Positions 1-64,000 of a stretch of DNA of 64,000 nucleotides are shown here, piece by piece. The first letter of the stretch is position 1. Every line of letters begins with the position of its first letter. The translations under genes and the position numbers were made by a program. The notes below the pieces were generated by a model. It worked only from the letters and a program-made list of their open reading frames with translations, was not told the DNA's origin and made no database searches. Source of the stretch: Rhytidiadelphus loreus (lineage: Eukaryota; Streptophyta; Bryopsida; Hypnales; Hylocomiaceae); the NCBI GenBank assembly GCA_947034895.1, contig OX344761.1, forward strand, positions 89,603,447 through 89,667,446. Direction: 5' to 3'.

Positions 1-1700
1 ATGGGAAAAACACACTTGGAAAGACTTAGGCACTTAGGGGTTAACTAAGAACTTGATGAAACTAGTTGTTGCTATTGGATTTATAATGCACTCTATTTCT
101 TGAAATTAATATTTTTATTAAAAGAAACTCAAAATTTGAGAATGGGCAAAACAAAAAAGAGGGACAACAACCAAAATATAGTCACTTGGGTCATTAGGGA
201 TTAAATGAACAAACTTTATAATGTGTGTATGCCAATCGTAAAACAAGATTGGGAGTAACTTTGAAAGACTTGAAAGGCCTATGCAATTGTATAGTATATT
301 ATGAATTTGGTGGTATTTGATGAAAAAAACATTGACCAAATATTTTCGTACAAAGTAAATTAATGATCATGATCATGATAGTACATAAACAACAATGTAT
401 CACAATCCATCTAATATCAAACCACAATTGAAGAGTTATAAGCCTAGATATGAGTTGTATAGAGGAACCCTTTTTAAAATTGAACCTTTAAGTGTCAACA
501 CGGACATTTTGACATCCGATGGATGACATGGAAACTTCTTAGTAGGATAGAAGTACAACTATTCATCCTCAAAATTTTATTGTGGAAAGAGGAAGTCTTC
601 TACACTCGTTTGACTACCAATGAGTACTTTTGCTATTTCTTAAACCAATGATCAGTCAAGAGGGTAATGAAAAGGGATGATTTCCAAGGTCACACGTTTG
701 TCCTTCAAGGATTAATCCCCTCTTTAATTATGATTTTTCCATGAAAGTCAAAAAAGAAGATGCTTAGAAAATGTCCCAACCATGAAATGTTCACCACTGG
801 TACATTTGAAACTCTAATATTATCCATCATCCACCTCTCCAAGCTTTGAGAGTTGGGGTAGTAGTAGATTTAGCAGTTAGCGCAACCCAATTTCAATTGT
901 ACCTCCAATCAGTCATCGTACTTCTGAAATTTTAAACCGTACCAAAAGAAAAGCACGTGCCACATCAGCTTAAAAGCGTTGCAAATAGGTGCACCTACCT
1001 TTCCCGGAATAGTCTCCCCCATTTCAACCACGACCATTTCCACGTGCACATCACCCCCCAAAATATTCAAACCCGGGGCCCTTATTACCGGCACCTGAGA
1101 GTCCCCTTTTTTACAGTACAGCGAGGTACAGGCATACAGAAGTGATTTTTTAAAGTTTTTTTTGAGGCTGGGTAGAAGTGATTTTAAAAATCATTTTGGA
1201 GAAGTAGCCAACTGTTTCTTGAATACTCACTTGGGGTGATACATGGGTGATATTAGTATCAAAAGTAGATGATACCTAGATAAGATTTGGCTATTGGTCT
1301 TAAAAAATTAGTAATAATCTAGCTAATTTTTATTGAAAAAAATGAAAATTTCTTTGACAAAAAAAAGCCAACGTCTTTTGGTAGTTGCAGCCAATTAGAA
1401 AAAAAAAAACCCATGTTCCTTGGTAGTGTGACACACACCTTGGAATGTGGTTGGATTAGAAAATTAGAAAATTACTTTTACATTTACTCTATTCTACTGT
1501 GGCACCGCCACGGGGCACACTACACTACTGTAGTGCTCAGTACGATCTCAACTGAAGTGAAGATATTCAGTTCAGTTGTCCCCACTGCAACAGTTTCATT
1601 CATTCCCAGAGAATTTAACGAATACACCCAAAAATATTCCCCCCAAAAAATTACTCCGAATTATCACTCCCCCCCCAACCCTTCCTGCCAGCTGCCCTTC
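1..1700. other. AT-rich intergenic DNA with no gene seen
   Basis: I find no open frame resembling a protein family here; the frames present are short and lack domain features. Two perfect G-box hexamers (CACGTG) lie at 954-959 and 1041-1046, and a third lies just beyond at 1736-1741. They are more than 1.3 kb upstream of the MLO start codon, so any link to MLO is speculative. The rest is low-complexity AT-rich sequence. Confidence 0.6.
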
Positions 1701-1731
1701 ATTCATTGGCCCCCAATCGTTGGGAACCGCA

Positions 1732-1938
1732 ATGACACGTGGACAGCAGAAAGCCAAGGCGCAGGGAATCCAGGTCAAAAGGATTCCTCGCAGCAGCAAA
1801 GACGGCGCAAATCCAGCCACCAAGGGTCGGTCCCACGCCGACGCGCTCTCTGCCAAGTCTCTCCTTCCACACTTTGGTTTCCGTTGTTTTTTGGAGATAA
1901 AACAAAACAAGCCTTCTGGCTGGGTCAGGGTGGATTGA
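1732..1938 (+). other. Possible orphan first exon with ZNF706/SERF-like start
   Basis: A frame from ATG 1732 begins MTRGQQKAKAQ, followed by a basic Ser/Ala-rich stretch. That opening resembles the conserved N terminus of small zinc-finger proteins of the ZNF706 type (ARGQQK...). The expected C2H2 finger is absent: the frame runs on without a Cys pair and ends at 1938. The local sequence is GC-richer than its surroundings and has a G-box at 1736-1741. It could be a first exon whose partner I did not find, a decayed copy, or chance. I would not call it a gene on this evidence. Confidence 0.15.
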
Positions 1939-2135
1939 CCCCCTCGCTCGTCCTTACCAGGGGTGCATGTAAAAAAAAAGCCCCCTATTTTGGGCCGTTC
2001 TAGGGTATACTCTCGGCCTCCCTAGACTAATTTGGGGTCTCTGATCGCAAAAATGAATTAAAATTTTGCAAAAAAAATCATGTGCGGAAAATAAATAATT
2101 CCAGGGTTTGCCCGCAGGGCCGAGCGAGGGGGTCA
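1936..2135. mobile_element. Short terminal-inverted-repeat element (MITE-like)
   Basis: A perfect 15-bp inverted repeat (TGACCCCCTCGCTCG at 1936-1950, its complement at 2121-2135) encloses about 170 bp of non-coding DNA. A 12-bp direct repeat, GCCTTCTGGCTG, occurs outside it at 1911-1922 and 2146-2157. It lies some bases from the ends, so it is not a simple target duplication. The size and structure fit a non-autonomous DNA element, but no family is recognised. Confidence 0.4.
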
Positions 2136-2769
2136 GTTCTCCCTGGCCTTCTGGCTGACACATCGACAACACCCAAATGCATCTCCTCAACCGCTTCAAA
2201 TGTATCTTAACTTAACTTACTGTACTGTACACCCAGAATTTCAACAGTGTCAAAAAAAAATTACAAGAAATTGTACAGTACTGTACACCCAAACTTTGAA
2301 ACTTTGTGAACCTTCGAACTTGGTTCGATCAGTCAGTTGCACCACGCGTCTTGTGCCACCCGGAGAATACGCAATACACTCATGATGGATCCAAATCCTC
2401 AAGCGCAAGCCAGTACAACAGTGACCAAGGCCGGCACGAGACCTGGGATACAGGAACTTGGTTAGATATTGTTGGGCGTTGGACTTTGGAAATTTCGTGA
2501 GATTTGTTCCGAGGTATTGTTATGGTGTGGGAGCTTGTAGCCGACGAGAGTATGGAATTGGTGATGTAAGCTGCGAAGTTCGCTAGTTTGGGGAAGCTTT
2601 GGGGGGTATTCGTTGTCCGCTGAGAGCAATATTTTTGGGTGAACTCTCATGTGTGGGTTTTCATTGTGTGGAGTGAGGGCTTGGAGGATGTAGGCAATGA
2701 GGACGGGAATCGAAGAAAGCTCTTTGTATTGTTGCGAAGGTCTTGGGGGAGTGCAGGGAGACAAACTTT

Positions 2770-3070
2770 GAGCGAGCGAGCGAGCGAGCTTGGGTTGAAG
2801 ACACTGTGAAGACCTTGAGCTGGGCTTGTAGACCTGAAGAGTTGCTTGAAGAGCGTGAACTTGGCTTGAAGAGCTTGAACTTTGGGTGAAGAGATTGTGG
2901 TTTGATTGAAGAGATCAATTTTGGAGTGAAGAGCTTGAGCTTTTGGTGAAGAGAGACTGAGTTTTTGAGTGAGTTTTTGATTGAGGGGATTGAGATTTGA
3001 TTGAGGAGATTGAGTTTTTGATTGAAGAGCTTGAGATTTTGATTGAAGAGCTTGAGTTTTGAGGGAGGAT
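2770..3070 (+). repeat. Purine-rich GAAGAGCTTGA-type repeats in the MLO leader
   Basis: Just upstream of the MLO start codon the + strand is a chain of imperfect short repeats built on TTGAAGAGCTTGA and TTGATTGAGGAG. A small (GAGC)n microsatellite precedes it at about 2772-2789. More than ten related copies run almost to the ATG at 3079. The region probably lies in the 5' leader or core promoter. The opposite strand reads as a Leu/Phe/Lys-rich open frame (2661-3236), which I take as a by-product of the repeats. Confidence 0.6.
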
Positions 3071-3078
3071 TATTGGCG

Positions 3079-6000
3079 ATGGCGGGTGGTGAAGAAGAGG
3101 AGGTTTCTTTGGAGCAGACGCCTTCATGGGTAGTATTTGTTGTAAGCACGGTGTTTGTAGTCGCGTCTCTGTTGTTGGAGCGAGGCATCCACCGGCTCGG
3201 CAAGGTGAGACAGTCAAGCTTTACTTTTGCTGCCAATCCATTCGGATTGTTCTTTCCATAGCCAACTTGTTTGCCATACGTACGATTTTCATTCTGTACC
3301 TAGGTGTGTGGAACTCAAATCTGGAGCTTGGTGGTTGGAAATAGTACATGTACTTTTTCCACATGTCACCGGGGTGTAGCTTTGAGTTACGTAGCATGAT
3401 CTCAATGTAGATCCTACGATTATGGGTGAAGCGAGCACATCTTGGGAAACGGAGTGTCAGAATAGAGGATGTATATTGGTTATCACTTCAATGGCTACCT
3501 GCAGAATATGTTACCCAGATTATAAGTCTCCATTTAGATTAATTACGAGCAGTGTCACCTTCATCGTCACTATGCTCACCTGCCAATTCTGAAATTCTCT
3601 GTGAACACCATTTCTGAGTACTCTTCCCATTGAACTGCAATTGGAAGGTTTGAAATGGAATTGTTGTGTGTGTGTGTGGATCTGTATTGCAGTATTTTAA
3701 GAAGAATGACAAGAAAGAATTGTTTCACACTCTCGAGCAGATCAAGAACGGTAAGTCTGCCAAATCTCGAAGAGGCTGTTTTGGTGGCTGTCGAGTTTTG
3801 CGATGTCAGGAGTTTCTTGTTTCCTTCTCATCTGTTGCATTGATCAATGGACAGCTTCTACATTGATCATTATCTTGTCTCTCCTTTCACATGACTGAAT
3901 CCATCATTGGCTCAATAGTGGAGACCTATTCAATGATGGGGTACATCAATTGGGCCCCCCCCTTTTTTTTGGTAAATTTCATTGAGGGGTGAAAATGCGC
4001 ATCTTTTTGCAGAGCTGATGCTGTTGGGGTTCATCTCCCTGCTGCTCACCGTCTTCCAGCCCAAAGTGGCCTCCATTTGTATGCCAGAGCGGCTGTCCCA
4101 CCGAATGCTGCCCTGCTCATATGAAGCTCCTGCGGAAGGGCCAGCGGCTGAAGCGCCAGCAGCCGCGCGTCGGCGCTTGTTTGCTACGGAGGCGACCACC
4201 ACAACCCATTGCGGAGCGGTAACACAACAATCCATGCCTCATTTTTAAGCTGACAACAAGAGACTTAACTTTGCCACAAAAAGATGAACCCTAACTCTAG
4301 ATCTATTCCACGCAAACCTCTTTACTACAAAACGATGAAGCCCTCGTCTCTCTAGATCTACTACTACTCAAACCTCTTTATTACGACCTTCTCTAGTAGA
4401 ATGACATTCTAGAATATCCTGCACACATGTTACACTGGCATTGATTGCAACACGCTTGTCTCACGTTCAATCTATGGCATAGTCAAAATGTTGGGACCCC
4501 ACTTGGTAAGACAATAAAAGGTTTGAGTGTACTGTGATTTCTCCTATTAGTCAGAGCGCAAAATTAATGTCACTACATTAATTGATTTCTAGGAAGATTA
4601 GTTCAATTCATGCAGTAATGTTTCAGCCTGCACTGCTTTAAAGCATTATTACTTTTGGGAGAGTAGTGTCACATTTCACTGAAATTGAGGATAAATCAGT
4701 GAAGCTGAAGGTTTTCGTTCTAGGTCAAGTCACTAGAATTGCCTCACCAGAAGTGTCCTAGGTTTAGGGTTTGAACACCAAATCCATACTTCACAATGTG
4801 AGAATTTCTTCGAGTTGCAACTTCCTGTACATCTTAGTTTCGTGATGCATGCATCAACTACTTATACCTAAGAGGATGTGCAAGAAAGAAACCTAAGAAA
4901 TTCATTTCCAGTAATGGAATGAATGTTGAAATGTGTTGTTTGATTGGTTGTCGCAATTCCAAGGTTAAGGTTGTGGTATCTTTGCTGAACTTGGGTCGTT
5001 GTTGTTGCAGGGCAAAGTGCCCGTGATTTCTGTCGAAGGTCTCCACCAGCTGCACTTATTCATCTTCGTCTTGGCTGTCATTCACGTCGTGTACAGTTGC
5101 TTCACTGTTCTTGTGGGCTTGGCCGAAGTAAGATGATCTTCTTCTTCTTCTTCTTCCAAACACAAGTCTCTCATTGACAGGGTTTTGTTTTCGTCTCTTG
5201 TCATTTTCATTTTTACATGGCTTTGTATGTTTGATTTTGACGTGAAAGCTTTGATGTGATCAGGTGCACAGCTGGAAGAAGTGGGAGACTCAAGCTCGTC
5301 AAGAAGGATCATTAGCTGCAGACGAAGGTAAAGAAAATCACTTAACTCAAGTTACCTCAAGGAGTGTGGCAGCTGCCCCAATTCACAACAAGAATCTACA
5401 ACAAGAGAGAAAAATTAAAACGTCCTTTCAGTGAATTGAATAATATTATGGCGATCTGGGTCTCAAAGGAATAGAGAGTCCTGCCTGTTAAAAGGAATAT
5501 GTACTTTTGTTCTTGTAGATGATCTTGTGGGCTTTGGACAAACATATTCTTAATGTACATGGATTCCGTGGAAAAATTGGAGTTCTTTTTCTCTCTAACT
5601 GTTGTCTCAAGAAATGGAGAGTTTGTTCTAATCCCATTATTGTGACTGCTTGAAAGGTAGTTGTAATACATGTCAATTAATTTACATGTGCAACAAATTG
5701 TGCTACAGACAATGAGAGTGACAAACATAAACAATATTGCCATAATGTCATTGAAGAGAGGTCAGATTAAAGGAATTAGAGTGTCCTTCCTTCCTTCCTT
5801 TATTTATTTTTGGTTGTGTGCAGCCATTAGGACAAAGCACCATCACAACGAGCAGCACAAATCTGAGCGCAAGACTGAGAACCACAAGGCGGGTGAAAAC
5901 TTCACGGAAGGCCGAATCAAATACAAATTCTTGCACCAGTCCAGAACTGGTTTAAATCTTGACGCCTATGTTGTAAGTTCAGATTCTTAAACCTTAAGAA

Positions 6001-9000
6001 AGTCACTCTTTGTCTTTAGAAGGCAATAGAAATGCAATAACTCAAGGCATAATTATTGGGGTACCTCATGAAGCAATTCATAGTACTTTCAATATTGTTG
6101 ACATATTCCACAAATATACACTAATCTTTTTGAAGAATGTTCTTGTATTCAGTTATCAACGTCTTAGTTTATTGTGAAAATCATTACAAATGTTAGGGAG
6201 GCACAACTGAAATGAAAACTATCAATGTGATTGCAGTACAGCTTCTTTCGGCAATTTGGGAAGCCTATCTACAAAGCAGACTACTTGTGTCTCCGTATGG
6301 GCTTCATCGCAGTAAGTGAGATCTGTTTTTGACTTTGAAAAATAGTAAACCACTTGCTGGAAATTTGAAAATTGGATAAATGTTCTTAGATTTGGATGTA
6401 TGATCTGGTTATATGAGTGCAACATTTGATTCTTTAACAAATGTATATGAAACTTTGCCGCTTTTATTGCTCTGAAGTTGTTTGATTATATTTTTTTGTT
6501 TATGTTGATATAATTTTCATTTTTTGATTTGTGGTACATGAATTGTTGAAAATGAATAGTTGGAACTTTTTGTAATACTAGGCTCATGATCTGGGTGCTA
6601 AATACGACTTTCATAGCTACATCCGACGAACAATGGAGGAAGACTTCAAACGTGTAGTGGGCATCAGGTCTTGAAACTAAACCATCTCTACATGATTGAT
6701 TCATTTGATAAAAGCTTTGGGTGTAAGTTAAGTTAATCCTTTTAAGGACAAAGGATGAGTGATTTTAAAATGACCATCTTGATGGTTCATATTGTGGAAA
6801 GTGTATTTGAAAAGATGGAAAATCTTGATATCATTAGATTGAGTGAAGAACCCATTGTTTGTGTGGGTACAAGAAATTTAATTGAACGATAGAAATTCCC
6901 ATTATTTACACGTCAAAATTAGTTCAAACACATGAGGTTTGAAACATAGATTTCTTTTCTTGTATTTATTTGACACTTGGATTTGGATCCATATATTGGT
7001 TAACTAACTTTTATTCCTGTGTGTACAACAGTGCTTTTCTATGGGCGTTTGTTTGTATTTTCTTACTCTTGGATATCAACGGTTTGTTCCTCCTGTCTCT
7101 CTAAAACTCGTTACATGTTTGTGTTAATTTGCATTTCAATGGCTTTTATCCGCATCATCCCTTATTCTTATTCTTTTGGTGATCTTTGAATTTCAGGCTG
7201 GTACACCTACTTCTGGATCGCATTCATTCCTACAATTGTAAGCTCCAAAAACATCTAAGAACAAAATGATCACACATTGCTTAACCTAAACAAAAAATAG
7301 AAAACCCTAGAAGCCAATAGTTGATGATCATAGTTAAACTTCCAAAACATGCTTCTAGTGCACACTCAATAAGCATATCTCTGCAATCAAATGCAACTTT
7401 AATGACATCCAAACAACTTCTCGATGAAACCTTAAATCTTGATGAAACTTTTTGGGGGTTGCAAATTCCATTCAATTAGGACATGATTTATTTTTTATTT
7501 TGTTGTTACAATTTGTTATACAATTTGTTGATGAGTGCATGAATTTGTGATTTGCAGTTAGTGTTGATTGTGGGAGCCAAGCTGCAGCATATCATTTTGG
7601 ATTTGGCCATTGAAATCCGAGGAGGGGTGGAGAAGCTGAGCTTGTCAACATTGGATGACATGGATGATGATTTTAAGAAAGCGGATGAAGCCATTGTGGT
7701 CCAACCGATGAAGCCCAGGGATGACTTGTTTTGGTTCAAAAGGCCACGTGTCCTCATCCAACTCATTCACTTCATCCTCTTTCAGGTACGCAACAATAGT
7801 CTTTTTATTTATTTATTTATTTTACTTTTTGAAAAAGTGTTGGGATGGTGATCACTTAAAATTTGGTGAAGCACTAAATTTTTACATTCATCCATCTTTT
7901 CGGACCAAAAAACACTTTTCAATTATATTCATGTACTTCTTCATCGAATTTGGTGAGTTCATCCATATTTTAAATAGAAATGGATTTTTTTTGGCAAAAG
8001 AAGTCTACTTTCATATTGCAAAAAGTAGAGATTTATTTTGAAATGGTGCCTAACCCCGTGGTGCCCCCCTGCAAAGGGCTAGTACACAATAGTTCAAGCA
8101 TAGCATTATTTATCTTAGTTGGTGTTCCAAAGATTAATAAAAGAGAGGCAATTTTTTTTTGTCTTTGTTAGTGGTGAAAATTTCAACAAGTTGGTTTCTC
8201 AAGTTAAAGGGATTGTGTTTTTTGTAGGTTCTAAAATTTTAGATTTTATTTAAGTGGAAGGAGAGTAAGAAGCGATGGGCTGATTGCATGATGGTGATTT
8301 GATACATGTTATATCAACAAAATTAATTACAAAATTTGTTGACTTGTGGAGACATTATTGTCTCATTGTTGAATAATTTTATGACTGCCATCCCATATTG
8401 AAATTTTTATCACAAGTCCAAGAGATAATAGAGTTAATTGTAAAGTGTGTGCAATGAGGGACTAGGAGCTAGAGTTTGAGAAAAACACAAGATGAAACTC
8501 CTTGAAGCACCCAAACTTGGTCTAATGAAATTTGGTATTGTGTTTCTTTTGCATTATTCTTAGGAAACACCCCTTCTACAAACTGGGGTTCACTTTACAA
8601 TTAACTCTAATATAGAATAGTTTTATCACCAATTTGACTTCATTGTTCATTTTTGCAGAATGCCTTCGAGCTTGCTTTCTTCTTCTGGGCATTGGTGAGC
8701 AAACTATACCATTTTACCTAAAAATAAAAATCAGTGGACATGGTAAATTTTTTAAGTTTCAAGGATTTTTAAAATTTATAGTTATCAGAAATAAACCTCC
8801 AATTATGTAGCCAATCTAATTGCAATCATCTAATTAGTATCTTTTCTAAGTTTTCTCTTCTCTTTGTGAAACCTTGATTCATTTTAAATTTGTTGTTTTG
8901 CAGTTTACCTATGGATTCAATTCATGCCTGGTGGGGAAGAAATGGATGATCATTGTCCGCCTTGGAATGGGGTAGGCTCTCAACACTTTCATATCATGGT

Positions 9001-10728
9001 TTTATATTTCTTCGGTAAATAATTGTAAGTGTAGGCTGGGTTTAGGAGAATCATTTTAAAATAGATGCCAAATTTTCTTGGAAATCCCCCCACCTACCCA
9101 CCCCCAAAAAACAGTGTTTCGAAATAAAAATTCTCAAAATTCTATGACCCTATTGGTTTAGTTGAATTTGATTATATGATGTTAAAAAAAAGCTCATTGG
9201 GTGATTTTGATTGCACAGGATCTTTGTACAAATACTTTGTAGCGCCAGTACTCTTCCTCTGTATGCTCTCGTCAGCCAGGTGAGCCATCTTCTCCCCCAA
9301 AGTGATGCCAATTTCTTTTTTCATTATTTTCTGCAATTTGTACATATTATTTACTAAGCAAGTAGTAACAACATTCGCAACAACAACACATTGCATAAGA
9401 AACATAGTATTTTCTTTAGATTGTCAAAACTGAATTTGAAATTTTAAAACTCAAGAGCACTTCTGAATTTTAAATGAAATGTGCAAGGATGAATATGCAC
9501 AACGAGTGGTGACATTGTGCACTTAATATAATAGATAAATGCACAAAATTGTTATAAAGTATAGTCATTAGTTCATTTTTTTGGGTCTCTCTCGTGCATT
9601 TTTTGTAAATTTGATGTTATTTAACCACACGATGATGATGGTAGATGGGAACCACCATCAGGTTCACCGTGTTCAACTCCGAGCACACGGTGAATGCCAT
9701 CCAAGGTTGGCGCGAGAACGCGGCAAAGAAGAAGCACGCCAAATCCGGTCCTGTGCGATTATCCCACCGTTTGGGGGGCATTGTAGGCTTAAGAAAGACC
9801 CGAGATGTCCATGGCCATAGTCATGATCATGAGCATGCCAAAGACATTGAGCTTCCTCCCCATCATAAGCTTGGCTCCGAGCAAGGACACCCACATCCTC
9901 ATCCGGGTCATGCCCATCCGCATCCTCATTCCCATCCCCACCCACATCAAGGTAATCAACCAACTTTCTAAACCTATGACTATGCAAATTAATTCAAGTC
10001 CATCGCAAGTTTGAGTATCGCAAGACCCCTCATTGCACTCGTTGCTTGAATTTCAATGAATTTTTCGAGGAAACCAATGTGGTTTAGTTTGTGTGAATAT
10101 TGAACATAGTTCAAATTAAAATGAATTGTCAAATTGTTTTTTATAAATTTTATTCAAGTCCAAGAATGTGATGTAATACAATTAGTGCATCTCAGTAGCA
10201 TTTGAATCCTCTTTAGTATATAGATTGAATTCAATCTTGAGTAGTTAGTATAAATGATCCTAGTGTATGATGATTCAAACATCAATGAGATCATTCATCA
10301 TCGGAGACCCTTTTTTTGTAATTTAAAAGTAGAAATCTGCTTGGTAGAGTTTTATTTATTTATTTATTTATTTATTTATGAGGGTCCTTGAAAGTACTTT
10401 TTTCTATCTTTTATTACTAATTTCTCAATTTCATTTTTTCTTTTTTTTCTTTTTTTCAGATGATTCTCACACTGTAGAGATTCGTCCATCGCCACTGATA
10501 ATCACAAACAAGAATCCCACTTCAGCAAGCAACCCAAGCTCTACTCCACCCAATCCCAATCCCAATCCCAATGCCAATGCCAATGCCAATGCCAAAGAAG
10601 CTCCTCCCACGAAAGCAACAGCCAAACCATCTGCCTTTGCCAACCTCACCAAACTGGCTCTGGAAAAGGAGAAAGAGAAAGGCGTGGATCCTGGAAACAA
10701 CACTCACAACAACAATGAAGCTCCTTAA
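3079..10728 (+). CDS. MLO: MLO-like seven-transmembrane, calmodulin-binding protein
   Basis: MLO proteins are plant plasma-membrane proteins with seven transmembrane helices and a cytoplasmic calmodulin-binding tail, linked to powdery-mildew susceptibility, tip growth and calcium signalling. Exons: 3079-3204, 3693-3750, 4013-4218, 5011-5127, 5264-5327, 5824-5972, 6237-6311, 6582-6667, 7032-7081, 7197-7237, 7558-7785, 8659-8694, 8904-8971, 9219-9279, 9645-9951, 10460-10728. Phases join cleanly to 646 aa. Diagnostic segments are LEQTPSWVV near residue 11, LMLLGFISLLLTV, GKVPVISVEGLHQLH, DFKRVVGIS and LLLDINGWYTYFW. The first extracellular loop holds paired cysteines. The calmodulin-binding segment AIQGWRENAAKKKHA is near residues 473-487. 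The tail is unusual: a long His-Pro run (HPHPHPGHAHPHPHSHPHPH) followed by an Asn-Pro/Asn-Ala repeat. The first ATG in family register, at 3079, was chosen as start. Family assignment is very secure; individual exon ends less so. Confidence 0.93.
7821..8075 (+). repeat. Dispersed repeat, copy 1 (in MLO intron 11)
   Basis: About 255 bp of non-coding sequence that recurs in reverse complement at about 25210-25460. Shared landmarks in order are ACTTTTTGAAAAAGTG, AAATTTGGTGAA, ACATTCATCCATCTTTT, TTTTCAATTA, AGAGATTTATTT and GAAATGGTGC. The copies are diverged by substitutions and small indels. No coding capacity or clear terminal repeats are visible. Confidence 0.7.
8429..8609. mobile_element. 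MITE-like element in MLO intron 11, 19-bp TIRs, possible TA target duplication
   Basis: TAGAGTTAATTGTAAAGTG at 8429-8447 is matched by its exact reverse complement at 8591-8609, enclosing about 140 bp of non-coding DNA. Taking the outermost TA on each side as the target duplication gives a 17-bp TIR and a structure like Tc1/mariner-related (Stowaway-type) MITEs. It sits in intron 11 of MLO, well away from both splice sites, so it should not alter the protein. Superfamily placement is inference. Confidence 0.6.
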
Positions 10729-11038
10729 ATTAAATTAAATTCCCGGCAAAGCTTGAGAATTCAGTTTCATTCACAGGACTCAAATTGTGTGATAACTTTG
10801 GAGTGCTGTGTTTAGCGAATTCTAAGGGTTTGGGTTTAACAGGAAAAGTCGAGTTTTGTAGATGTTAGTAGTAGACTTAAAATGTTGTGGAAGAGTAATT
10901 CTCAAGTGGGGTACAGGAAGTATGTACTTACTTTGGTGTATGAAACAAGCGGACACTGTAAGAGAAAAGGTATTATTTGAGTACCGGATTTACAACCCAT
11001 TTACAGTTATTTTGGACTATGAGGTGGGCCCTCCCTCC

Positions 11039-11258
11039 CAAACCGCCACTTTTTGCTACTGTGCCTAAATACTATTATTAGATTGGTCAATTTTTTTTTC
11101 ATATTTTCTTGTTGGCAAGTGAAAGGAGGTTCCAACGCACCAAAGAATGTGGCATTTTGATACTATATGCAAAAGTTATGAAGGGCCAAAGGTTTTTTTT
11201 GGTAGAGGCTCTAAATTCGTTTCTTTGACATAAGTGCATATTGATTTTGGAGATGTAC
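11039..11258 (+). repeat. Dispersed repeat family B, copy 1
   Basis: A 220-bp segment that recurs in the same orientation at 60226-60440, about 49 kb away. Both begin CAAACCGCCACTTTTTGCTA and end GATTTTGGAGATGTAC. Shared internal blocks include AAGTGAAAGGAGG, ACCAAAGAATGT and TTTTTTTTGGTAGAGGC. No terminal inverted repeats or coding frame are visible. It is likely a fragment of a high-copy element. Confidence 0.75.
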
Positions 11259-11673
11259 ATTGGGTGATGGTGGCGGTTTTAGGGAGGATGTGATATTGAG
11301 TGTTTCCACCTTATATAACTTGTCAATGAGGTCATGGTTGCTTTGGTTCTTATAGTGGTTGATGCTTTTAATAAACAAGGATGGTGTTTTAAGGTTGGAT
11401 AATCCCCATTGCTAACATCTGAAGACATAATTTTACTTTTATTGATTGTACACCTCAAATTGTCCAAATAAGCATGCACATGTTGAACATGGTTTCTATT
11501 GTAATTTTTTGTTGAATCTTGTTGGGAGACAAGACGAGATTCTAGATTCTCTTCTTATCAAATTTAGTATGATTGAGGCAAAGGTATGAGAAGGTGAGAT
11601 TCCTAGTGACATCCAATCTTTTGACAAGGCTACACCTTCATTTGGTGTTCACTTTGTTGACTTTGGTCCAAAA

Positions 11674-11726
11674 GGAAAGAGACTTTGCATCAACAAAAGC
11701 TACCCTAAGGAAGTTTGAGTACCTAC
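11674..11726 (+). repeat. Short dispersed repeat family C, copy 1
   Basis: A block of about 50 bp built on CTTTGCATCAA, AAGCTACC and TAAGGAAGTTTGA recurs in the same orientation at 21077-21126. The match fades outside these limits. It is probably a remnant of an interspersed repeat. Confidence 0.55.
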
Positions 11727-14013
11727 CTTACTCAAAAAGCAAGCAAGGACAAAGGACAACAAGGACAAAGCGTAGCTAGTTGTTTCTCTTGAAGTATAAT
11801 CGATTATTCAATCTTCTAAAATTTTCATTCAGCATTGCAATCAAGTTTTCACTGTAAATTCTTCAACCCATTTTCCTCCGTATCACCCTTTGAGATTTCA
11901 CTCACCCCTTATCAATTCTCTTTGAGGATAACGGGTCCTTGGTCCAATGAATCTCAACTAGACTACAAGCAGTAACTCTCGCCTGATCACAGATGCATGA
12001 AACTTACTGTTCTGTATGTAGGTTCGAGCCAAAGCAGCAGGTGCGGTTTCAAGCCACGGCAACGATAGGTAGCAGTTTTCTTTGTCAATTACTGGAACAA
12101 TTCTTTAGCAGAAAAAGGTTGGTCCCATGTCCGGAGGCTCGTACTTCTATACTCGCACATGTGTGTTGAATAACAACATCAAGACTTAGGGCGCTTCCAG
12201 TCTTCCATCAATATTACTTCCTTTCTGTTTCACAACTCAGCAACCGACTCGCCTCACGAACATGACGAGGAGTAGCTGGAGAATCCCTGCAACGAAGTGC
12301 GGAAGTAGTTCCCTGGATTATCTCTGGATGGCAGATAGCACTTCCCAGATAACACTAGGTGGGGGAACACTGCAACGTAAGGTCCAACATAAGGTCCAAC
12401 TTGATAAGAGCTTTGCACTCATTACCCGTCCCAATCATTCCCTGTCCGCTCCCTTGTCCTTTATTTCTTCACCATGACCAGCTCCCAGAAAAGTCCGCAC
12501 ATCCGAAGCAACAACCGATTGTGTTGTACAAGAAACTTGAAATTGGGCACCGTTCATGTCGCGAGGACAGACATGTAGTATCAATGGCCTGTAATATGAC
12601 GAGGAGCTGGAGCAATGATAAATGTATCCGTCGCAACATTCGATCAAAGTTTCCTAGAAAACTATCAATCCTCTAGATAGCTTCCAGGGATGCCAAGGCT
12701 GCGAATTCCAATAAGATATAGAGCTCCAAAGAAATTGAGGACGTAAAACTCAAAAGCTTCCGACGGCAAAGAGTAGTAATCTCCAAGAAGTTGGTAATGA
12801 GAACAATTTCCCGGTTTTTGTGGTGTCTTATTTGATATGGTTAGGGTGAGCTAGTCTTTCCACACCTAGCTTGGCACCGACAGCTCACAACTTACACGTG
12901 GTCTCCGACAGCTCACAACCAAGGATTTCGCATGCTCATCTCTGCGCTGAGAAACTGGCACGGAGTGTCGGTCGAACTAAGACGGACACAGAAATTTCCA
13001 GGACAATATGTCGAAAGGTCCATACCATAACTACAACGAGGACGCAATTTTATACCGAGTATTTCTTGTAAGTAAACAGAAATTTGGATTCCATAGTGAA
13101 GCTACAAAGTCAACTGGAAATCTCGTTCAACAGATGCCCTCGTATGCCAAGTTGTCGTCAACTTGCTTTCTTGTACATGAACCGATCAACTTGAGCCAGT
13201 AATAATTAAGCCAAAATTGGAATAGTTTATATACAACATTCATGGCCACACATGCTTTGCATAGTAATTTCGAACATGACATGTGCTGTTCCTGATTCAT
13301 TGCTTCCTCCAACTACTATGTGTCATTGCACAGACGTCTGTATTTACGGGAATCTTTGTTTTTGTTCTTTAGAACCAACTTGACTGTTTATTCCTTAAGC
13401 AAATTATTTGTCTTTTGAATGCATGTGCAGTACTCGCTGACTACGCCAAAGTCTTTCACCGAGAGCAATTGAACAGCAATCAAGAGTGAAAAGTGGTAGT
13501 AGCACACCTCTCTTGACGACGAAGTCTCGCATGAGTGGATTTACTTCTATGGCTTTTTCTTCTTGGTCATGGATTCAAAGAGAAAACTGAAGTCTGCGAA
13601 TAGCCACTGAGTAAGAATCTTCAGCTTGAGTTACAGAAATATCGACATTGAATAACTTCGGAGACCCGCCTCACGGGAATATTAAATTATCTTCAAAGTG
13701 TTTTATCTCTAACATAAGAATTAAAACAGGATAAACCTCAGTAAATTGCAAACACACAGACTTCATCGTCGGTCGAGTTTGTCATGAGAAACACGCCATG
13801 GCTATTGTTACAGACTAACGTAATGGTCTGCTAACAAAAGTCTGCTAAATATGATATGCTCTGTCTGCCTCGAATTACCAGATCAAGGTTAAGAAAACAT
13901 TTTCTGAATCAAATAATATGTATCAGTACATTACATTCCCTAGTAGAGCAACCAACCAAGACATAAATCGGAAACATCAGCTGAAACCTCGTCTCCGGTG
14001 TCACCAACATGTG

Positions 14014-17000
14014 TCAAGGTTTTTTCTTCATATACGATAAGTAAGGATCTTGTGCTGCAGATAGCACATCTGGCCTGTCCGCTTGATCGTATGTTAGACA
14101 TCGCCGCATGAATTCCTGAAAAATAATGACAACCATTTTCATCCTTATCAGCAGATTTCAAAAGTGGCATAAGTGTGATACACCAACAGAATGACTGACC
14201 TCTATGAATACAGAGAAAGATTAGACCAGTCAACAATTGACATGTGGCGAACACCTAAAATACCATGAAATGTGCAGGATGGATGACTATGGAGCGGTTG
14301 CGAAGACAAGGTCTTTAGGCAGCTGAAAATAACTACCATCTGCACTCACGTGGTGGTGCAGAAGAAAGGATCAATGCTGGTAGTGTGACGAATCAGAAAT
14401 TTCACTGACCAACCAGATATGCTCAAAACATCAGGATTTTCGTTTCTTGCACTGGAGTAAGACATGATATCGACTCACGCTACCTTTGCCTCCAGCGATA
14501 CAGAGGGTCGAGTTGGAAACTCCACCTTCCGGGCATTAACTATGGTGTCTTCGCGAACTAATTGCTCTTGACATTGGTTGTGGCCAAAGGGACGTTTCCC
14601 AAAGAGCATCTGGTAGTAGAGGACACCGACGGACCACACATCAACCTGAAACAAAAGTACTTAACCGTCAGAAACTCCCTTTATTAAGAGTCCACAAAAT
14701 GGCTGTACGAATGTGTTAAGAAACGCATGAATAACGCCTCATCGGCGGGTACCTTAGAGGAGATTAGCGGTGTCTTGTTCAGGTCAAAACATTCAGGTGG
14801 TAAGTACCTGCACAACAAGAATTGCAGTTTCTCAGACCTAGTGACAAAAGAATCGCCCTTTCCTTCAGAGAAGTCATTGCAGAGGATAAGTATTGTCTAC
14901 TTGGTCGGCATATTATTGATAAATTTTAGAATGCTGTAGGTCACTGATTAGTCTAACCGGAACACTATGACTATTGAGGATTCTAAGTTAAGATCACATT
15001 TAAAAGTTCGTCAAAAAATTACCAGTAGGTTCCTGCCCCTTGAGATGTCAACTCCATGCCTTGAGATCCAGATTCCTCCTCTACAATTTTGCTGAGACCA
15101 AAGTCCGTTATCTTAGCCACCCCAACTGAGTTGAAGAGGATATTTGCAGGCTTCAAGTCATAGTGTATGATCCGCTGTGCTTGCTTATTCAACTTCACAA
15201 GCCCTGAAAAAATTTGCACCAGAATGCTTCTCGCCTCCCTTTCCGGTAAAACGGGGGTCTCTTTCAAAATAACGTCAAGATCTTTGCCTAGAACAGGGCC
15301 AACGAATGAATGTCAACCACATCCGCTATAACAAACTGCGTCTATCCTCAATCTCATGCACCATGACTTTCATGTCAAAGTTGATATACAGCTTGTTCAA
15401 GATGTGAATTCATGCCGTAACATGTCAAAAGGATAGCAGATTAATAAATACAGAAAAAAGAATCAACTTTATTCTTAATTAGCTAAACGAGCTGCAAAAT
15501 CTACCGCACTCAGACTCCTGACTATGCTTGTTACGCAGTTGAGGGGACTAGGAAGCAAGAATCAGTACCACTGCAGTACTCAAGAACCGTGCAAAATGTG
15601 TTGTGATCAATCTCGAAAATATCCCATAAGCGCACAATATGTCTGTGAACCAGGCTTTTGTGGATGTTGTACTCCCGAATGGCATGTCGAACATATGTCT
15701 GTTTCTTCTCTTCACTCCACTGCTCATTCAGCCTATGTAGCTTGCAAGCAACATATCTGTACTCCACCAGATCGTAAGCCTGCCCCACCCTTACCCCTTC
15801 TTCCTCTCAATCCTCCAATCTCCGAGCAGCACCACATCATTAATATTCGTTGCAAAGAAGTTAACTAATGCCCATAATCTAAACCCATAATCATGAGTCG
15901 TGACCTATTCACCCGTTACTTCTGGAAATTACACCATCCCAGAGTTGGAGGAAATGTACCTTGTAAACTTCACTAAAGCCACCTTTACCGAGAAGATTCA
16001 GCAGTGCATATCTCTTGTTGAGTATTGGAAAATGGTTAAAGGGTGATGCGTCTTCATCTCGACAACGTTTCAACTCCCGAATTAAACATTTCTTTTCTTG
16101 TTCTAGCCTATCTCGGTCCTTCAATGCTGCTTCCTCTTCCTGATGAACATGGAAGAACCTTAGCCAAACATTCCACACAATTCAAGAACAATCACTCGAT
16201 CCTCTACTTGTGTGAAATTTGGTTTAACGTGGCCATTTTAACGAGCTGTCTCTGGAGTATGATGTTCTTTCTTTCGCGCCAAATGATATATTTGGGTGGC
16301 GATTGCATAGTGAGAGATTCTTGGGACACGAAGGGTTTTAATCCTCACCCGCTTTACACCTAGCAGGCGAAATCGGTAAACCTCCTCCATAGCCAACACA
16401 TCTTCTTCCGACATTGCAGGCTCCCCATTGCTACCATCTACCATCGAAATCATATTTTCAGAATCTCAGTGCTTGATCAAACAACTGTTATTATATTAAG
16501 TCAATTCACATTAAGAAAACTTGAGTAGAGAAACATTTTGGAGAATTGATTGCGTATGTTTGATGATAATTTACCAGATGGCTGCTTTTTCAGCCCCTTG
16601 CGGTGTTTGTCAAGAGCAGCCTTTTGCTCCATCAAAGACCTCTGAAACAACATCACAAGCACGCTGAACAGATTAGAGCAGGCGATAGCGGTGCAATCAA
16701 TCTTCAATGTCACGGAAAGGTACGGCAAGAGGACACAGGCACTTTGAAAGAGTTCTTCTGCGAGTTTATAAAACAAAAAAGACATAAATAAAGGAGTTGC
16801 CAAAGAGGATGACGCAAAAGGAAAAGAAACCAAACCAGTCTTGCTTGGACATCTTTAAAGGCTTGACCATCTTCCCAAACTTCTGATAGCATTGCCCTCG
16901 CCCTGTCCACATTTTCGGATCACATTTCAGAGCAACCGTGGAAATCTCTCAAGATATGGAAAGATGAGTTGAAAATTTTCGTACCTCTTTCCTTCTTGGG

Positions 17001-18920
17001 GAACAACAAAATTGAGTAGCATGTAAGTACACAGATCGCACACCCTTGAAGAATGCTGATTAGGTATATACAGGTTACTAATAGGGCTTGTTTCAAGCAA
17101 TGTTACATATGAATACTAGCAGTTATCACTTCCTCAAATATAATACACAGGTGCTTACGGAGTGATTCACGTCACTGCCGTTTGACAACAAGAACTCTAA
17201 TTAATGTTTGGAGGAAGACTGAAACAGAGAAGAACAAGAACAAGAACAAGGAGAACCTAATAGTTGAGCAATCAGGCTTAAATGAATGTATAGTGATTCA
17301 GGTGTTGAGCGTAGAATTTCACACCTCATCACCCCAACATTGCCAAGCTTGTTGCTCTCATGCTGAAGCTTGGAACGGGACTCTTGCCTTTCCACTGTAG
17401 CCAAATGAACAAGTAGATCTGAAACCACTTTAATTCTCTGATGCCATAACAAAGTGTCCACTATTAGATAGGAGACTTAAATATTGCAAACGATCCACTA
17501 ATCTGAGCTAACTAAACGAAATTCAAAGCCTTCTAACTTCAATCGTTCCACTATGATACGAGGACCTTGACATCTTTGATGACGTGGGCAGCTCTTACCT
17601 TTAGTTCGCGCTGTTGCTCTCTATCCGTCCTTTCTTTCAAGTCCTGTAAGAAAACCGAGAGGGTCAAAGCATTAAGCTGCCTGAGCCGCAATCAGTACGC
17701 TCTTACATGCATAAACTGGACTACGACCGCAAGAAGACTTTTTTAAACATATTCTGGCACTGATTGTGATGAACAGCAGGAAGAACAAGCAAAAAAATAC
17801 CTTCTCAAATCGTTTGATGGTGCTGTGAGCATTGGCAGCTTCTTTTCTAACTCTAACCAATTCCTCCTCCAGAGTTGCAACATTTGCCTGCAGTCTGGTA
17901 ATTTCCTCCTGCTCCCAGAATCCAACGTTCTAATTACTGCAGGATCACTAAACTGACCGTTGCCGCAACTTCGTCAATCAACACAAGTTAAAAAATCACG
18001 TTGTCTTCTTGCATTACAAATGTAATCTACTCAGTGTGAAGATATCATGTATTAAACACCAAAAAAGCGATAATATCCACTTACTTGAACCTGTGCTTTC
18101 TCTTCTTGCCAAGCAAGCTGTGCAGCTAAGACTTCCTGTCAACCATCCAGAAATTTCTGATTAATAATTGCGATTAAGGATCTTGATTAAATTGCGATTA
18201 GGGATCTTACCGAACTTTCTTTCTTGGAGCCTATGACCTTGTAAAAAATTCAGTGTCCACGTCGTTAGCAACATATAGGAAGTAGTGACCAACCTTGAAT
18301 TGATGAGAGCGCTTAGAATTTGCGTCTGGCAAACGTTTCCTTTTTCGGCAAAACTGCTCATCTTGACTGCTGCTTGCGTTCAACCTTGGATTGGGCTGTA
18401 TGACAAACTCTCCCGCATCCTAAGTTTTTTACAAGAACAACGGATCAGACTACAAGTCTTGAAGAAATCTACAGCAAGAAATGTCACATATGCGATAGGG
18501 ACTCCTCGAGAATTAGCATAGGCACAAATGTATCTAGAGTTTGAATCAGGCATTGTTCGTCGAGAATCAGAATTTATCATTACTGCATCAAATAGTGCTC
18601 AATGGCGACATGATTTCTAGCAACACAAATTCCTGAAGACGTGCACTGCATAGCAAAACAACAAACACTAATAATATTGATGAAATTGAATTAACAGCTA
18701 AAGAGAGGTGGAAACAATTTACATCGGAGTCAGAGTCGCCTGAGGCCGAGATTGTAGTAACACCATTGCTCATGAGCTCTGACAGCCATGGCGCCTGTGG
18801 TGACATTGGAGCTGCCTTGCCAGCCATCCTTGCCTCCAATTTTGCCATCTTCTGCGACATGCTCGGGTCGAGGCTGGAGTTGGAATTCGACGAGAGCTGC
18901 TGTAGCAAATCATCGCTCAT
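14014..18920 (-). CDS. TSL: Tousled-like serine/threonine protein kinase
   Basis: Tousled-like kinases are nuclear kinases that phosphorylate the histone chaperone ASF1 and act in chromatin assembly and development. Exons in transcript order: 18920-18723, 18419-18294, 18237-18211, 18135-18085, 17908-17801, 17643-17599, 17437-17325, 16902-16836, 16641-16575, 16437-16349, 16139-15960, 15779-15569, 15287-15023, 14807-14753, 14645-14484, 14115-14014. All phases join to 621 aa. The N-terminal half is charged and coiled-coil-like, with the family signatures KLGNVGVMR and SEVWEDGQAFKD. The kinase domain has the glycine loop GKGGFSEV (about 348-355), catalytic Lys in ACKLH (about 370), HYDLKPAN (catalytic Asp about 471), DFG (about 489) and SQGAGTYWYLPPE. 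HYD in place of HRD is normal for this family. The domain is complete and no key residue is missing. The 27-bp exon 3 is the least certain. ATG 18920 was chosen because it gives a typical Ser-rich N terminus after an untranslated leader. Confidence 0.93.
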
Positions 18921-19700
18921 ATTTGCAATCTCTCTCTCTTCCTTATCTAACTCTAAAAAAAACGTTCATAGAAAGCGGACCAAATGACAAGACGAAACTC
19001 TGCAAGCGATCTCTAAACATAGACTACGTCATAAAATGCTATAGTCACTACTTCAACTTCTCATGCTATCCTACTCGTATGAATTTCTATCACCCTCATG
19101 TCGAAGGCACCGCCTATATTAGGCTTTAAGCATCCGCCTACAATTCGCATCCTTTTCTTCATGATCAAACCAGTTTAAATCAATACGATACTTCACCTGC
19201 ACCACTTCAAAGCACAGAATCGGCAAATTTCAAAAAAACCGTCGACTCCTTAACCTGCTAATAAACCTAAACTCAAGCGCAGAGTCTTCGCAAACAACGT
19301 CCAAATGCATCACACCGAAAACAGAGTCCGTGCATGCCAGAATGTTCACCGAAGCAACAACTCAAACTCAGAAAATTACCGTTTAGAATACGCATCGTAA
19401 AAATGGAACGTGGTCCTCGTTCGATAGCCTCTAAAACCCCCAAGAACGGATTAAAACGAGTCGTAAATCATTCGAAAGTTGACCGTTTTCTTCGCTGAAA
19501 TGAATCTCGAGAAAGGAATCCTCGCAGGTCTGCAATAATCGGGAAAAAGCGTGCTCGTTCACGGAATGCTGTTTCGATCCGATCAATCTGCTTTCCGGCC
19601 CGAAAATTTGTCTCCCTTCCTCGCGTCGGAGTTCGTCTCTCCCAAACGACGAAAACACGCAAGGGGAGCAGTGTTGCTATCAATCTGTGTGAAAAATAGA
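18921..19700 (-). promoter_or_regulatory. Probable TLK 5' leader and promoter
   Basis: The DNA upstream of the kinase ATG is GC-richer and CpG-containing up to about 19690, then turns sharply AT-rich. That fits a 5' UTR and core promoter for the leftward TLK transcript. A leftward open frame at 19658-19431 has no family features and is probably leader sequence. No exact TSS can be assigned by eye. Confidence 0.4.
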
Positions 19701-22700
19701 TTTAGGAATGTTCATGTACACTTTGCGTAGATTTAAGATCATTTTCTATGTCTATAAGAGATTTGATTGGCACCGGGAATTCCCGCCAAACGGTAGGCTG
19801 ACCTGGCCTTTCTTTGCTTCTCGTTGGACGATGACGAACGAACGAAGACGAACGTTTGACTCAGATGCCATATTCACAACACTCTTGAACTTCAAGGGAG
19901 AGGACCCTTTGCTTTCCATGAATAAAGGCTCCTTGCACTTTAGAACATCTTGAATGCAAGTTCACCTATGTCTTGTGGCACTATAACACAATAGATTCTT
20001 GTAACACAACTTATTTTTGTTATTCTTGTTAGAGGCCGTTTCCATTGGGCGCTTGGACCTCCTAAACTAGATGTTGCAAGTGCTTTCTTTTGCAATTGGA
20101 GGTCCGAGCTTCCCTCTTACCTTTCCTCCGCACTCCAACCCTTGCATTTCGGCTTTGCAAAATTGGAGGGCTTGGATGCTAGCCTTGAGGGGTTCAAAAC
20201 TTTTTTAAAAGAAAAAAGTTTGGTTGTTGTTTTATAGAGTTCCTAGTCTTTTTGATGGAAGCCAGTTCCCTTTGCAATTAAATTCAATAGCTTCCACTGG
20301 TTGTGAGGGAGCTCAAATTCTAAACCCAAATGCAATGGAAATAGGCTATGCCCACTTGAAAGGGCCAAGGAGCTTTCAATCCCCATCTAGCCTAAATGGA
20401 CAATGGAAATTGGTCCTTAGAGCATCTACAATGAGCACATGGGATATGGAAGCAACAAATGTGGGATACAATGGTCATAAGAGGACCAACACAATTGATA
20501 AAGGAGGTGAAGTGCAACACTCTCTAATGTACTAGAAGAAAATTGTGTTGAAGTCCATATATTCTAAATGCCATTAAATATATTTGTGTCCTACAAACAT
20601 GAAATTCAACTCGTTTTCATCACCCAAAAATGCAATAACAACAGAAGAAGTTGGATGGGGGCTTTTTGTCTAGTTGGTAACTTTTGACTTATATAGTCAT
20701 AGGGCATTTGACTCAAGTATGAGACAAAACTTGTCTTGGAGTGCTCAATGTGCAATCAACCTACCTTGAAATAGATTTGTTGTATGGTATTTGGATTAGA
20801 GCAAAAATGCAAAACATGTTGTACATGAATTTGTATCACATGTTGTAGTACAATGCATCCATTGAATTGAGAAAATTAGCTTGGTTGTAGTCCCCACTAG
20901 CTAATGAGATGTTTTTGTACTAGAATATACAACCATTGAAGAGACTCTGAGAGTATTGTTGTAGATGGACACTTGCCTTCTTTCTAATTTTCCATTTAAA
21001 TATGTTATGGTGTAAGGGCACATACATTTTCAACACAAAATTTTTGGTAACTAAAAATAATTATTGGTTTTGGATTGAAGGAGAGGCTTTGCATCAATAG
21101 AAGCTACCGTAAGGAAGTTTGAATAACTATTTTATTTGATAAGCAAGTCATTCGGCTTTGTGGACAAATCCTCTCAATATAACTATTTTGTGTGTGTGTG
21201 CTTATCAAGGCTCTTTTTTTGGCAGAATTTCACTAGATTGTCAAAAATCTGACTTCTCTGGCTTCGTCCCTCCAAAAATTGGCCTTTACAATGAAGCTAG
21301 TAGAGGGGATATGGGTCCCAAAAAAAGCCATGGTGCTTATTCTTTGTACAACATGTAGTATAGGCCACTTAATTGCAATTTTTGATGTTCAATGAGTGTG
21401 TGATATAAAGCAAAATTCAAAATATTCTAAGAAAATCAAAAGCACCCACAAGTCTTTGTGTAAATTAAAGTAGTGTTTATTTTTTGTATATGTAGAGGGA
21501 TACAACATTTCAAACTTGGAATGAAATGAAACGTAACCAATTATTATATATATTTACATGGAAACATATGACAATGCACTTGTATTATATATCAAAGATG
21601 TATAAGAAAGTATCTTTAAGATATAAGGCAATTTTTTTTTATGTAATATGTATAGTACCATTTTTTTCAACACACATTATGAGTGATAATTTTATTATTC
21701 CAATTTATTTTTTATGAAGCTACATAAATACTTCTATTAATGAAATTTGTATAATAAAAACACAATTTACTAGGCTTCATCGATTTGTCTTAGCAATAAA
21801 CATGCCAAATTAGTGTCAATATGATTTTTTTTGTAGGAAATTAGCACAATATAATAATATTTCTACTTTAATATATTGAAAATAGAGTAAGTTTGATGAA
21901 TTAATGTCACATGTACTAATACCATATGTTATTGTCATTTTCAAACACTCACCTATGTGGCAAAATTATTATTATTGAAGGTGCTACATAAGATTTAAAG
22001 GAACTCTCTACCATTGGCAACATACCACATGACACTTCAAAATTTTAGATTCGAACAAATTAACCCTTAAATGACGGACCCATCACCAATGATTTCAAGC
22101 TTCACTGCCCATCACTTAAATGTATTGCCATTTTGCAACTAGATATGTATGAAAAAAAAATTATATTTATTTTTCAAAGATGAAATTACATGTCTTCATT
22201 ACTTCACAGAAAATTTAGATTTTTTTGAGAATTTTTGAAGATAAAGTGAAGAAAAATCACATCAAATAGAAAATTATTTCAACAAATCTGAAAATTTCAC
22301 CATGTGTGTACATTACAATGACAAATATCATAGTGTAAACTCAATTTTCATGTCATTCTATAATTAGAATTCAATAGATATTGAAAATACATACAAAATT
22401 CAAATTGCAATCACATATTCAATACTAGAAATTTTTCCAAAATTCAAATTGGAGTAGAAACTATAGTGGATGACCTTCATTTTGTTGGTTGGGTTGTTCA
22501 AAAAAATTTTATTTTTGTGGAGAAATTTTAGATTTAGAGCAAGGAGCAACAACTTCCCAAAATACACTAAAATAGCATATTTTGTGATCCGTTTTTTTTT
22601 TAAATTTCTCATTTTTGTGAAAACAAACATTGGCTAGACTACAAACTCAACACGAAAGGTCAACGAGGAAAACGGGGAACAAAGAGCTTTAAAAAGGATG

Positions 22701-22860
22701 AAAAAGCTCATTGGATTGCCATCCGAACGCCACAAATGGCGTTCCAGGCGTTCCAGGGTTAAGCACCTAAAGTGGGACGTGAAGTAAAAGCAGAATCTAC
22801 GTAATAGGAACATGTAAACTTCATGTTCACGATAGGCAGATTTCGGAGACATACCAGTCC
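19701..22860. other. AT-rich intergenic region with repeat debris
   Basis: No gene is supported. A 103-codon frame at 20224-20535 has no recognisable domain. A small imperfect hairpin lies near 20060-20108 (GGACCTCC against GGAGGTCC). A short block at 21077-21126 is shared with 11674-11726. From about 21400 to 22620 the sequence is strongly AT-rich and looks like old repeat material. Confidence 0.5.
21077..21126 (+). repeat. Short dispersed repeat family C, copy 2
   Basis: Partner of the block at 11674-11726: CTTTGCATCAA, AAGCTACC and TAAGGAAGTTTGA occur in the same order and orientation with scattered substitutions. Confidence 0.55.
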
Positions 22861-22871
22861 TCACGGACTCG

Positions 22872-23006
22872 AGGGTTTTAGGGTTTTAGGGTTCCAGGGC
22901 TCAGACGCTCTGCCAGTTGATTCACAAGCCTGCTTCAAAAGCTCGATTGCACAGTCCAATTGCGTATCCGTGTCATCTGGTCCCAAGGATTTCAGCTTTA
23001 GGGTTT
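22872..23006 (+). promoter_or_regulatory. Telobox-type (AGGGTTTT) motifs in the RRP17 promoter/leader
   Basis: AGGGTTTT occurs twice in tandem and then starts a third time at 22872-22893, and TTTAGGGTTT recurs at about 22998-23006, 25 bp before the ATG at 23032. Teloboxes (AAACCCTA and complement) are established promoter elements of plant ribosomal-protein and ribosome-biogenesis genes. This matches the function inferred for the downstream gene. Confidence 0.6.
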
Positions 23007-23031
23007 CGTTTTCAATTAGACTTTTCCGGCC

Positions 23032-24693
23032 ATGGACGAAGAGGATGTCGATGCGACTCCAGGAAATACTGGCCATCACGTGACGAAGCGATTCCGAAAG
23101 AACAAGTTTGCCGTTGCAGTATTTGATGAGAAGGCTCGCCAGTACGCCGTCACTTCCGTTTTCTTTTTCTCGTCTCTATTTCATTAATTGAATGAACGAA
23201 TTGTCGTTTTCGTGAAAGACATTCCCTGGTCGAAACCAACAACTAGGGTTTGCGGGAGAACATGATGTGGTGCAGAGTGATAATTTTTGTTTTCTGCAAG
23301 TGAACATTGGCGTACGGATTGTTGTTTTCGTTTGTAGCGAGGCTCTGGAAGTCAATTTTCGCATGAGTAGTGGTTTCATTGTCGCTGTTATCGTTTGCAG
23401 GGACTATTTGACTGGATTCCGCAAAAGAAAGAATAAAAGGCGGAAAGTTGCAGCTCAGCAGAATGAAGTTAAGGATAGGCAACGACGGCTCCAGGAAAGG
23501 AAGGAAGTAAGCTTTTGCTCTTACCATCTTGTGTGAAGGAGATGTGTACTTTGCAATCAGAATCCGTTGTTTATTTAGCCCTAACTTCAGGGTTACCGGA
23601 AAACAGAGTATTCGTGTCCTCGCATATTTTCAACTGCGTTTTAAATTTGCTATCGACTGCGTCTTTTTCGATTTTGTTTTGGAAGACTCTGTTCTTAAGC
23701 TGGAAGTACACATCCAATTGAAAATCGTTAGAAAACCTTCAAATTAGTACTGAACTAGAAATTGAAGATCAAGAATGTTCCGTTTTAGTTCGTTTTTAGT
23801 GACCCTGCCTAGAATTTATGAATCTTGGGTTCACGGGATCGAAGATGTGACGAAATTCAGTAGTTTGGAGAGGTTCTGGTGTATAGCATATCGAGTCTTG
23901 GGTTGATTGTATGCTTTATTGCAGATAAGGGAAGCAAAGAAAGCTGCTTTACTTGAGCAGAAGGCAAAGCCAGCTGAAGATGTCGAAGAGGGGAATGAGA
24001 CTGAAGCCGAAGAGTCAGAGGTCGCAGAAGACGATGCTTCAAAAATTGCTGGTGTGTGTCTACAATAACTATCACGTTTGTCTGAAGTGAAATTTTAGGG
24101 TTATCACCATGTTGGTCTCCTTTTTTTATTCATTTCCTATGTCAAATTGGTCACGAGGGAATTAGATCTTCTCAAGCGTGTCTCTTTTTCTTAGTATGAT
24201 TTCTGCTCGTTTTAGAATTTGGTGGTAACTGGTTGTTGATCTGTCAGCTTCAGCTTGCTTCAATAGATGATTGGTCTAATTGAGATTCAAGGAATGTTTC
24301 TGTTTGTGCAAGTTACGGGTTTAGTATTCATCTTTTGATTTTTATTCATGCAATTCATGTTGTGGAAGCTCACAATTTTGGGACCTGATGATTTCAGGGA
24401 CCACAACCTATGATGATGGGGACACGACTATAGTTGTGACAACTTGTAGCTTAGATCCTGAAGATGATGAAGAAGAGGACCTCCAGGAGGTACCAAAACA
24501 AATCCTGAAGCCCAAGACTGTATTAGGTAAGAGAGCGTCTGTGCCACTGGGTGCTACACAACCGAAGAAAGCCAAGTCGGTGAACAAGCCCAAGAAAATC
24601 GTCTCTGAGAAAAGAATAAAGAAGCTCTCCAGGCGAGAGAAGTCTGTCCCAAAGAATCAGAGATCAAAGAAGGGTGGAAAGAGGAGAAAATAA
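23032..24693 (+). CDS. RRP17: RRP17/NOL12-family ribosomal RNA-processing protein
   Basis: The yeast member of this nucleolar family is a 5'-3' exonuclease in pre-60S rRNA processing. Exons are 23032-23141, 23401-23506, 23925-24051 and 24398-24693, with phases 2, 0 and 1 at the junctions, giving 212 aa. The family core spans the first junction: VAVFDEKARQ followed by DYLTGFRKRKNKRRK, then a long basic helix (QQNEVKDRQRRLQERKE). The middle is acidic and the C terminus is Lys/Arg-rich, typical of nucleolar proteins. The length matches the family. Promoter teloboxes support a ribosome-biogenesis role. The ATG at 23032 is the first in frame before the conserved core. Confidence 0.88.
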
Positions 24694-26515
24694 GTTTTTT
24701 TAAATTTCATTTTATGATATTCTTGAAATGCAAGCACTCCAAAACACCAGTGCTTACTAGAATAGACGCCCGGTATGCTTATCACTGTATTGGACGAGAA
24801 CTTCTAGCCTCTAGGTGTAGATATTTGCCTAAAAACATCATTTTTTAGTGTCGAGCATTCCTGCTGGTGTACCACATGGACGTCGTAGTTCTGTAATTTT
24901 GAAGAATCAGACCATGATAGTAGTGTGCATCTCACCTTTCAGGAAATTCGGTGATGTTTGGTAACTCATTTTTGTTCTAAAGAAATGGCGCATTGTCAGG
25001 AGCCGTAAAATGACAGGTTGATGTTTTAATGTCATCTTTGTTAAGTTAGACAAGACTGAACTGAAGATCCAAGGCTCAAACTTCAACAATTCAAAACTTG
25101 TTCATAGCTTTCTCAGATGTCTAGAAAACACATATTTTTATGCATTCAAAATCTACTGACGAGGGGCAACATTTAACATTTCCATTCTAATAGTGAAAAC
25201 CGATCCTTTTGGGGGGTGGATTGCACCATTTCCAAATAAATCTCTATTTTCTGTCAAGATAAAAGTTATCTTTTTTTGCAATAAATTTTCCGTTTCTAAT
25301 TAAAATGTGTATGAAGTTGCAAAATTTGGATGAAAACATGCAGGAATATACTTAATTGAAAAATGTTTTTGTTTCAAAAGATGGATGAATGTAGAAATAC
25401 ATTCACCAAATTTTACTGAAAGTAATTGCCATCTTGGCACTTTTTCAAAAAGTAAAAAACTGACCCGGTGAAAACCACTTAAGCAGCTGAACCACCAGAA
25501 TGGGTTCCCACTCTCATTTATGGTATTGGACAAAGTCTGGAAAAAATAATGTTGATACTTCTCTTGTTCGTTTTTGTTCTATGATACTTAGCGTAAACAA
25601 AGTAGGCAAGTAGAACATGTCAAGACGCCTCAAACAAACTCCGATAATTTCTCAACAGTTTGTTTCGTTCAACGTCATATCTTCTCACAAGTGATCTGTC
25701 TTATCACTCCTCTCAGTAACACACACACTACACACTTGTCTGGAACCATAGCATGTCAGGCATAGCAATCAGGTAACGATACCCAGAAACAAACGTTAGA
25801 CTGGTTGCTCAATAAAACATAGGGAACATACTGTTCATTAGGTTCAAAGAGTTCAAACATCGCTGTTGACTTATTATAGAAAGCATTGAAAGTGTAACCA
25901 TAACTGTAAATACTCCGTAAAGGACAGTAAGATGCTGAGAGAAATGAAAAAAATTGAAAGATCAGTGGCAATATTTCAGATTCACCGGTACTAGCATGGA
26001 AGTAATAAATAAAACATCCACCACACCCCAAGTTTCTATTGAACTTGCATATCAAGCAACATACCAAGCCTGTTAAACTTCTATATACAATACCAAGCCC
26101 TGCGAACTTCCGTAAAAGCGATATACCAAGTTCCTGTAACATATCAAGAAGAAAATGAAGAAATAAAACTTCAAGCTATGTTACCATTTTAACTTCCCAA
26201 ATATCTTTACAGAGAAACGAATTAGTAGATAGCCAATCTCATGGCACATATTAAAATTTACAATGCCAGGAACTCTCTCACCTGCATTAAAAATAACACC
26301 CAGAAATTGTTATTGTTGAATAGCTACCAGAAAAGGAAACAACACCCTTCACACATCTCTTCCTTTCTATTTTTCTGTTAGGACTCAGTTCTACACGTGT
26401 GGCGGAACTCCACCAACAGGAAATCTTGGTACAACTGTTTACAAAACTCACGATTTCTGTTATCTAATCTCAACACTCATCTAGAAGAGAAAAGGCACAC
26501 AGGTTTTTCAAGTTG
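24694..26515. other. Intergenic region between RRP17 and RNF10 3' ends
   Basis: This lies between convergent genes. It probably includes both 3' UTRs and a dispersed repeat at 25210-25460. No coding sequence is supported; a 128-codon leftward frame at 25756-26142 has no domain features and reads like UTR. Confidence 0.55.
25210..25460 (-). repeat. Dispersed repeat, copy 2 (inverted relative to the MLO intron copy)
   Basis: The reverse complement of this stretch follows 7821-8075 block by block, including ACTTTTTGAAAAAGTG, ACATTCATCCATCTTTT and AGAGATTTATTTGGAAATGGTGC. It ends in a C-rich run, as the other copy does. Confidence 0.7.
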
Positions 26516-29032
26516 TCAATAGCGCCTGCCTCCTGCTGTAGAAAGTAAGACCATCGAACCTTTCTTGTTCTTCCTACCACTCTTCCCTCCTGAAACATTA
26601 ACCTCTTCCGGATTGGATTTGGAAGGAGCCTGTGCTTGAATAATATCTGCAAACGACAAACTGGATGGTCCTTGACCACTTGATTCCGCCTTCGTGACAT
26701 TAGAGCTTTGCCTAGAGGATGAGCCCCATGGAGAGGAAGGAACTGACTCCACAGGGGTCAATTGCGGCGCATCGTAGGCAGAGGCATATCCCATTTTCGC
26801 AACATTCGAAAACAACGAACGGCTGTCACTTGGTGGACTTGCAGTCACGACCGTTGTTGTTTCCTCAAGCTCAAAATCATTGCTTACAGGGTCCTCCATC
26901 TGCAGCGATTGCATATATGCGACAAAGTCAGCAGGAGATGGAGCCCGAGGTTGTGAAGCCGCCATCGAAGCTGCCAGGCGCTCCTCCTTGGCCTTTTCAA
27001 CCTTTTCCTGCTGAATGACTCGTCGACGTCTTTGCTGACGAGTGCGAATCTCCTCAGAAAAGGGTATAAATGCGTCCGGGGGTAGCATCTCACTCAAGTC
27101 CACCTCACATAACCAAAAGTGGGCTGTCAATGGTAGGTGGCTAAGGTATCGGTATCGCTTCCTTGTCCCCTCCGTCTGCGTGACAGATTCCAATTCTACA
27201 ATATCTGCCTCAATACTTGAAGGCAACGACTCGTAATCCCCATAATGTTGGAGCAAAGCTTTCATGTTGAGGGGATGCAGGATCAGAAACTGCCCATCAG
27301 CAGACTGGTAAAATGTGTACGCATCTGACTCGTCCTGATCTCTTTTCACATCCTTCTGTTTCCTATCAGCATCAACAACGGGATCCTTGGCCTCCATAAC
27401 GAGATCCTCCCAATCTGATGGACTCCCCACATCGCTTTCCTTCTCTACAGCGACGTATTCATCTAGTTCCGGAGCACTCTTTTCTGTCTCTTGTTCTACT
27501 CCCTTCTCAGAAGCACGACTTTCTAAATCATCTGCAAAAGCATTTTCATAAACCCAACCCGCTTCCTCTTTCAATTTGGTCATAGCGGCTTCCGTTTGAG
27601 CAGCTACATCGGTCACCTTGTTCCCACCTGGCTGCCGTTTGGACACTGCATTCTTTGCCAGATTGACATCCACTGGAACAGACTCCAGTTCTCCGCCATC
27701 TATACTGCTCAGAGACTGAGCTAAGCTGCCTTCTGCCGACTTATGGAACCCTGACTTTGGCTGCGCAACAATTCGCTGTCGCACTGGAGGACTGCTGGAC
27801 AGAAAGTCCAACGTACGGTGCTCCGTCCATGCTACCTTCCGCTGATGTAGCTGATCAATAGCCTCGTACACATACGGGAGGACATCCAGATCCTCACCCC
27901 CATGATTCTCGGTCCGAGAAGCCCATGCAGTAAGTTCCGCCACAGCAATGTCCGTGACATGCTCAGTTTCAGAAGTGAGGGTGAACTTTGAGTAGAGATG
28001 GAACTGGCCTTCTTCACTGTACGCTAGCGCACCCAAGGAGCCCTTGCTCTTCTCGAAAGGAGTTATGGAGTTTTTGGCACGCGTCAGCAGGTTGAACTTC
28101 ATGAAATCACCTGGACGGTACTGCTGCACTGAGCTGATGACCACGGTTCGCATCTCCTTCACAGATATCATGGCGAAGCAAAGAGGACACTTCTTCCACG
28201 GATCTCCGCGCTGCTCGCCCAGCATGAAGTAATGTAAGATGCAGGGAAAGCAAAAGATGTGCCCGCATGAGGTTATCTGGGGACATAACGGAGGGGTGTC
28301 GAGACATATGGGACACTGCACTGGCACTGGAGCTGTCACATTCACAGCAGCAACATCTTCCCACTGTAGCATCTTGTCGGGATCGCTTGCATTGAGGATG
28401 TAGTCGCCCAAGTCAGACACCAGGAACCGAAAGTTCGCTTGCAAAAAGAGTTCCTTATTGTAAGGCTGCGCCCGCCTTTGTCTTCGAGAAGGAGGTTGGT
28501 GGGATCGTGGAGGGGGCCGCACAATGGGATCATACTGGAAATTCAGAAGATGGTTGGCCCTCAAACTTTGGTTTTTCTTACCCCCAGGTGGGGTAGAACC
28601 CACGGCACCACCACCATCCTGCAAAGATTTTGCGGATCCATTTCTGGATGGAGAAGCGGTAGCCTTACCTGCCTTTATATTGACATTGGTCACACTTCTG
28701 TTATTATGATCGGTTTCATGACGGCCCTTTCGCCCTCCTGATCCCGAACTCGACCCAGCGTTATTGAAGACGTCTTGGTCAATTGGGTCTCCCACATGGA
28801 AAAACGACGCTGAGGCTGAAGGAATTGGCACGAACTCTTTAGCAAAAGGGTTGAGCTTTGGGATTTGTTCCTGGGCTGCAACCTCAGATTCCTGGCCATC
28901 CTTACTACTCCCAAAGTGTCCACTCCCATCAAAGTGGACACTGCCTCCTGCAGCTCCATGTCTTGAAGATTTGTCTCTAAATTGTTGTCGAGGTGCAGAC
29001 GACGGTGCTACAGAGGTAGACGAGCTGGACAT
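26516..29032 (-). CDS. RNF10: RNF10-family RING-type E3 ubiquitin ligase with PAM2-like motif
   Basis: RNF10 (yeast Mag2) ubiquitinates 40S ribosomal proteins during translational stalling and ribosome quality control. This intronless 838-codon gene matches the family in length and layout. The N terminus is low-complexity. A basic segment NFQYDPIVRPPPR lies near 165. A C3HC4 RING has ligands C240, C243, C256, H258, C261, C264, C282 and C285. The conserved block around LHPLNMKALLQHYGDYESLP and HLPLTAHFWLCEVDLS is present, then RTRQQRRRRV and a Ser-rich tail ending in a basic KSGRKNKKGS stretch. Residues about 59-69 read KLNPFAKEFVP, a good match to the PAM2 motif that binds the MLLE domain of poly(A)-binding protein. 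All RING ligands are intact. ATG 29032 gives a typical Ser-rich start. A 5' UTR intron is possible. Confidence 0.92.
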   Translation of the reverse strand: MSSSSTSVAPSSAPRQQFRDKSSRHGAAGGSVHFDGSGHFGSSKDGQESEVAAQEQIPKLNPFAKEFVPIPSASASFFHVGDPIDQDVFNNAGSSSGSGGRKGRHETDHNNRSVTNVNIKAGKATASPSRNGSAKSLQDGGGAVGSTPPGGKKNQSLRANHLLNFQYDPIVRPPPRSHQPPSRRQRRAQPYNKELFLQANFRFLVSDLGDYILNASDPDKMLQWEDVAAVNVTAPVPVQCPICLDTPPLCPQITSCGHIFCFPCILHYFMLGEQRGDPWKKCPLCFAMISVKEMRTVVISSVQQYRPGDFMKFNLLTRAKNSITPFEKSKGSLGALAYSEEGQFHLYSKFTLTSETEHVTDIAVAELTAWASRTENHGGEDLDVLPYVYEAIDQLHQRKVAWTEHRTLDFLSSSPPVRQRIVAQPKSGFHKSAEGSLAQSLSSIDGGELESVPVDVNLAKNAVSKRQPGGNKVTDVAAQTEAAMTKLKEEAGWVYENAFADDLESRASEKGVEQETEKSAPELDEYVAVEKESDVGSPSDWEDLVMEAKDPVVDADRKQKDVKRDQDESDAYTFYQSADGQFLILHPLNMKALLQHYGDYESLPSSIEADIVELESVTQTEGTRKRYRYLSHLPLTAHFWLCEVDLSEMLPPDAFIPFSEEIRTRQQRRRRVIQQEKVEKAKEERLAASMAASQPRAPSPADFVAYMQSLQMEDPVSNDFELEETTTVVTASPPSDSRSLFSNVAKMGYASAYDAPQLTPVESVPSSPWGSSSRQSSNVTKAESSGQGPSSLSFADIIQAQAPSKSNPEEVNVSGGKSGRKNKKGSMVLLSTAGGRRY

Positions 29033-30945
29033 GAAAAGCTTGCAAAATACCTGAGCCCCTTGAGGTGCGCTCCTTCTCCACGAACCACGCTAACGTACAA
29101 CGTGATGTTGTTCAGCTCCTAGATATGAACATCAAGAATCCTGAAGCATCACAAGCCCGAACTCTTCCCAATTATAAAGTGACCCCAAAGCTTGCATGAT
29201 TCCCAGAAAACCAATAATCAGGGCATGTCTCTCCAACTTTTAGTGTTTTAAAAAGCAATTACCCCCAAATATGCGGAATGAGGGTAGCGGAATTATAATA
29301 TAAACAGAGAAACGAAGTCACAGTCCCTCTCGACAATTTGTTAAACCAGTGAGCACTGCAATACGCTCAAACCTCTTTAAGTTTAACCCTATTCAACGCC
29401 CAAATCCTTTCTCTATCCTTTTCTTTCATTTTTTGCTTATATCTTTGTCCAAGTATAATACTTGCTTCAATTTCCAATTGGTCATACGGAAGGTTGCTTT
29501 TTGAAGATTCAAGAAATCCTTTGGATAAATGAGAAGTTATTTGGACCCAAAGTACTCTATTCATCATTTACAATATGGAATTTAGGATGCAAAGGGAATA
29601 GGGTTAAACTTACCACCTGGGATCCCAATTTTTTCAATGAGATAGTTTGAATGTGTGACAAGTGTGGTACAGTCAATGATAGTGTAGTGCAGAATATTCC
29701 AGGATATCGATTTAGAGAAAGTCGTAATAAAAAAGTTGCTTGTGTAATAGATGCTTGTGGCTGAGTCTCCTGGTTCCTATGCTCTTGCCATCAAGATGTA
29801 GGTTGGTTTTTTTATATCATAATTCAATACCCCTCATTTTCTTCAATTTGCAGCACACTGGTGCCTTCGAAAAAGAAACAAGCAAAACGTACTCAAATAT
29901 GTATACTCCTCATAACGTATGTGCAGAATCTCTTTCAAGCCGAGCCCAGGTAATTGCAAAACTAACAGCACAACACATAACCTGAAACATACCAGCTCAA
30001 TTTTTAATTGCCCTAAGCATACAAACCCCCTCACCGAACGCCAAGAAACACACCTGCAAACTCTTTGAAATTGCCAAAACACACACCCTGAAAGATGAAC
30101 GATTCATGCTCTAGAAACGAGCAGTTGATTTAAAGTAAAATTCAATGCAGCCAAATTGTATACCACCAGAATCGCCATGTGTTGATCAAAAGGCCAAAAA
30201 GTCGGACAAACGAAAATCCTCACATGACGACCCCAAATTGGCCTATTCGGTCCTAGAAGGAATTAAGGAAGAGTTTATACACCTTGCGTATGGAGAAGCC
30301 ACACACGCGCCTCCAAAACACGCCGCTCGCCAATGCACACCTCACCGAAAACCCTAGAAATTCGAAACCTCGATATCCCTCACGCCAATCAACAATCCAT
30401 TCACTGGTTCAAATCGTGCGGCTCCAATCTCCAATCCTCCAAACCCCTGTCCACACAGCAAGAAATAATCGATCAAACCCCAATTTAGCAATCTCACTAC
30501 CGAAAACCAAACCCTAAACGAATGATGGCTCGAATGATGCGCAGAGATGAAATAAAAGAGGCGTGAAGATCGAAGTGGCGAAGATTGTTTGGGTTGAAGG
30601 CGGCGACTGTCGACTTACTTGCATGTGTGCTCCGTCCGAGAATGTGAGAAAATGTTGTGAGGGGGTTTGTCCGAGGTTTGGAGATTAGTCGCAACAGGTG
30701 CGAGACGAAGATGCGAACGGATCGTTCATTTTGTTCCCAAGGGGGAGCGGTGTTTTTTGTGCACACGTGTTTTAACTTTAGGGCAATTTTTTTGGAAAAA
30801 AATTCTTATTATTCTAAAAATAGATGCTAAAATTATAGGAATTTTTTTCATTGTTTTTTAAATTAGAAAATTATTCTATTCTAAACACTCATCAAATTAT
30901 ATTTTCCAAAAAATAGATATTCAAATAATGATTATTTTGTCCTAT
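29033..30945 (-). promoter_or_regulatory. RNF10 upstream region with probable 5' leader exon and teloboxes
   Basis: No coding gene is supported. The DNA is AT-rich near 29100-30100 and GC-richer at 30140-30770. Read leftward, the GC-richer part holds a telobox (TTTAGGGTTT, complement of 30509-30518), another TAGGGTTTT at about 30348-30356, and a consensus splice donor (AAGTAAGT) near 30615-30625. This suggests an untranslated first exon for RNF10 with an intron of about 1.5 kb, but no acceptor was fixed. Past 30780 the sequence is AT-rich up to the CACTA end at 30946. Confidence 0.35.
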
Positions 30946-31156
30946 CACTACAAAAAATTGGAGATATAAATGACTACAAAAATTACTACAATGCAGTCAT
31001 TTTGGACAAGAATGACATAAAAATGACTTGGGACCTAGAGTCATAGTAGACAAGTCATTCTTTAAATGACTGCGATTGTATTATCACCATTCATGATTGA
31101 TTTGGATGAAGAAAGGATGATTGAGTCTACGTGGCTGATGAGGTGGACGACTTGTT

Positions 31157-33569
31157 ATGAACGAAGATGAATTTGAGAAGTTCACTAGGTGCATTGAGTC
31201 ATTGAAGATGCCAAGCGGGTACTCTTCAAATTTTGGCAAGTGCATTAGAAAGAAAAAATTTGGAGATCTGAAGTCCTATGAATACCATGTGATGATGCAA
31301 CAAATGATGCCACTGGCACTTCGAGGGCTCATGGCTCCCAGTCCTCATTTGGCGGTCATGAGGATGTGCAAGGTATTCAGACATCTGTGCACAAAGGTTT
31401 ACAATCCAGTTGACTTTCCATCACTAGAACGCAATGTTGTGGAAAGCACTAGAAGAAAAACACGTCCGGCACAACCAACTACTATGCAACTAGTGCCCTA
31501 TGCAACTGTCATGCAACTAGTTTCCTCTCTATTTGCACAAAATCTAATGTAGTTGTTTTGTGTCATTGTTTTACAACATTCATTCATTGTTTTAGTTGCA
31601 AAGTAGTCATTCTATAGTTGCAAAAAAAGACTAGGAAACAATTAGTGTCCTATGCAACTATTATGCAACTGTAAAATGACCATAGTTGTTTCCTAGTTGT
31701 ACGCTAGTTGTTTCTTAGTTGCACTCTAGTTGTTTCCTAGTTGCTTTTAAAGTTCATTCCCATTTGTGTTATATCAATTGACTCATATCAATTGTAAAGA
31801 GTACCATTAGATTGAACATATAAGACTTGTAAGTTGTTATAGTCTTATGTAATGAATTCTTTTGATAGAATTCTAAGATTTCTATAATTTGTGGGTTTCT
31901 ACAATTTGTAGATTTTGTAGATAAGAATTTAAAAAATAATTAAAATTCAAGAAATTTTATAATCTAGGAAATTGAATTTTGAAATCTAGGAAGAAGGTAG
32001 ATCTGAAAATTTGAAATCTACAAATCATTGAGATTTATATTTTAAAATTTACAAATCTACAAGTTGCAAGCAAATTGCAAGCAAATTGCAAGCAAGTTGC
32101 AAACAAGTTGCAAGCAAGTTGCAAACAAGTTGCACACAAGGATGAAGTTCTTTGTATGGTGTCGGATGACAAAAAACCTTGCAACTAGACTGCAACTAAT
32201 GCGACTTGTCCACTGCAACTACAAACTCTACATTGTCACCTAGTTGCAAACGTCCTATGTAACTACAAAATGAGTTGCATACTGTAGTTGCAAAACCCCT
32301 CATTTTCTTCTAGTGAAGTATGGCATTGTTGGAGATCGAGTTCCCACCTTCCTTTTTCGACATAATGATGCATCTTCCCTACCATCTTGCGAAGGAGCTA
32401 GCTAGATCTCCATGGCTCAGTGAGTATTAGATGGATATATCTAGTAGAGCGGTACATGAAAATGTTGAAGAATCACGTCTAGAATATAATACGATCTAAA
32501 ACATGCATGGTAGAGGGATACTTAATAGATGAATGCATCCACTTCATTACAAAGTACCTCTATGGATATGAGACCACTCAAAGACGTGTATGGGATAAGG
32601 ACAAAGAATATGGAGATGCTGAAGAGGTTCTCCAAGGTGTAGGCAAGCCATACATAATGAGCCCAAAACTCCACGACGTATGTGTTGGCGAATGTTGCCA
32701 GTATGCAAGATTTTCATACATGAGTTTTTCTTCCTAGCCTGTATATGTGATGCATTGTTGTAGAGAGTTTAAGAATTGGTGAACTCATAGTGTGCGAGGA
32801 GGCCATGCTGAGGTCCAAATGCGTAGTAGTGCAGAAGATGTACTAGAGTCATATGTCAACTGTGACTTTTGTTAAATGACTGTAAGACAACTTGGAGATG
32901 ACCAAGTTTGAGTCATTTTGAAATCACCGCATTGGATTGTTGCCTACATCGACCATCTAATGCCACAAAACAAGCTATCTTTACGCTTTTTTGGATGTAG
33001 GAAGTGGACAATTGAAGAAGCAGAAAATCCCCACACATCGGCACTAGCAGATTGGATTCAGAGTATTGTACGAGATTCTGAGTTGGATTTGACGAACCTA
33101 GAGAATATGGATTGCTTGCTCCTCAAAAAGAAGCCATCACAAAGAGCCACGCAGTATACACACATCACTACCTTTGGAAACCACTTCCAAGTGGAGGATG
33201 AGACAATGATACAGTTAGTGAGCTACAATAGCAAGGTCGCTTGTAGTTCCAATTGCCATCAGACAATGAAGGTGAAGTAGTAGTGAACTATGAGTCTTGA
33301 AGGACATATTGGAGTTGGAATATGGTGCACTACATACAAAGATCATTCTATTGCAGTATGAGTGGGTAAAGACAAAAGACAACTGCGGGAATCCCACTTG
33401 CACGAAAAACAACTCCAAGTTCTTTATAGTGAACTTCGGTCACAAATTGCCTCACATGGTGGATCCCTTCATTTTTCCTAGCCAAGTCACACAAGTTTTT
33501 TTCTTAGATGTTGAAGAAAGACTTGGTTGGAAAGTTGTACTTCGCAAAGAGGCAAGAGCACGATGCTAG
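31157..33569 (+). pseudogene. CACTA transposase remnant (DUF4218 and DUF4216 regions), interrupted
   Basis: Segments at 31157-31446 (GYSSNFGKCI, SYEYHVMMQQMMPLALRGL), 32316-32737 (EFPPSFFDIMMHL, YLIDECIHFITKYLYGYE) and 33297-33569 (LQYEWVKT, DPFIFPSQVTQVFFLD) are in the order of the DUF4218-DUF4216 end of TNP2 transposases. An 869-bp insertion splits the first block. Across the insertion site, counting one copy of the AAG duplication, the reading frame continues. Further stops and shifts occur downstream, and the catalytic region is missing altogether. It is non-functional as a transposase. Confidence 0.75.
31447..32315. mobile_element. Small non-autonomous element, CACTAGAAGAAAA ends, AAG target duplication
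   Basis: The 869-bp element begins CACTAGAAGAAAA and ends TTTTCTTCTAGTG. It is flanked on both sides by AAG (31444-31446 and 32316-32318), a perfect 3-bp target duplication inside the DUF4218 coding remnant. The interior is non-coding and rich in short TAGTTGCA/TGCAACTA repeats, with a local tandem of CAAGCAAGTTG-type units at 32061-32137. In reverse complement it is collinear with the left end (about 34265-34385) and right end (about 48990-50021) of the large element, lacking everything between. Confidence 0.8.
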
Positions 33570-34874
33570 GTAGTAGACACAAGAGACGCCTTCATTAGTA
33601 CTACTATGGAGAGTGTAGACATGAGTGCTCCGTAAAGGCTTCCAATTCCATTAGAGATAGTAAATCTTGTTGGAGCCATCGAACTATTAGTGCAGGAGAA
33701 TCTATTAGCACTAGAGGAATATTAGCTTAGTCGTCCACCATTTTTCTATGACTTGAAGGTAGAGTCATACAATCATGAGTAGTCATTGTGTAGTGACAAT
33801 TTACTTGCATTGCACCACCCTAAATACGCCAAACTCGCTTTTTGTATTTAATGTACCATACCCTGATTTACCTCATGTGCATTGCATTTTAAACCCTTAG
33901 TATAGTAAAAAATGGCTACTAAAGTAGTCATACTTCCCTTCACTAGTCACCGCACTTCCTCGTCTTATATTGCCTATAGTCGCATCTAAGGACTATACAC
34001 AAGGAAGTTTTACCCAAGTGGGCAAAGATCTGCCTAGTAGAAATTTTAAAAACAGTCATTTGCCTTTTGCAAGTAATGACTAAGTAACAACATTGTTACA
34101 CTGCAACACCTCCTCCGTTGCAAAGTCCGACTACGTACTATTGGAATTTGACTACTGAAGTCATTTTGTAGTGGGTGTAGTCGCGAACCAGGGAGGCGCA
34201 ACACACCTGCATCCACATCAACACAACGCTTTCCACATCAGGATCTCGGTGAGTCATTTTAATGCACTAGAAGAAAATGAGGGATTTTGCAACTACACTA
34301 TGCAAATGGTTTTTAGTTGCATAGGACATTTGTGACTAGTTTGCGACTGGTGATAATTTGGAGACTTGTAGTTGCAGCGGTGCTAGATTGTGAGCCTGCG
34401 AGCACGAGCCCAAGAGCGGTGAGCAGGGGTAATGTGAGCGGTGAATTCAGAATTAGAAAAATCAGAAGAAAAGACAATTTTGGGCTCTAAATAGACCAAA
34501 TTTTATAAAATTTGTGGTCAATTACTACTTTTAGGGTTTAGGGTGACTATTACTGTGGACCTATAACCGTGGAAGTATTTAGGTGTAGCGATTGCTACGG
34601 ACATATTACTAGGGACTTGTAATCATGGTTTAGGGTGAATATTTGTAGAATTTATTATTGTCGGTATGAATTCAAATAGTAGGGTACACGTTATAAAGAC
34701 AAAGCACAAGAGTATATTAAAATTGATATTGATATTGTAAATAGTTTGTACTGAGTACATTTCCAAATTATAATATTCACACAAACAGAAAGTGATCATG
34801 CTGGAGCTATACCTCTAATTTCAGTCTACAATTTCAAAATTTGAAATACCAATCTCTGAAGTACTATTGGTCTT

Positions 34875-37800
34875 CTAGGCCTGTTCGCGAGTGTCACTTG
34901 AATCCTTGATGATACCAGCCTTAACGAGAAGCAGCTTCACTTCATTGAAGCTAAAACTTGGAGAGTGTATAAACTTGTCGACTACTGGATTCATTTTGCA
35001 GAAATAGCGGAATAAGTAGTAAAGATGTTTGCAACTCACATATTGATGCCGACCACCAATTGCGGAGACGGCCATATCTACAAAATCGGGACAAGTGCAC
35101 TCAGAATACATGCCTACTGTGATTCGGTAAACCTTTTGCGTGGGCTCCGTTCCAGATTGAAGGGTGATAATGGCACCAAGTCCGGGTAAGGGAGCATGGT
35201 TACTCCCAAAATCAACCCTTTGACATTACCAGCACTCTCCCATTTATTGCGATGCTCAGTAGTTGGAGCATTTGCAATACGGCGAATGGCCTTGCTCCTT
35301 CGAGTTGTTGGATATGTGTCCGCATTCAATGGACTACTTTCATTGTAAAAGTGCGCCTTGAACACATTTGACATTGTAAACAACCGTCGAGGTGACATAG
35401 GTGGTCGCTCTTGAAGTTGAAAGCCGGCTTCTTGCAATAGAAGGGTTTCATGTCGAGTTAAACTGGTGGCAGTGAGCACTGGCCATACGTCTGGTACTTG
35501 AGGCCAATCAATAACCCAAAGACGTCTTGAGCCTCTCACACATCGATCAAGGTCATCTGGACAAAACCAGAAGTCGGTCATGATCTCCTTGTTTCCACCA
35601 TATTGCTTCTTGCGACCCCGATACGTTGGGGCTGGAGTACCTTTAGATCCCTTTGCAATTCTAGCAGTGCAACGAATGTTTGTCCCTCTTTGTTGGGCGT
35701 GACATTTACAGCTCGATTTATGAGACAATCTTGCAATGTGCCATTGTGTAGGGTCACAATCACTCTCCATTGCAGTTGAGACATGCGTTACATGCGACAA
35801 TGGAGCGAGAGGGGCTGGTTCATTAGAAGCCATTGTCGGTGTACCTGTAGATCGAATCCGCACTCGTGGTTGAGAGAAGTTCACCTTGTCTGGACGATGA
35901 GAATCACCATCTGACCCAATAGGCAGGTCAAGTTTACGTTTGCTACTACCAAAAACTTCTTCGCCTTCCAAATGTGGAATACGTGTTCCAACATCACTTG
36001 GGCCAGGCAGATCATTCAAGGCCTCGGCAATCTTCTTAGGGTCGCCGCTTCGTCTAGCGCCTCTTAACTTCAACTCTTCTTTTGATGGCCCTGACCTTGA
36101 TGTTGTACCGTTCAAAAATGCTCGATAATTCGTCATCTGCATGAAGGCTCGAATGCAGTCATCACAAGTGGCGGCAAATAAATCATTACCACGATTTCCG
36201 GATTGTTGCAACCACTTGTTGTGAATTGTTTCCGATAAGTTGCATGATGGCATGTCTGCTATTTCTTCCAGACTCAACCCCTAAAAGAGAAACAAATGTA
36301 CAGTTAGGCCCTGTATAAAGATTTCCTGGAAAAAAACCCACCAGAAAATGGTAGACTACTTCGATTTTGGTCTCGACAGGAAGAGGTCAAGACTCCTCTC
36401 GGCGCCGAGGGGAAAATCCTCCACGGCACCACTCCCTATACTGCTTCGAGTTCTATATAAATTTCATATGATTTTTGATGGGACCCAAAAAAATCATAAT
36501 GACGTACAACTAATTCACTGAATAAAAACCAAAAAAAGAATATGTTGAAGGGTCTATAAGCAATTCATATATAAATTGAGAAAGGACATCTTATGACGTA
36601 CCATTTGCATGAACCCGCCCCATTGGCGATATCGGAAGTGCCAGAACGCAAGCCACAACTCGAGTTCCCTCAAAGCATCTTCTGAAGCTGCTCCTGATGA
36701 TAGCCACCAAGAGCGGATTGCCAAGTACCGCGTCTCCGCTTCTTCCATAGTCTTTGAATCCTTGTATTGCTTGCAAAGACGAGTGTGTTGATGTTGCATG
36801 TCTAGTTTGATGAGCTTCTGTGTATGGCGGTGTAATGAAGTACTCCAATGTAGGAGACATGTACGTTCATGATTCACCATCTCTATTTTAGAATCCCCTG
36901 TACCATACACAATGCGAACGGCATTCCAATTTGCTTGTGCACTGTCAGCCATGAAGCCCTTGAAGTTTGTATTTTGCACTCCATTGCATCTCATGACCTC
37001 GTTTAAGGACCTCCACATAATGCCTTGCACCTCAGCGTCTTCAGATTGCATGTCACAAACGGCAATTGTCATGACCTTCCTGCAACCTGTGTCATAGACG
37101 TGGCAAGCCATAGTTGTCCAATCCTTTACTCGTTTGACGTGATCAAACATGAGCCATGCGTTCTCTAAATCTCCACCGGGTTGCATGCGGTTCACCAAAT
37201 CAACTCCACTACCAGGACCTTCTACCAACATCTTAAACAGGTACACCTTTTCCTTCCCTTGTCCAGGGAAGACACTGTCATGGATGTAGTCAAACTTCAA
37301 ATTCCGCTTCATATTCATAATACTATCTATGACTCCACCCTTTCCAGTGCTATGGAAAGAAGTGATAATATTACGGATGTTAGGAGAACTTAGTCTTTGG
37401 AACCTATCCATGACATCTTCTAACGATTTCCCTTTCAAGATCTCTTTAGGCCCTTCACCACTATGTATCAAGTGGCGGTCTAGAAATACTTTACTAGCTG
37501 AGAGGGCAATGGCTGAGTTGGTAGCGGTAGGAGTTCTGGCAACCTCGCTGGCTATGAGAACGGAAATAGTATCTACAGTCTCTCTACAAACTCCTGAAGC
37601 CACAGGATGCATGTGATTCCCTAGATGAATGCACGCTCTAGTCATCAACGCGTTATCGCTAAACACGTAATATATTCGCGCGTCACACATACTAAGACAA
37701 CTTGGCGGATATTTGCATATCTTGCAGAGAAGACTTGATTCCTTTGGAGGATCAGAACCAACCTGGAATGGAGCAACAGTATATCCACACCACTCTGTCT

Positions 37801-38911
37801 CATTCTGCTTGGTGGACCGTTGGAAGTATGAACACTCAGAATTAGTACATACCAAATGTCCCGCACAAGCTGATTTTCTGAACTTCAACCCGTCTTGGTT
37901 GTGGATATTGGATGTCATTGTTTGACACCAAGCATGACCATCATATCGTTTATCCATGCCTTGAAGATTCCCACCGCTACATGACGAAGTGGATACACGA
38001 AGTGATGGCAATTCAAATACTACGTCTCCATCAAAGTCTGCAGGAAGATATTGCACTTTGTGGTGGATTAGTGAATTGTAATCTAAAGCAGCCACTTCGT
38101 TCCTAGATCGCCTTATTGAAGCAAGATTTCGTAGGCACCCAACTATACTAGTTTGCCCTGTACTAATTGGATACGTTGGTGGGCGAGAGTGAGTTGAAAC
38201 ATGAAGAGTACTAGACGACGTGCAGTGTTTACCCAAAGTAGTTATAGGGCCATCTTCGAATACTTCATGAAGATGCATTCCTTGTATACTGGGCTAGTTA
38301 GGGGATTCTCCCTCTGACTCACTTGAGATATCTATGACTGGGTCAAGGACTTCTTTTTTCAAGTGAAGATGTTCAGGAGGTGTATTGGCAACTGTAAAGG
38401 ACTCAGGTTCTATGGAATTTCCAACAACATGCCGAGCATGAGGCATATCAACAGTAGAATGATCTGACCGGTGATGTACAATGTCTGTGGAGGCTCCTAT
38501 CATAAGAGATGACAATCCATAAGCTCTGTAGCGACCCTGATGAAGTTGCCACACATGACCATCGTCAACTTCCAACCTTAGTATGTGGACATACTCCTTT
38601 AGTTGACCTGAATCAAACAAGACTTCTTCTTCAACATATATACTGGACTGGATGAAACCAAATCGGACATGCAGAAGGTGTGAAGACACTACAACATACC
38701 CTTCTATTCCAAGAGGGAGAACAACTGGGATTTCATGGCCATCTGCTCGAATGGAGGCCATTGACACAAGAAGGAGGTTCAAGCTAAAAGAGAGTTGTAG
38801 TACTAGACCTTCAATGACATTAGAGGCGAAGTGAGTGAATGGGGTACGTTTGTATATATTATATAAGCATGAGAATGACGTTTCAAAAAATTTGATTAAT
38901 GCTTCTGACAA
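34875..38911 (-). pseudogene. SWIM zinc-finger, MULE-like transposase gene with reading-frame damage
   Basis: A leftward gene within the large element. A continuous frame runs 38911-36602 except for one in-frame TAG at 38294-38296. An intron with consensus ends follows (donor after 36602, acceptor before 36280), then a frame from 36280 to 35114. The C-terminal SWIM zinc finger (ECTCPDF, then CKHLYYLF) is in another frame starting by about 35200-35112, so one frameshift is also needed. Probable start is MASIRADGHE at 38761. A Cys-rich N-terminal zone (HLVCTNSECSYF, WCGY, LLCKICKYPPSC) resembles DNA-binding zinc fingers of transposases. The middle (AWLMFDHVKRVKDWTT, FMADSAQANWNAV, CLLHW) follows the MULE catalytic layout. 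It could be a TE gene or a domesticated relative; I do not recognise the exact family. Confidence 0.65.
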
Positions 38912-40862
38912 TGAAATTAATGTTGCCAGAGGCCTCCAATTTTGTATTCGTACAGACGATCTTCATATAGATATTCAAATCGTATTTGAGGGAAACAAGC
39001 CGTTTCTAAAACCGAACTCATAAACGCGAGTAAAGCACAAACTAAGGAATATGTAACTTGTGAGTAGATTTGGGGCGCATTCATAATTTCCAAGGACCAT
39101 CCATCCTTCCTTAGGACCCATCCGAGGTTTCAAAACATTCATTGCATCTGTCCTACATTCAATTACATGGATCTATAGAAGTGTCATCAAAGCATTGTCG
39201 TGTTAAATTTTAGTTGCACAACTAGAATCTATGGATATAGAATCAAATACAAGTGCATGACGGTTTTGATGGTATCGAAATCAAACGATAGAAAATATGA
39301 AATAAGGATTTGTCAAATCAATTTGAAATCTGGAGGGCATACATTTTTTTTATTTACAAGCGCCTATGACCATGATCACTTGCATAATGAGACGTTTATG
39401 TGGAAATTGTGCTGTACCCATAAAACATCCGTACTTCATTCATTTCGGTAGTATTGCCAACGAACTATTTCTTTGAAGAAGTAGGCGAATGCTTGTGAAT
39501 ACAAAAGCAATTTCTCATCCTACATGAGTTCGCCGTAATGGAATACATAACGGTGATAAGCAGTGAAATATTGGATGTCAGAAATCCAAAGATTCACCAT
39601 TAGATCATAAAAATGATTATTACAATAAAAAGTACTTCCACACATCTTATAAAATGAAGCTTGAAGTCACTATATCTCAATTGCAGTGGACATGGTAAAA
39701 GATCATTAGTATTTACAGTACCATCAGCATTATGTGAAGTATTCTAACAACGAGTTCGTAGTTGTACCATTAGCATTTCAGAGTTTAGTATCCACTTCTT
39801 ATGTTCACTTGCAGTATGTGCAATTAGTCTCATGCATGCGGCAAATGGTATTTCCGAAAAGGCTTTAGGGCATAGAATTAGGAAGAGGAGAAAACAAAGG
39901 AAACTCCTGTACTCATCGCGGAAACAGTTGCAGCGGTCTAGAAGAAGAGGCAAAGGTGATCCTATAACAACTACATCACCTCTAAAAGGATACGTGACAG
40001 TAGATGATAAAAAGGATAATGTCATTTGTGATAGAAATGAAGGTAGCCATTGGGAGCTCTCGATCAGTGAAGAGGAGACAATGAGACTATGCAACGTAGG
40101 AGCAACATCGAATCCCTACGTAAGTGAACACATCTCCGCATGATTGCATTGTTCCATGTTACATTAGTCGAGAGTATCTATTATTTAGTATCGCAGACAC
40201 TGATAAAATCCAAATCCTAGTAAATAATATATTTGATGTGAGGACCAAGAGAATTGCAAATTGTTTATGTATAAACGGATGCAACTGAGTACCCAAACAT
40301 CTCATACTGATTAAATTGGAAGTATGTGCACATGTTGAGTATTCGTATCCTAGGACAACGTATAGAGAGTGTATTTTTGGGTTGCTCGGACATTCAAGAA
40401 TTCTATATGAATGTCAACTATAAAATGTCATTACTAATTATTGATTGCATCGAAAAATTCAGAACATCTTGTGCAATATACTGATTTCACTTGACATACC
40501 AGTATGAGTAACTTGAAATTAATTTAGAAGTTTGGAAGGCGGACTATCGCTTGCTGACCTGGGCATCAAGCAAGGTAGTAGGAAAAAGTCAACTGGTGAG
40601 TATGCGGTGCTCTCTCTCCGGAAGACTGTCGGAGGACATCACTTTCAGGAAGACTCGTCGCAGTCTCCCCCATTCTCACCATTTCAGTTAGAGAATCCAG
40701 TGCAGCTAGGTCGAGGGAATCACCTTGTTTTCATTTGCAGATCCTCTTGTTCTTGGTACGTAGGCTTTCCCTGAAGATTTCCAATTATCGCTTCCTTGCT
40801 TTCTTCTCACTGTCTCGTACTAGGGTTTGAATACGATTCGGGTTTTGCAGGAAACGACGACA
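38912..40862. other. Divergent intergenic region between the two large-element genes
   Basis: About 1.9 kb separates the leftward transposase-like gene from the rightward ParB/methyltransferase-like gene, and must hold both promoters. A 103-codon frame at 39832-40143 (basic, RIRKRRKQRK) and an 80-codon frame at 40532-40774 have no recognisable domain. The latter may be 5' leader of the rightward gene, because the sequence from about 40600 is GC-richer and leads directly to the ATG at 40863. Confidence 0.4.
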
Positions 40863-43800
40863 ATGGCACGGAGGCCGGCAACCCGGAGTGCGCCAATGGG
40901 AGCTCAACAAATCCCAGCAGATGCAAGTGGGAGCAATGACGAGATAGGAATTGAGTCTGTCAACATCAATACCGCAAGAGCGCCGACATCCACTGTGAGA
41001 ACCCTAATATTTTTTTTTTCTTTGATGTTGGTTATGAATGCACTCCCTTCAGTCAATTGTGATGAATGCTCAGCAGCCGAATAAGAATTTTGGATTTAGT
41101 AAATTACAAATAGAACCCAAACTGGTGGCATCGACGGGGAAGCAAGCCTGATTCGCTGGAAGATTACCATTGTCGCCGAGGGGTTCCAGGCTTCCTGATG
41201 GAGAAAGATTTTTTGTTAAAACCCAATTGTGGGCTCTCCGTAAGGGCTGCATGATTCGGGCTGCTTGGTGGCTGCGACGTGCGAGGGATACCATCAGCGC
41301 CGAGTTGTTCCTGATGAAGAATTTCTTTTATTGAGTCCCAATTTCGCAACACAGCCGGAGGGTCCGAAGCTGTGGGCTGCATGGTCTCAGCGCCATGCGA
41401 GGGTCACCGTCGGCGCCGAGGGGAGCTGATCTTCAAATAAATTTTTTTGACAACGAGGATTGGGCTCACCCCAAGCTGTGGGCTGCGTGGTGGCTGCGCC
41501 ATGCGAGGGTCACCGTCGGCGCCGAGGGGAGCTGATCTTCAAATAAATTTTTTTGACAACGAGGATTGGGCTCACCCCAAGCTGTGGGCTGCGTGGTGGC
41601 TGCGCCATGCGAGGGTCACCGTCGGCGACGAGGGGAGCTGATCTTCAAATAAATTTTTTTGACAACGAGGATTGGGCTCACCCCAAGCTGTGGGCTGCGT
41701 GGTGGCTGCGCCATGCGAGGGTCACCGTCGGCGCCGAGGGGAGCTGATCTTCCAATAAATTTTTATGAAAACGAGCAGTGGGCTCACCCCAAGCTGTGGG
41801 CTCCCCGGTGGCTGCGCCAAGCATGGGTCACCGTCGGCGCCGAGGGGAGCTGATCTTCCAATAAATTTTTATGAAAACGAGCAGTGGGCTCACCCCAAGC
41901 TGTGGGCTGCGTGGTGGCTGCGCCATGCGAAGGTCACCATCGGCGCCGAGGGGAGCTGATCTTCCAATAAATTTTTTTGACAACGAGGATTGGGCTCACC
42001 CCAAGCTGTGGGCTGCGTGGTGGCTACGCCAAGCATGGGTCACCGTCGGCGCCGAGGGGAGCTGATCTTCCAATAAATTTTTTTGACAATGAGCATTGGG
42101 CTCACCCCAAGCTGTGGGCTGCGTGGTGGCTGCGCCATGCGAGGGTCACCGTCGGCGCCGAGGGGAGCTGATCTTCAAATAAATTTTTTTGACAACGAGG
42201 ATTGGGCTCACCCCAAGCTGTGGGCTGCGTGGTGGCTGCGCCATGCGAGGGTCACCGTCGGCGACGAGGGGAGCTGATCTTCAAATAAATTTTTTTGACA
42301 ACGAGGATTGGGCTCACCCCAAGCTGTGGGCTGCGTGGTGGCTGTGCCATGCGAGGGTCACCGTCGGCGACGAGGGGAGCTGATCTTCAAATAAATTTTT
42401 ATGAAAACGAGCAGTGGGCTCACCCCAAGCTATGGGCTCCCCGGTGGCTGCGCCATGCGAGGGTCACCGTCGGCGCCGAGGGGAGCTGATCTTCCAATAA
42501 ATTTTTATGAAAACGAGCAGTGGGCTCACCCCAAGCTGTGGGCTCCCCGGTGGCTGCGCCATGCGAGGGTCACCGTCGGCGCCGAGGGGAGCTGATCTTC
42601 CAATAAATTTTTATGAAAACGAGCAATGGGCTCACCCCAAGCTGTGGGCTGCGTGGTGGCTGCGCCAAGCATTGGTCACCGTCGGCGCCGAGGGGAGCTG
42701 ATCTTCCAATAAATTTTTTTGACAACGAGCATTGGGCTCACCCCAAGCTGTGGGCTCCCCGGTGGCTGCGCCAAGCATGGGTCACCGTCGGCGCCGAGGG
42801 GAGCTGATCTTCAAATAAATTTTTTTGACAACGAGGATTGGGCTCACCCCAAGCTGTGGGCTGCGTGGTGGCTGTGCCATGCGAGGGTCACCGTCGGCGC
42901 CGAGGGGAGCTGATCTTCAAATAAATTTTTTTGACAACGAGCACTGGGCTCACCCTAAGCTGTGGGCTGCGTGGTGGCTGCGCCAAGCATGGGTCACCGT
43001 CGGCGCCGAGGGGAGCTGATCTTCCAATAAAAATTTTTGACAACGAGGATTGGGCTCACCCCAAGCTGTGGGCTGCGTGGTGGCTGCGCCATGCGAGGGT
43101 CACCATCGGCCCCAACCTGCTGGCTCCAACCTGCTGGCTCTGTAGTGCCCGTGTGGTGTGAGGGTCACCGTTGGCGCCGAGGGGTGCCAACTGAGTCAGA
43201 AAATGTCTTTGGCGACGAAGGTGTATGCTCACCCAGACGGCCCGAAGCTTCTATCAGCGTGGTCAGAGGAGGCAAGATATTGGGTCCATCGGCGCCGAGA
43301 GTAGAGACGGATCAAATTATGTTTGATCCAGTTAGACAGAAAATTAATGTGCATGATATCTGTGGAGCCGACTGGGTTCGTAATGAGGACTAGGCAGAGC
43401 ACATGTGATAATGGTATCCGAGTTCTTGCCATCATTGGCGACGATGGCAAATTTTGGATACTCCGTTAATAATATTGTAACTCACTCTTTGGCTGCTTAC
43501 ATGTTGATAAAATTTTGCTGAAGCCCCTAGTATTAATCCCTGGCTTTCTCACAGGAGGTGGTAGTTCAGGGAAACCAAAATCCCGAGGTTCAAGAACGTG
43601 CGGATACCGTTGGAGATGAAGTTGATGAGGACAGAGTCTCAGACGACGACTCAGAGAACAACAACCAGGACTTCACAACAGAAGACGCATATCGGAGGTC
43701 TCAGAAAGTTAATACTGTAGCATCCATTGGTGCATTGAGACTGAAACCTGACTCCATATCACGTATTAGGATTCCTCTGTGCCATCTTGCCCAGATGCCG

Positions 43801-46800
43801 ATGGTTCGACCAGCTCTAAGATGTGACCTCACACGACTAGAGCAGGAATTTGTACACGGTTATAGAGATGGATCTTCGGTGTTTTACGTTTCCCTGACGA
43901 ACGAGCAAGGAGAGACAGAGAAGGTAACCGAGGCCGAGAAGGAAGCTTGGGGACCGATATGGAATGATGAGAATGAAGAGTTTGATGCCAAGCTGAATGC
44001 AACACCCGGGATGGGCCACTTTCAGGGCTCCAAATTTTTCGTGTGTGATGGGAACCATAGACTCCTGGCGTGGTCATCATATATTTCTAAGTACCATGCT
44101 GTTGACAAGGACTGGCACATTTCTGTCGACTCCATAATTCTAGAGACAAAAGGAAAAATTGGGGACGTCATGCACGCTATGCATGATATCAACAAGTACG
44201 TACAGTCTCTTGTCTTTTATGAATTCGAAATTCATGAGTGTTCATATTATGGTGTCCTGATTACCATGTGTTGTTTGTGAAGGCAAACAGAGAATTTGTT
44301 TATTAAAACGAGTCTCGTACACACGCTATACCGTGTCCAGAAATATGGTATTCTCCCGCTAGACAAGTTTGCCGAGCACTTGAGTGCCTCTGAGATGACA
44401 CAGTGCCAGCAGAACACACGAAAGAGCTGGTACACTATGTCTTTGGAGGTGTTCGCATCTTTCATTTTTCGGGTAAGAATCTTCATTTTACTAATGATTA
44501 TAGTTGTGAATATTTGTTTCATAATTACGAAGCAAATTTCAAATTGGTTTTGCAGTACGAGATTGCGGTAGTTGCTGATGTGGCTGTTCGAAAATACAAC
44601 GAAGAAACGACGAAAGAGGATCAGTCAGAAGAAGGAGTCCTTTCCGCTATGCGATTGGGAACTAAGGAGCAAACTTCCAAGTTGGTTCAGAAATTGGGCA
44701 AGATGACAGCAGTTGCTAACCCCAATCTAAGGAGCGACTGGCTCAAAGAGGTATATTGATCATATTTAGTATATACAATTAATAATTTGATTTATCTTCT
44801 TTTGGATTGGTTTTAATGGTTGCTTTTTAATGGTTTGTTTATACAGATTGAGCGGCACTGGAGCTCCAATATAACTCCCGAAATGACTCTTGACAAGTTG
44901 CAAATGATTGCAACTTGCAATGTCAAGAGTGAACACAAGGTGAGGTGGCTGAGGTGGTGGAATTCTTCAGTTCAAACGCGAGAGGCCAGAAGGTTTCCAT
45001 TGAAGCCAGTTGGAGAGAATGACTTAAAGATTTTTTTGATGAAGGCATGCTGGTATGGTGGGGTATGTATTTCTTAGTTATTTGCATTCCTCTATACTCC
45101 TCCGCTATTTGCTAGTGTGCATGATATTTGAAATGTTATTGCCATATGATTCTCTCTCATAAAATTGAACTCTCAAATTCCACAGATTGAAGACACAGGC
45201 TTCGAAATGTTTGATGACATTGTCAAGAAGGACCAGTTGGCATTGTCTATGGATTCCCCCACTGAACCGGAGAGTTTTGGAGATTACATTGAAGGATGGA
45301 GAATTAGGGTGTGGGACAAAGCATTTTTGTCCAATTTCAAGGGACAAGACGTTTTCAGGAAGTCCGATGACTTCAAGAAACGCAAGGACAGTGATCTAGT
45401 TGTAAAGCGTGTGATTTACCGGTAAATATTATATTCTTTATTCTTGCACTTGATTCATGGTCGTAGCTATGCATGTCAATTTCCACAATTTTACTTCCAT
45501 TTACCATATTTTTTTCTACAGGTACTTCACGTACGAGCTCCTTCCGAAAGGGGCCATATTGAAGCGAGATCTTCCTCCTTTTCTTGGAACATGGCTCGAT
45601 GTCTCCTCGGAGCACTGCATGTTCTCTGCCTCGCAATTAAGGTGGTGGACCAGTTCGCATTTGAAGTCCGGCGCCTGGTACTTGGATTGCCCACCAGAGT
45701 TCACTCCTTTGCCCGAGGAGCAACTCAAACACTCCATTGCTTCTCATGAGGTTGCCCAAGACATGAATGACTTTGTTGGCCTTGATGAAGATGCGAAAGC
45801 AAGAGCTCTGAAGAAGAGAGAAGACACTGACAAGAAGATAGCATTGAAGAACTCAGAGGCAGTGGACAAGGCAAAGGAGAGGATTGCTAAGAAGGCCTTA
45901 AAACTTGCCGAGACGGGGGACGCATCTACGGCAAAGCAGCGAAAGGGGAAGAAGGCTAAGCAGCTAATTGTGCCCTCCAACACTAAGGACGAGGGCTCTC
46001 ATCACCAACTTTCGGTTTCACGAGGAACCAAGCGCGATGTTGAGTACATTTCACTTAGCGATGGTGGCATGGTGCATGGTTCCTCAACAGTGGAGATCCT
46101 AAATGACGGCGAGATTTCAATCCACGAGTTCATTCTTAATTTTTCTCTGAAACATGTATTGACTGATCCACTACCCCAAGTGTACCAAAACATTTTGAGT
46201 TTCATTGACAAGGTTAGCACTATCTCATTCTTTCTTTAGTTATTTCCGCTTCATGTTCTGTAATTGAATTCTTAATTTTACTGACTATCTGGATTTGGTT
46301 GCAGCACAAGGGAGAGAAGCATCGGTTTTTCAAAGGAGTGAAGAGTGATAAACCACGCATTGATCTCATCATTGCTGATATGCCAGAGGGATTGCCTGTC
46401 CCAGATTTGTCGGTGCCTGCGATTAGCATTCCCAAGTGGAATGTGGATGACCCTCTCTGGCTGGAGGCATTGTTTGAATTTGCAGATGGTCACTTGCATG
46501 ACGATGGAGCTCTCATTATTATCTATCCTTTGAGGGCCGTCACGAAAGCCACTATTCTCAAGTATGGTACTACTTACTCTTTCGAGAAGATGAAGGACTG
46601 GTGGGGAATGAACTAGCTACACTTGGCCTCACCGGTTTCACCCTCAAGAACGGTACATAGTTTTTTCATTTTGTTTTTGAATGTATCGTATTGCTTATTG
46701 GCATTTCATTTGACTTCCAAAACTCTTGCAATTATCATGAGATCCAATGATGGCGTATTTAGTATTGGAATTGTATGCTTGCTTTTGTTTTAGTTCTTGT

Positions 46801-47910
46801 GAAATGTAATTGAAGTTTATGCATTCCAATTACTAAGTTTCCGTGGCCCTACTCTACTTTGTGCTAATTTCTTAATTGAGTTCATTCACGCAGACACAAC
46901 GATTTGGGATTTCATTGTTGGTGAGGAACCTCCCTGGGATTGGTCCTTCCAAGTTCAAATTCCAACCGTGCCCGAACTTGAAGAAACTAGGGGTGGATGT
47001 AGCCCGCGACGATGTCCTACAAAATTTCACGAAAGTTGAGACATTGAGTATGGACAGCAACTCCAAACCTTGGAGAGGGGCGCGAGAGAAGGATCCACGA
47101 TTTTTGCAAATGCTGATTGAAGCATGCTCACTCCCAGACGACGTTGTTCTAGACTGCACTACTGCAACAGGTTATATCAAATGCCTTCACTACATATTTT
47201 TGGAAACTCTAACTTCTATTTGGTCTTTGATTCTTTCAATTCTGTTAATTGACTTCATTGTTGTCATACTGGTGTGTGCTATTAGGGGCCTCCATCCATG
47301 CTTGTAGGGTTCTGAGCCAGCACATTGTTGCACTTGAGGAAGACAAAGGCATCTTTGATGCCGTTTTGGCCCCAATGATTTGTATACCTCCATGTGCTCC
47401 TACATCAACTCCAACAGTCGTGGAACATTTTGACGATGAGGATTCATTGGATGTTGATGTTCCCCACATTGTGAAGAAATCTCGATTCAGTAAGTAAGTC
47501 TATCCTGAACTACCATTTACATTAAATAAATAAGTCGTATCCTAAAACTTGCATGCGGTTCACTTTCACATATGTCCATTCTGTTCAACGTTGTGAAATG
47601 GATTTGCATATAATTTCTAATTTCTTTTGTGGATTGCAACATGATTTCTAAGACGGCTGGTCATCGCCCTTTCTTTAGTCTACCTAGTTTTTTCCCAAGC
47701 CCAGAGAAGACATTCATGTTGCCGTCGTACGCAGAGGCTTTAGCTTCAACATATGCATGTCGACCAAATGCTCCTCTGAAGAAGAATTCTAGGTTGACAG
47801 AGCCACGAGTCTTGCAGTTTGTAGACGTCATAGCCTTCGAATCAGACAATGAGACATCATCGTCTCATAGTAGTGATCACTCTGAGTCTATGTCAACATC
47901 TTCTACTTGA
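40863..47910 (+). CDS. ParB-like domain fused to DNA-methyltransferase-like region, 11 exons, frame-disrupted at 3' end
   Basis: Exons: 40863-40994, 43555-44195, 44283-44472, 44556-44750, 44847-45062, 45186-45421, 45522-46212, 46305-46652, 46894-47170, 47286-47493, 47679-47910. The first seven join cleanly (767 aa), and exon 8 opens in frame. The acidic N terminus precedes a ParB-like region with IRIPLCHLAQM and FFVCDGNHRLLAW (about residues 205-217), the DGNHR type of ParB signature. A basic coiled stretch (ALKKREDTDKK, AKKALKLAE) follows. Then come RIDLIIADMPE (motif-IV-like), DDGALIIIYP, FLQMLIEACSLPDDVVLD and CTTATGASIHACRVL (motif-I-like), HIVALEED. This is the IV-then-I order of beta-class DNA methyltransferases. 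DPPY is replaced by DMPE and the glycine motif is altered, so activity is doubtful. TAG at 46614-46616 follows a G run; frame changes near 46603 and 46920 are needed to read on, about 1120 aa in all. The methyltransferase call is by eye. Confidence 0.55.
41341..43119 (+). repeat. 106-bp GC-rich tandem repeat array (about 16-17 units) in intron 1
   Basis: A regular 106-bp unit repeats without break from about 41447, with a degenerate unit before it (41341-41446) and weaker relatives at 41140-41340 and 43120-43300. Each unit contains GGGCTCACCCCAAGCTGTGG, GTCACCGTCGGCGCCGAGG and GGAGCTGATCTTC. Units alternate between variants at several sites: TTTGACAACGAGGATT or TATGAAAACGAGCAGT, GCGTGG or CCCCGG, and CATGCGAGGG or CAAGCATGGG. 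Because 106 is not a multiple of three the array cannot encode one continuous repeat protein; the run of 64-codon frames it produces is an artefact. It lies wholly inside intron 1 of the ParB/methyltransferase-like gene. Confidence 0.95.
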
Positions 47911-49580
47911 TTTGATTTGAGGATGCATTGCAGTACGTGCCTTTCATTTTATTGTCTACAATATGTTGTTTTCTAACCCATAGTCATCAACATTCTACAT
48001 AACATACATGATTGTTGTATTGGAACGTAAACATTTTTTTTTCAATTTTGTAATACTTTTTGAAATAGTATGATCTAGTTTCTTGTACAACTTTCAGAAT
48101 GTGAGCCTCATTTTGAATAATCCTTAATAGTGGTTTAATATGACTACTGATTATAAAGATGAATAATAATCACTATAATTCATTCCATTTCATTCTGAAC
48201 CCATGATAATGAAGTAACAGTCCTTCTGGTGTATATTTGACATTATATGCCTAAACACAATTTTGGCCTAATACATTTGTGAAGACCATAATCCTAAAGT
48301 TACCCTAAATCATTAACATTCAAAATTAAGAGTTGGCCAGTGTAGAGGTCTTCCTCCGTCCCAATGCATGGAGAATGAAACAAATGTCCTTCAAATAATC
48401 CTTTATCTTGTTATGTTATTCTAGTGTCATAAATCATTGTATGTCATGCTTTAAACCCTAATAACCCTCTTTTATCCCTTATTTCATTAGTACAAAATGG
48501 TTACAAATATAACTTTATATTTGTTAGAAGTATTTCACTTTGATCCCTCTGAGTAATTTTGGAATTGGAGTCCTAATCGCAGTTTTTATTCTACATTTTA
48601 ATGGTTGAAACTAACCAAACACCATGTATACGCCAATACTGGCCAACATACACTAAAAAGGTAATTCAAGGATGATTTAGAATTACTCTAATTCAGAACA
48701 ATAGAATTCAAAATGAATTTCACTTTGCACGTACTAAACTCTTTAATAAAAAATTATGCTTGACCATTTTTTTCCCAAATTTACATTCTATGCTCCCGTC
48801 ATTATTTTTAAGTCCACGGTCATGGGTACTTCATCAATTAATAAACCGCAAAAATATTCACTCGCAAGCTCCCAAGCTCACACTTGCATGCTCACAGGCT
48901 CACAGGCTCACAAAATAGCAACCCTGCTTGTAGTTGTAGTAGACACTCTAAAATCTAGGAAATAGGTGGAGCAATTGTCAAAGTCACATCACGCATGTGA
49001 CTCATTTGCAACTTGTTTGCAACTTGTAAATTTGTAGATTTTAAAATATTAATCTCAATGATTTATAGATTTCAAAATTCAATACCTAATTTCTTTCTAG
49101 ATTTTAGAATTTCAAATCTAGTTTTTTCTAGATTTTGTATTTTCAGATCTAGATTCTTTTAGATCTTTGAATTTCAAATCTAGATTTTTTTTAGATTTCA
49201 AATTCTTAGATCTACCTTCTTCTTAAGTTTCAAAAATTCAAATACTGGTATTTAAAAGATTTCATTGGTTAAGGAAACTTTACAATTTCAAAGATTTAAA
49301 TTTTTATTTATTTCTATAGATTATAGAGATCTACAAATTGTAGAAATCTATACTATATAGAAATCTACAAATTTTAGATTTCTATAATCTATAGATATCT
49401 ACAAATTGCAGAACTTTTAGAATTCTATTAATAGAATTCATTGTACTAGACTTCAACAACTTACAAGTCTTACATGTCCAACCTAATGGTATTTTTTACA
49501 ATTGATATGGAACAATTGATATAAGACAAATGGGAGGAAACAACTAGTGCATGACTTAAAAGTGATTAGGAAACAACTAG
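47911..49580. other. Downstream flank and right subterminal zone of the large element
   Basis: No gene is supported. From 47911 to about 48830 the sequence is AT-rich. At 48838-48945 a run of CTCACAGG/GCTCACA units is an inverted relative of 34366-34450 near the other end. From about 48990 on, the sequence follows the small element at 31447-32315 in reverse complement (ATTTGCAACTTG, long AGATTT-rich tract, then TAGTTG-type repeats). Confidence 0.5.
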
Positions 49581-49583
49581 CTT

Positions 49584-49750
49584 CACTACTAGAAAATTCA
49601 GTTTTTTTGTTGATTTGGTTGTATTCATTTGGTTCACTTTTGTATTGATTTTTATCCAAATCAACAAATTACTCTTCAAATCAACAATAAGGTGAAATCA
49701 AATCAAATTTATGCAACCAAATAAAAAAAAAGTTGAATTCTCTAATAGTG
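49584..49750. mobile_element. 167-bp MITE nested in the right subterminal zone
   Basis: The ends CACTACTAGAAAATTC and (complement of the right end) CACTATTAGAGAATTC match at 14 of 16 bases. The interior is AT-rich with inverted AAATCAACAA motifs. The small related element has no such sequence at the corresponding position, so this looks like a later insertion. No target duplication is clear (CTT against TAA). It is a CACTA-like non-autonomous element by its terminal bases. Confidence 0.55.
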
Positions 49751-50349
49751 TAAGAAACAACTAGTATACAACTAGAAAGCAACTAGGAAACAACTATGGT
49801 CATTTTACAGTTCCAATCTATTTCTAGTTGTTTCCTAGTCATTTTTTGCAACTATAGATTGACTATTTGTGACTAAAAAAATGTATCAATGTTGTAAAAC
49901 AACGACATAAAACAATTATGTTAGATTTGGTGCTAATAGAGAGGATTACAATTGTAGGGTAGTTGTATAGGACATTAGTTGCATACTAGGCAGTTGTGCC
50001 GGACATGTTTTTCTTCTAGTGAAGTCATCGGGTTTCCTTGTCAATCATTTCCTAGTCATTTATAAGTGGAAAATAGTTACATTATATAACAATGTAGTCA
50101 TTCTACATGATTGAGTCTTCCACATTGGATACCCTCTGAAACCCGCCAAAAGGTCAACAACGTTTTGAATTGAAAATGGTGGATGAAGCTCTAAGGTCAT
50201 CCACACTTCATCTCATAGTCATAGTCACAACTATAGAACAACTCGGACATTGGGGCCATTTTGAATTTGGTGCTATTACAAGGATAGTAGTCAAACCGGA
50301 CATAAAGTCATTCTTGCCTAGTTACAAAAGGGGCCAATTTCTTGTAGTG

Positions 50350-51273
50350 TACAATTATGGTAGACAATGGAGAATATTTTCCAAGGATCTATCCCTCCAA
50401 AACAATTTACACCCAATAAAAAGAAGTCCTACATAATTTCTTAATAATTCATATAATATAAAGAATAAAGATGTACCATGGAATTTCTTGATGTTTTATT
50501 TTATCTAAAATTTTGATGGACTCTAAAATTTTACTTTGCCTAGAGGATTTTTCATAGTTTTTTGTAATTTGGATCAAAAAGCCTAAAGTATGACTTGCTC
50601 AAAATTGCCAAAGAAAATCATAGGAAGACTCTAGTTTGTCCAATTTGGGGGGAGATGCATGAGATTCCTAATTAATTTTGAATATCTTGAATTTTTTAGT
50701 TGATGGAATAAAGTTACACAATGTTTTCCTATTTTAGAATCAATTAGCACAAAATCTACTATGATATTACAAGGAATTGAGAACATTACAACCTGAGGAC
50801 AATGAAATTGACAAGCTATAATTTAAAATCTAAATTTGATCAACCCTCCAACTTCTTGTTTGCAACCTTTTTGCACCAAAAGTGCAAAGGTGATTACAAT
50901 ATTTGAACGAACCAAGAGTCTCTTCATTCTTGAATAGAGGTCGGAGTCCATTAATTTGCAATTACAATTCTCATTTACAATCTTGAATAAACTCAACGTG
51001 GAGGAAACAAAACTTCCATCTCGAATAAAACCTCAGATCAACATTGAACTCGCAAGATAAGCTTACACTACAACGAAAATACTTCCGGTGCTTCCTGCAT
51101 GAAAACATATTCAGAAATGGCCTGCATTTGCAAACTATAGGCATCTAAAACTGGAGTCTGTCAGCCATTACTGACAGTGGCAGTGTAATAAGGACCATCC
51201 TCACTATTCAAATATAGTGTCAAAGTTTGGCATTACGTCTCGATATAATATAAAGGGGCAGCATCCACAAGTC
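50350..51273. other. AT-rich intergenic region beyond the transposon nest
   Basis: No coding sequence or RNA gene is recognisable. The last 150-250 bases, nearer 51274, are probably 3' UTR of the leftward BTB-TAZ gene. Confidence 0.55.
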
Positions 51274-53969
51274 TCAAGTAATACTACGCTCGAGTTGCTT
51301 TGTAACAGCTGCCACAGATAATGCGTTCACTGCGCGTTTCGCCAACTTAACTCTTAGCACCAACATCTTCCATCTGAGCTCTACCTTCAGGGATGACTGC
51401 GGTCCCACACCATCTTTGAAGTGCCTACAAAGAATCAACAACGGTTATTTAATGGTGGAGCAAGAATATCTTCGGAAAAATCTGGAGGACTAAGAGAATA
51501 GAAACTGCCAAAAGATCAGAGTGGTCATGGCTTATGACACAGCCCTCTTCTTGAATTGTTGACTGCATGCCACCTGTTGATTCGAAGTCCTCAATTCAAA
51601 GGTGTCTCTAATTGACGACCTAGGAGCAGCTAAAGAACTATATTGCAGGATCAAAAACTGCGGCCAGGATTATGGAGAGAAGTGACGATTAGGTTACAAA
51701 GTGATTCAGTGATTTATTAATCAATCGCTCAAATGGGTAATATTCGTGTACTCGAGGTGCTGACTCAATTCCTGCTATGCGTGATAAGATTGCTATCAGC
51801 ATACTGCTATCAATGCAGTTGCATCCGAGGACTTACCGACAGAGGGGCACTTTGCAAGAATCACCCGCCGGACACATGCGTGAATGGAGCTCGAGAAGCT
51901 GCCACATGCGCTTACAATGCACACATCCACCCGCAATTTGCAATTTGCAATCGGCAAAATGGCGGACAAGAGATTCCATTCTGTTACAGGCTGCGTAGGA
52001 GCAGATTGTTGGACTTCTGTTCAAGAGTTTGTCTGCAGAACCAATCGATCTGCATCCATCTCTGCAAATGTGCGTTAGAGCATCCATGGCGTCATACAGT
52101 CGTGCATATACTTGGTCATCCTCCAGCTTTGTTAGCTTATCCTGAATTTTCTGCAAAAAACACAAAACAATGCTATATTAGCAGGAATGCCATTCATGAG
52201 CTAAGGACGAAGTTTATATATCTCCTCCGCGGTAGCATGGCACCAAACGAAATCTACACCCATTGAGGATTAAGCATTGGAATGTCCTTATGAGGCAGCT
52301 GGCACCTACCATGCTTGCTCGAATAACTGACTCGATCAACTCCTGTTCAAGAGCTGGATCAGAATGCTTCATAGCCCTCCAGCCATCTGAGCGAACTACC
52401 GCTTTGAAGTCTGAAATGATTCGTCTTAAACACAGCAGATATAGACGAGGTGCATCACAGAGCCTGATAGTGAAGATAGTCTGAATGTCAACATGGGCTT
52501 CGCGTCAAAATTGACATGTGACTCTAGCTTCACAGAAATACTGGGATTAGGACCAGCTACAGTAATTACTGTGATCAAGGCAGTTTCTAACATAAACCCT
52601 GCCAAAAATTTACGCAACTAGATTCTCTACACAGTGACCATTTTCTTAGTAAGCCCTACGGACCATAGGCTTCCCATACCGTAATCAGTATTGCACAGAC
52701 AGGTTGCTGACACTCTGAGAGACAAACGGACATTTATTCACACTAATTTCATGCCCAGTACTTTCACCCCTTATGAGAACCATATAAAGAATGATCACGC
52801 CCTGCCCAAACAATCTAGAAAATCCGCCAAAACTATCACTTAACAAACTTCAACATGTGACTGGAAAGTCTTGGAGAAGAGAAACAGCACCTCGCTATAA
52901 GAAGGATATCCACAACATTATCAATGTTCAGCAGCCCTTGCTCAAAGTGAATTGTACAAAGACGCTTGAGGGCTGGAACCACATATGTGTGGGCCAGCAC
53001 CAACAAGTGTAGAGCACATTCCTCCATGTCAGATCGTTCACATCTGGTCAAGCAAAGAATTTAATTCAGGGATCTCTAGAAATTTCTGCAACTCCGACAT
53101 ACCATGAACCTTCACAATCTCATCGAAAATCAATAATTGCAAACGACAAGCAAACCATTTTCGGAATGATTTCGTTCTCTTGGAACGATTTCGCTTACAA
53201 TGGAGATAGAGTACATTTCAAGGCAAAGAAGACACACCGCGAGGAGTACAAATATCGGAGAAAACACCGAACCACATGGAAGGGGACGCCAAGTATACGA
53301 AGAAGAGGTCGCCTTGATCTTCTGTGTTCCTTCATCAGACACAACTTGAGTATCGGAGAGCTTGCCATCTGCAAATCACCAATCCTTCTTGAGTTCAGAA
53401 AACTCAATCCTCCAAGCTTTTTAAGGAAATTGACAGGAACCATGGACTGGAAGAATTTGTGCATTCTCCTACTCAAAATCACGACAGTGCATCACTCCAG
53501 ATATGTAAAACGTAATTACCAGAACCGCCGAATGCACATAGATTCGACTCCCATCATCGGTGCACACAGCGATGTCGGTATTGTCTCCGTCGAAAAAAAC
53601 CTGGTCCCATGCATTGAGAGTATGGTTGGAAACAAAGTTCCCGCTGCTGGTGCACTGATGTTGCAACGTGGACGAAGTCGACCGCCATGGCTGCCGCTTC
53701 AAGGAAGGAAATGGAGGTGCAGGCGGAGGTATAGGCGGAGGGGAAGATACAAGGGGTTTCTTCTCTGATACCGCACTGCAAATTACGACTTCACTTTTGG
53801 ATCTTCGCACAGTGGACGACAGTGAATCTTGCAAGCTGACTGAATCGTGATGAGCTAGTCGAGCACCACCACGGCTTTTAGTTGGAGTCACCAAAGACGA
53901 GGCTCTCCTTGAGAATCCACGCGTTTGTGACGCGAACAAGGCCTGTCCTGGAGGGGAGGCATGTGCCAT
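51274..53969 (-). CDS. BT: BTB/POZ and TAZ zinc-finger domain protein
   Basis: Plant BT proteins are CUL3-ligase adaptors and scaffold regulators that join an N-terminal BTB domain to a TAZ zinc finger and bind calmodulin. Exons: 53969-53520, 53368-53238, 53043-52840, 52424-52310, 52150-51837, 51424-51274. Phases join to 454 aa. BTB runs from about residue 127 (DTDIAVCTDDGSRIYVHSAVL region) through ASSPILK, RILGVPFHVVRCFLRYLYSS and NIDNVVDILLIAR. The BACK-like link has SDFKAVVRSDGWRAM. The TAZ domain has HICRDGC, TICSYAACNRMESLVRHF, GGCVHCKRMWQLLELHS and CKVPLCRHF. The C-terminal helix (RWKMLVLRVKLAKRA) is conserved in the family. About 125 residues of Ser/Pro-rich sequence precede the BTB. 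ATG 53969 opens the first exon in frame. Confidence 0.92.
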
Positions 53970-56547
53970 ACCTGATGGTAGGTCTGAAGTCGATCACGAA
54001 TTGGTGAAGTCAGTCAATCAAAACCGAGTTTCCTCTTCTCTGCTCGTTAGCATCATGCCTTCCAACAATGCCGAACAATCGATCGGCGGCGCACTAAGAG
54101 ATAGGACACATCTGCATTGCGATACCCAAATGAAGAAGATTCGAGTTGAAAATGAAACGATCGAATTCCCAGCAAGCAACCCTTCCAATACTCATTTTCC
54201 AAGAAAACCTACTGAATTCTGTTGTGTGCTTCTGCGAACATGAGATATAATCACAAAGAAGTAACCAAATGACGAGATCGGAGCTGAAAATTGATAGCCC
54301 GAGTGAGCAAGCGAAATTTCAAAGAGGACTATGCAAAGTCAGTTCACAGCTCATCACGAAGCTAAGAAGTAGTGTACGCACCTGAAAAATGTGCGACGAT
54401 TTGTAGCGCTAGCCTCTCCTTCCAAGTCCACAACAATTCAACATCGCGATCAAATTCAACAAAGGATCTGAATCCAAGAAACTGCGACGAGATCCCGACA
54501 ATCCAACTCACAAATCCAGTCGAAACCGAGAGTGAGACTGACCAGCTTCGAAGTGAATCCAGGCTAGGGCTCAAGACAACGCGCAAGGCGCCATAGAGTG
54601 GGACAGCGACAGATCGAGCAAGTAGACGCTCGATTCAAATTCAGGAATGCAAGATTGAGCAACTCTAAAAACGACGGGGTTCTGTGAAGTTTGATCGCAA
54701 CAAATTGAGCAACCCGACCGTCCCGCCGACCGTAAACTGGCAAGCACACAAATGCGGTGGCGGACACAAATTCAAGAATTACTCTCGTAGATGGTTCGCA
54801 ACAAGATCCGGTCACCGTGAACGTACAACAGCCACGGGTTGCTGCAGCTGGCGGATTCCTTGTTACAGCTATGCCGTTGAAGAATTCCTTCCTGTGCTAC
54901 TTGTGTAGTTCTCAGAACCCTGTACCCGTTGTGGATGTCACCGGTTCCAGCAAGTTTCAAAGTCACTCAGATGCTCAAGATGCCCTAGCTTTTGAATTTG
55001 TAATAGAAGTATAGAACATCTTGCTGACAAATATAGCTTCGGATCTCAGTAAGCCATCGCCAATCGAAGGTGAGTGGAAAAACTCTATTTCTTAAAAAAG
55101 TAAAAAAACATTGTCGTAGTTCATTAAGTTCTTACACCGTCATACTTGTTCAAACGCAATCAGCTCGCATTGTAATTTGTCCAATAGACTCAACAGCGGT
55201 TGTTCCATGTGCTTGTGGGAAGGCTTTGTGCGAGAATCTTTTTCTGAGATGCTGAGATGACAGGCAATTTGCCAAATGTCTGTTTGTTTCCAGACATGAT
55301 CTCGGAGATTGACAGAACGTTAATAATGTTCAAGTTGTTCCTCGAGATCATCCCGTGTCCGAACTGACGTCGATGTAGGTCACCTTAAGAATATTCTGAA
55401 TCGGTATTCACCTCTTTGTAAATTTATCACAGAGTTTCGATGTTTCGATAGTGCCACATGACTCTTCGTTGAACGAATACTCACGTGGATACCACCACCT
55501 CGAAACTCGCTGTCAAATTTCAAAAGGATCTGTTCGAAAAACACGGACAAGGACGCAAAATCATCCGCGCATGCAGCAAAGTACGGAGGACGATTCGAAT
55601 GTCCCTCCACCCAGCCTGTCCAGATCTGTGTGCTGGTGTACAGTGGTAGATTAGAAGCGCCTCTTGAGCGCCATGGCTGGTCAATCGAATTAGGGTTAGC
55701 ACGCGGAATGTCCCGGCTATGATTGCGACGCAGAAAAGGATCATTCGAGAGTGGGATCCAGCGATTGTTCAAAGTCTTTCTTCGGTCACCAGAAAGGAAG
55801 AATCAGTCAAGGCCGTGTAGGGTTAAGTGAACTGCAACAGTAGGTAGACTGAAATGCTCGGAGTCTTCGAACTTTCCCGCAGTGTCCAGAAGTCTCCCCG
55901 GCTCCCGCGATCAGTCGAACCGGCGCTTGCAAGGAGGCCCACTTGGAAACTCCCCGTCAAGGTACCTTTTACACATGCACCTCAATTTAGGGTGCCCGCA
56001 TAAGTACTACTTTGCGTGCGAAATAGTATTCTCACTTGCTTAAATCCTTCTTCCTTCTGTCAGATTTTAAGCGGGATTGTAAGTCGGATTATTAGTACAG
56101 TAGGATTGTTTAGTGATTGCATCGAAGCTATTAAATCCAAATCGTATCGATTGACGATGCTATTGTGGTTGACAGAGTTTCGTGTGAAACAATCTACATT
56201 CAACGACGCATGTTCGCGTTGTGGTCTCAAGTGGAGACCTGACTTTCGGAGCTTGTTCCTCAACGACGACGTTGGAAACCTGAGTGCCACCAGCGACTGG
56301 TTGCGGTTTCTGTGATTAAATCGATAGGTTTCATTAATGTGAACTCTCTGGATTTCAGAGTCAGGGTTGGGAATGGCGTAAGTGTAGCGCGACGCCTAAT
56401 CGTAGCTCGGAATTTCTGCGACTGCAATCACGGTTTCTGTGATTGAATCGGTAGGTTTGATTAACGTTAACTGGCTCTATTTCGGAATCAGGGTTGTGTA
56501 AGTAGGGCGAATCGCAATCGTAGGGTGGAATCGCGGTTTCTAAGATT
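53970..56547. other. Shared upstream region of BTB-TAZ and DC1 genes
   Basis: About 2.8 kb separates two divergently transcribed genes. The part next to the BTB-TAZ gene is GC-richer to about 54800 and may hold a non-coding first exon: read leftward, CAG|GTGCGT at about 54383 would be a donor. Several 70-130 codon frames (for example 55772-55380) carry no recognisable domain and overlap on both strands. From 56290 on, diverged copies of the DC1 leader repeat appear (GGTAGGTTTGATTAA, ATCAGGGTTG). Confidence 0.4.
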
Positions 56548-56668
56548 GAATTGATTTGCGGTAGGTTTGATTGCTGTGAACTGGCTCGAATCGATTTGCG
56601 GTAGGTTCGATTTGACGTGAACTGGCTCGAATCGATTTGCGGCAGGTTTGATTGCTGTGAACTGGCTC
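56548..56668 (+). repeat. Three tandem 40-41-bp units in the DC1 gene leader
   Basis: Units at 56548-56587, 56588-56628 and 56629-56668 share GATTTGCGGTAGGTTTGATT and GTGAACTGGCTC. Looser relatives at about 56313-56377 and 56442-56503 include the following ATCAGGGTTGGGAATGG block, so a larger unit was duplicated before the short one expanded. The array ends 80 bp before the start codon. Confidence 0.75.
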
Positions 56669-56747
56669 GATTTCAGCATCAGGGTTGGGAATGGCTTAAC
56701 TCCAGGGCAACACTCCCCCGCACGTTCTCTGGTTTCGACTGTCTGCG

Positions 56748-57785
56748 ATGGAGGTTGGTAGCAGTAGCAGTAGCAGCTCGTCTGGCCCTTCAGTCCGAAT
56801 CCCGAAGCCGGAAGACATAGCTTCCTCATCTGGAGGGATCTCGGAGGAGGATTTCCACCGGAGTGACAGTGTGCCGAAACTTGAGGATCTGATAGCTGGC
56901 GATTCACGTCTGGAGGAACTTTACAAAGGTGACGCTGCGTTGAAGCAAATCGCACAAGGAGATCCTGGCAATGAAACAGAGGATGAGGATGGCTCACTTG
57001 AGGATCCCCCAGAGCCTTGCTGTTTGCGTGGACACAGCCTTCGTTTTCTTCCTATGGCGCCATATCCTTCTGGAATATTCGTTTGCAACCGGTGCACGGA
57101 CAGACACACCGGGGAAGTTTACAATTGCGAGACTTGTCTGTTCGACCTCTGCCCTAATTGCGCAGTCACAGCTCCCACTACAGAAACGTATGCTATCGTT
57201 CCTTCCAGCTCGGTGCCCGAGATGCCGTCGAGTTGGGGACGACCACGGCTGGGCTGCACCAATCAGTCTCATACGCTGGCCGTGCTCGACGCCGCGCCGT
57301 ATGAAAGTGGAGCCTACTTATGTAACTTGTGTTTGAAAACGGGCGAAGCGGAGGTCTACCATTGCACTTCATGTACAGATTTCGACCTGCATCCCGAATG
57401 TGCCAACATTGCCCGGGAGATTTTGTCGTTTATTCATCCGCACCGGCTGCTCTTGCAACCTCCTTATAGCCGAGGGTACAATGCCATTTGTGATGGATGC
57501 TTGGAAATTTTGGGAGGCTCCCAGTGGGCGTACAGATGTGGGACCTCCGGGTGTGACTTTGATATGCATGCTCGTTGTGCGAAGTATGCGAGGACCATTT
57601 TCCATCCTATTCATGAAGAGCATGAGCTGGTGCTCATTAATGAGTCCACGGCGGGACCGAATAGTCATGTGAGGTGTGATGCTTGTGATAACCCTTTGGA
57701 CCCCAAGGAGCTTGTGTACCATTGTGAGGAATGTGGATTCGACGTCCATCCGAATTGTGCTACAGGAGAGCTAGTGCGCAGCTAA
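56748..57785 (+). CDS. DC1 (C1-like) domain protein with four Cys/His-rich domains
   Basis: A single exon of 345 codons. DC1 domains are plant-enriched zinc-binding folds related to C1 domains, often in stress- or hormone-responsive proteins; biochemical roles are poorly defined. After an acidic Ser-rich N terminus (1-88) come four domains, at about 91-139 (CCLRGHSLRF...CNRC...CETCLFDLCPNC), 170-219 (CTNQSHTL...CNLC...CTSC), 228-278 (HPHRLLL...CDGC...CGTSGCDFDMHARC) and 289-338 (HEEHELVL...CDAC...CEECGFDVHPNC). All expected Cys and His ligands appear present. The ATG at 56748 was chosen because it follows the repeat-bearing leader and gives an uninterrupted frame. Confidence 0.88.
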   Translation: MEVGSSSSSSSSGPSVRIPKPEDIASSSGGISEEDFHRSDSVPKLEDLIAGDSRLEELYKGDAALKQIAQGDPGNETEDEDGSLEDPPEPCCLRGHSLRFLPMAPYPSGIFVCNRCTDRHTGEVYNCETCLFDLCPNCAVTAPTTETYAIVPSSSVPEMPSSWGRPRLGCTNQSHTLAVLDAAPYESGAYLCNLCLKTGEAEVYHCTSCTDFDLHPECANIAREILSFIHPHRLLLQPPYSRGYNAICDGCLEILGGSQWAYRCGTSGCDFDMHARCAKYARTIFHPIHEEHELVLINESTAGPNSHVRCDACDNPLDPKELVYHCEECGFDVHPNCATGELVRS

Positions 57786-60700
57786 TTGGAGGTCTGGAAA
57801 GGAAGACTACCCTGAAAAATCGTTTTTTCCACATCCTTGTAGGCACAAGTATCTATTCGGGGGTGAAGCTTGATGGACGCTCAGAACGGGAAAGCTGGTG
57901 ACTCATGCGGACGATGTGCTGCAAACACGAAACACAGGTATCAGGAAGAGAGAAATCGGGTTCCTTTTCTAGGGTTATGCAGTGATTTTCATGGTAGTAC
58001 TCGGGCAACAGATTTATTTTGGTTCAAGTTTGGTGCCATGTCTAAGTGTGCATTTTGACGAGTTTCTACCAATATATATATTCACTGGAGCACATGATAG
58101 CTGGAGTGTAAAGTTCATGAGATGGACCCATTTACCAATCTGGCTCACCCTCTGAAATGGGTTGTCCACTGGAAACTGATACGCAAATGCGAAGAACGGA
58201 AGAGGTATGACGGCGTGCAGGGTTCAAAAGTTCCTCTGTACTCTAGTTCCTTGAATTAGGATCATCAAATAAAGAGTTTTAAGGCCGATATGAGTTTCAT
58301 GTACCCCTGACAGTGGATATGCATACTCTGTTTATGAGATATGCTAACAACTGGGACCAATACTTATGATTACATGAAAGGTCTGTGGGACATCTCTACT
58401 TATTGCAGAGTACTGGTAAAGGGTGGTGGAAATCTGGTTCACTAGCGTGAGGTGGCAAAAGAACACCCACCGCATTGCGTTCCATTTAGCTAAATACGTT
58501 TTGCACTTCTTGGTGATTCTACAAATGTTCCGGAACGAGCAATTAGGCCTCTCTTGTAACTTTGGTTGCATAACTTTGGTTGCAAAGTGGTGAAACGTAT
58601 GGCGTTCAGGAAATTGCTCTGATGAACGTGAGGTATTGAGTGAAATTGAGAACAGCTTGGAGTGAAACTTGTGAGCTGATGCTTTTGTCAGCTGTAGGAA
58701 TTTGAAAGCAATCGAGTATCCTTTGAAGGAAGAAAGAGATGTCAATTTGTTTATATGTCACTGAATTTGAGTGTATTAGCCTAGACGTGCTGATATGCAT
58801 GACGTAGCTATTGCTGTGAGAATTGGGCTCTAGATTGTGGTTTACAGGTCCTCGGAGAGCTTGATTTATGTATTGTCTTCACTGGAGATGTTTTGATGCA
58901 GAGTTGAGTTCTCTTATATTTATGCTTTCTGAAGTCTCTAACGTTCAAGATCAACCCTCCTTAGGTTTGTGTTGGAATTTCTTTTGGTGATTGTCTGTTA
59001 TTTTTCAATTTTACTGCTGAATCTGTACGAACAATTGTGGTTGTCTGAATTTAGTGCTTCTGCAAAATTCTGCATTCCTAAATCTTAACCAGTGACTTCA
59101 TTTACGTAAAAATTAGTTTAGTAATCTTTCTTTGAGCATGCAGCTCTCCTAAGATACGGTTTTCATGACATCTATTCTGGATTTCAGTTCGAATTTTACA
59201 CTGGTGTTTCTGGCCCTGTTTCCTATCCGCAGGTTCTGAGACGATTGCAACTGATGCTCAGAGCTCGATCAAACTTAGTGCGCTCTGTTGAATTTATTGG
59301 TATTCTAAATGGTTACTAATGAGTAGTTGTTTTCTACTCGACTCTGAATTCCTATGTGTGCAGTACGGGCATCTATTCTCGAGGAAGCAATATCTCTGAA
59401 GCTGAGGAACATTAGCTGCGCTGCTGTAAGTTTTGAGCCACTGCTAAGTTACTCATGTCAAGCTTCTTTGTTTAAATGGACAGTGCAATTAAGGACGTCT
59501 TCTCAGGGTGCAAGTCTGACTTCTAATGCTTTCCGAACAATAGTCACAGGAATCAGAGGATGTCCAAAAATCATTCATACAGTATTTATGGATCGTGGAC
59601 GCAAAGTACAGGCAGTGTATGTAAACTAAAAATTCAGTACAACATTTGTGAAATACTGTTAGCTGTCTACTATACTTGTACTGGACAAGATGGGGATGCT
59701 CTAGATGCATACCTATCATACATCCGTGATTTACAAAAATGCAGTTATGCAAATTGCTTGTATAATTACAACAGTTGCCCCATGGGCTTTGAGAAAATTA
59801 ATCACAATAAAGAGATATCTATTTTACAACAACATTGTCACCCCAACATTGAATTCTCTAGAGAAAGAATTCTGAATTCTTTTTGGAGATGCTTGCTTAA
59901 GAAAAGTTGTGCATATGAATGTTTCTTACATATCTATTCAATCAAATTTTAAAAATTCATCACCAATGTTTTTCAATCAATTATCATGAATATTAAATGA
60001 AATAATTCACCAAAAATGGAATTTTGGTTTTTTTAAATTGATATTTGATTGGGATTGCGTGAGAACTGAATGTTGATTATGAAAGATGAAAAATGCCAAT
60101 CATATTTTATATTATGTAATAAAAGTTGAATTGCACAATAGGCAATTTGTAAGATTATTGGACCCAATTGTATAGGTATCCATAGTACAAAGTGGAGCTA
60201 AATTCACATCAACTAAGGGGTACCGCAAACCGCCACTTTTTGCTATTGTGCCTAGTTATTGTTATTGGACTTATCAAATCTTCATATTTTCTAATTAGCA
60301 AGTGAAAGGAGGCTCCAATGTACCAAAGAATGTTGCATTTGGATATCATTTGCAAAAGCTATGAAAGGTCTAAGTTTTTTTTGGTAGAGGCTTTTAAATT
60401 GTTTCTTCAACATGTGTATATTTTGATTTTGGAGATGTACGCAGAGTCTACAACTTAGTACACTAATTTGTCTTATTAACAAGAGTGCAAAATTTGTGTC
60501 ACCCACAAAGTTAAGGTCACCATAAAATCTTAATTTTTTTAAAATTGGAACAATACAATAATATTTCAACTTGTACTAAAATTAAATAACGTGGTTTTGG
60601 TAAATTATTGTCAAACACATCAATAGGAAAAAATCAGTGTAGTCAGTTTGTTGATGATGAATGCAGTAGGGTTTTCATTTGAACTTCAAAAAATCGAGGG

Positions 60701-61317
60701 ACTCAGCCTATTCGTGCCATACTTTGAAGTGGAATCCAATTGCAAATATGCCTTCTAAAAATTAGTGTTGAAAATTTTAGCCACTCAGCAAATGCTAATA
60801 GAAAAATTGCTGAAAAATTAACTCACCAACTGTACTGATATACAATCAGAGAAAATTCAATGACCTAGCAATTCCCTGGCAATTCATAGGCCGTCATGTC
60901 TATTTTCCAGAATAGCTTAAATTAATTGCCTCCTGAATGAAAAATAATCATAAATCCTGACTCAGATTATAGACGAAGGGTACCAAACAAAATAGAAAAA
61001 AAAATTCTTGAAAAATAGAGAATTCTTCAAAATGAAAAATTTACATCTCTACCTGCACAGCTGTTCCTGAACTTGAACATGTTTCAACATGCATTTTTAC
61101 TTTCAGTACAGTTAGTTCAACATAAAAAGTGAGTAACAGGTTTTCAAGGGTGGAAGGTCATCATTCTAGAGAAAATTCGAAATTTTCCCATGACCACTTG
61201 AAGAGACTCTTGGAAACAGACTCTCTTCCACCCTGAAGTTTATTTTAAAACAGCAAACTACAGGTGAGTTTCCTGATGGTCATGGAGACGTGTGAATTAT
61301 TGATGGCATGGAGACTA
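57786..61317. other. Intergenic region between DC1 and AP2-like 3' ends
   Basis: No protein gene is supported. An apparent exon-like piece at about 59363-59426 (preceded by a polypyrimidine-CAG and followed by GTAAGT) could be part of a spliced 3' UTR or non-coding transcript from the DC1 gene. A 130-codon frame at 59560-59952 has no domain. A dispersed repeat lies at 60226-60440. The remainder is AT-rich. Confidence 0.45.
60226..60440 (+). repeat. Dispersed repeat family B, copy 2
   Basis: Same-orientation partner of 11039-11258, starting CAAACCGCCACTTTTTGCTA and ending GATTTTGGAGATGTAC, with diverged spacing between blocks. Confidence 0.75.
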
Positions 61318-63715
61318 TCAACTACACAGATACAGTTTCAAAAGGGCTTTCACATGCTGTATGTACTCCTCGCCAGAAATGACACCATCATCTTTAGCTA
61401 TCCTTAGATTTGCAATTTTCAACTTGTTACTCTGTTGCATCGCCATGTCCAGCTTAACCCTCTCTGATTTCAACCGAACAGCTAACAAGGCAGAGAAACC
61501 TTTAGCTACCGAAGTACTGCTCTTAAATCGCTTCTCCACCATTTCAGACTTGGACATGATCTTGTTTAAAGCAACCCTAGACACGACCTTCTCCATCACC
61601 TCAAGCTTGCACGTGGTCGTCTCCACCTCCGAGGTAGAACTAGTTGTTGCTAGCATGTGACTAGGAGCACTCCTAGACTCTCGTGGGATGGTAATGTTAG
61701 ATTGGATTGGGATGTCCATGTTGACCATCTGCACCATACGCATTGTTTTCACAAAGTTGTTCACGGTAAGTACTTATCATATCATTTGCTTCCAGAATCC
61801 CCGCCAGAATCCTCAACCATTAAAGGATATAGTATCTAATTCTGAGTGAAGAGAAAAAAATGGAAGTGAAAAAAACCTTCATCGATAAAAACTAACTTAT
61901 AAGAAATGACTCTGTACTATGGTACGGTACTGTATAGTACTCACCTCATCGATATCCATGGTTGTCTGATCTTCAAGACATTCATCGCCATTTAGGAGAA
62001 TAGCATCGTTCACCAATTGAAAATGATCAGGCCACACATTCTGATAGTTATTCTCCATATAACACTCCGATACACGATTCGTGTCATGATCAGTATGGGA
62101 CGAATTAGTTAATTGAAGATGATCTCCGTCGCCTTCAGTAAACTGCTCCTCAATTTGGACCAGCTCTTGACGAAAACTGTTACGATTGTTGTAGGAGAGC
62201 CCCGTATCATCTTCCACAGAAGTTCCTGCAGACAAGCTGCCTGTGGCACCGCTGCAAGTGGTTGACATGGGGCTCATCCATTGATCACGATTAACAGTTA
62301 CAACACTTTCGAGCGATGCTAGCTGCGTGTTGTAACTCGCGTAGCTACTGCGGGGGCTGAATCCCACCGTTGGCACACCATCGTCTTGCATTTTGAACCC
62401 CTCATGCCTTGGCTCCAGAGAGTTGCAGTTTGCAAGTTGTACTTGGAGAAGCGATTTTGAGTCTTTCCTGATATTATCGTTTGAGTTTTCCTTGATCCAC
62501 GGTGACAGCTTATCAAACATGGAATCTCCATGGAATCCTCTACAAAATTATCGAAACAACATATTATCAAAGTCCGATGATCTAATTGAATGAAAGAGTG
62601 TAGAATAAACGAAAATACTTGATCCAAAAAACATTGACCCATGAAGCACAGTCATGACTAAAAAATCCACATCTCTATTCATTAAGTATTCAACAATGAC
62701 AATTACTTCAATGACAAACACACCTAAAACCAACACTTTGCCTTCGGAACTATGGTCTATCGCTCTTCGCAAAACACACTCCAAAGCACTGGAATCGAAT
62801 ACTGTCAGTAGATGGTGTGGATTGGTTTGAGTACATTTACCTTGATTGCTTGCGGTCCTGAATAAAATGTCTACAATTCCCAGCATATTGCACAAAAGAA
62901 TCTGCAGGCAACATAATCTATGCAGAGACTCTGATGTTGCGGATTGCAAATACCATACCTGATAACCTGGCATGATTGCAAATACCATACCTGATAACCT
63001 GATCAGGGGATGACGACAAGTGGTTGAAAGTCGCCATGCCGGAAGGGAAATTTTCTTTGTGATGCTCAGGCAACAGCTGCTCGAACTTCTGCTTGTTGTC
63101 TGCAATACTAGAATTCTCCAAGCTCTGGTGGCTCCCAACCTCAAAACTTGATGGTGGAGGAGTGAAATGGGTTCCACTGTCGAGAGATCCATCGACATTC
63201 TCCAAGTCCTGTGCTGCTTCTGTAGCGCGCCAACAGTTGACGAACTTGTGCGGGTACCTCCTACGAAAATCCTCAATCGCAATGGCGATGTCCTTCCTTG
63301 CCTCGTTACAAAAATCCGTGTACGGTGAATTTGGACCACAATTATCCTTGGGCTGCTGGTAGTAGAGAGAAACCAGCCTCTTAAACTCTTTGCAACGAAC
63401 CTTGAAAATTTCCATTCCTGTGAAGATGACACGCGATTCATCGAATTCGCAAATGGATGGGTGATCATCAAAGAAGAAACCACCAGCTGAAGTGTCATCC
63501 TCTCCAGCCGAAACCCGCAACAAGGCGGCATAATCTCGTGCGATCATTGCTTCAACTTCCGTGTCATATGATCCAAAGTGGAGCTTCCATGTCCAATTAG
63601 GTGGACGCATTTCCACCACGCACTTGGTTGGTTTGCCAGTCAAGCGGTGCTTTCTCCATGAAACCCCTATACGATCAATAGTATAATCTATACTTACGCT
63701 CTTATTAGACCCCAT
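61318..63715 (-). CDS. Protein with divergent AP2/ERF-type DNA-binding domain
   Basis: Exons are 63715-62991, 62539-61945 and 61728-61318, joining to 576 aa. Residues about 15-85 resemble an AP2/ERF domain: RIGVSWRKH, then VVEMRPPNWTWKLHFGSYDTE and EAMIARDYAALLRVSAG, ending in FFFDD. The expected YRGVRRR opening is altered and a longer loop precedes the final strand, so it is a divergent member. Next to it is a charged helical region (KVRCKEFKRLVSLYY, ARKDIAIAIEDFRRRYPHKF) that I do not recognise. The middle is Ser/Asn-rich. The C terminus (KSEMVEKRF, SGEEYIQHVKALLKLY) looks helical. A transcription-factor role is likely but not certain. ATG 63715 is the first in frame. Confidence 0.7.
62942..63000 (-). 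repeat. Tandem duplication spanning the exon 1 splice donor of the AP2-like gene
   Basis: The 27-base block GATTGCAAATACCATACCTG... occurs at 62942-62968 and 62974-63000 (period 32). Each copy contains the same splice donor (leftward ATCAG|GTATGG). The outer donor after 62991 keeps exon 2 in frame. The inner one, 32 bases on, would shift the frame. Confidence 0.85.
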
Positions 63716-64000
63716 CTCAAGCTTCCTACTCTACTTCCTTCCCAGTATTGGTAGTGCCAAATTTCTCAACTATGTGACCTCGACCTAAAGTGGACAATCT
63801 TGCCAGTTTCCTTGTACAGACAGTGCAAAATTTTCTATCTAAATGATCTATGGTTGGAAGTGGACGAACTCCCGCCTCGTCTCAAAAACTCGGCTTCCTA
63901 CCTTGCATTCGAAGTGCAAAAATTCTCTACTCAATGACATATGATACAATCTTTCGCCTTGCCTAAAAACCACAGCTTCCTTCACGTACCGACAGTGCAA
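63716..64000 (-). promoter_or_regulatory. AP2-like gene upstream region with degenerate repeats
   Basis: The AP2-like gene's leader and promoter lie here. A loose repeat of AGTGCAAAATTTTCTA and neighbouring AATGA(T/C)(C/A)TATG recurs at about 63751, 63824, 63918 and the window edge, spaced about 70-95 bp. The region is cut by the window end. Confidence 0.4.

What the first reader, a model, noticed from the sequence alone, without database searches (positions are those of the whole stretch)
34265..50021. A 15.8-kb candidate transposon carrying two divergently transcribed genes
The two ends (CACTAGAAGAAAATGAGGG... and ...TTTTTCTTCTAGTG) and their subterminal sequences match, end for end, the complete 869-bp element at 31447-32315 in reverse orientation. 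Everything between, about 14.5 kb including a SWIM/MULE-like gene and a ParB/methyltransferase-like gene, is missing from the small one. This is the expected relation between a full element and its deletion derivative. It would make both genes transposon-encoded.
Basis: partly seen in the sequence, partly recalled or inferred. Interest (0 to 1): 0.9.

Follow-up and report, generated by a model that had tools for sequence, protein, structure and literature searches.

The report
Two-gene transposon nested inside a CACTA
The 15.8-kb stretch is two transposons, not one: a 14.6-kb element with its own ends and two genes sits inside a small gene-less CACTA element, and its second gene resembles bacterial ParB and DNA-methyltransferase proteins and travels with repeated palindromic DNA sites that may be its targets.

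Summary
The ends are real, but the full-element/deletion-derivative reading is wrong. Genome copies of the gene-bearing DNA begin at about 34375 and end at about 48926, not at the CACTA ends. The window copy and 11 others have 10-bp target duplications (11 of 12 identical, one with a single mismatch). With the 14,552-bp insert and one duplication removed, the remaining CACTA matches the genome across the junction in 35 of 42 rows. So a two-gene transposon sits inside a ~1.2-kb gene-less CACTA.

Gene 1 is transposase-like, nearest IS256/MULE by a weak fold match, with no Pfam hit. Gene 2 (10 exons, 1,079 aa in copy Y) has a ParB/sulfiredoxin-like start and an N6/N4-methyltransferase-like end lacking the catalytic motif. 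They stay divergently paired in 66 of 75 copies, under purifying selection.

A palindrome, TCGG(CG/AT)CCGA, recurs upstream of gene 2, and its type follows the gene 2 subfamily. I infer a VANC-like, self-recognising anti-silencing factor. No function was tested.

The parts
34375..48926 (+). Inner two-gene transposon, 14,552 bp, termini CAGCGGTGCTA.../...TAGCAACCCTG
   Evidence: Genome copies begin and end here; both-end reads of 10 further copies
34365..34374 (.). 10-bp target duplication, left copy (CTTGTAGTTG)
48927..48936 (.). 10-bp target duplication, right copy (CTTGTAGTTG)
34375..34404 (+). Left terminal inverted repeat (imperfect, about 30 bp)
   Evidence: Alignment of the two ends
48897..48926 (-). 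Right terminal inverted repeat
34265..34374 (+). Left piece of the interrupted CACTA element (110 bp)
48937..50021 (+). Right piece of the interrupted CACTA element
31447..32315 (-). Complete 869-bp gene-less CACTA relative (same orientation as the interrupted one when reverse-complemented), AAG duplication
36602..38761 (-). Gene 1 exon 1: transposase-like core; in-frame stop at 38294-38296 in this copy
   Evidence: fold match to ISCth4
34875..36280 (-). Gene 1 exon 2, with CxC...CxH SWIM-type pattern; one base shorter than in copy Y
36399..36408 (.). Palindrome TCGGCGCCGA in the gene 1 intron
   Evidence: the intron site is also present in copies E2 and Y
41367..43110 (+). Tandem array between the genes, 106-bp unit x 16.5, with 13 exact TCGGCGCCGA
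43289..43298 (.). Palindrome TCGGCGCCGA between the array and gene 2
43600..44195 (+). Gene 2 exon 1 (ParB/sulfiredoxin-like; open frame extends upstream to 43537)
44283..46212 (+). Gene 2 exons 2-6: 44283-44472, 44556-44750, 44847-45062, 45186-45421, 45522-46212
   Evidence: Splice sites shared with copy Y
46305..46652 (+). Gene 2 exon 7: methyltransferase-like motif IV region (DMPEG); stop codon at 46614-46616 in this copy
46894..47493 (+). Gene 2 exons 8-9: motif X/I region (46894-47170, 47286-47493)
   Evidence: PF01555 and DpnA matches in copy Y; mapping
47640..47907 (+). Gene 2 exon 10 (acceptor differs from copy Y)

Best explanation
Shown: the interval holds a 14,552-bp DNA transposon (34375-48926) with short inverted ends and a 10-bp target duplication, inserted in a ~1.2-kb gene-less CACTA element; its two divergent genes move together and are kept by selection. 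Inferred: gene 1 is an IS256/MULE-related DDE transposase that cuts and pastes the element. Gene 2 is a self-recognising DNA-binding factor: its ParB/sulfiredoxin-like part, perhaps with a helix-turn-helix after it, binds the palindromes TCGG(CG/AT)CCGA that the element keeps between its genes and in the gene 1 intron; its methyltransferase-like part lacks the catalytic tetrapeptide and probably no longer methylates. By analogy with VANC of Arabidopsis VANDAL elements, binding at these clustered sites would keep the element's own copies unsilenced. The structure is about 0.97 likely, palindrome binding by gene 2 about 0.6, the anti-silencing role about 0.4. The window copy looks inactive.
For: Borders. 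Duplications: 11 of 12 copies identical at 10 of 10 bases, one at 9 of 10. CACTA without the insert: 35 of 42 rows cross the junction, 26 of them at 84% identity or more. Gene pairing: 66 of 75 gene 1 copies have gene 2 divergent within 16 kb, random mean 0.26, maximum 3. Selection: dN/dS 0.106 (gene 1) and 0.073 (gene 2) between copy Y and the window copy. Gene 2 exon-intron structure shared by copies ~70% identical. Sites: 15, 10 and 20 TCGGCGCCGA in three elements against 0.15-0.27 TCGGNNCCGA expected; the 106- and 127-bp array units of two subfamilies share only ~28 bp round the palindrome; on C1, CG sites lie upstream of 7 of 9 close window-type copies and 0 of 20 AT-subfamily copies, AT sites upstream of 7 of 10 close AT-subfamily copies and 0 of 13 window-type copies. 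VANC parallel: PMC5735166, abstract and section 9.
Confidence: 0.5

Rival explanations
1. One reading: one 15.8-kb CACTA element encodes both genes, and the 869-bp element is its internal-deletion derivative.
For: Outer ends and subterminal DNA match the small element in the right order.
Against: Gene-bearing copies end inside the CACTA ends; 10-bp duplications at the inner borders; uninterrupted CACTA copies cross the junction; outer flanks ATG/AAG do not match.
Confidence: 0.01
2. Gene 2 is a transposition accessory protein (like MURB or an integration helper): it binds the palindromes to assemble or regulate the transposition complex or the divergent promoter, without touching silencing.
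For: Both genes are conserved and linked; sites lie between the genes and in the gene 1 intron; accessory genes are known in MULEs (PMC6446971 passages).
Against: Arrays that change between relatives while one motif persists resemble VANC targets. The palindrome was not looked for at the element tips as such; the listed sites in the full elements are internal.
Confidence: 0.25
3. The palindromes are sites of a host transcription factor that drives the divergent genes, and gene 2 does something unrelated to them.
For: The 18-bp form of the CG palindrome occurs in a different repeat family of the same genome (L080-L088).
Against: Site type follows gene 2 subfamily; two-fold symmetry and clustering fit a ParB-like dimer.
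Confidence: 0.15
4. Gene 2 is an active DNA methyltransferase that marks the element's own copies with an unusual base modification.
For: PF01555 match at E=9e-4 and DpnA at E=0.05, both over the C-terminal motif X/I region.
Against: Motif IV is D-x-P-(E/D)-G in 17 of the 18 rows that cover it, and none of the 18 has PP plus an aromatic residue; the Pfam score is below the cut-off.
Confidence: 0.08

Closest known systems
VANDAL elements of Arabidopsis with VANC anti-silencing proteins
   Same: A transposon-encoded protein beside a transposase, with short motifs clustered in the element's own non-coding DNA, often as tandem repeats that change between relatives (PMC5735166 abstract and section 9, PMC10398659 abstract).
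   Different: VANC has DUF1985/DUF287; gene 2 gives no such Pfam hit and is ParB-like plus methyltransferase-like. The target here is a palindrome. Anti-silencing is not shown here.
Mutator-like elements (MULEs) and IS256
   Same: Duplication length within 8-11 bp (PMC6446971 passages); best coherent fold match is an IS256-family transposase; SWIM-type pattern in the window copy.
   Different: No PF10551 or other Pfam hit, although 30 ordinary PF10551 places exist in this genome; constant 10-bp duplications; short ends; 14-15 kb; an extra gene of a kind not listed in the part of the MULE table that I saw.
Fungal transposons carrying TET/JBP dioxygenase (KDZ and others)
   Same: DNA transposons carrying a gene related to DNA-modifying enzymes, thought to counter silencing (PMC12730594 abstract and passages).
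   Different: A dioxygenase there, a catalytically altered methyltransferase-like part here; Zisupton makes 8-bp duplications, here 10.
Bacterial ParB/Noc/KorB with parS-type sites
   Same: Best fold matches of gene 2 exon 1 are Noc, KorB, sulfiredoxin and ParB; repeated palindromic sites near the gene.
   Different: No Pfam ParB hit in 25 members; clamp formation, CTP use and site binding untested; eukaryotic, 10 exons, fused to a methyltransferase-like part.

Membership tests
CACTA (for the gene-bearing element) | Termini CACTA...TAGTG bounding the genes | tested here: not met
   Copies begin at CAGCGGTGCTA and end at TAGCAACCCTG
CACTA (for the gene-bearing element) | 3-bp target duplication | tested here: not met
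   10-bp duplications in 12 copies read
CACTA (for the outer element) | CACTA...TAGTG termini and 3-bp duplication | tested here: inconclusive
   Termini present; this copy's flanks are ATG/AAG, though 17 of 20 relatives match
Mutator-like elements | 8-11 bp target duplication | tested here: met
   10 bp, 11 of 12 identical
Mutator-like elements | Transposase recognised as MULE (PF10551) | tested here: not met
   No Pfam hit for the 1,184-aa protein of copy Y; no PF10551 place coincides with a gene 1 place
Mutator-like elements | IS256/MULE-like RNase H fold | tested here: inconclusive
Mutator-like elements | SWIM zinc finger | tested here: inconclusive
   CxC...CxH in the window copy, one Cys missing in copy Y, no Pfam hit
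KDZ (Zisupton) | 8-bp target duplication | tested here: not met
   10 bp; 8 bp for Zisupton per PMC12730594 passage
VANC-type anti-silencing system | VANC domains DUF1985/DUF287 | tested here: not met
   Only N6_N4_Mtase and CCDC47 (E 4.5) listed for gene 2 at E<=10
VANC-type anti-silencing system | Short motifs clustered in the element's non-coding DNA, changing between relatives | tested here: met
   L075 an exception
VANC-type anti-silencing system | Protein binds the motifs and removes DNA methylation | not testable with these tools
   Needs bench or methylome data
ParB/sulfiredoxin superfamily | ParB/Srx fold | tested here: inconclusive
   Ranks 1-10 of Foldseek are Noc, KorB, sulfiredoxin and ParB, but best E 0.02 on a model with mean pLDDT 59
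ParB/sulfiredoxin superfamily | Pfam ParB match | tested here: not met
   None in 25 members
N6/N4 DNA methyltransferases | Profile match over the curated cut-off | tested here: not met
   PF01555 E=9e-4, 19.7 bits against 26.7
N6/N4 DNA methyltransferases | Catalytic (D/N/S)PP(Y/F/W) motif (recalled) | tested here: not met
   D-x-P-(E/D)-G in 17 of 18 rows covering the motif; none of the 18 has PP plus an aromatic residue

The most novel reading that the evidence does not exclude
The inner transposon carries a ParB-like clamp with its own parS-like palindromic site arrays: a plasmid-partition-type protein-DNA module rebuilt in a eukaryotic nuclear transposon, fused to a dead methyltransferase and used as a self-addressed anti-silencing system that arose independently of VANC, with site and protein co-diverging between subfamilies (CG-centre and AT-centre).
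Probability: 0.22. Interest if true: 0.9.

Novelty: new variant of a known kind. Interest (0 to 1): 0.7.

Why it matters
It corrects the annotation: the two genes belong to a high-copy transposon lineage of their own, not to CACTA. That lineage has a transposase-like gene that Pfam does not recognise and a conserved partner gene with a ParB-like and a methyltransferase-like part, a combination I did not find described in the held library. If the partner binds the palindromes, this is a second, independently built self-recognition system of plant-type transposons, and the CG and AT site types give a ready specificity test.

Tried and rejected
Single-CACTA model: rejected. Duplication of 8 or 9 bp: one search left 8-10 bp open; ten other copies gave 10 bp. 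A frameshift in gene 2 near 46.6 kb was first suspected and then read as a single stop after comparison with copies E2 and Y. Copy E2 also has broken genes (a stop in gene 1 exon 2; six stops in the aligned gene 2 frame), so copy Y was used for gene models. Pfam scans of single exons and of alignments A1 and A3, and sequence searches of solved structures with A1 and A2, gave no meaningful family. Viral contigs gave no relative of either protein; prokaryote genomes were scanned for the ParB-like exon only and gave none. Isolated genome hits of the CG palindrome were read at ten places: nine lie in what looks like another repeat family (L080-L088) and one, L089, has a different context, so the genome-wide count (772 strand matches against 0 for the control) is not all this transposon. 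The host species was not identified; a plant is inferred from the element types.

Rows given to scripts: one search had 36 of 55 non-self right-part rows, 39 of 42 non-self left-part rows and the 75 non-self gene 1 rows; one search had 75 of 76 gene 1 rows (second half of one split copy left out) and 150 of 150 gene 2 rows. One search used chromosome C1 only, because the pattern search lists only its first places (50 AT-type sites; 80 CG-type sites after merging the two strands). Alignments used 17 of 221 relatives (A1), 24 of 216 (A3) and 19 of 19 (A4).
Full report
Observation. The ends at 34265 and 50021 are those of a CACTA element related to 31447-32315 in reverse orientation. The 869-bp element has an AAG/AAG duplication, and 17 of the 20 family copies fetched have identical 3-bp duplications. 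The outer flanks of the large interval, ATG and AAG, do not match.

Borders. A query from 34165 to 36600 finds genome copies whose alignments start at about 34375: 36 of 42 non-self rows begin at query 207-215, that is window 34371-34379; one begins at 184 and the other five are internal pieces or a CACTA-end match (recount). A query from 46900 to 49026 finds copies that end at about 48926: 29 of 55 non-self rows end at window 48925-48929, two end 8 and 14 bases further on, and the rest stop earlier. The two ends, CAGCGGTGCTA... and ...TAGCAACCCTG, form an imperfect inverted repeat. Ten other copies were read at both ends: nine have identical 10-bp duplications and one differs at one base. The window copy (CTTGTAGTTG) and copy Y (L073/L074, gtaccccact) are identical as well. 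Of 36 right-part matches given to a script, 24 have a left end in the right orientation within 40 kb and 22 have gene 1.

Empty site. Removing 34375-48926 and one duplication leaves a 1,195-bp CACTA. A 413-base piece across the join gives 42 rows in the genome, of which 35 cross the junction, 26 of them at 84% identity or more; the window's own row does not. One inner-element copy on C5 is itself split by a 951-bp gap that starts with a CACTA-end match (rows at C5:32895495-32898657), so the two kinds appear also to nest the other way round; this is read from coordinates only.

Genes. In copy Y gene 1 has two exons and 1,184 aa; gene 2 has ten GT-AG exons and 1,079 aa without a stop, its true start and a possible upstream exon being unresolved. 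The window's gene 2 exons map to the same junctions with indels in multiples of three, except that the last acceptor differs. The window copy has an in-frame stop (38294-38296) and a one-base length change in gene 1 and one stop in gene 2, so it is probably inactive. dN/dS between Y and the window copy is 0.106 for gene 1 and 0.073 for gene 2; synonymous sites are near saturation, so the ratios are approximate. Of 75 gene 1 copies 66 have gene 2 divergent within 16 kb; random placement gives a mean of 0.26 and at most 3 in 1,000 trials; nine copies have no listed partner. Both families are large: 76 gene 1 and 150 gene 2 matches were scored among 1,601 and 1,389 first-look candidates, so the counts are lower bounds. 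Relatives occur among metagenomic proteins (221 and 216 at E<=0.001). None was found in viral contigs (both proteins) or in prokaryote genomes (ParB-like exon only).

Sites. TCGGCGCCGA occurs 15 times in the window element: 13 in the 106-bp array between the genes, one in the gene 1 intron (36399) and one at 43289. Copy E2 has 10 and copy Y 20; the expectation for TCGGNNCCGA from shuffles is 0.15-0.27 per element, and the other 49.4 kb of the window has none. Copy Y's array has a different, 127-bp unit, and the two units share only a ~28-bp stretch round the palindrome (score 35 against a shuffled maximum of 25). Of five further loci, L076 has four TCGGCGCCGA without a long array, L077-L079 have four, three and three TCGGATCCGA, and L075 has an 86-bp array and none. 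On chromosome C1, CG-type sites lie within 4 kb upstream of 7 of 9 close and 1 of 7 more distant window-type gene 2 copies and of 0 of 20 AT-subfamily copies; AT-type sites lie upstream of 7 of 10 close and 1 of 10 more distant AT-subfamily copies and of 0 of 13 window-type copies. Within 12 kb of a listed gene 2 copy lie 56 of 80 CG-type and 20 of 50 AT-type sites. Genome counts are 772 strand matches (CG type) and 341 places (AT type) against 0 for reversed controls, but nine of ten isolated CG-type hits read lie in what looks like another repeat family.

Mechanism. The closest working analogue is VANC: a protein encoded by VANDAL elements that binds short motifs clustered in their non-coding DNA, often in fast-changing tandem repeats, and causes loss of silencing marks (PMC5735166 abstract and section 9, PMC10398659 abstract). 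Gene 2 shares this layout but not VANC's domains, so I propose convergent function with a different protein. Binding, clamp formation and anti-silencing are inferred, not shown. A helix-turn-helix after the ParB-like part is my reading by eye from recalled ParB features.

Literature. No paper on a ParB- or methyltransferase-like gene in a MULE-type transposon came up in the listings, which cover only the held open-access library. The MULE table of PMC6446971, seen in part as passages, lists SET, ovarian-tumour, PMD and other extra motifs but none of this kind in the part shown. The review PMC13317346 was seen as passages only; it has no occurrence of methyltransferase or ParB. PMC12730594 was seen as abstract and passages, PMC5225508 as passages.

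Noticed in passing
L080-L088 (C1:1385650, 16950200, 18754220, 26579180, 33667340, 35888150, 54191600, 71347250, 86126320): What looks like another repeat family carries the same 18-bp palindrome CCCCTCGGCGCCGAGGGG inside a longer hairpin beside A/T runs.
   Followed up: partly
window 49584-49752: A ~169-bp insert with CACTACTAGAAAATTCA...GAATTCTCTAATAGTG ends inside the right CACTA piece, absent from the small element: a possible MITE.
   Followed up: no
C5:32895495-32898657 (rows): A copy of the inner transposon seems split by a ~951-bp CACTA, the reverse nesting order.
   Followed up: no
L004/L005 (C2:64086480-64087399 and C2:64083839-64084758): Two 920-bp CACTA copies lie inverted about 1.7 kb apart with the same identity (90%) to the query, perhaps a local inverted duplication.
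   Followed up: no
window 40824-41084 (+): An open frame beginning MARR..TRSA just before the array has a counterpart in copy Y: a possible first exon of gene 2, with the array in its intron.
   Followed up: no
window 7820-8049 / 25223-25457, 11039-11258 / 60226-60440, 4371-4510 / 29609-29737: Other short dispersed repeat pairs in the window, 74-81% identity.
   Followed up: no
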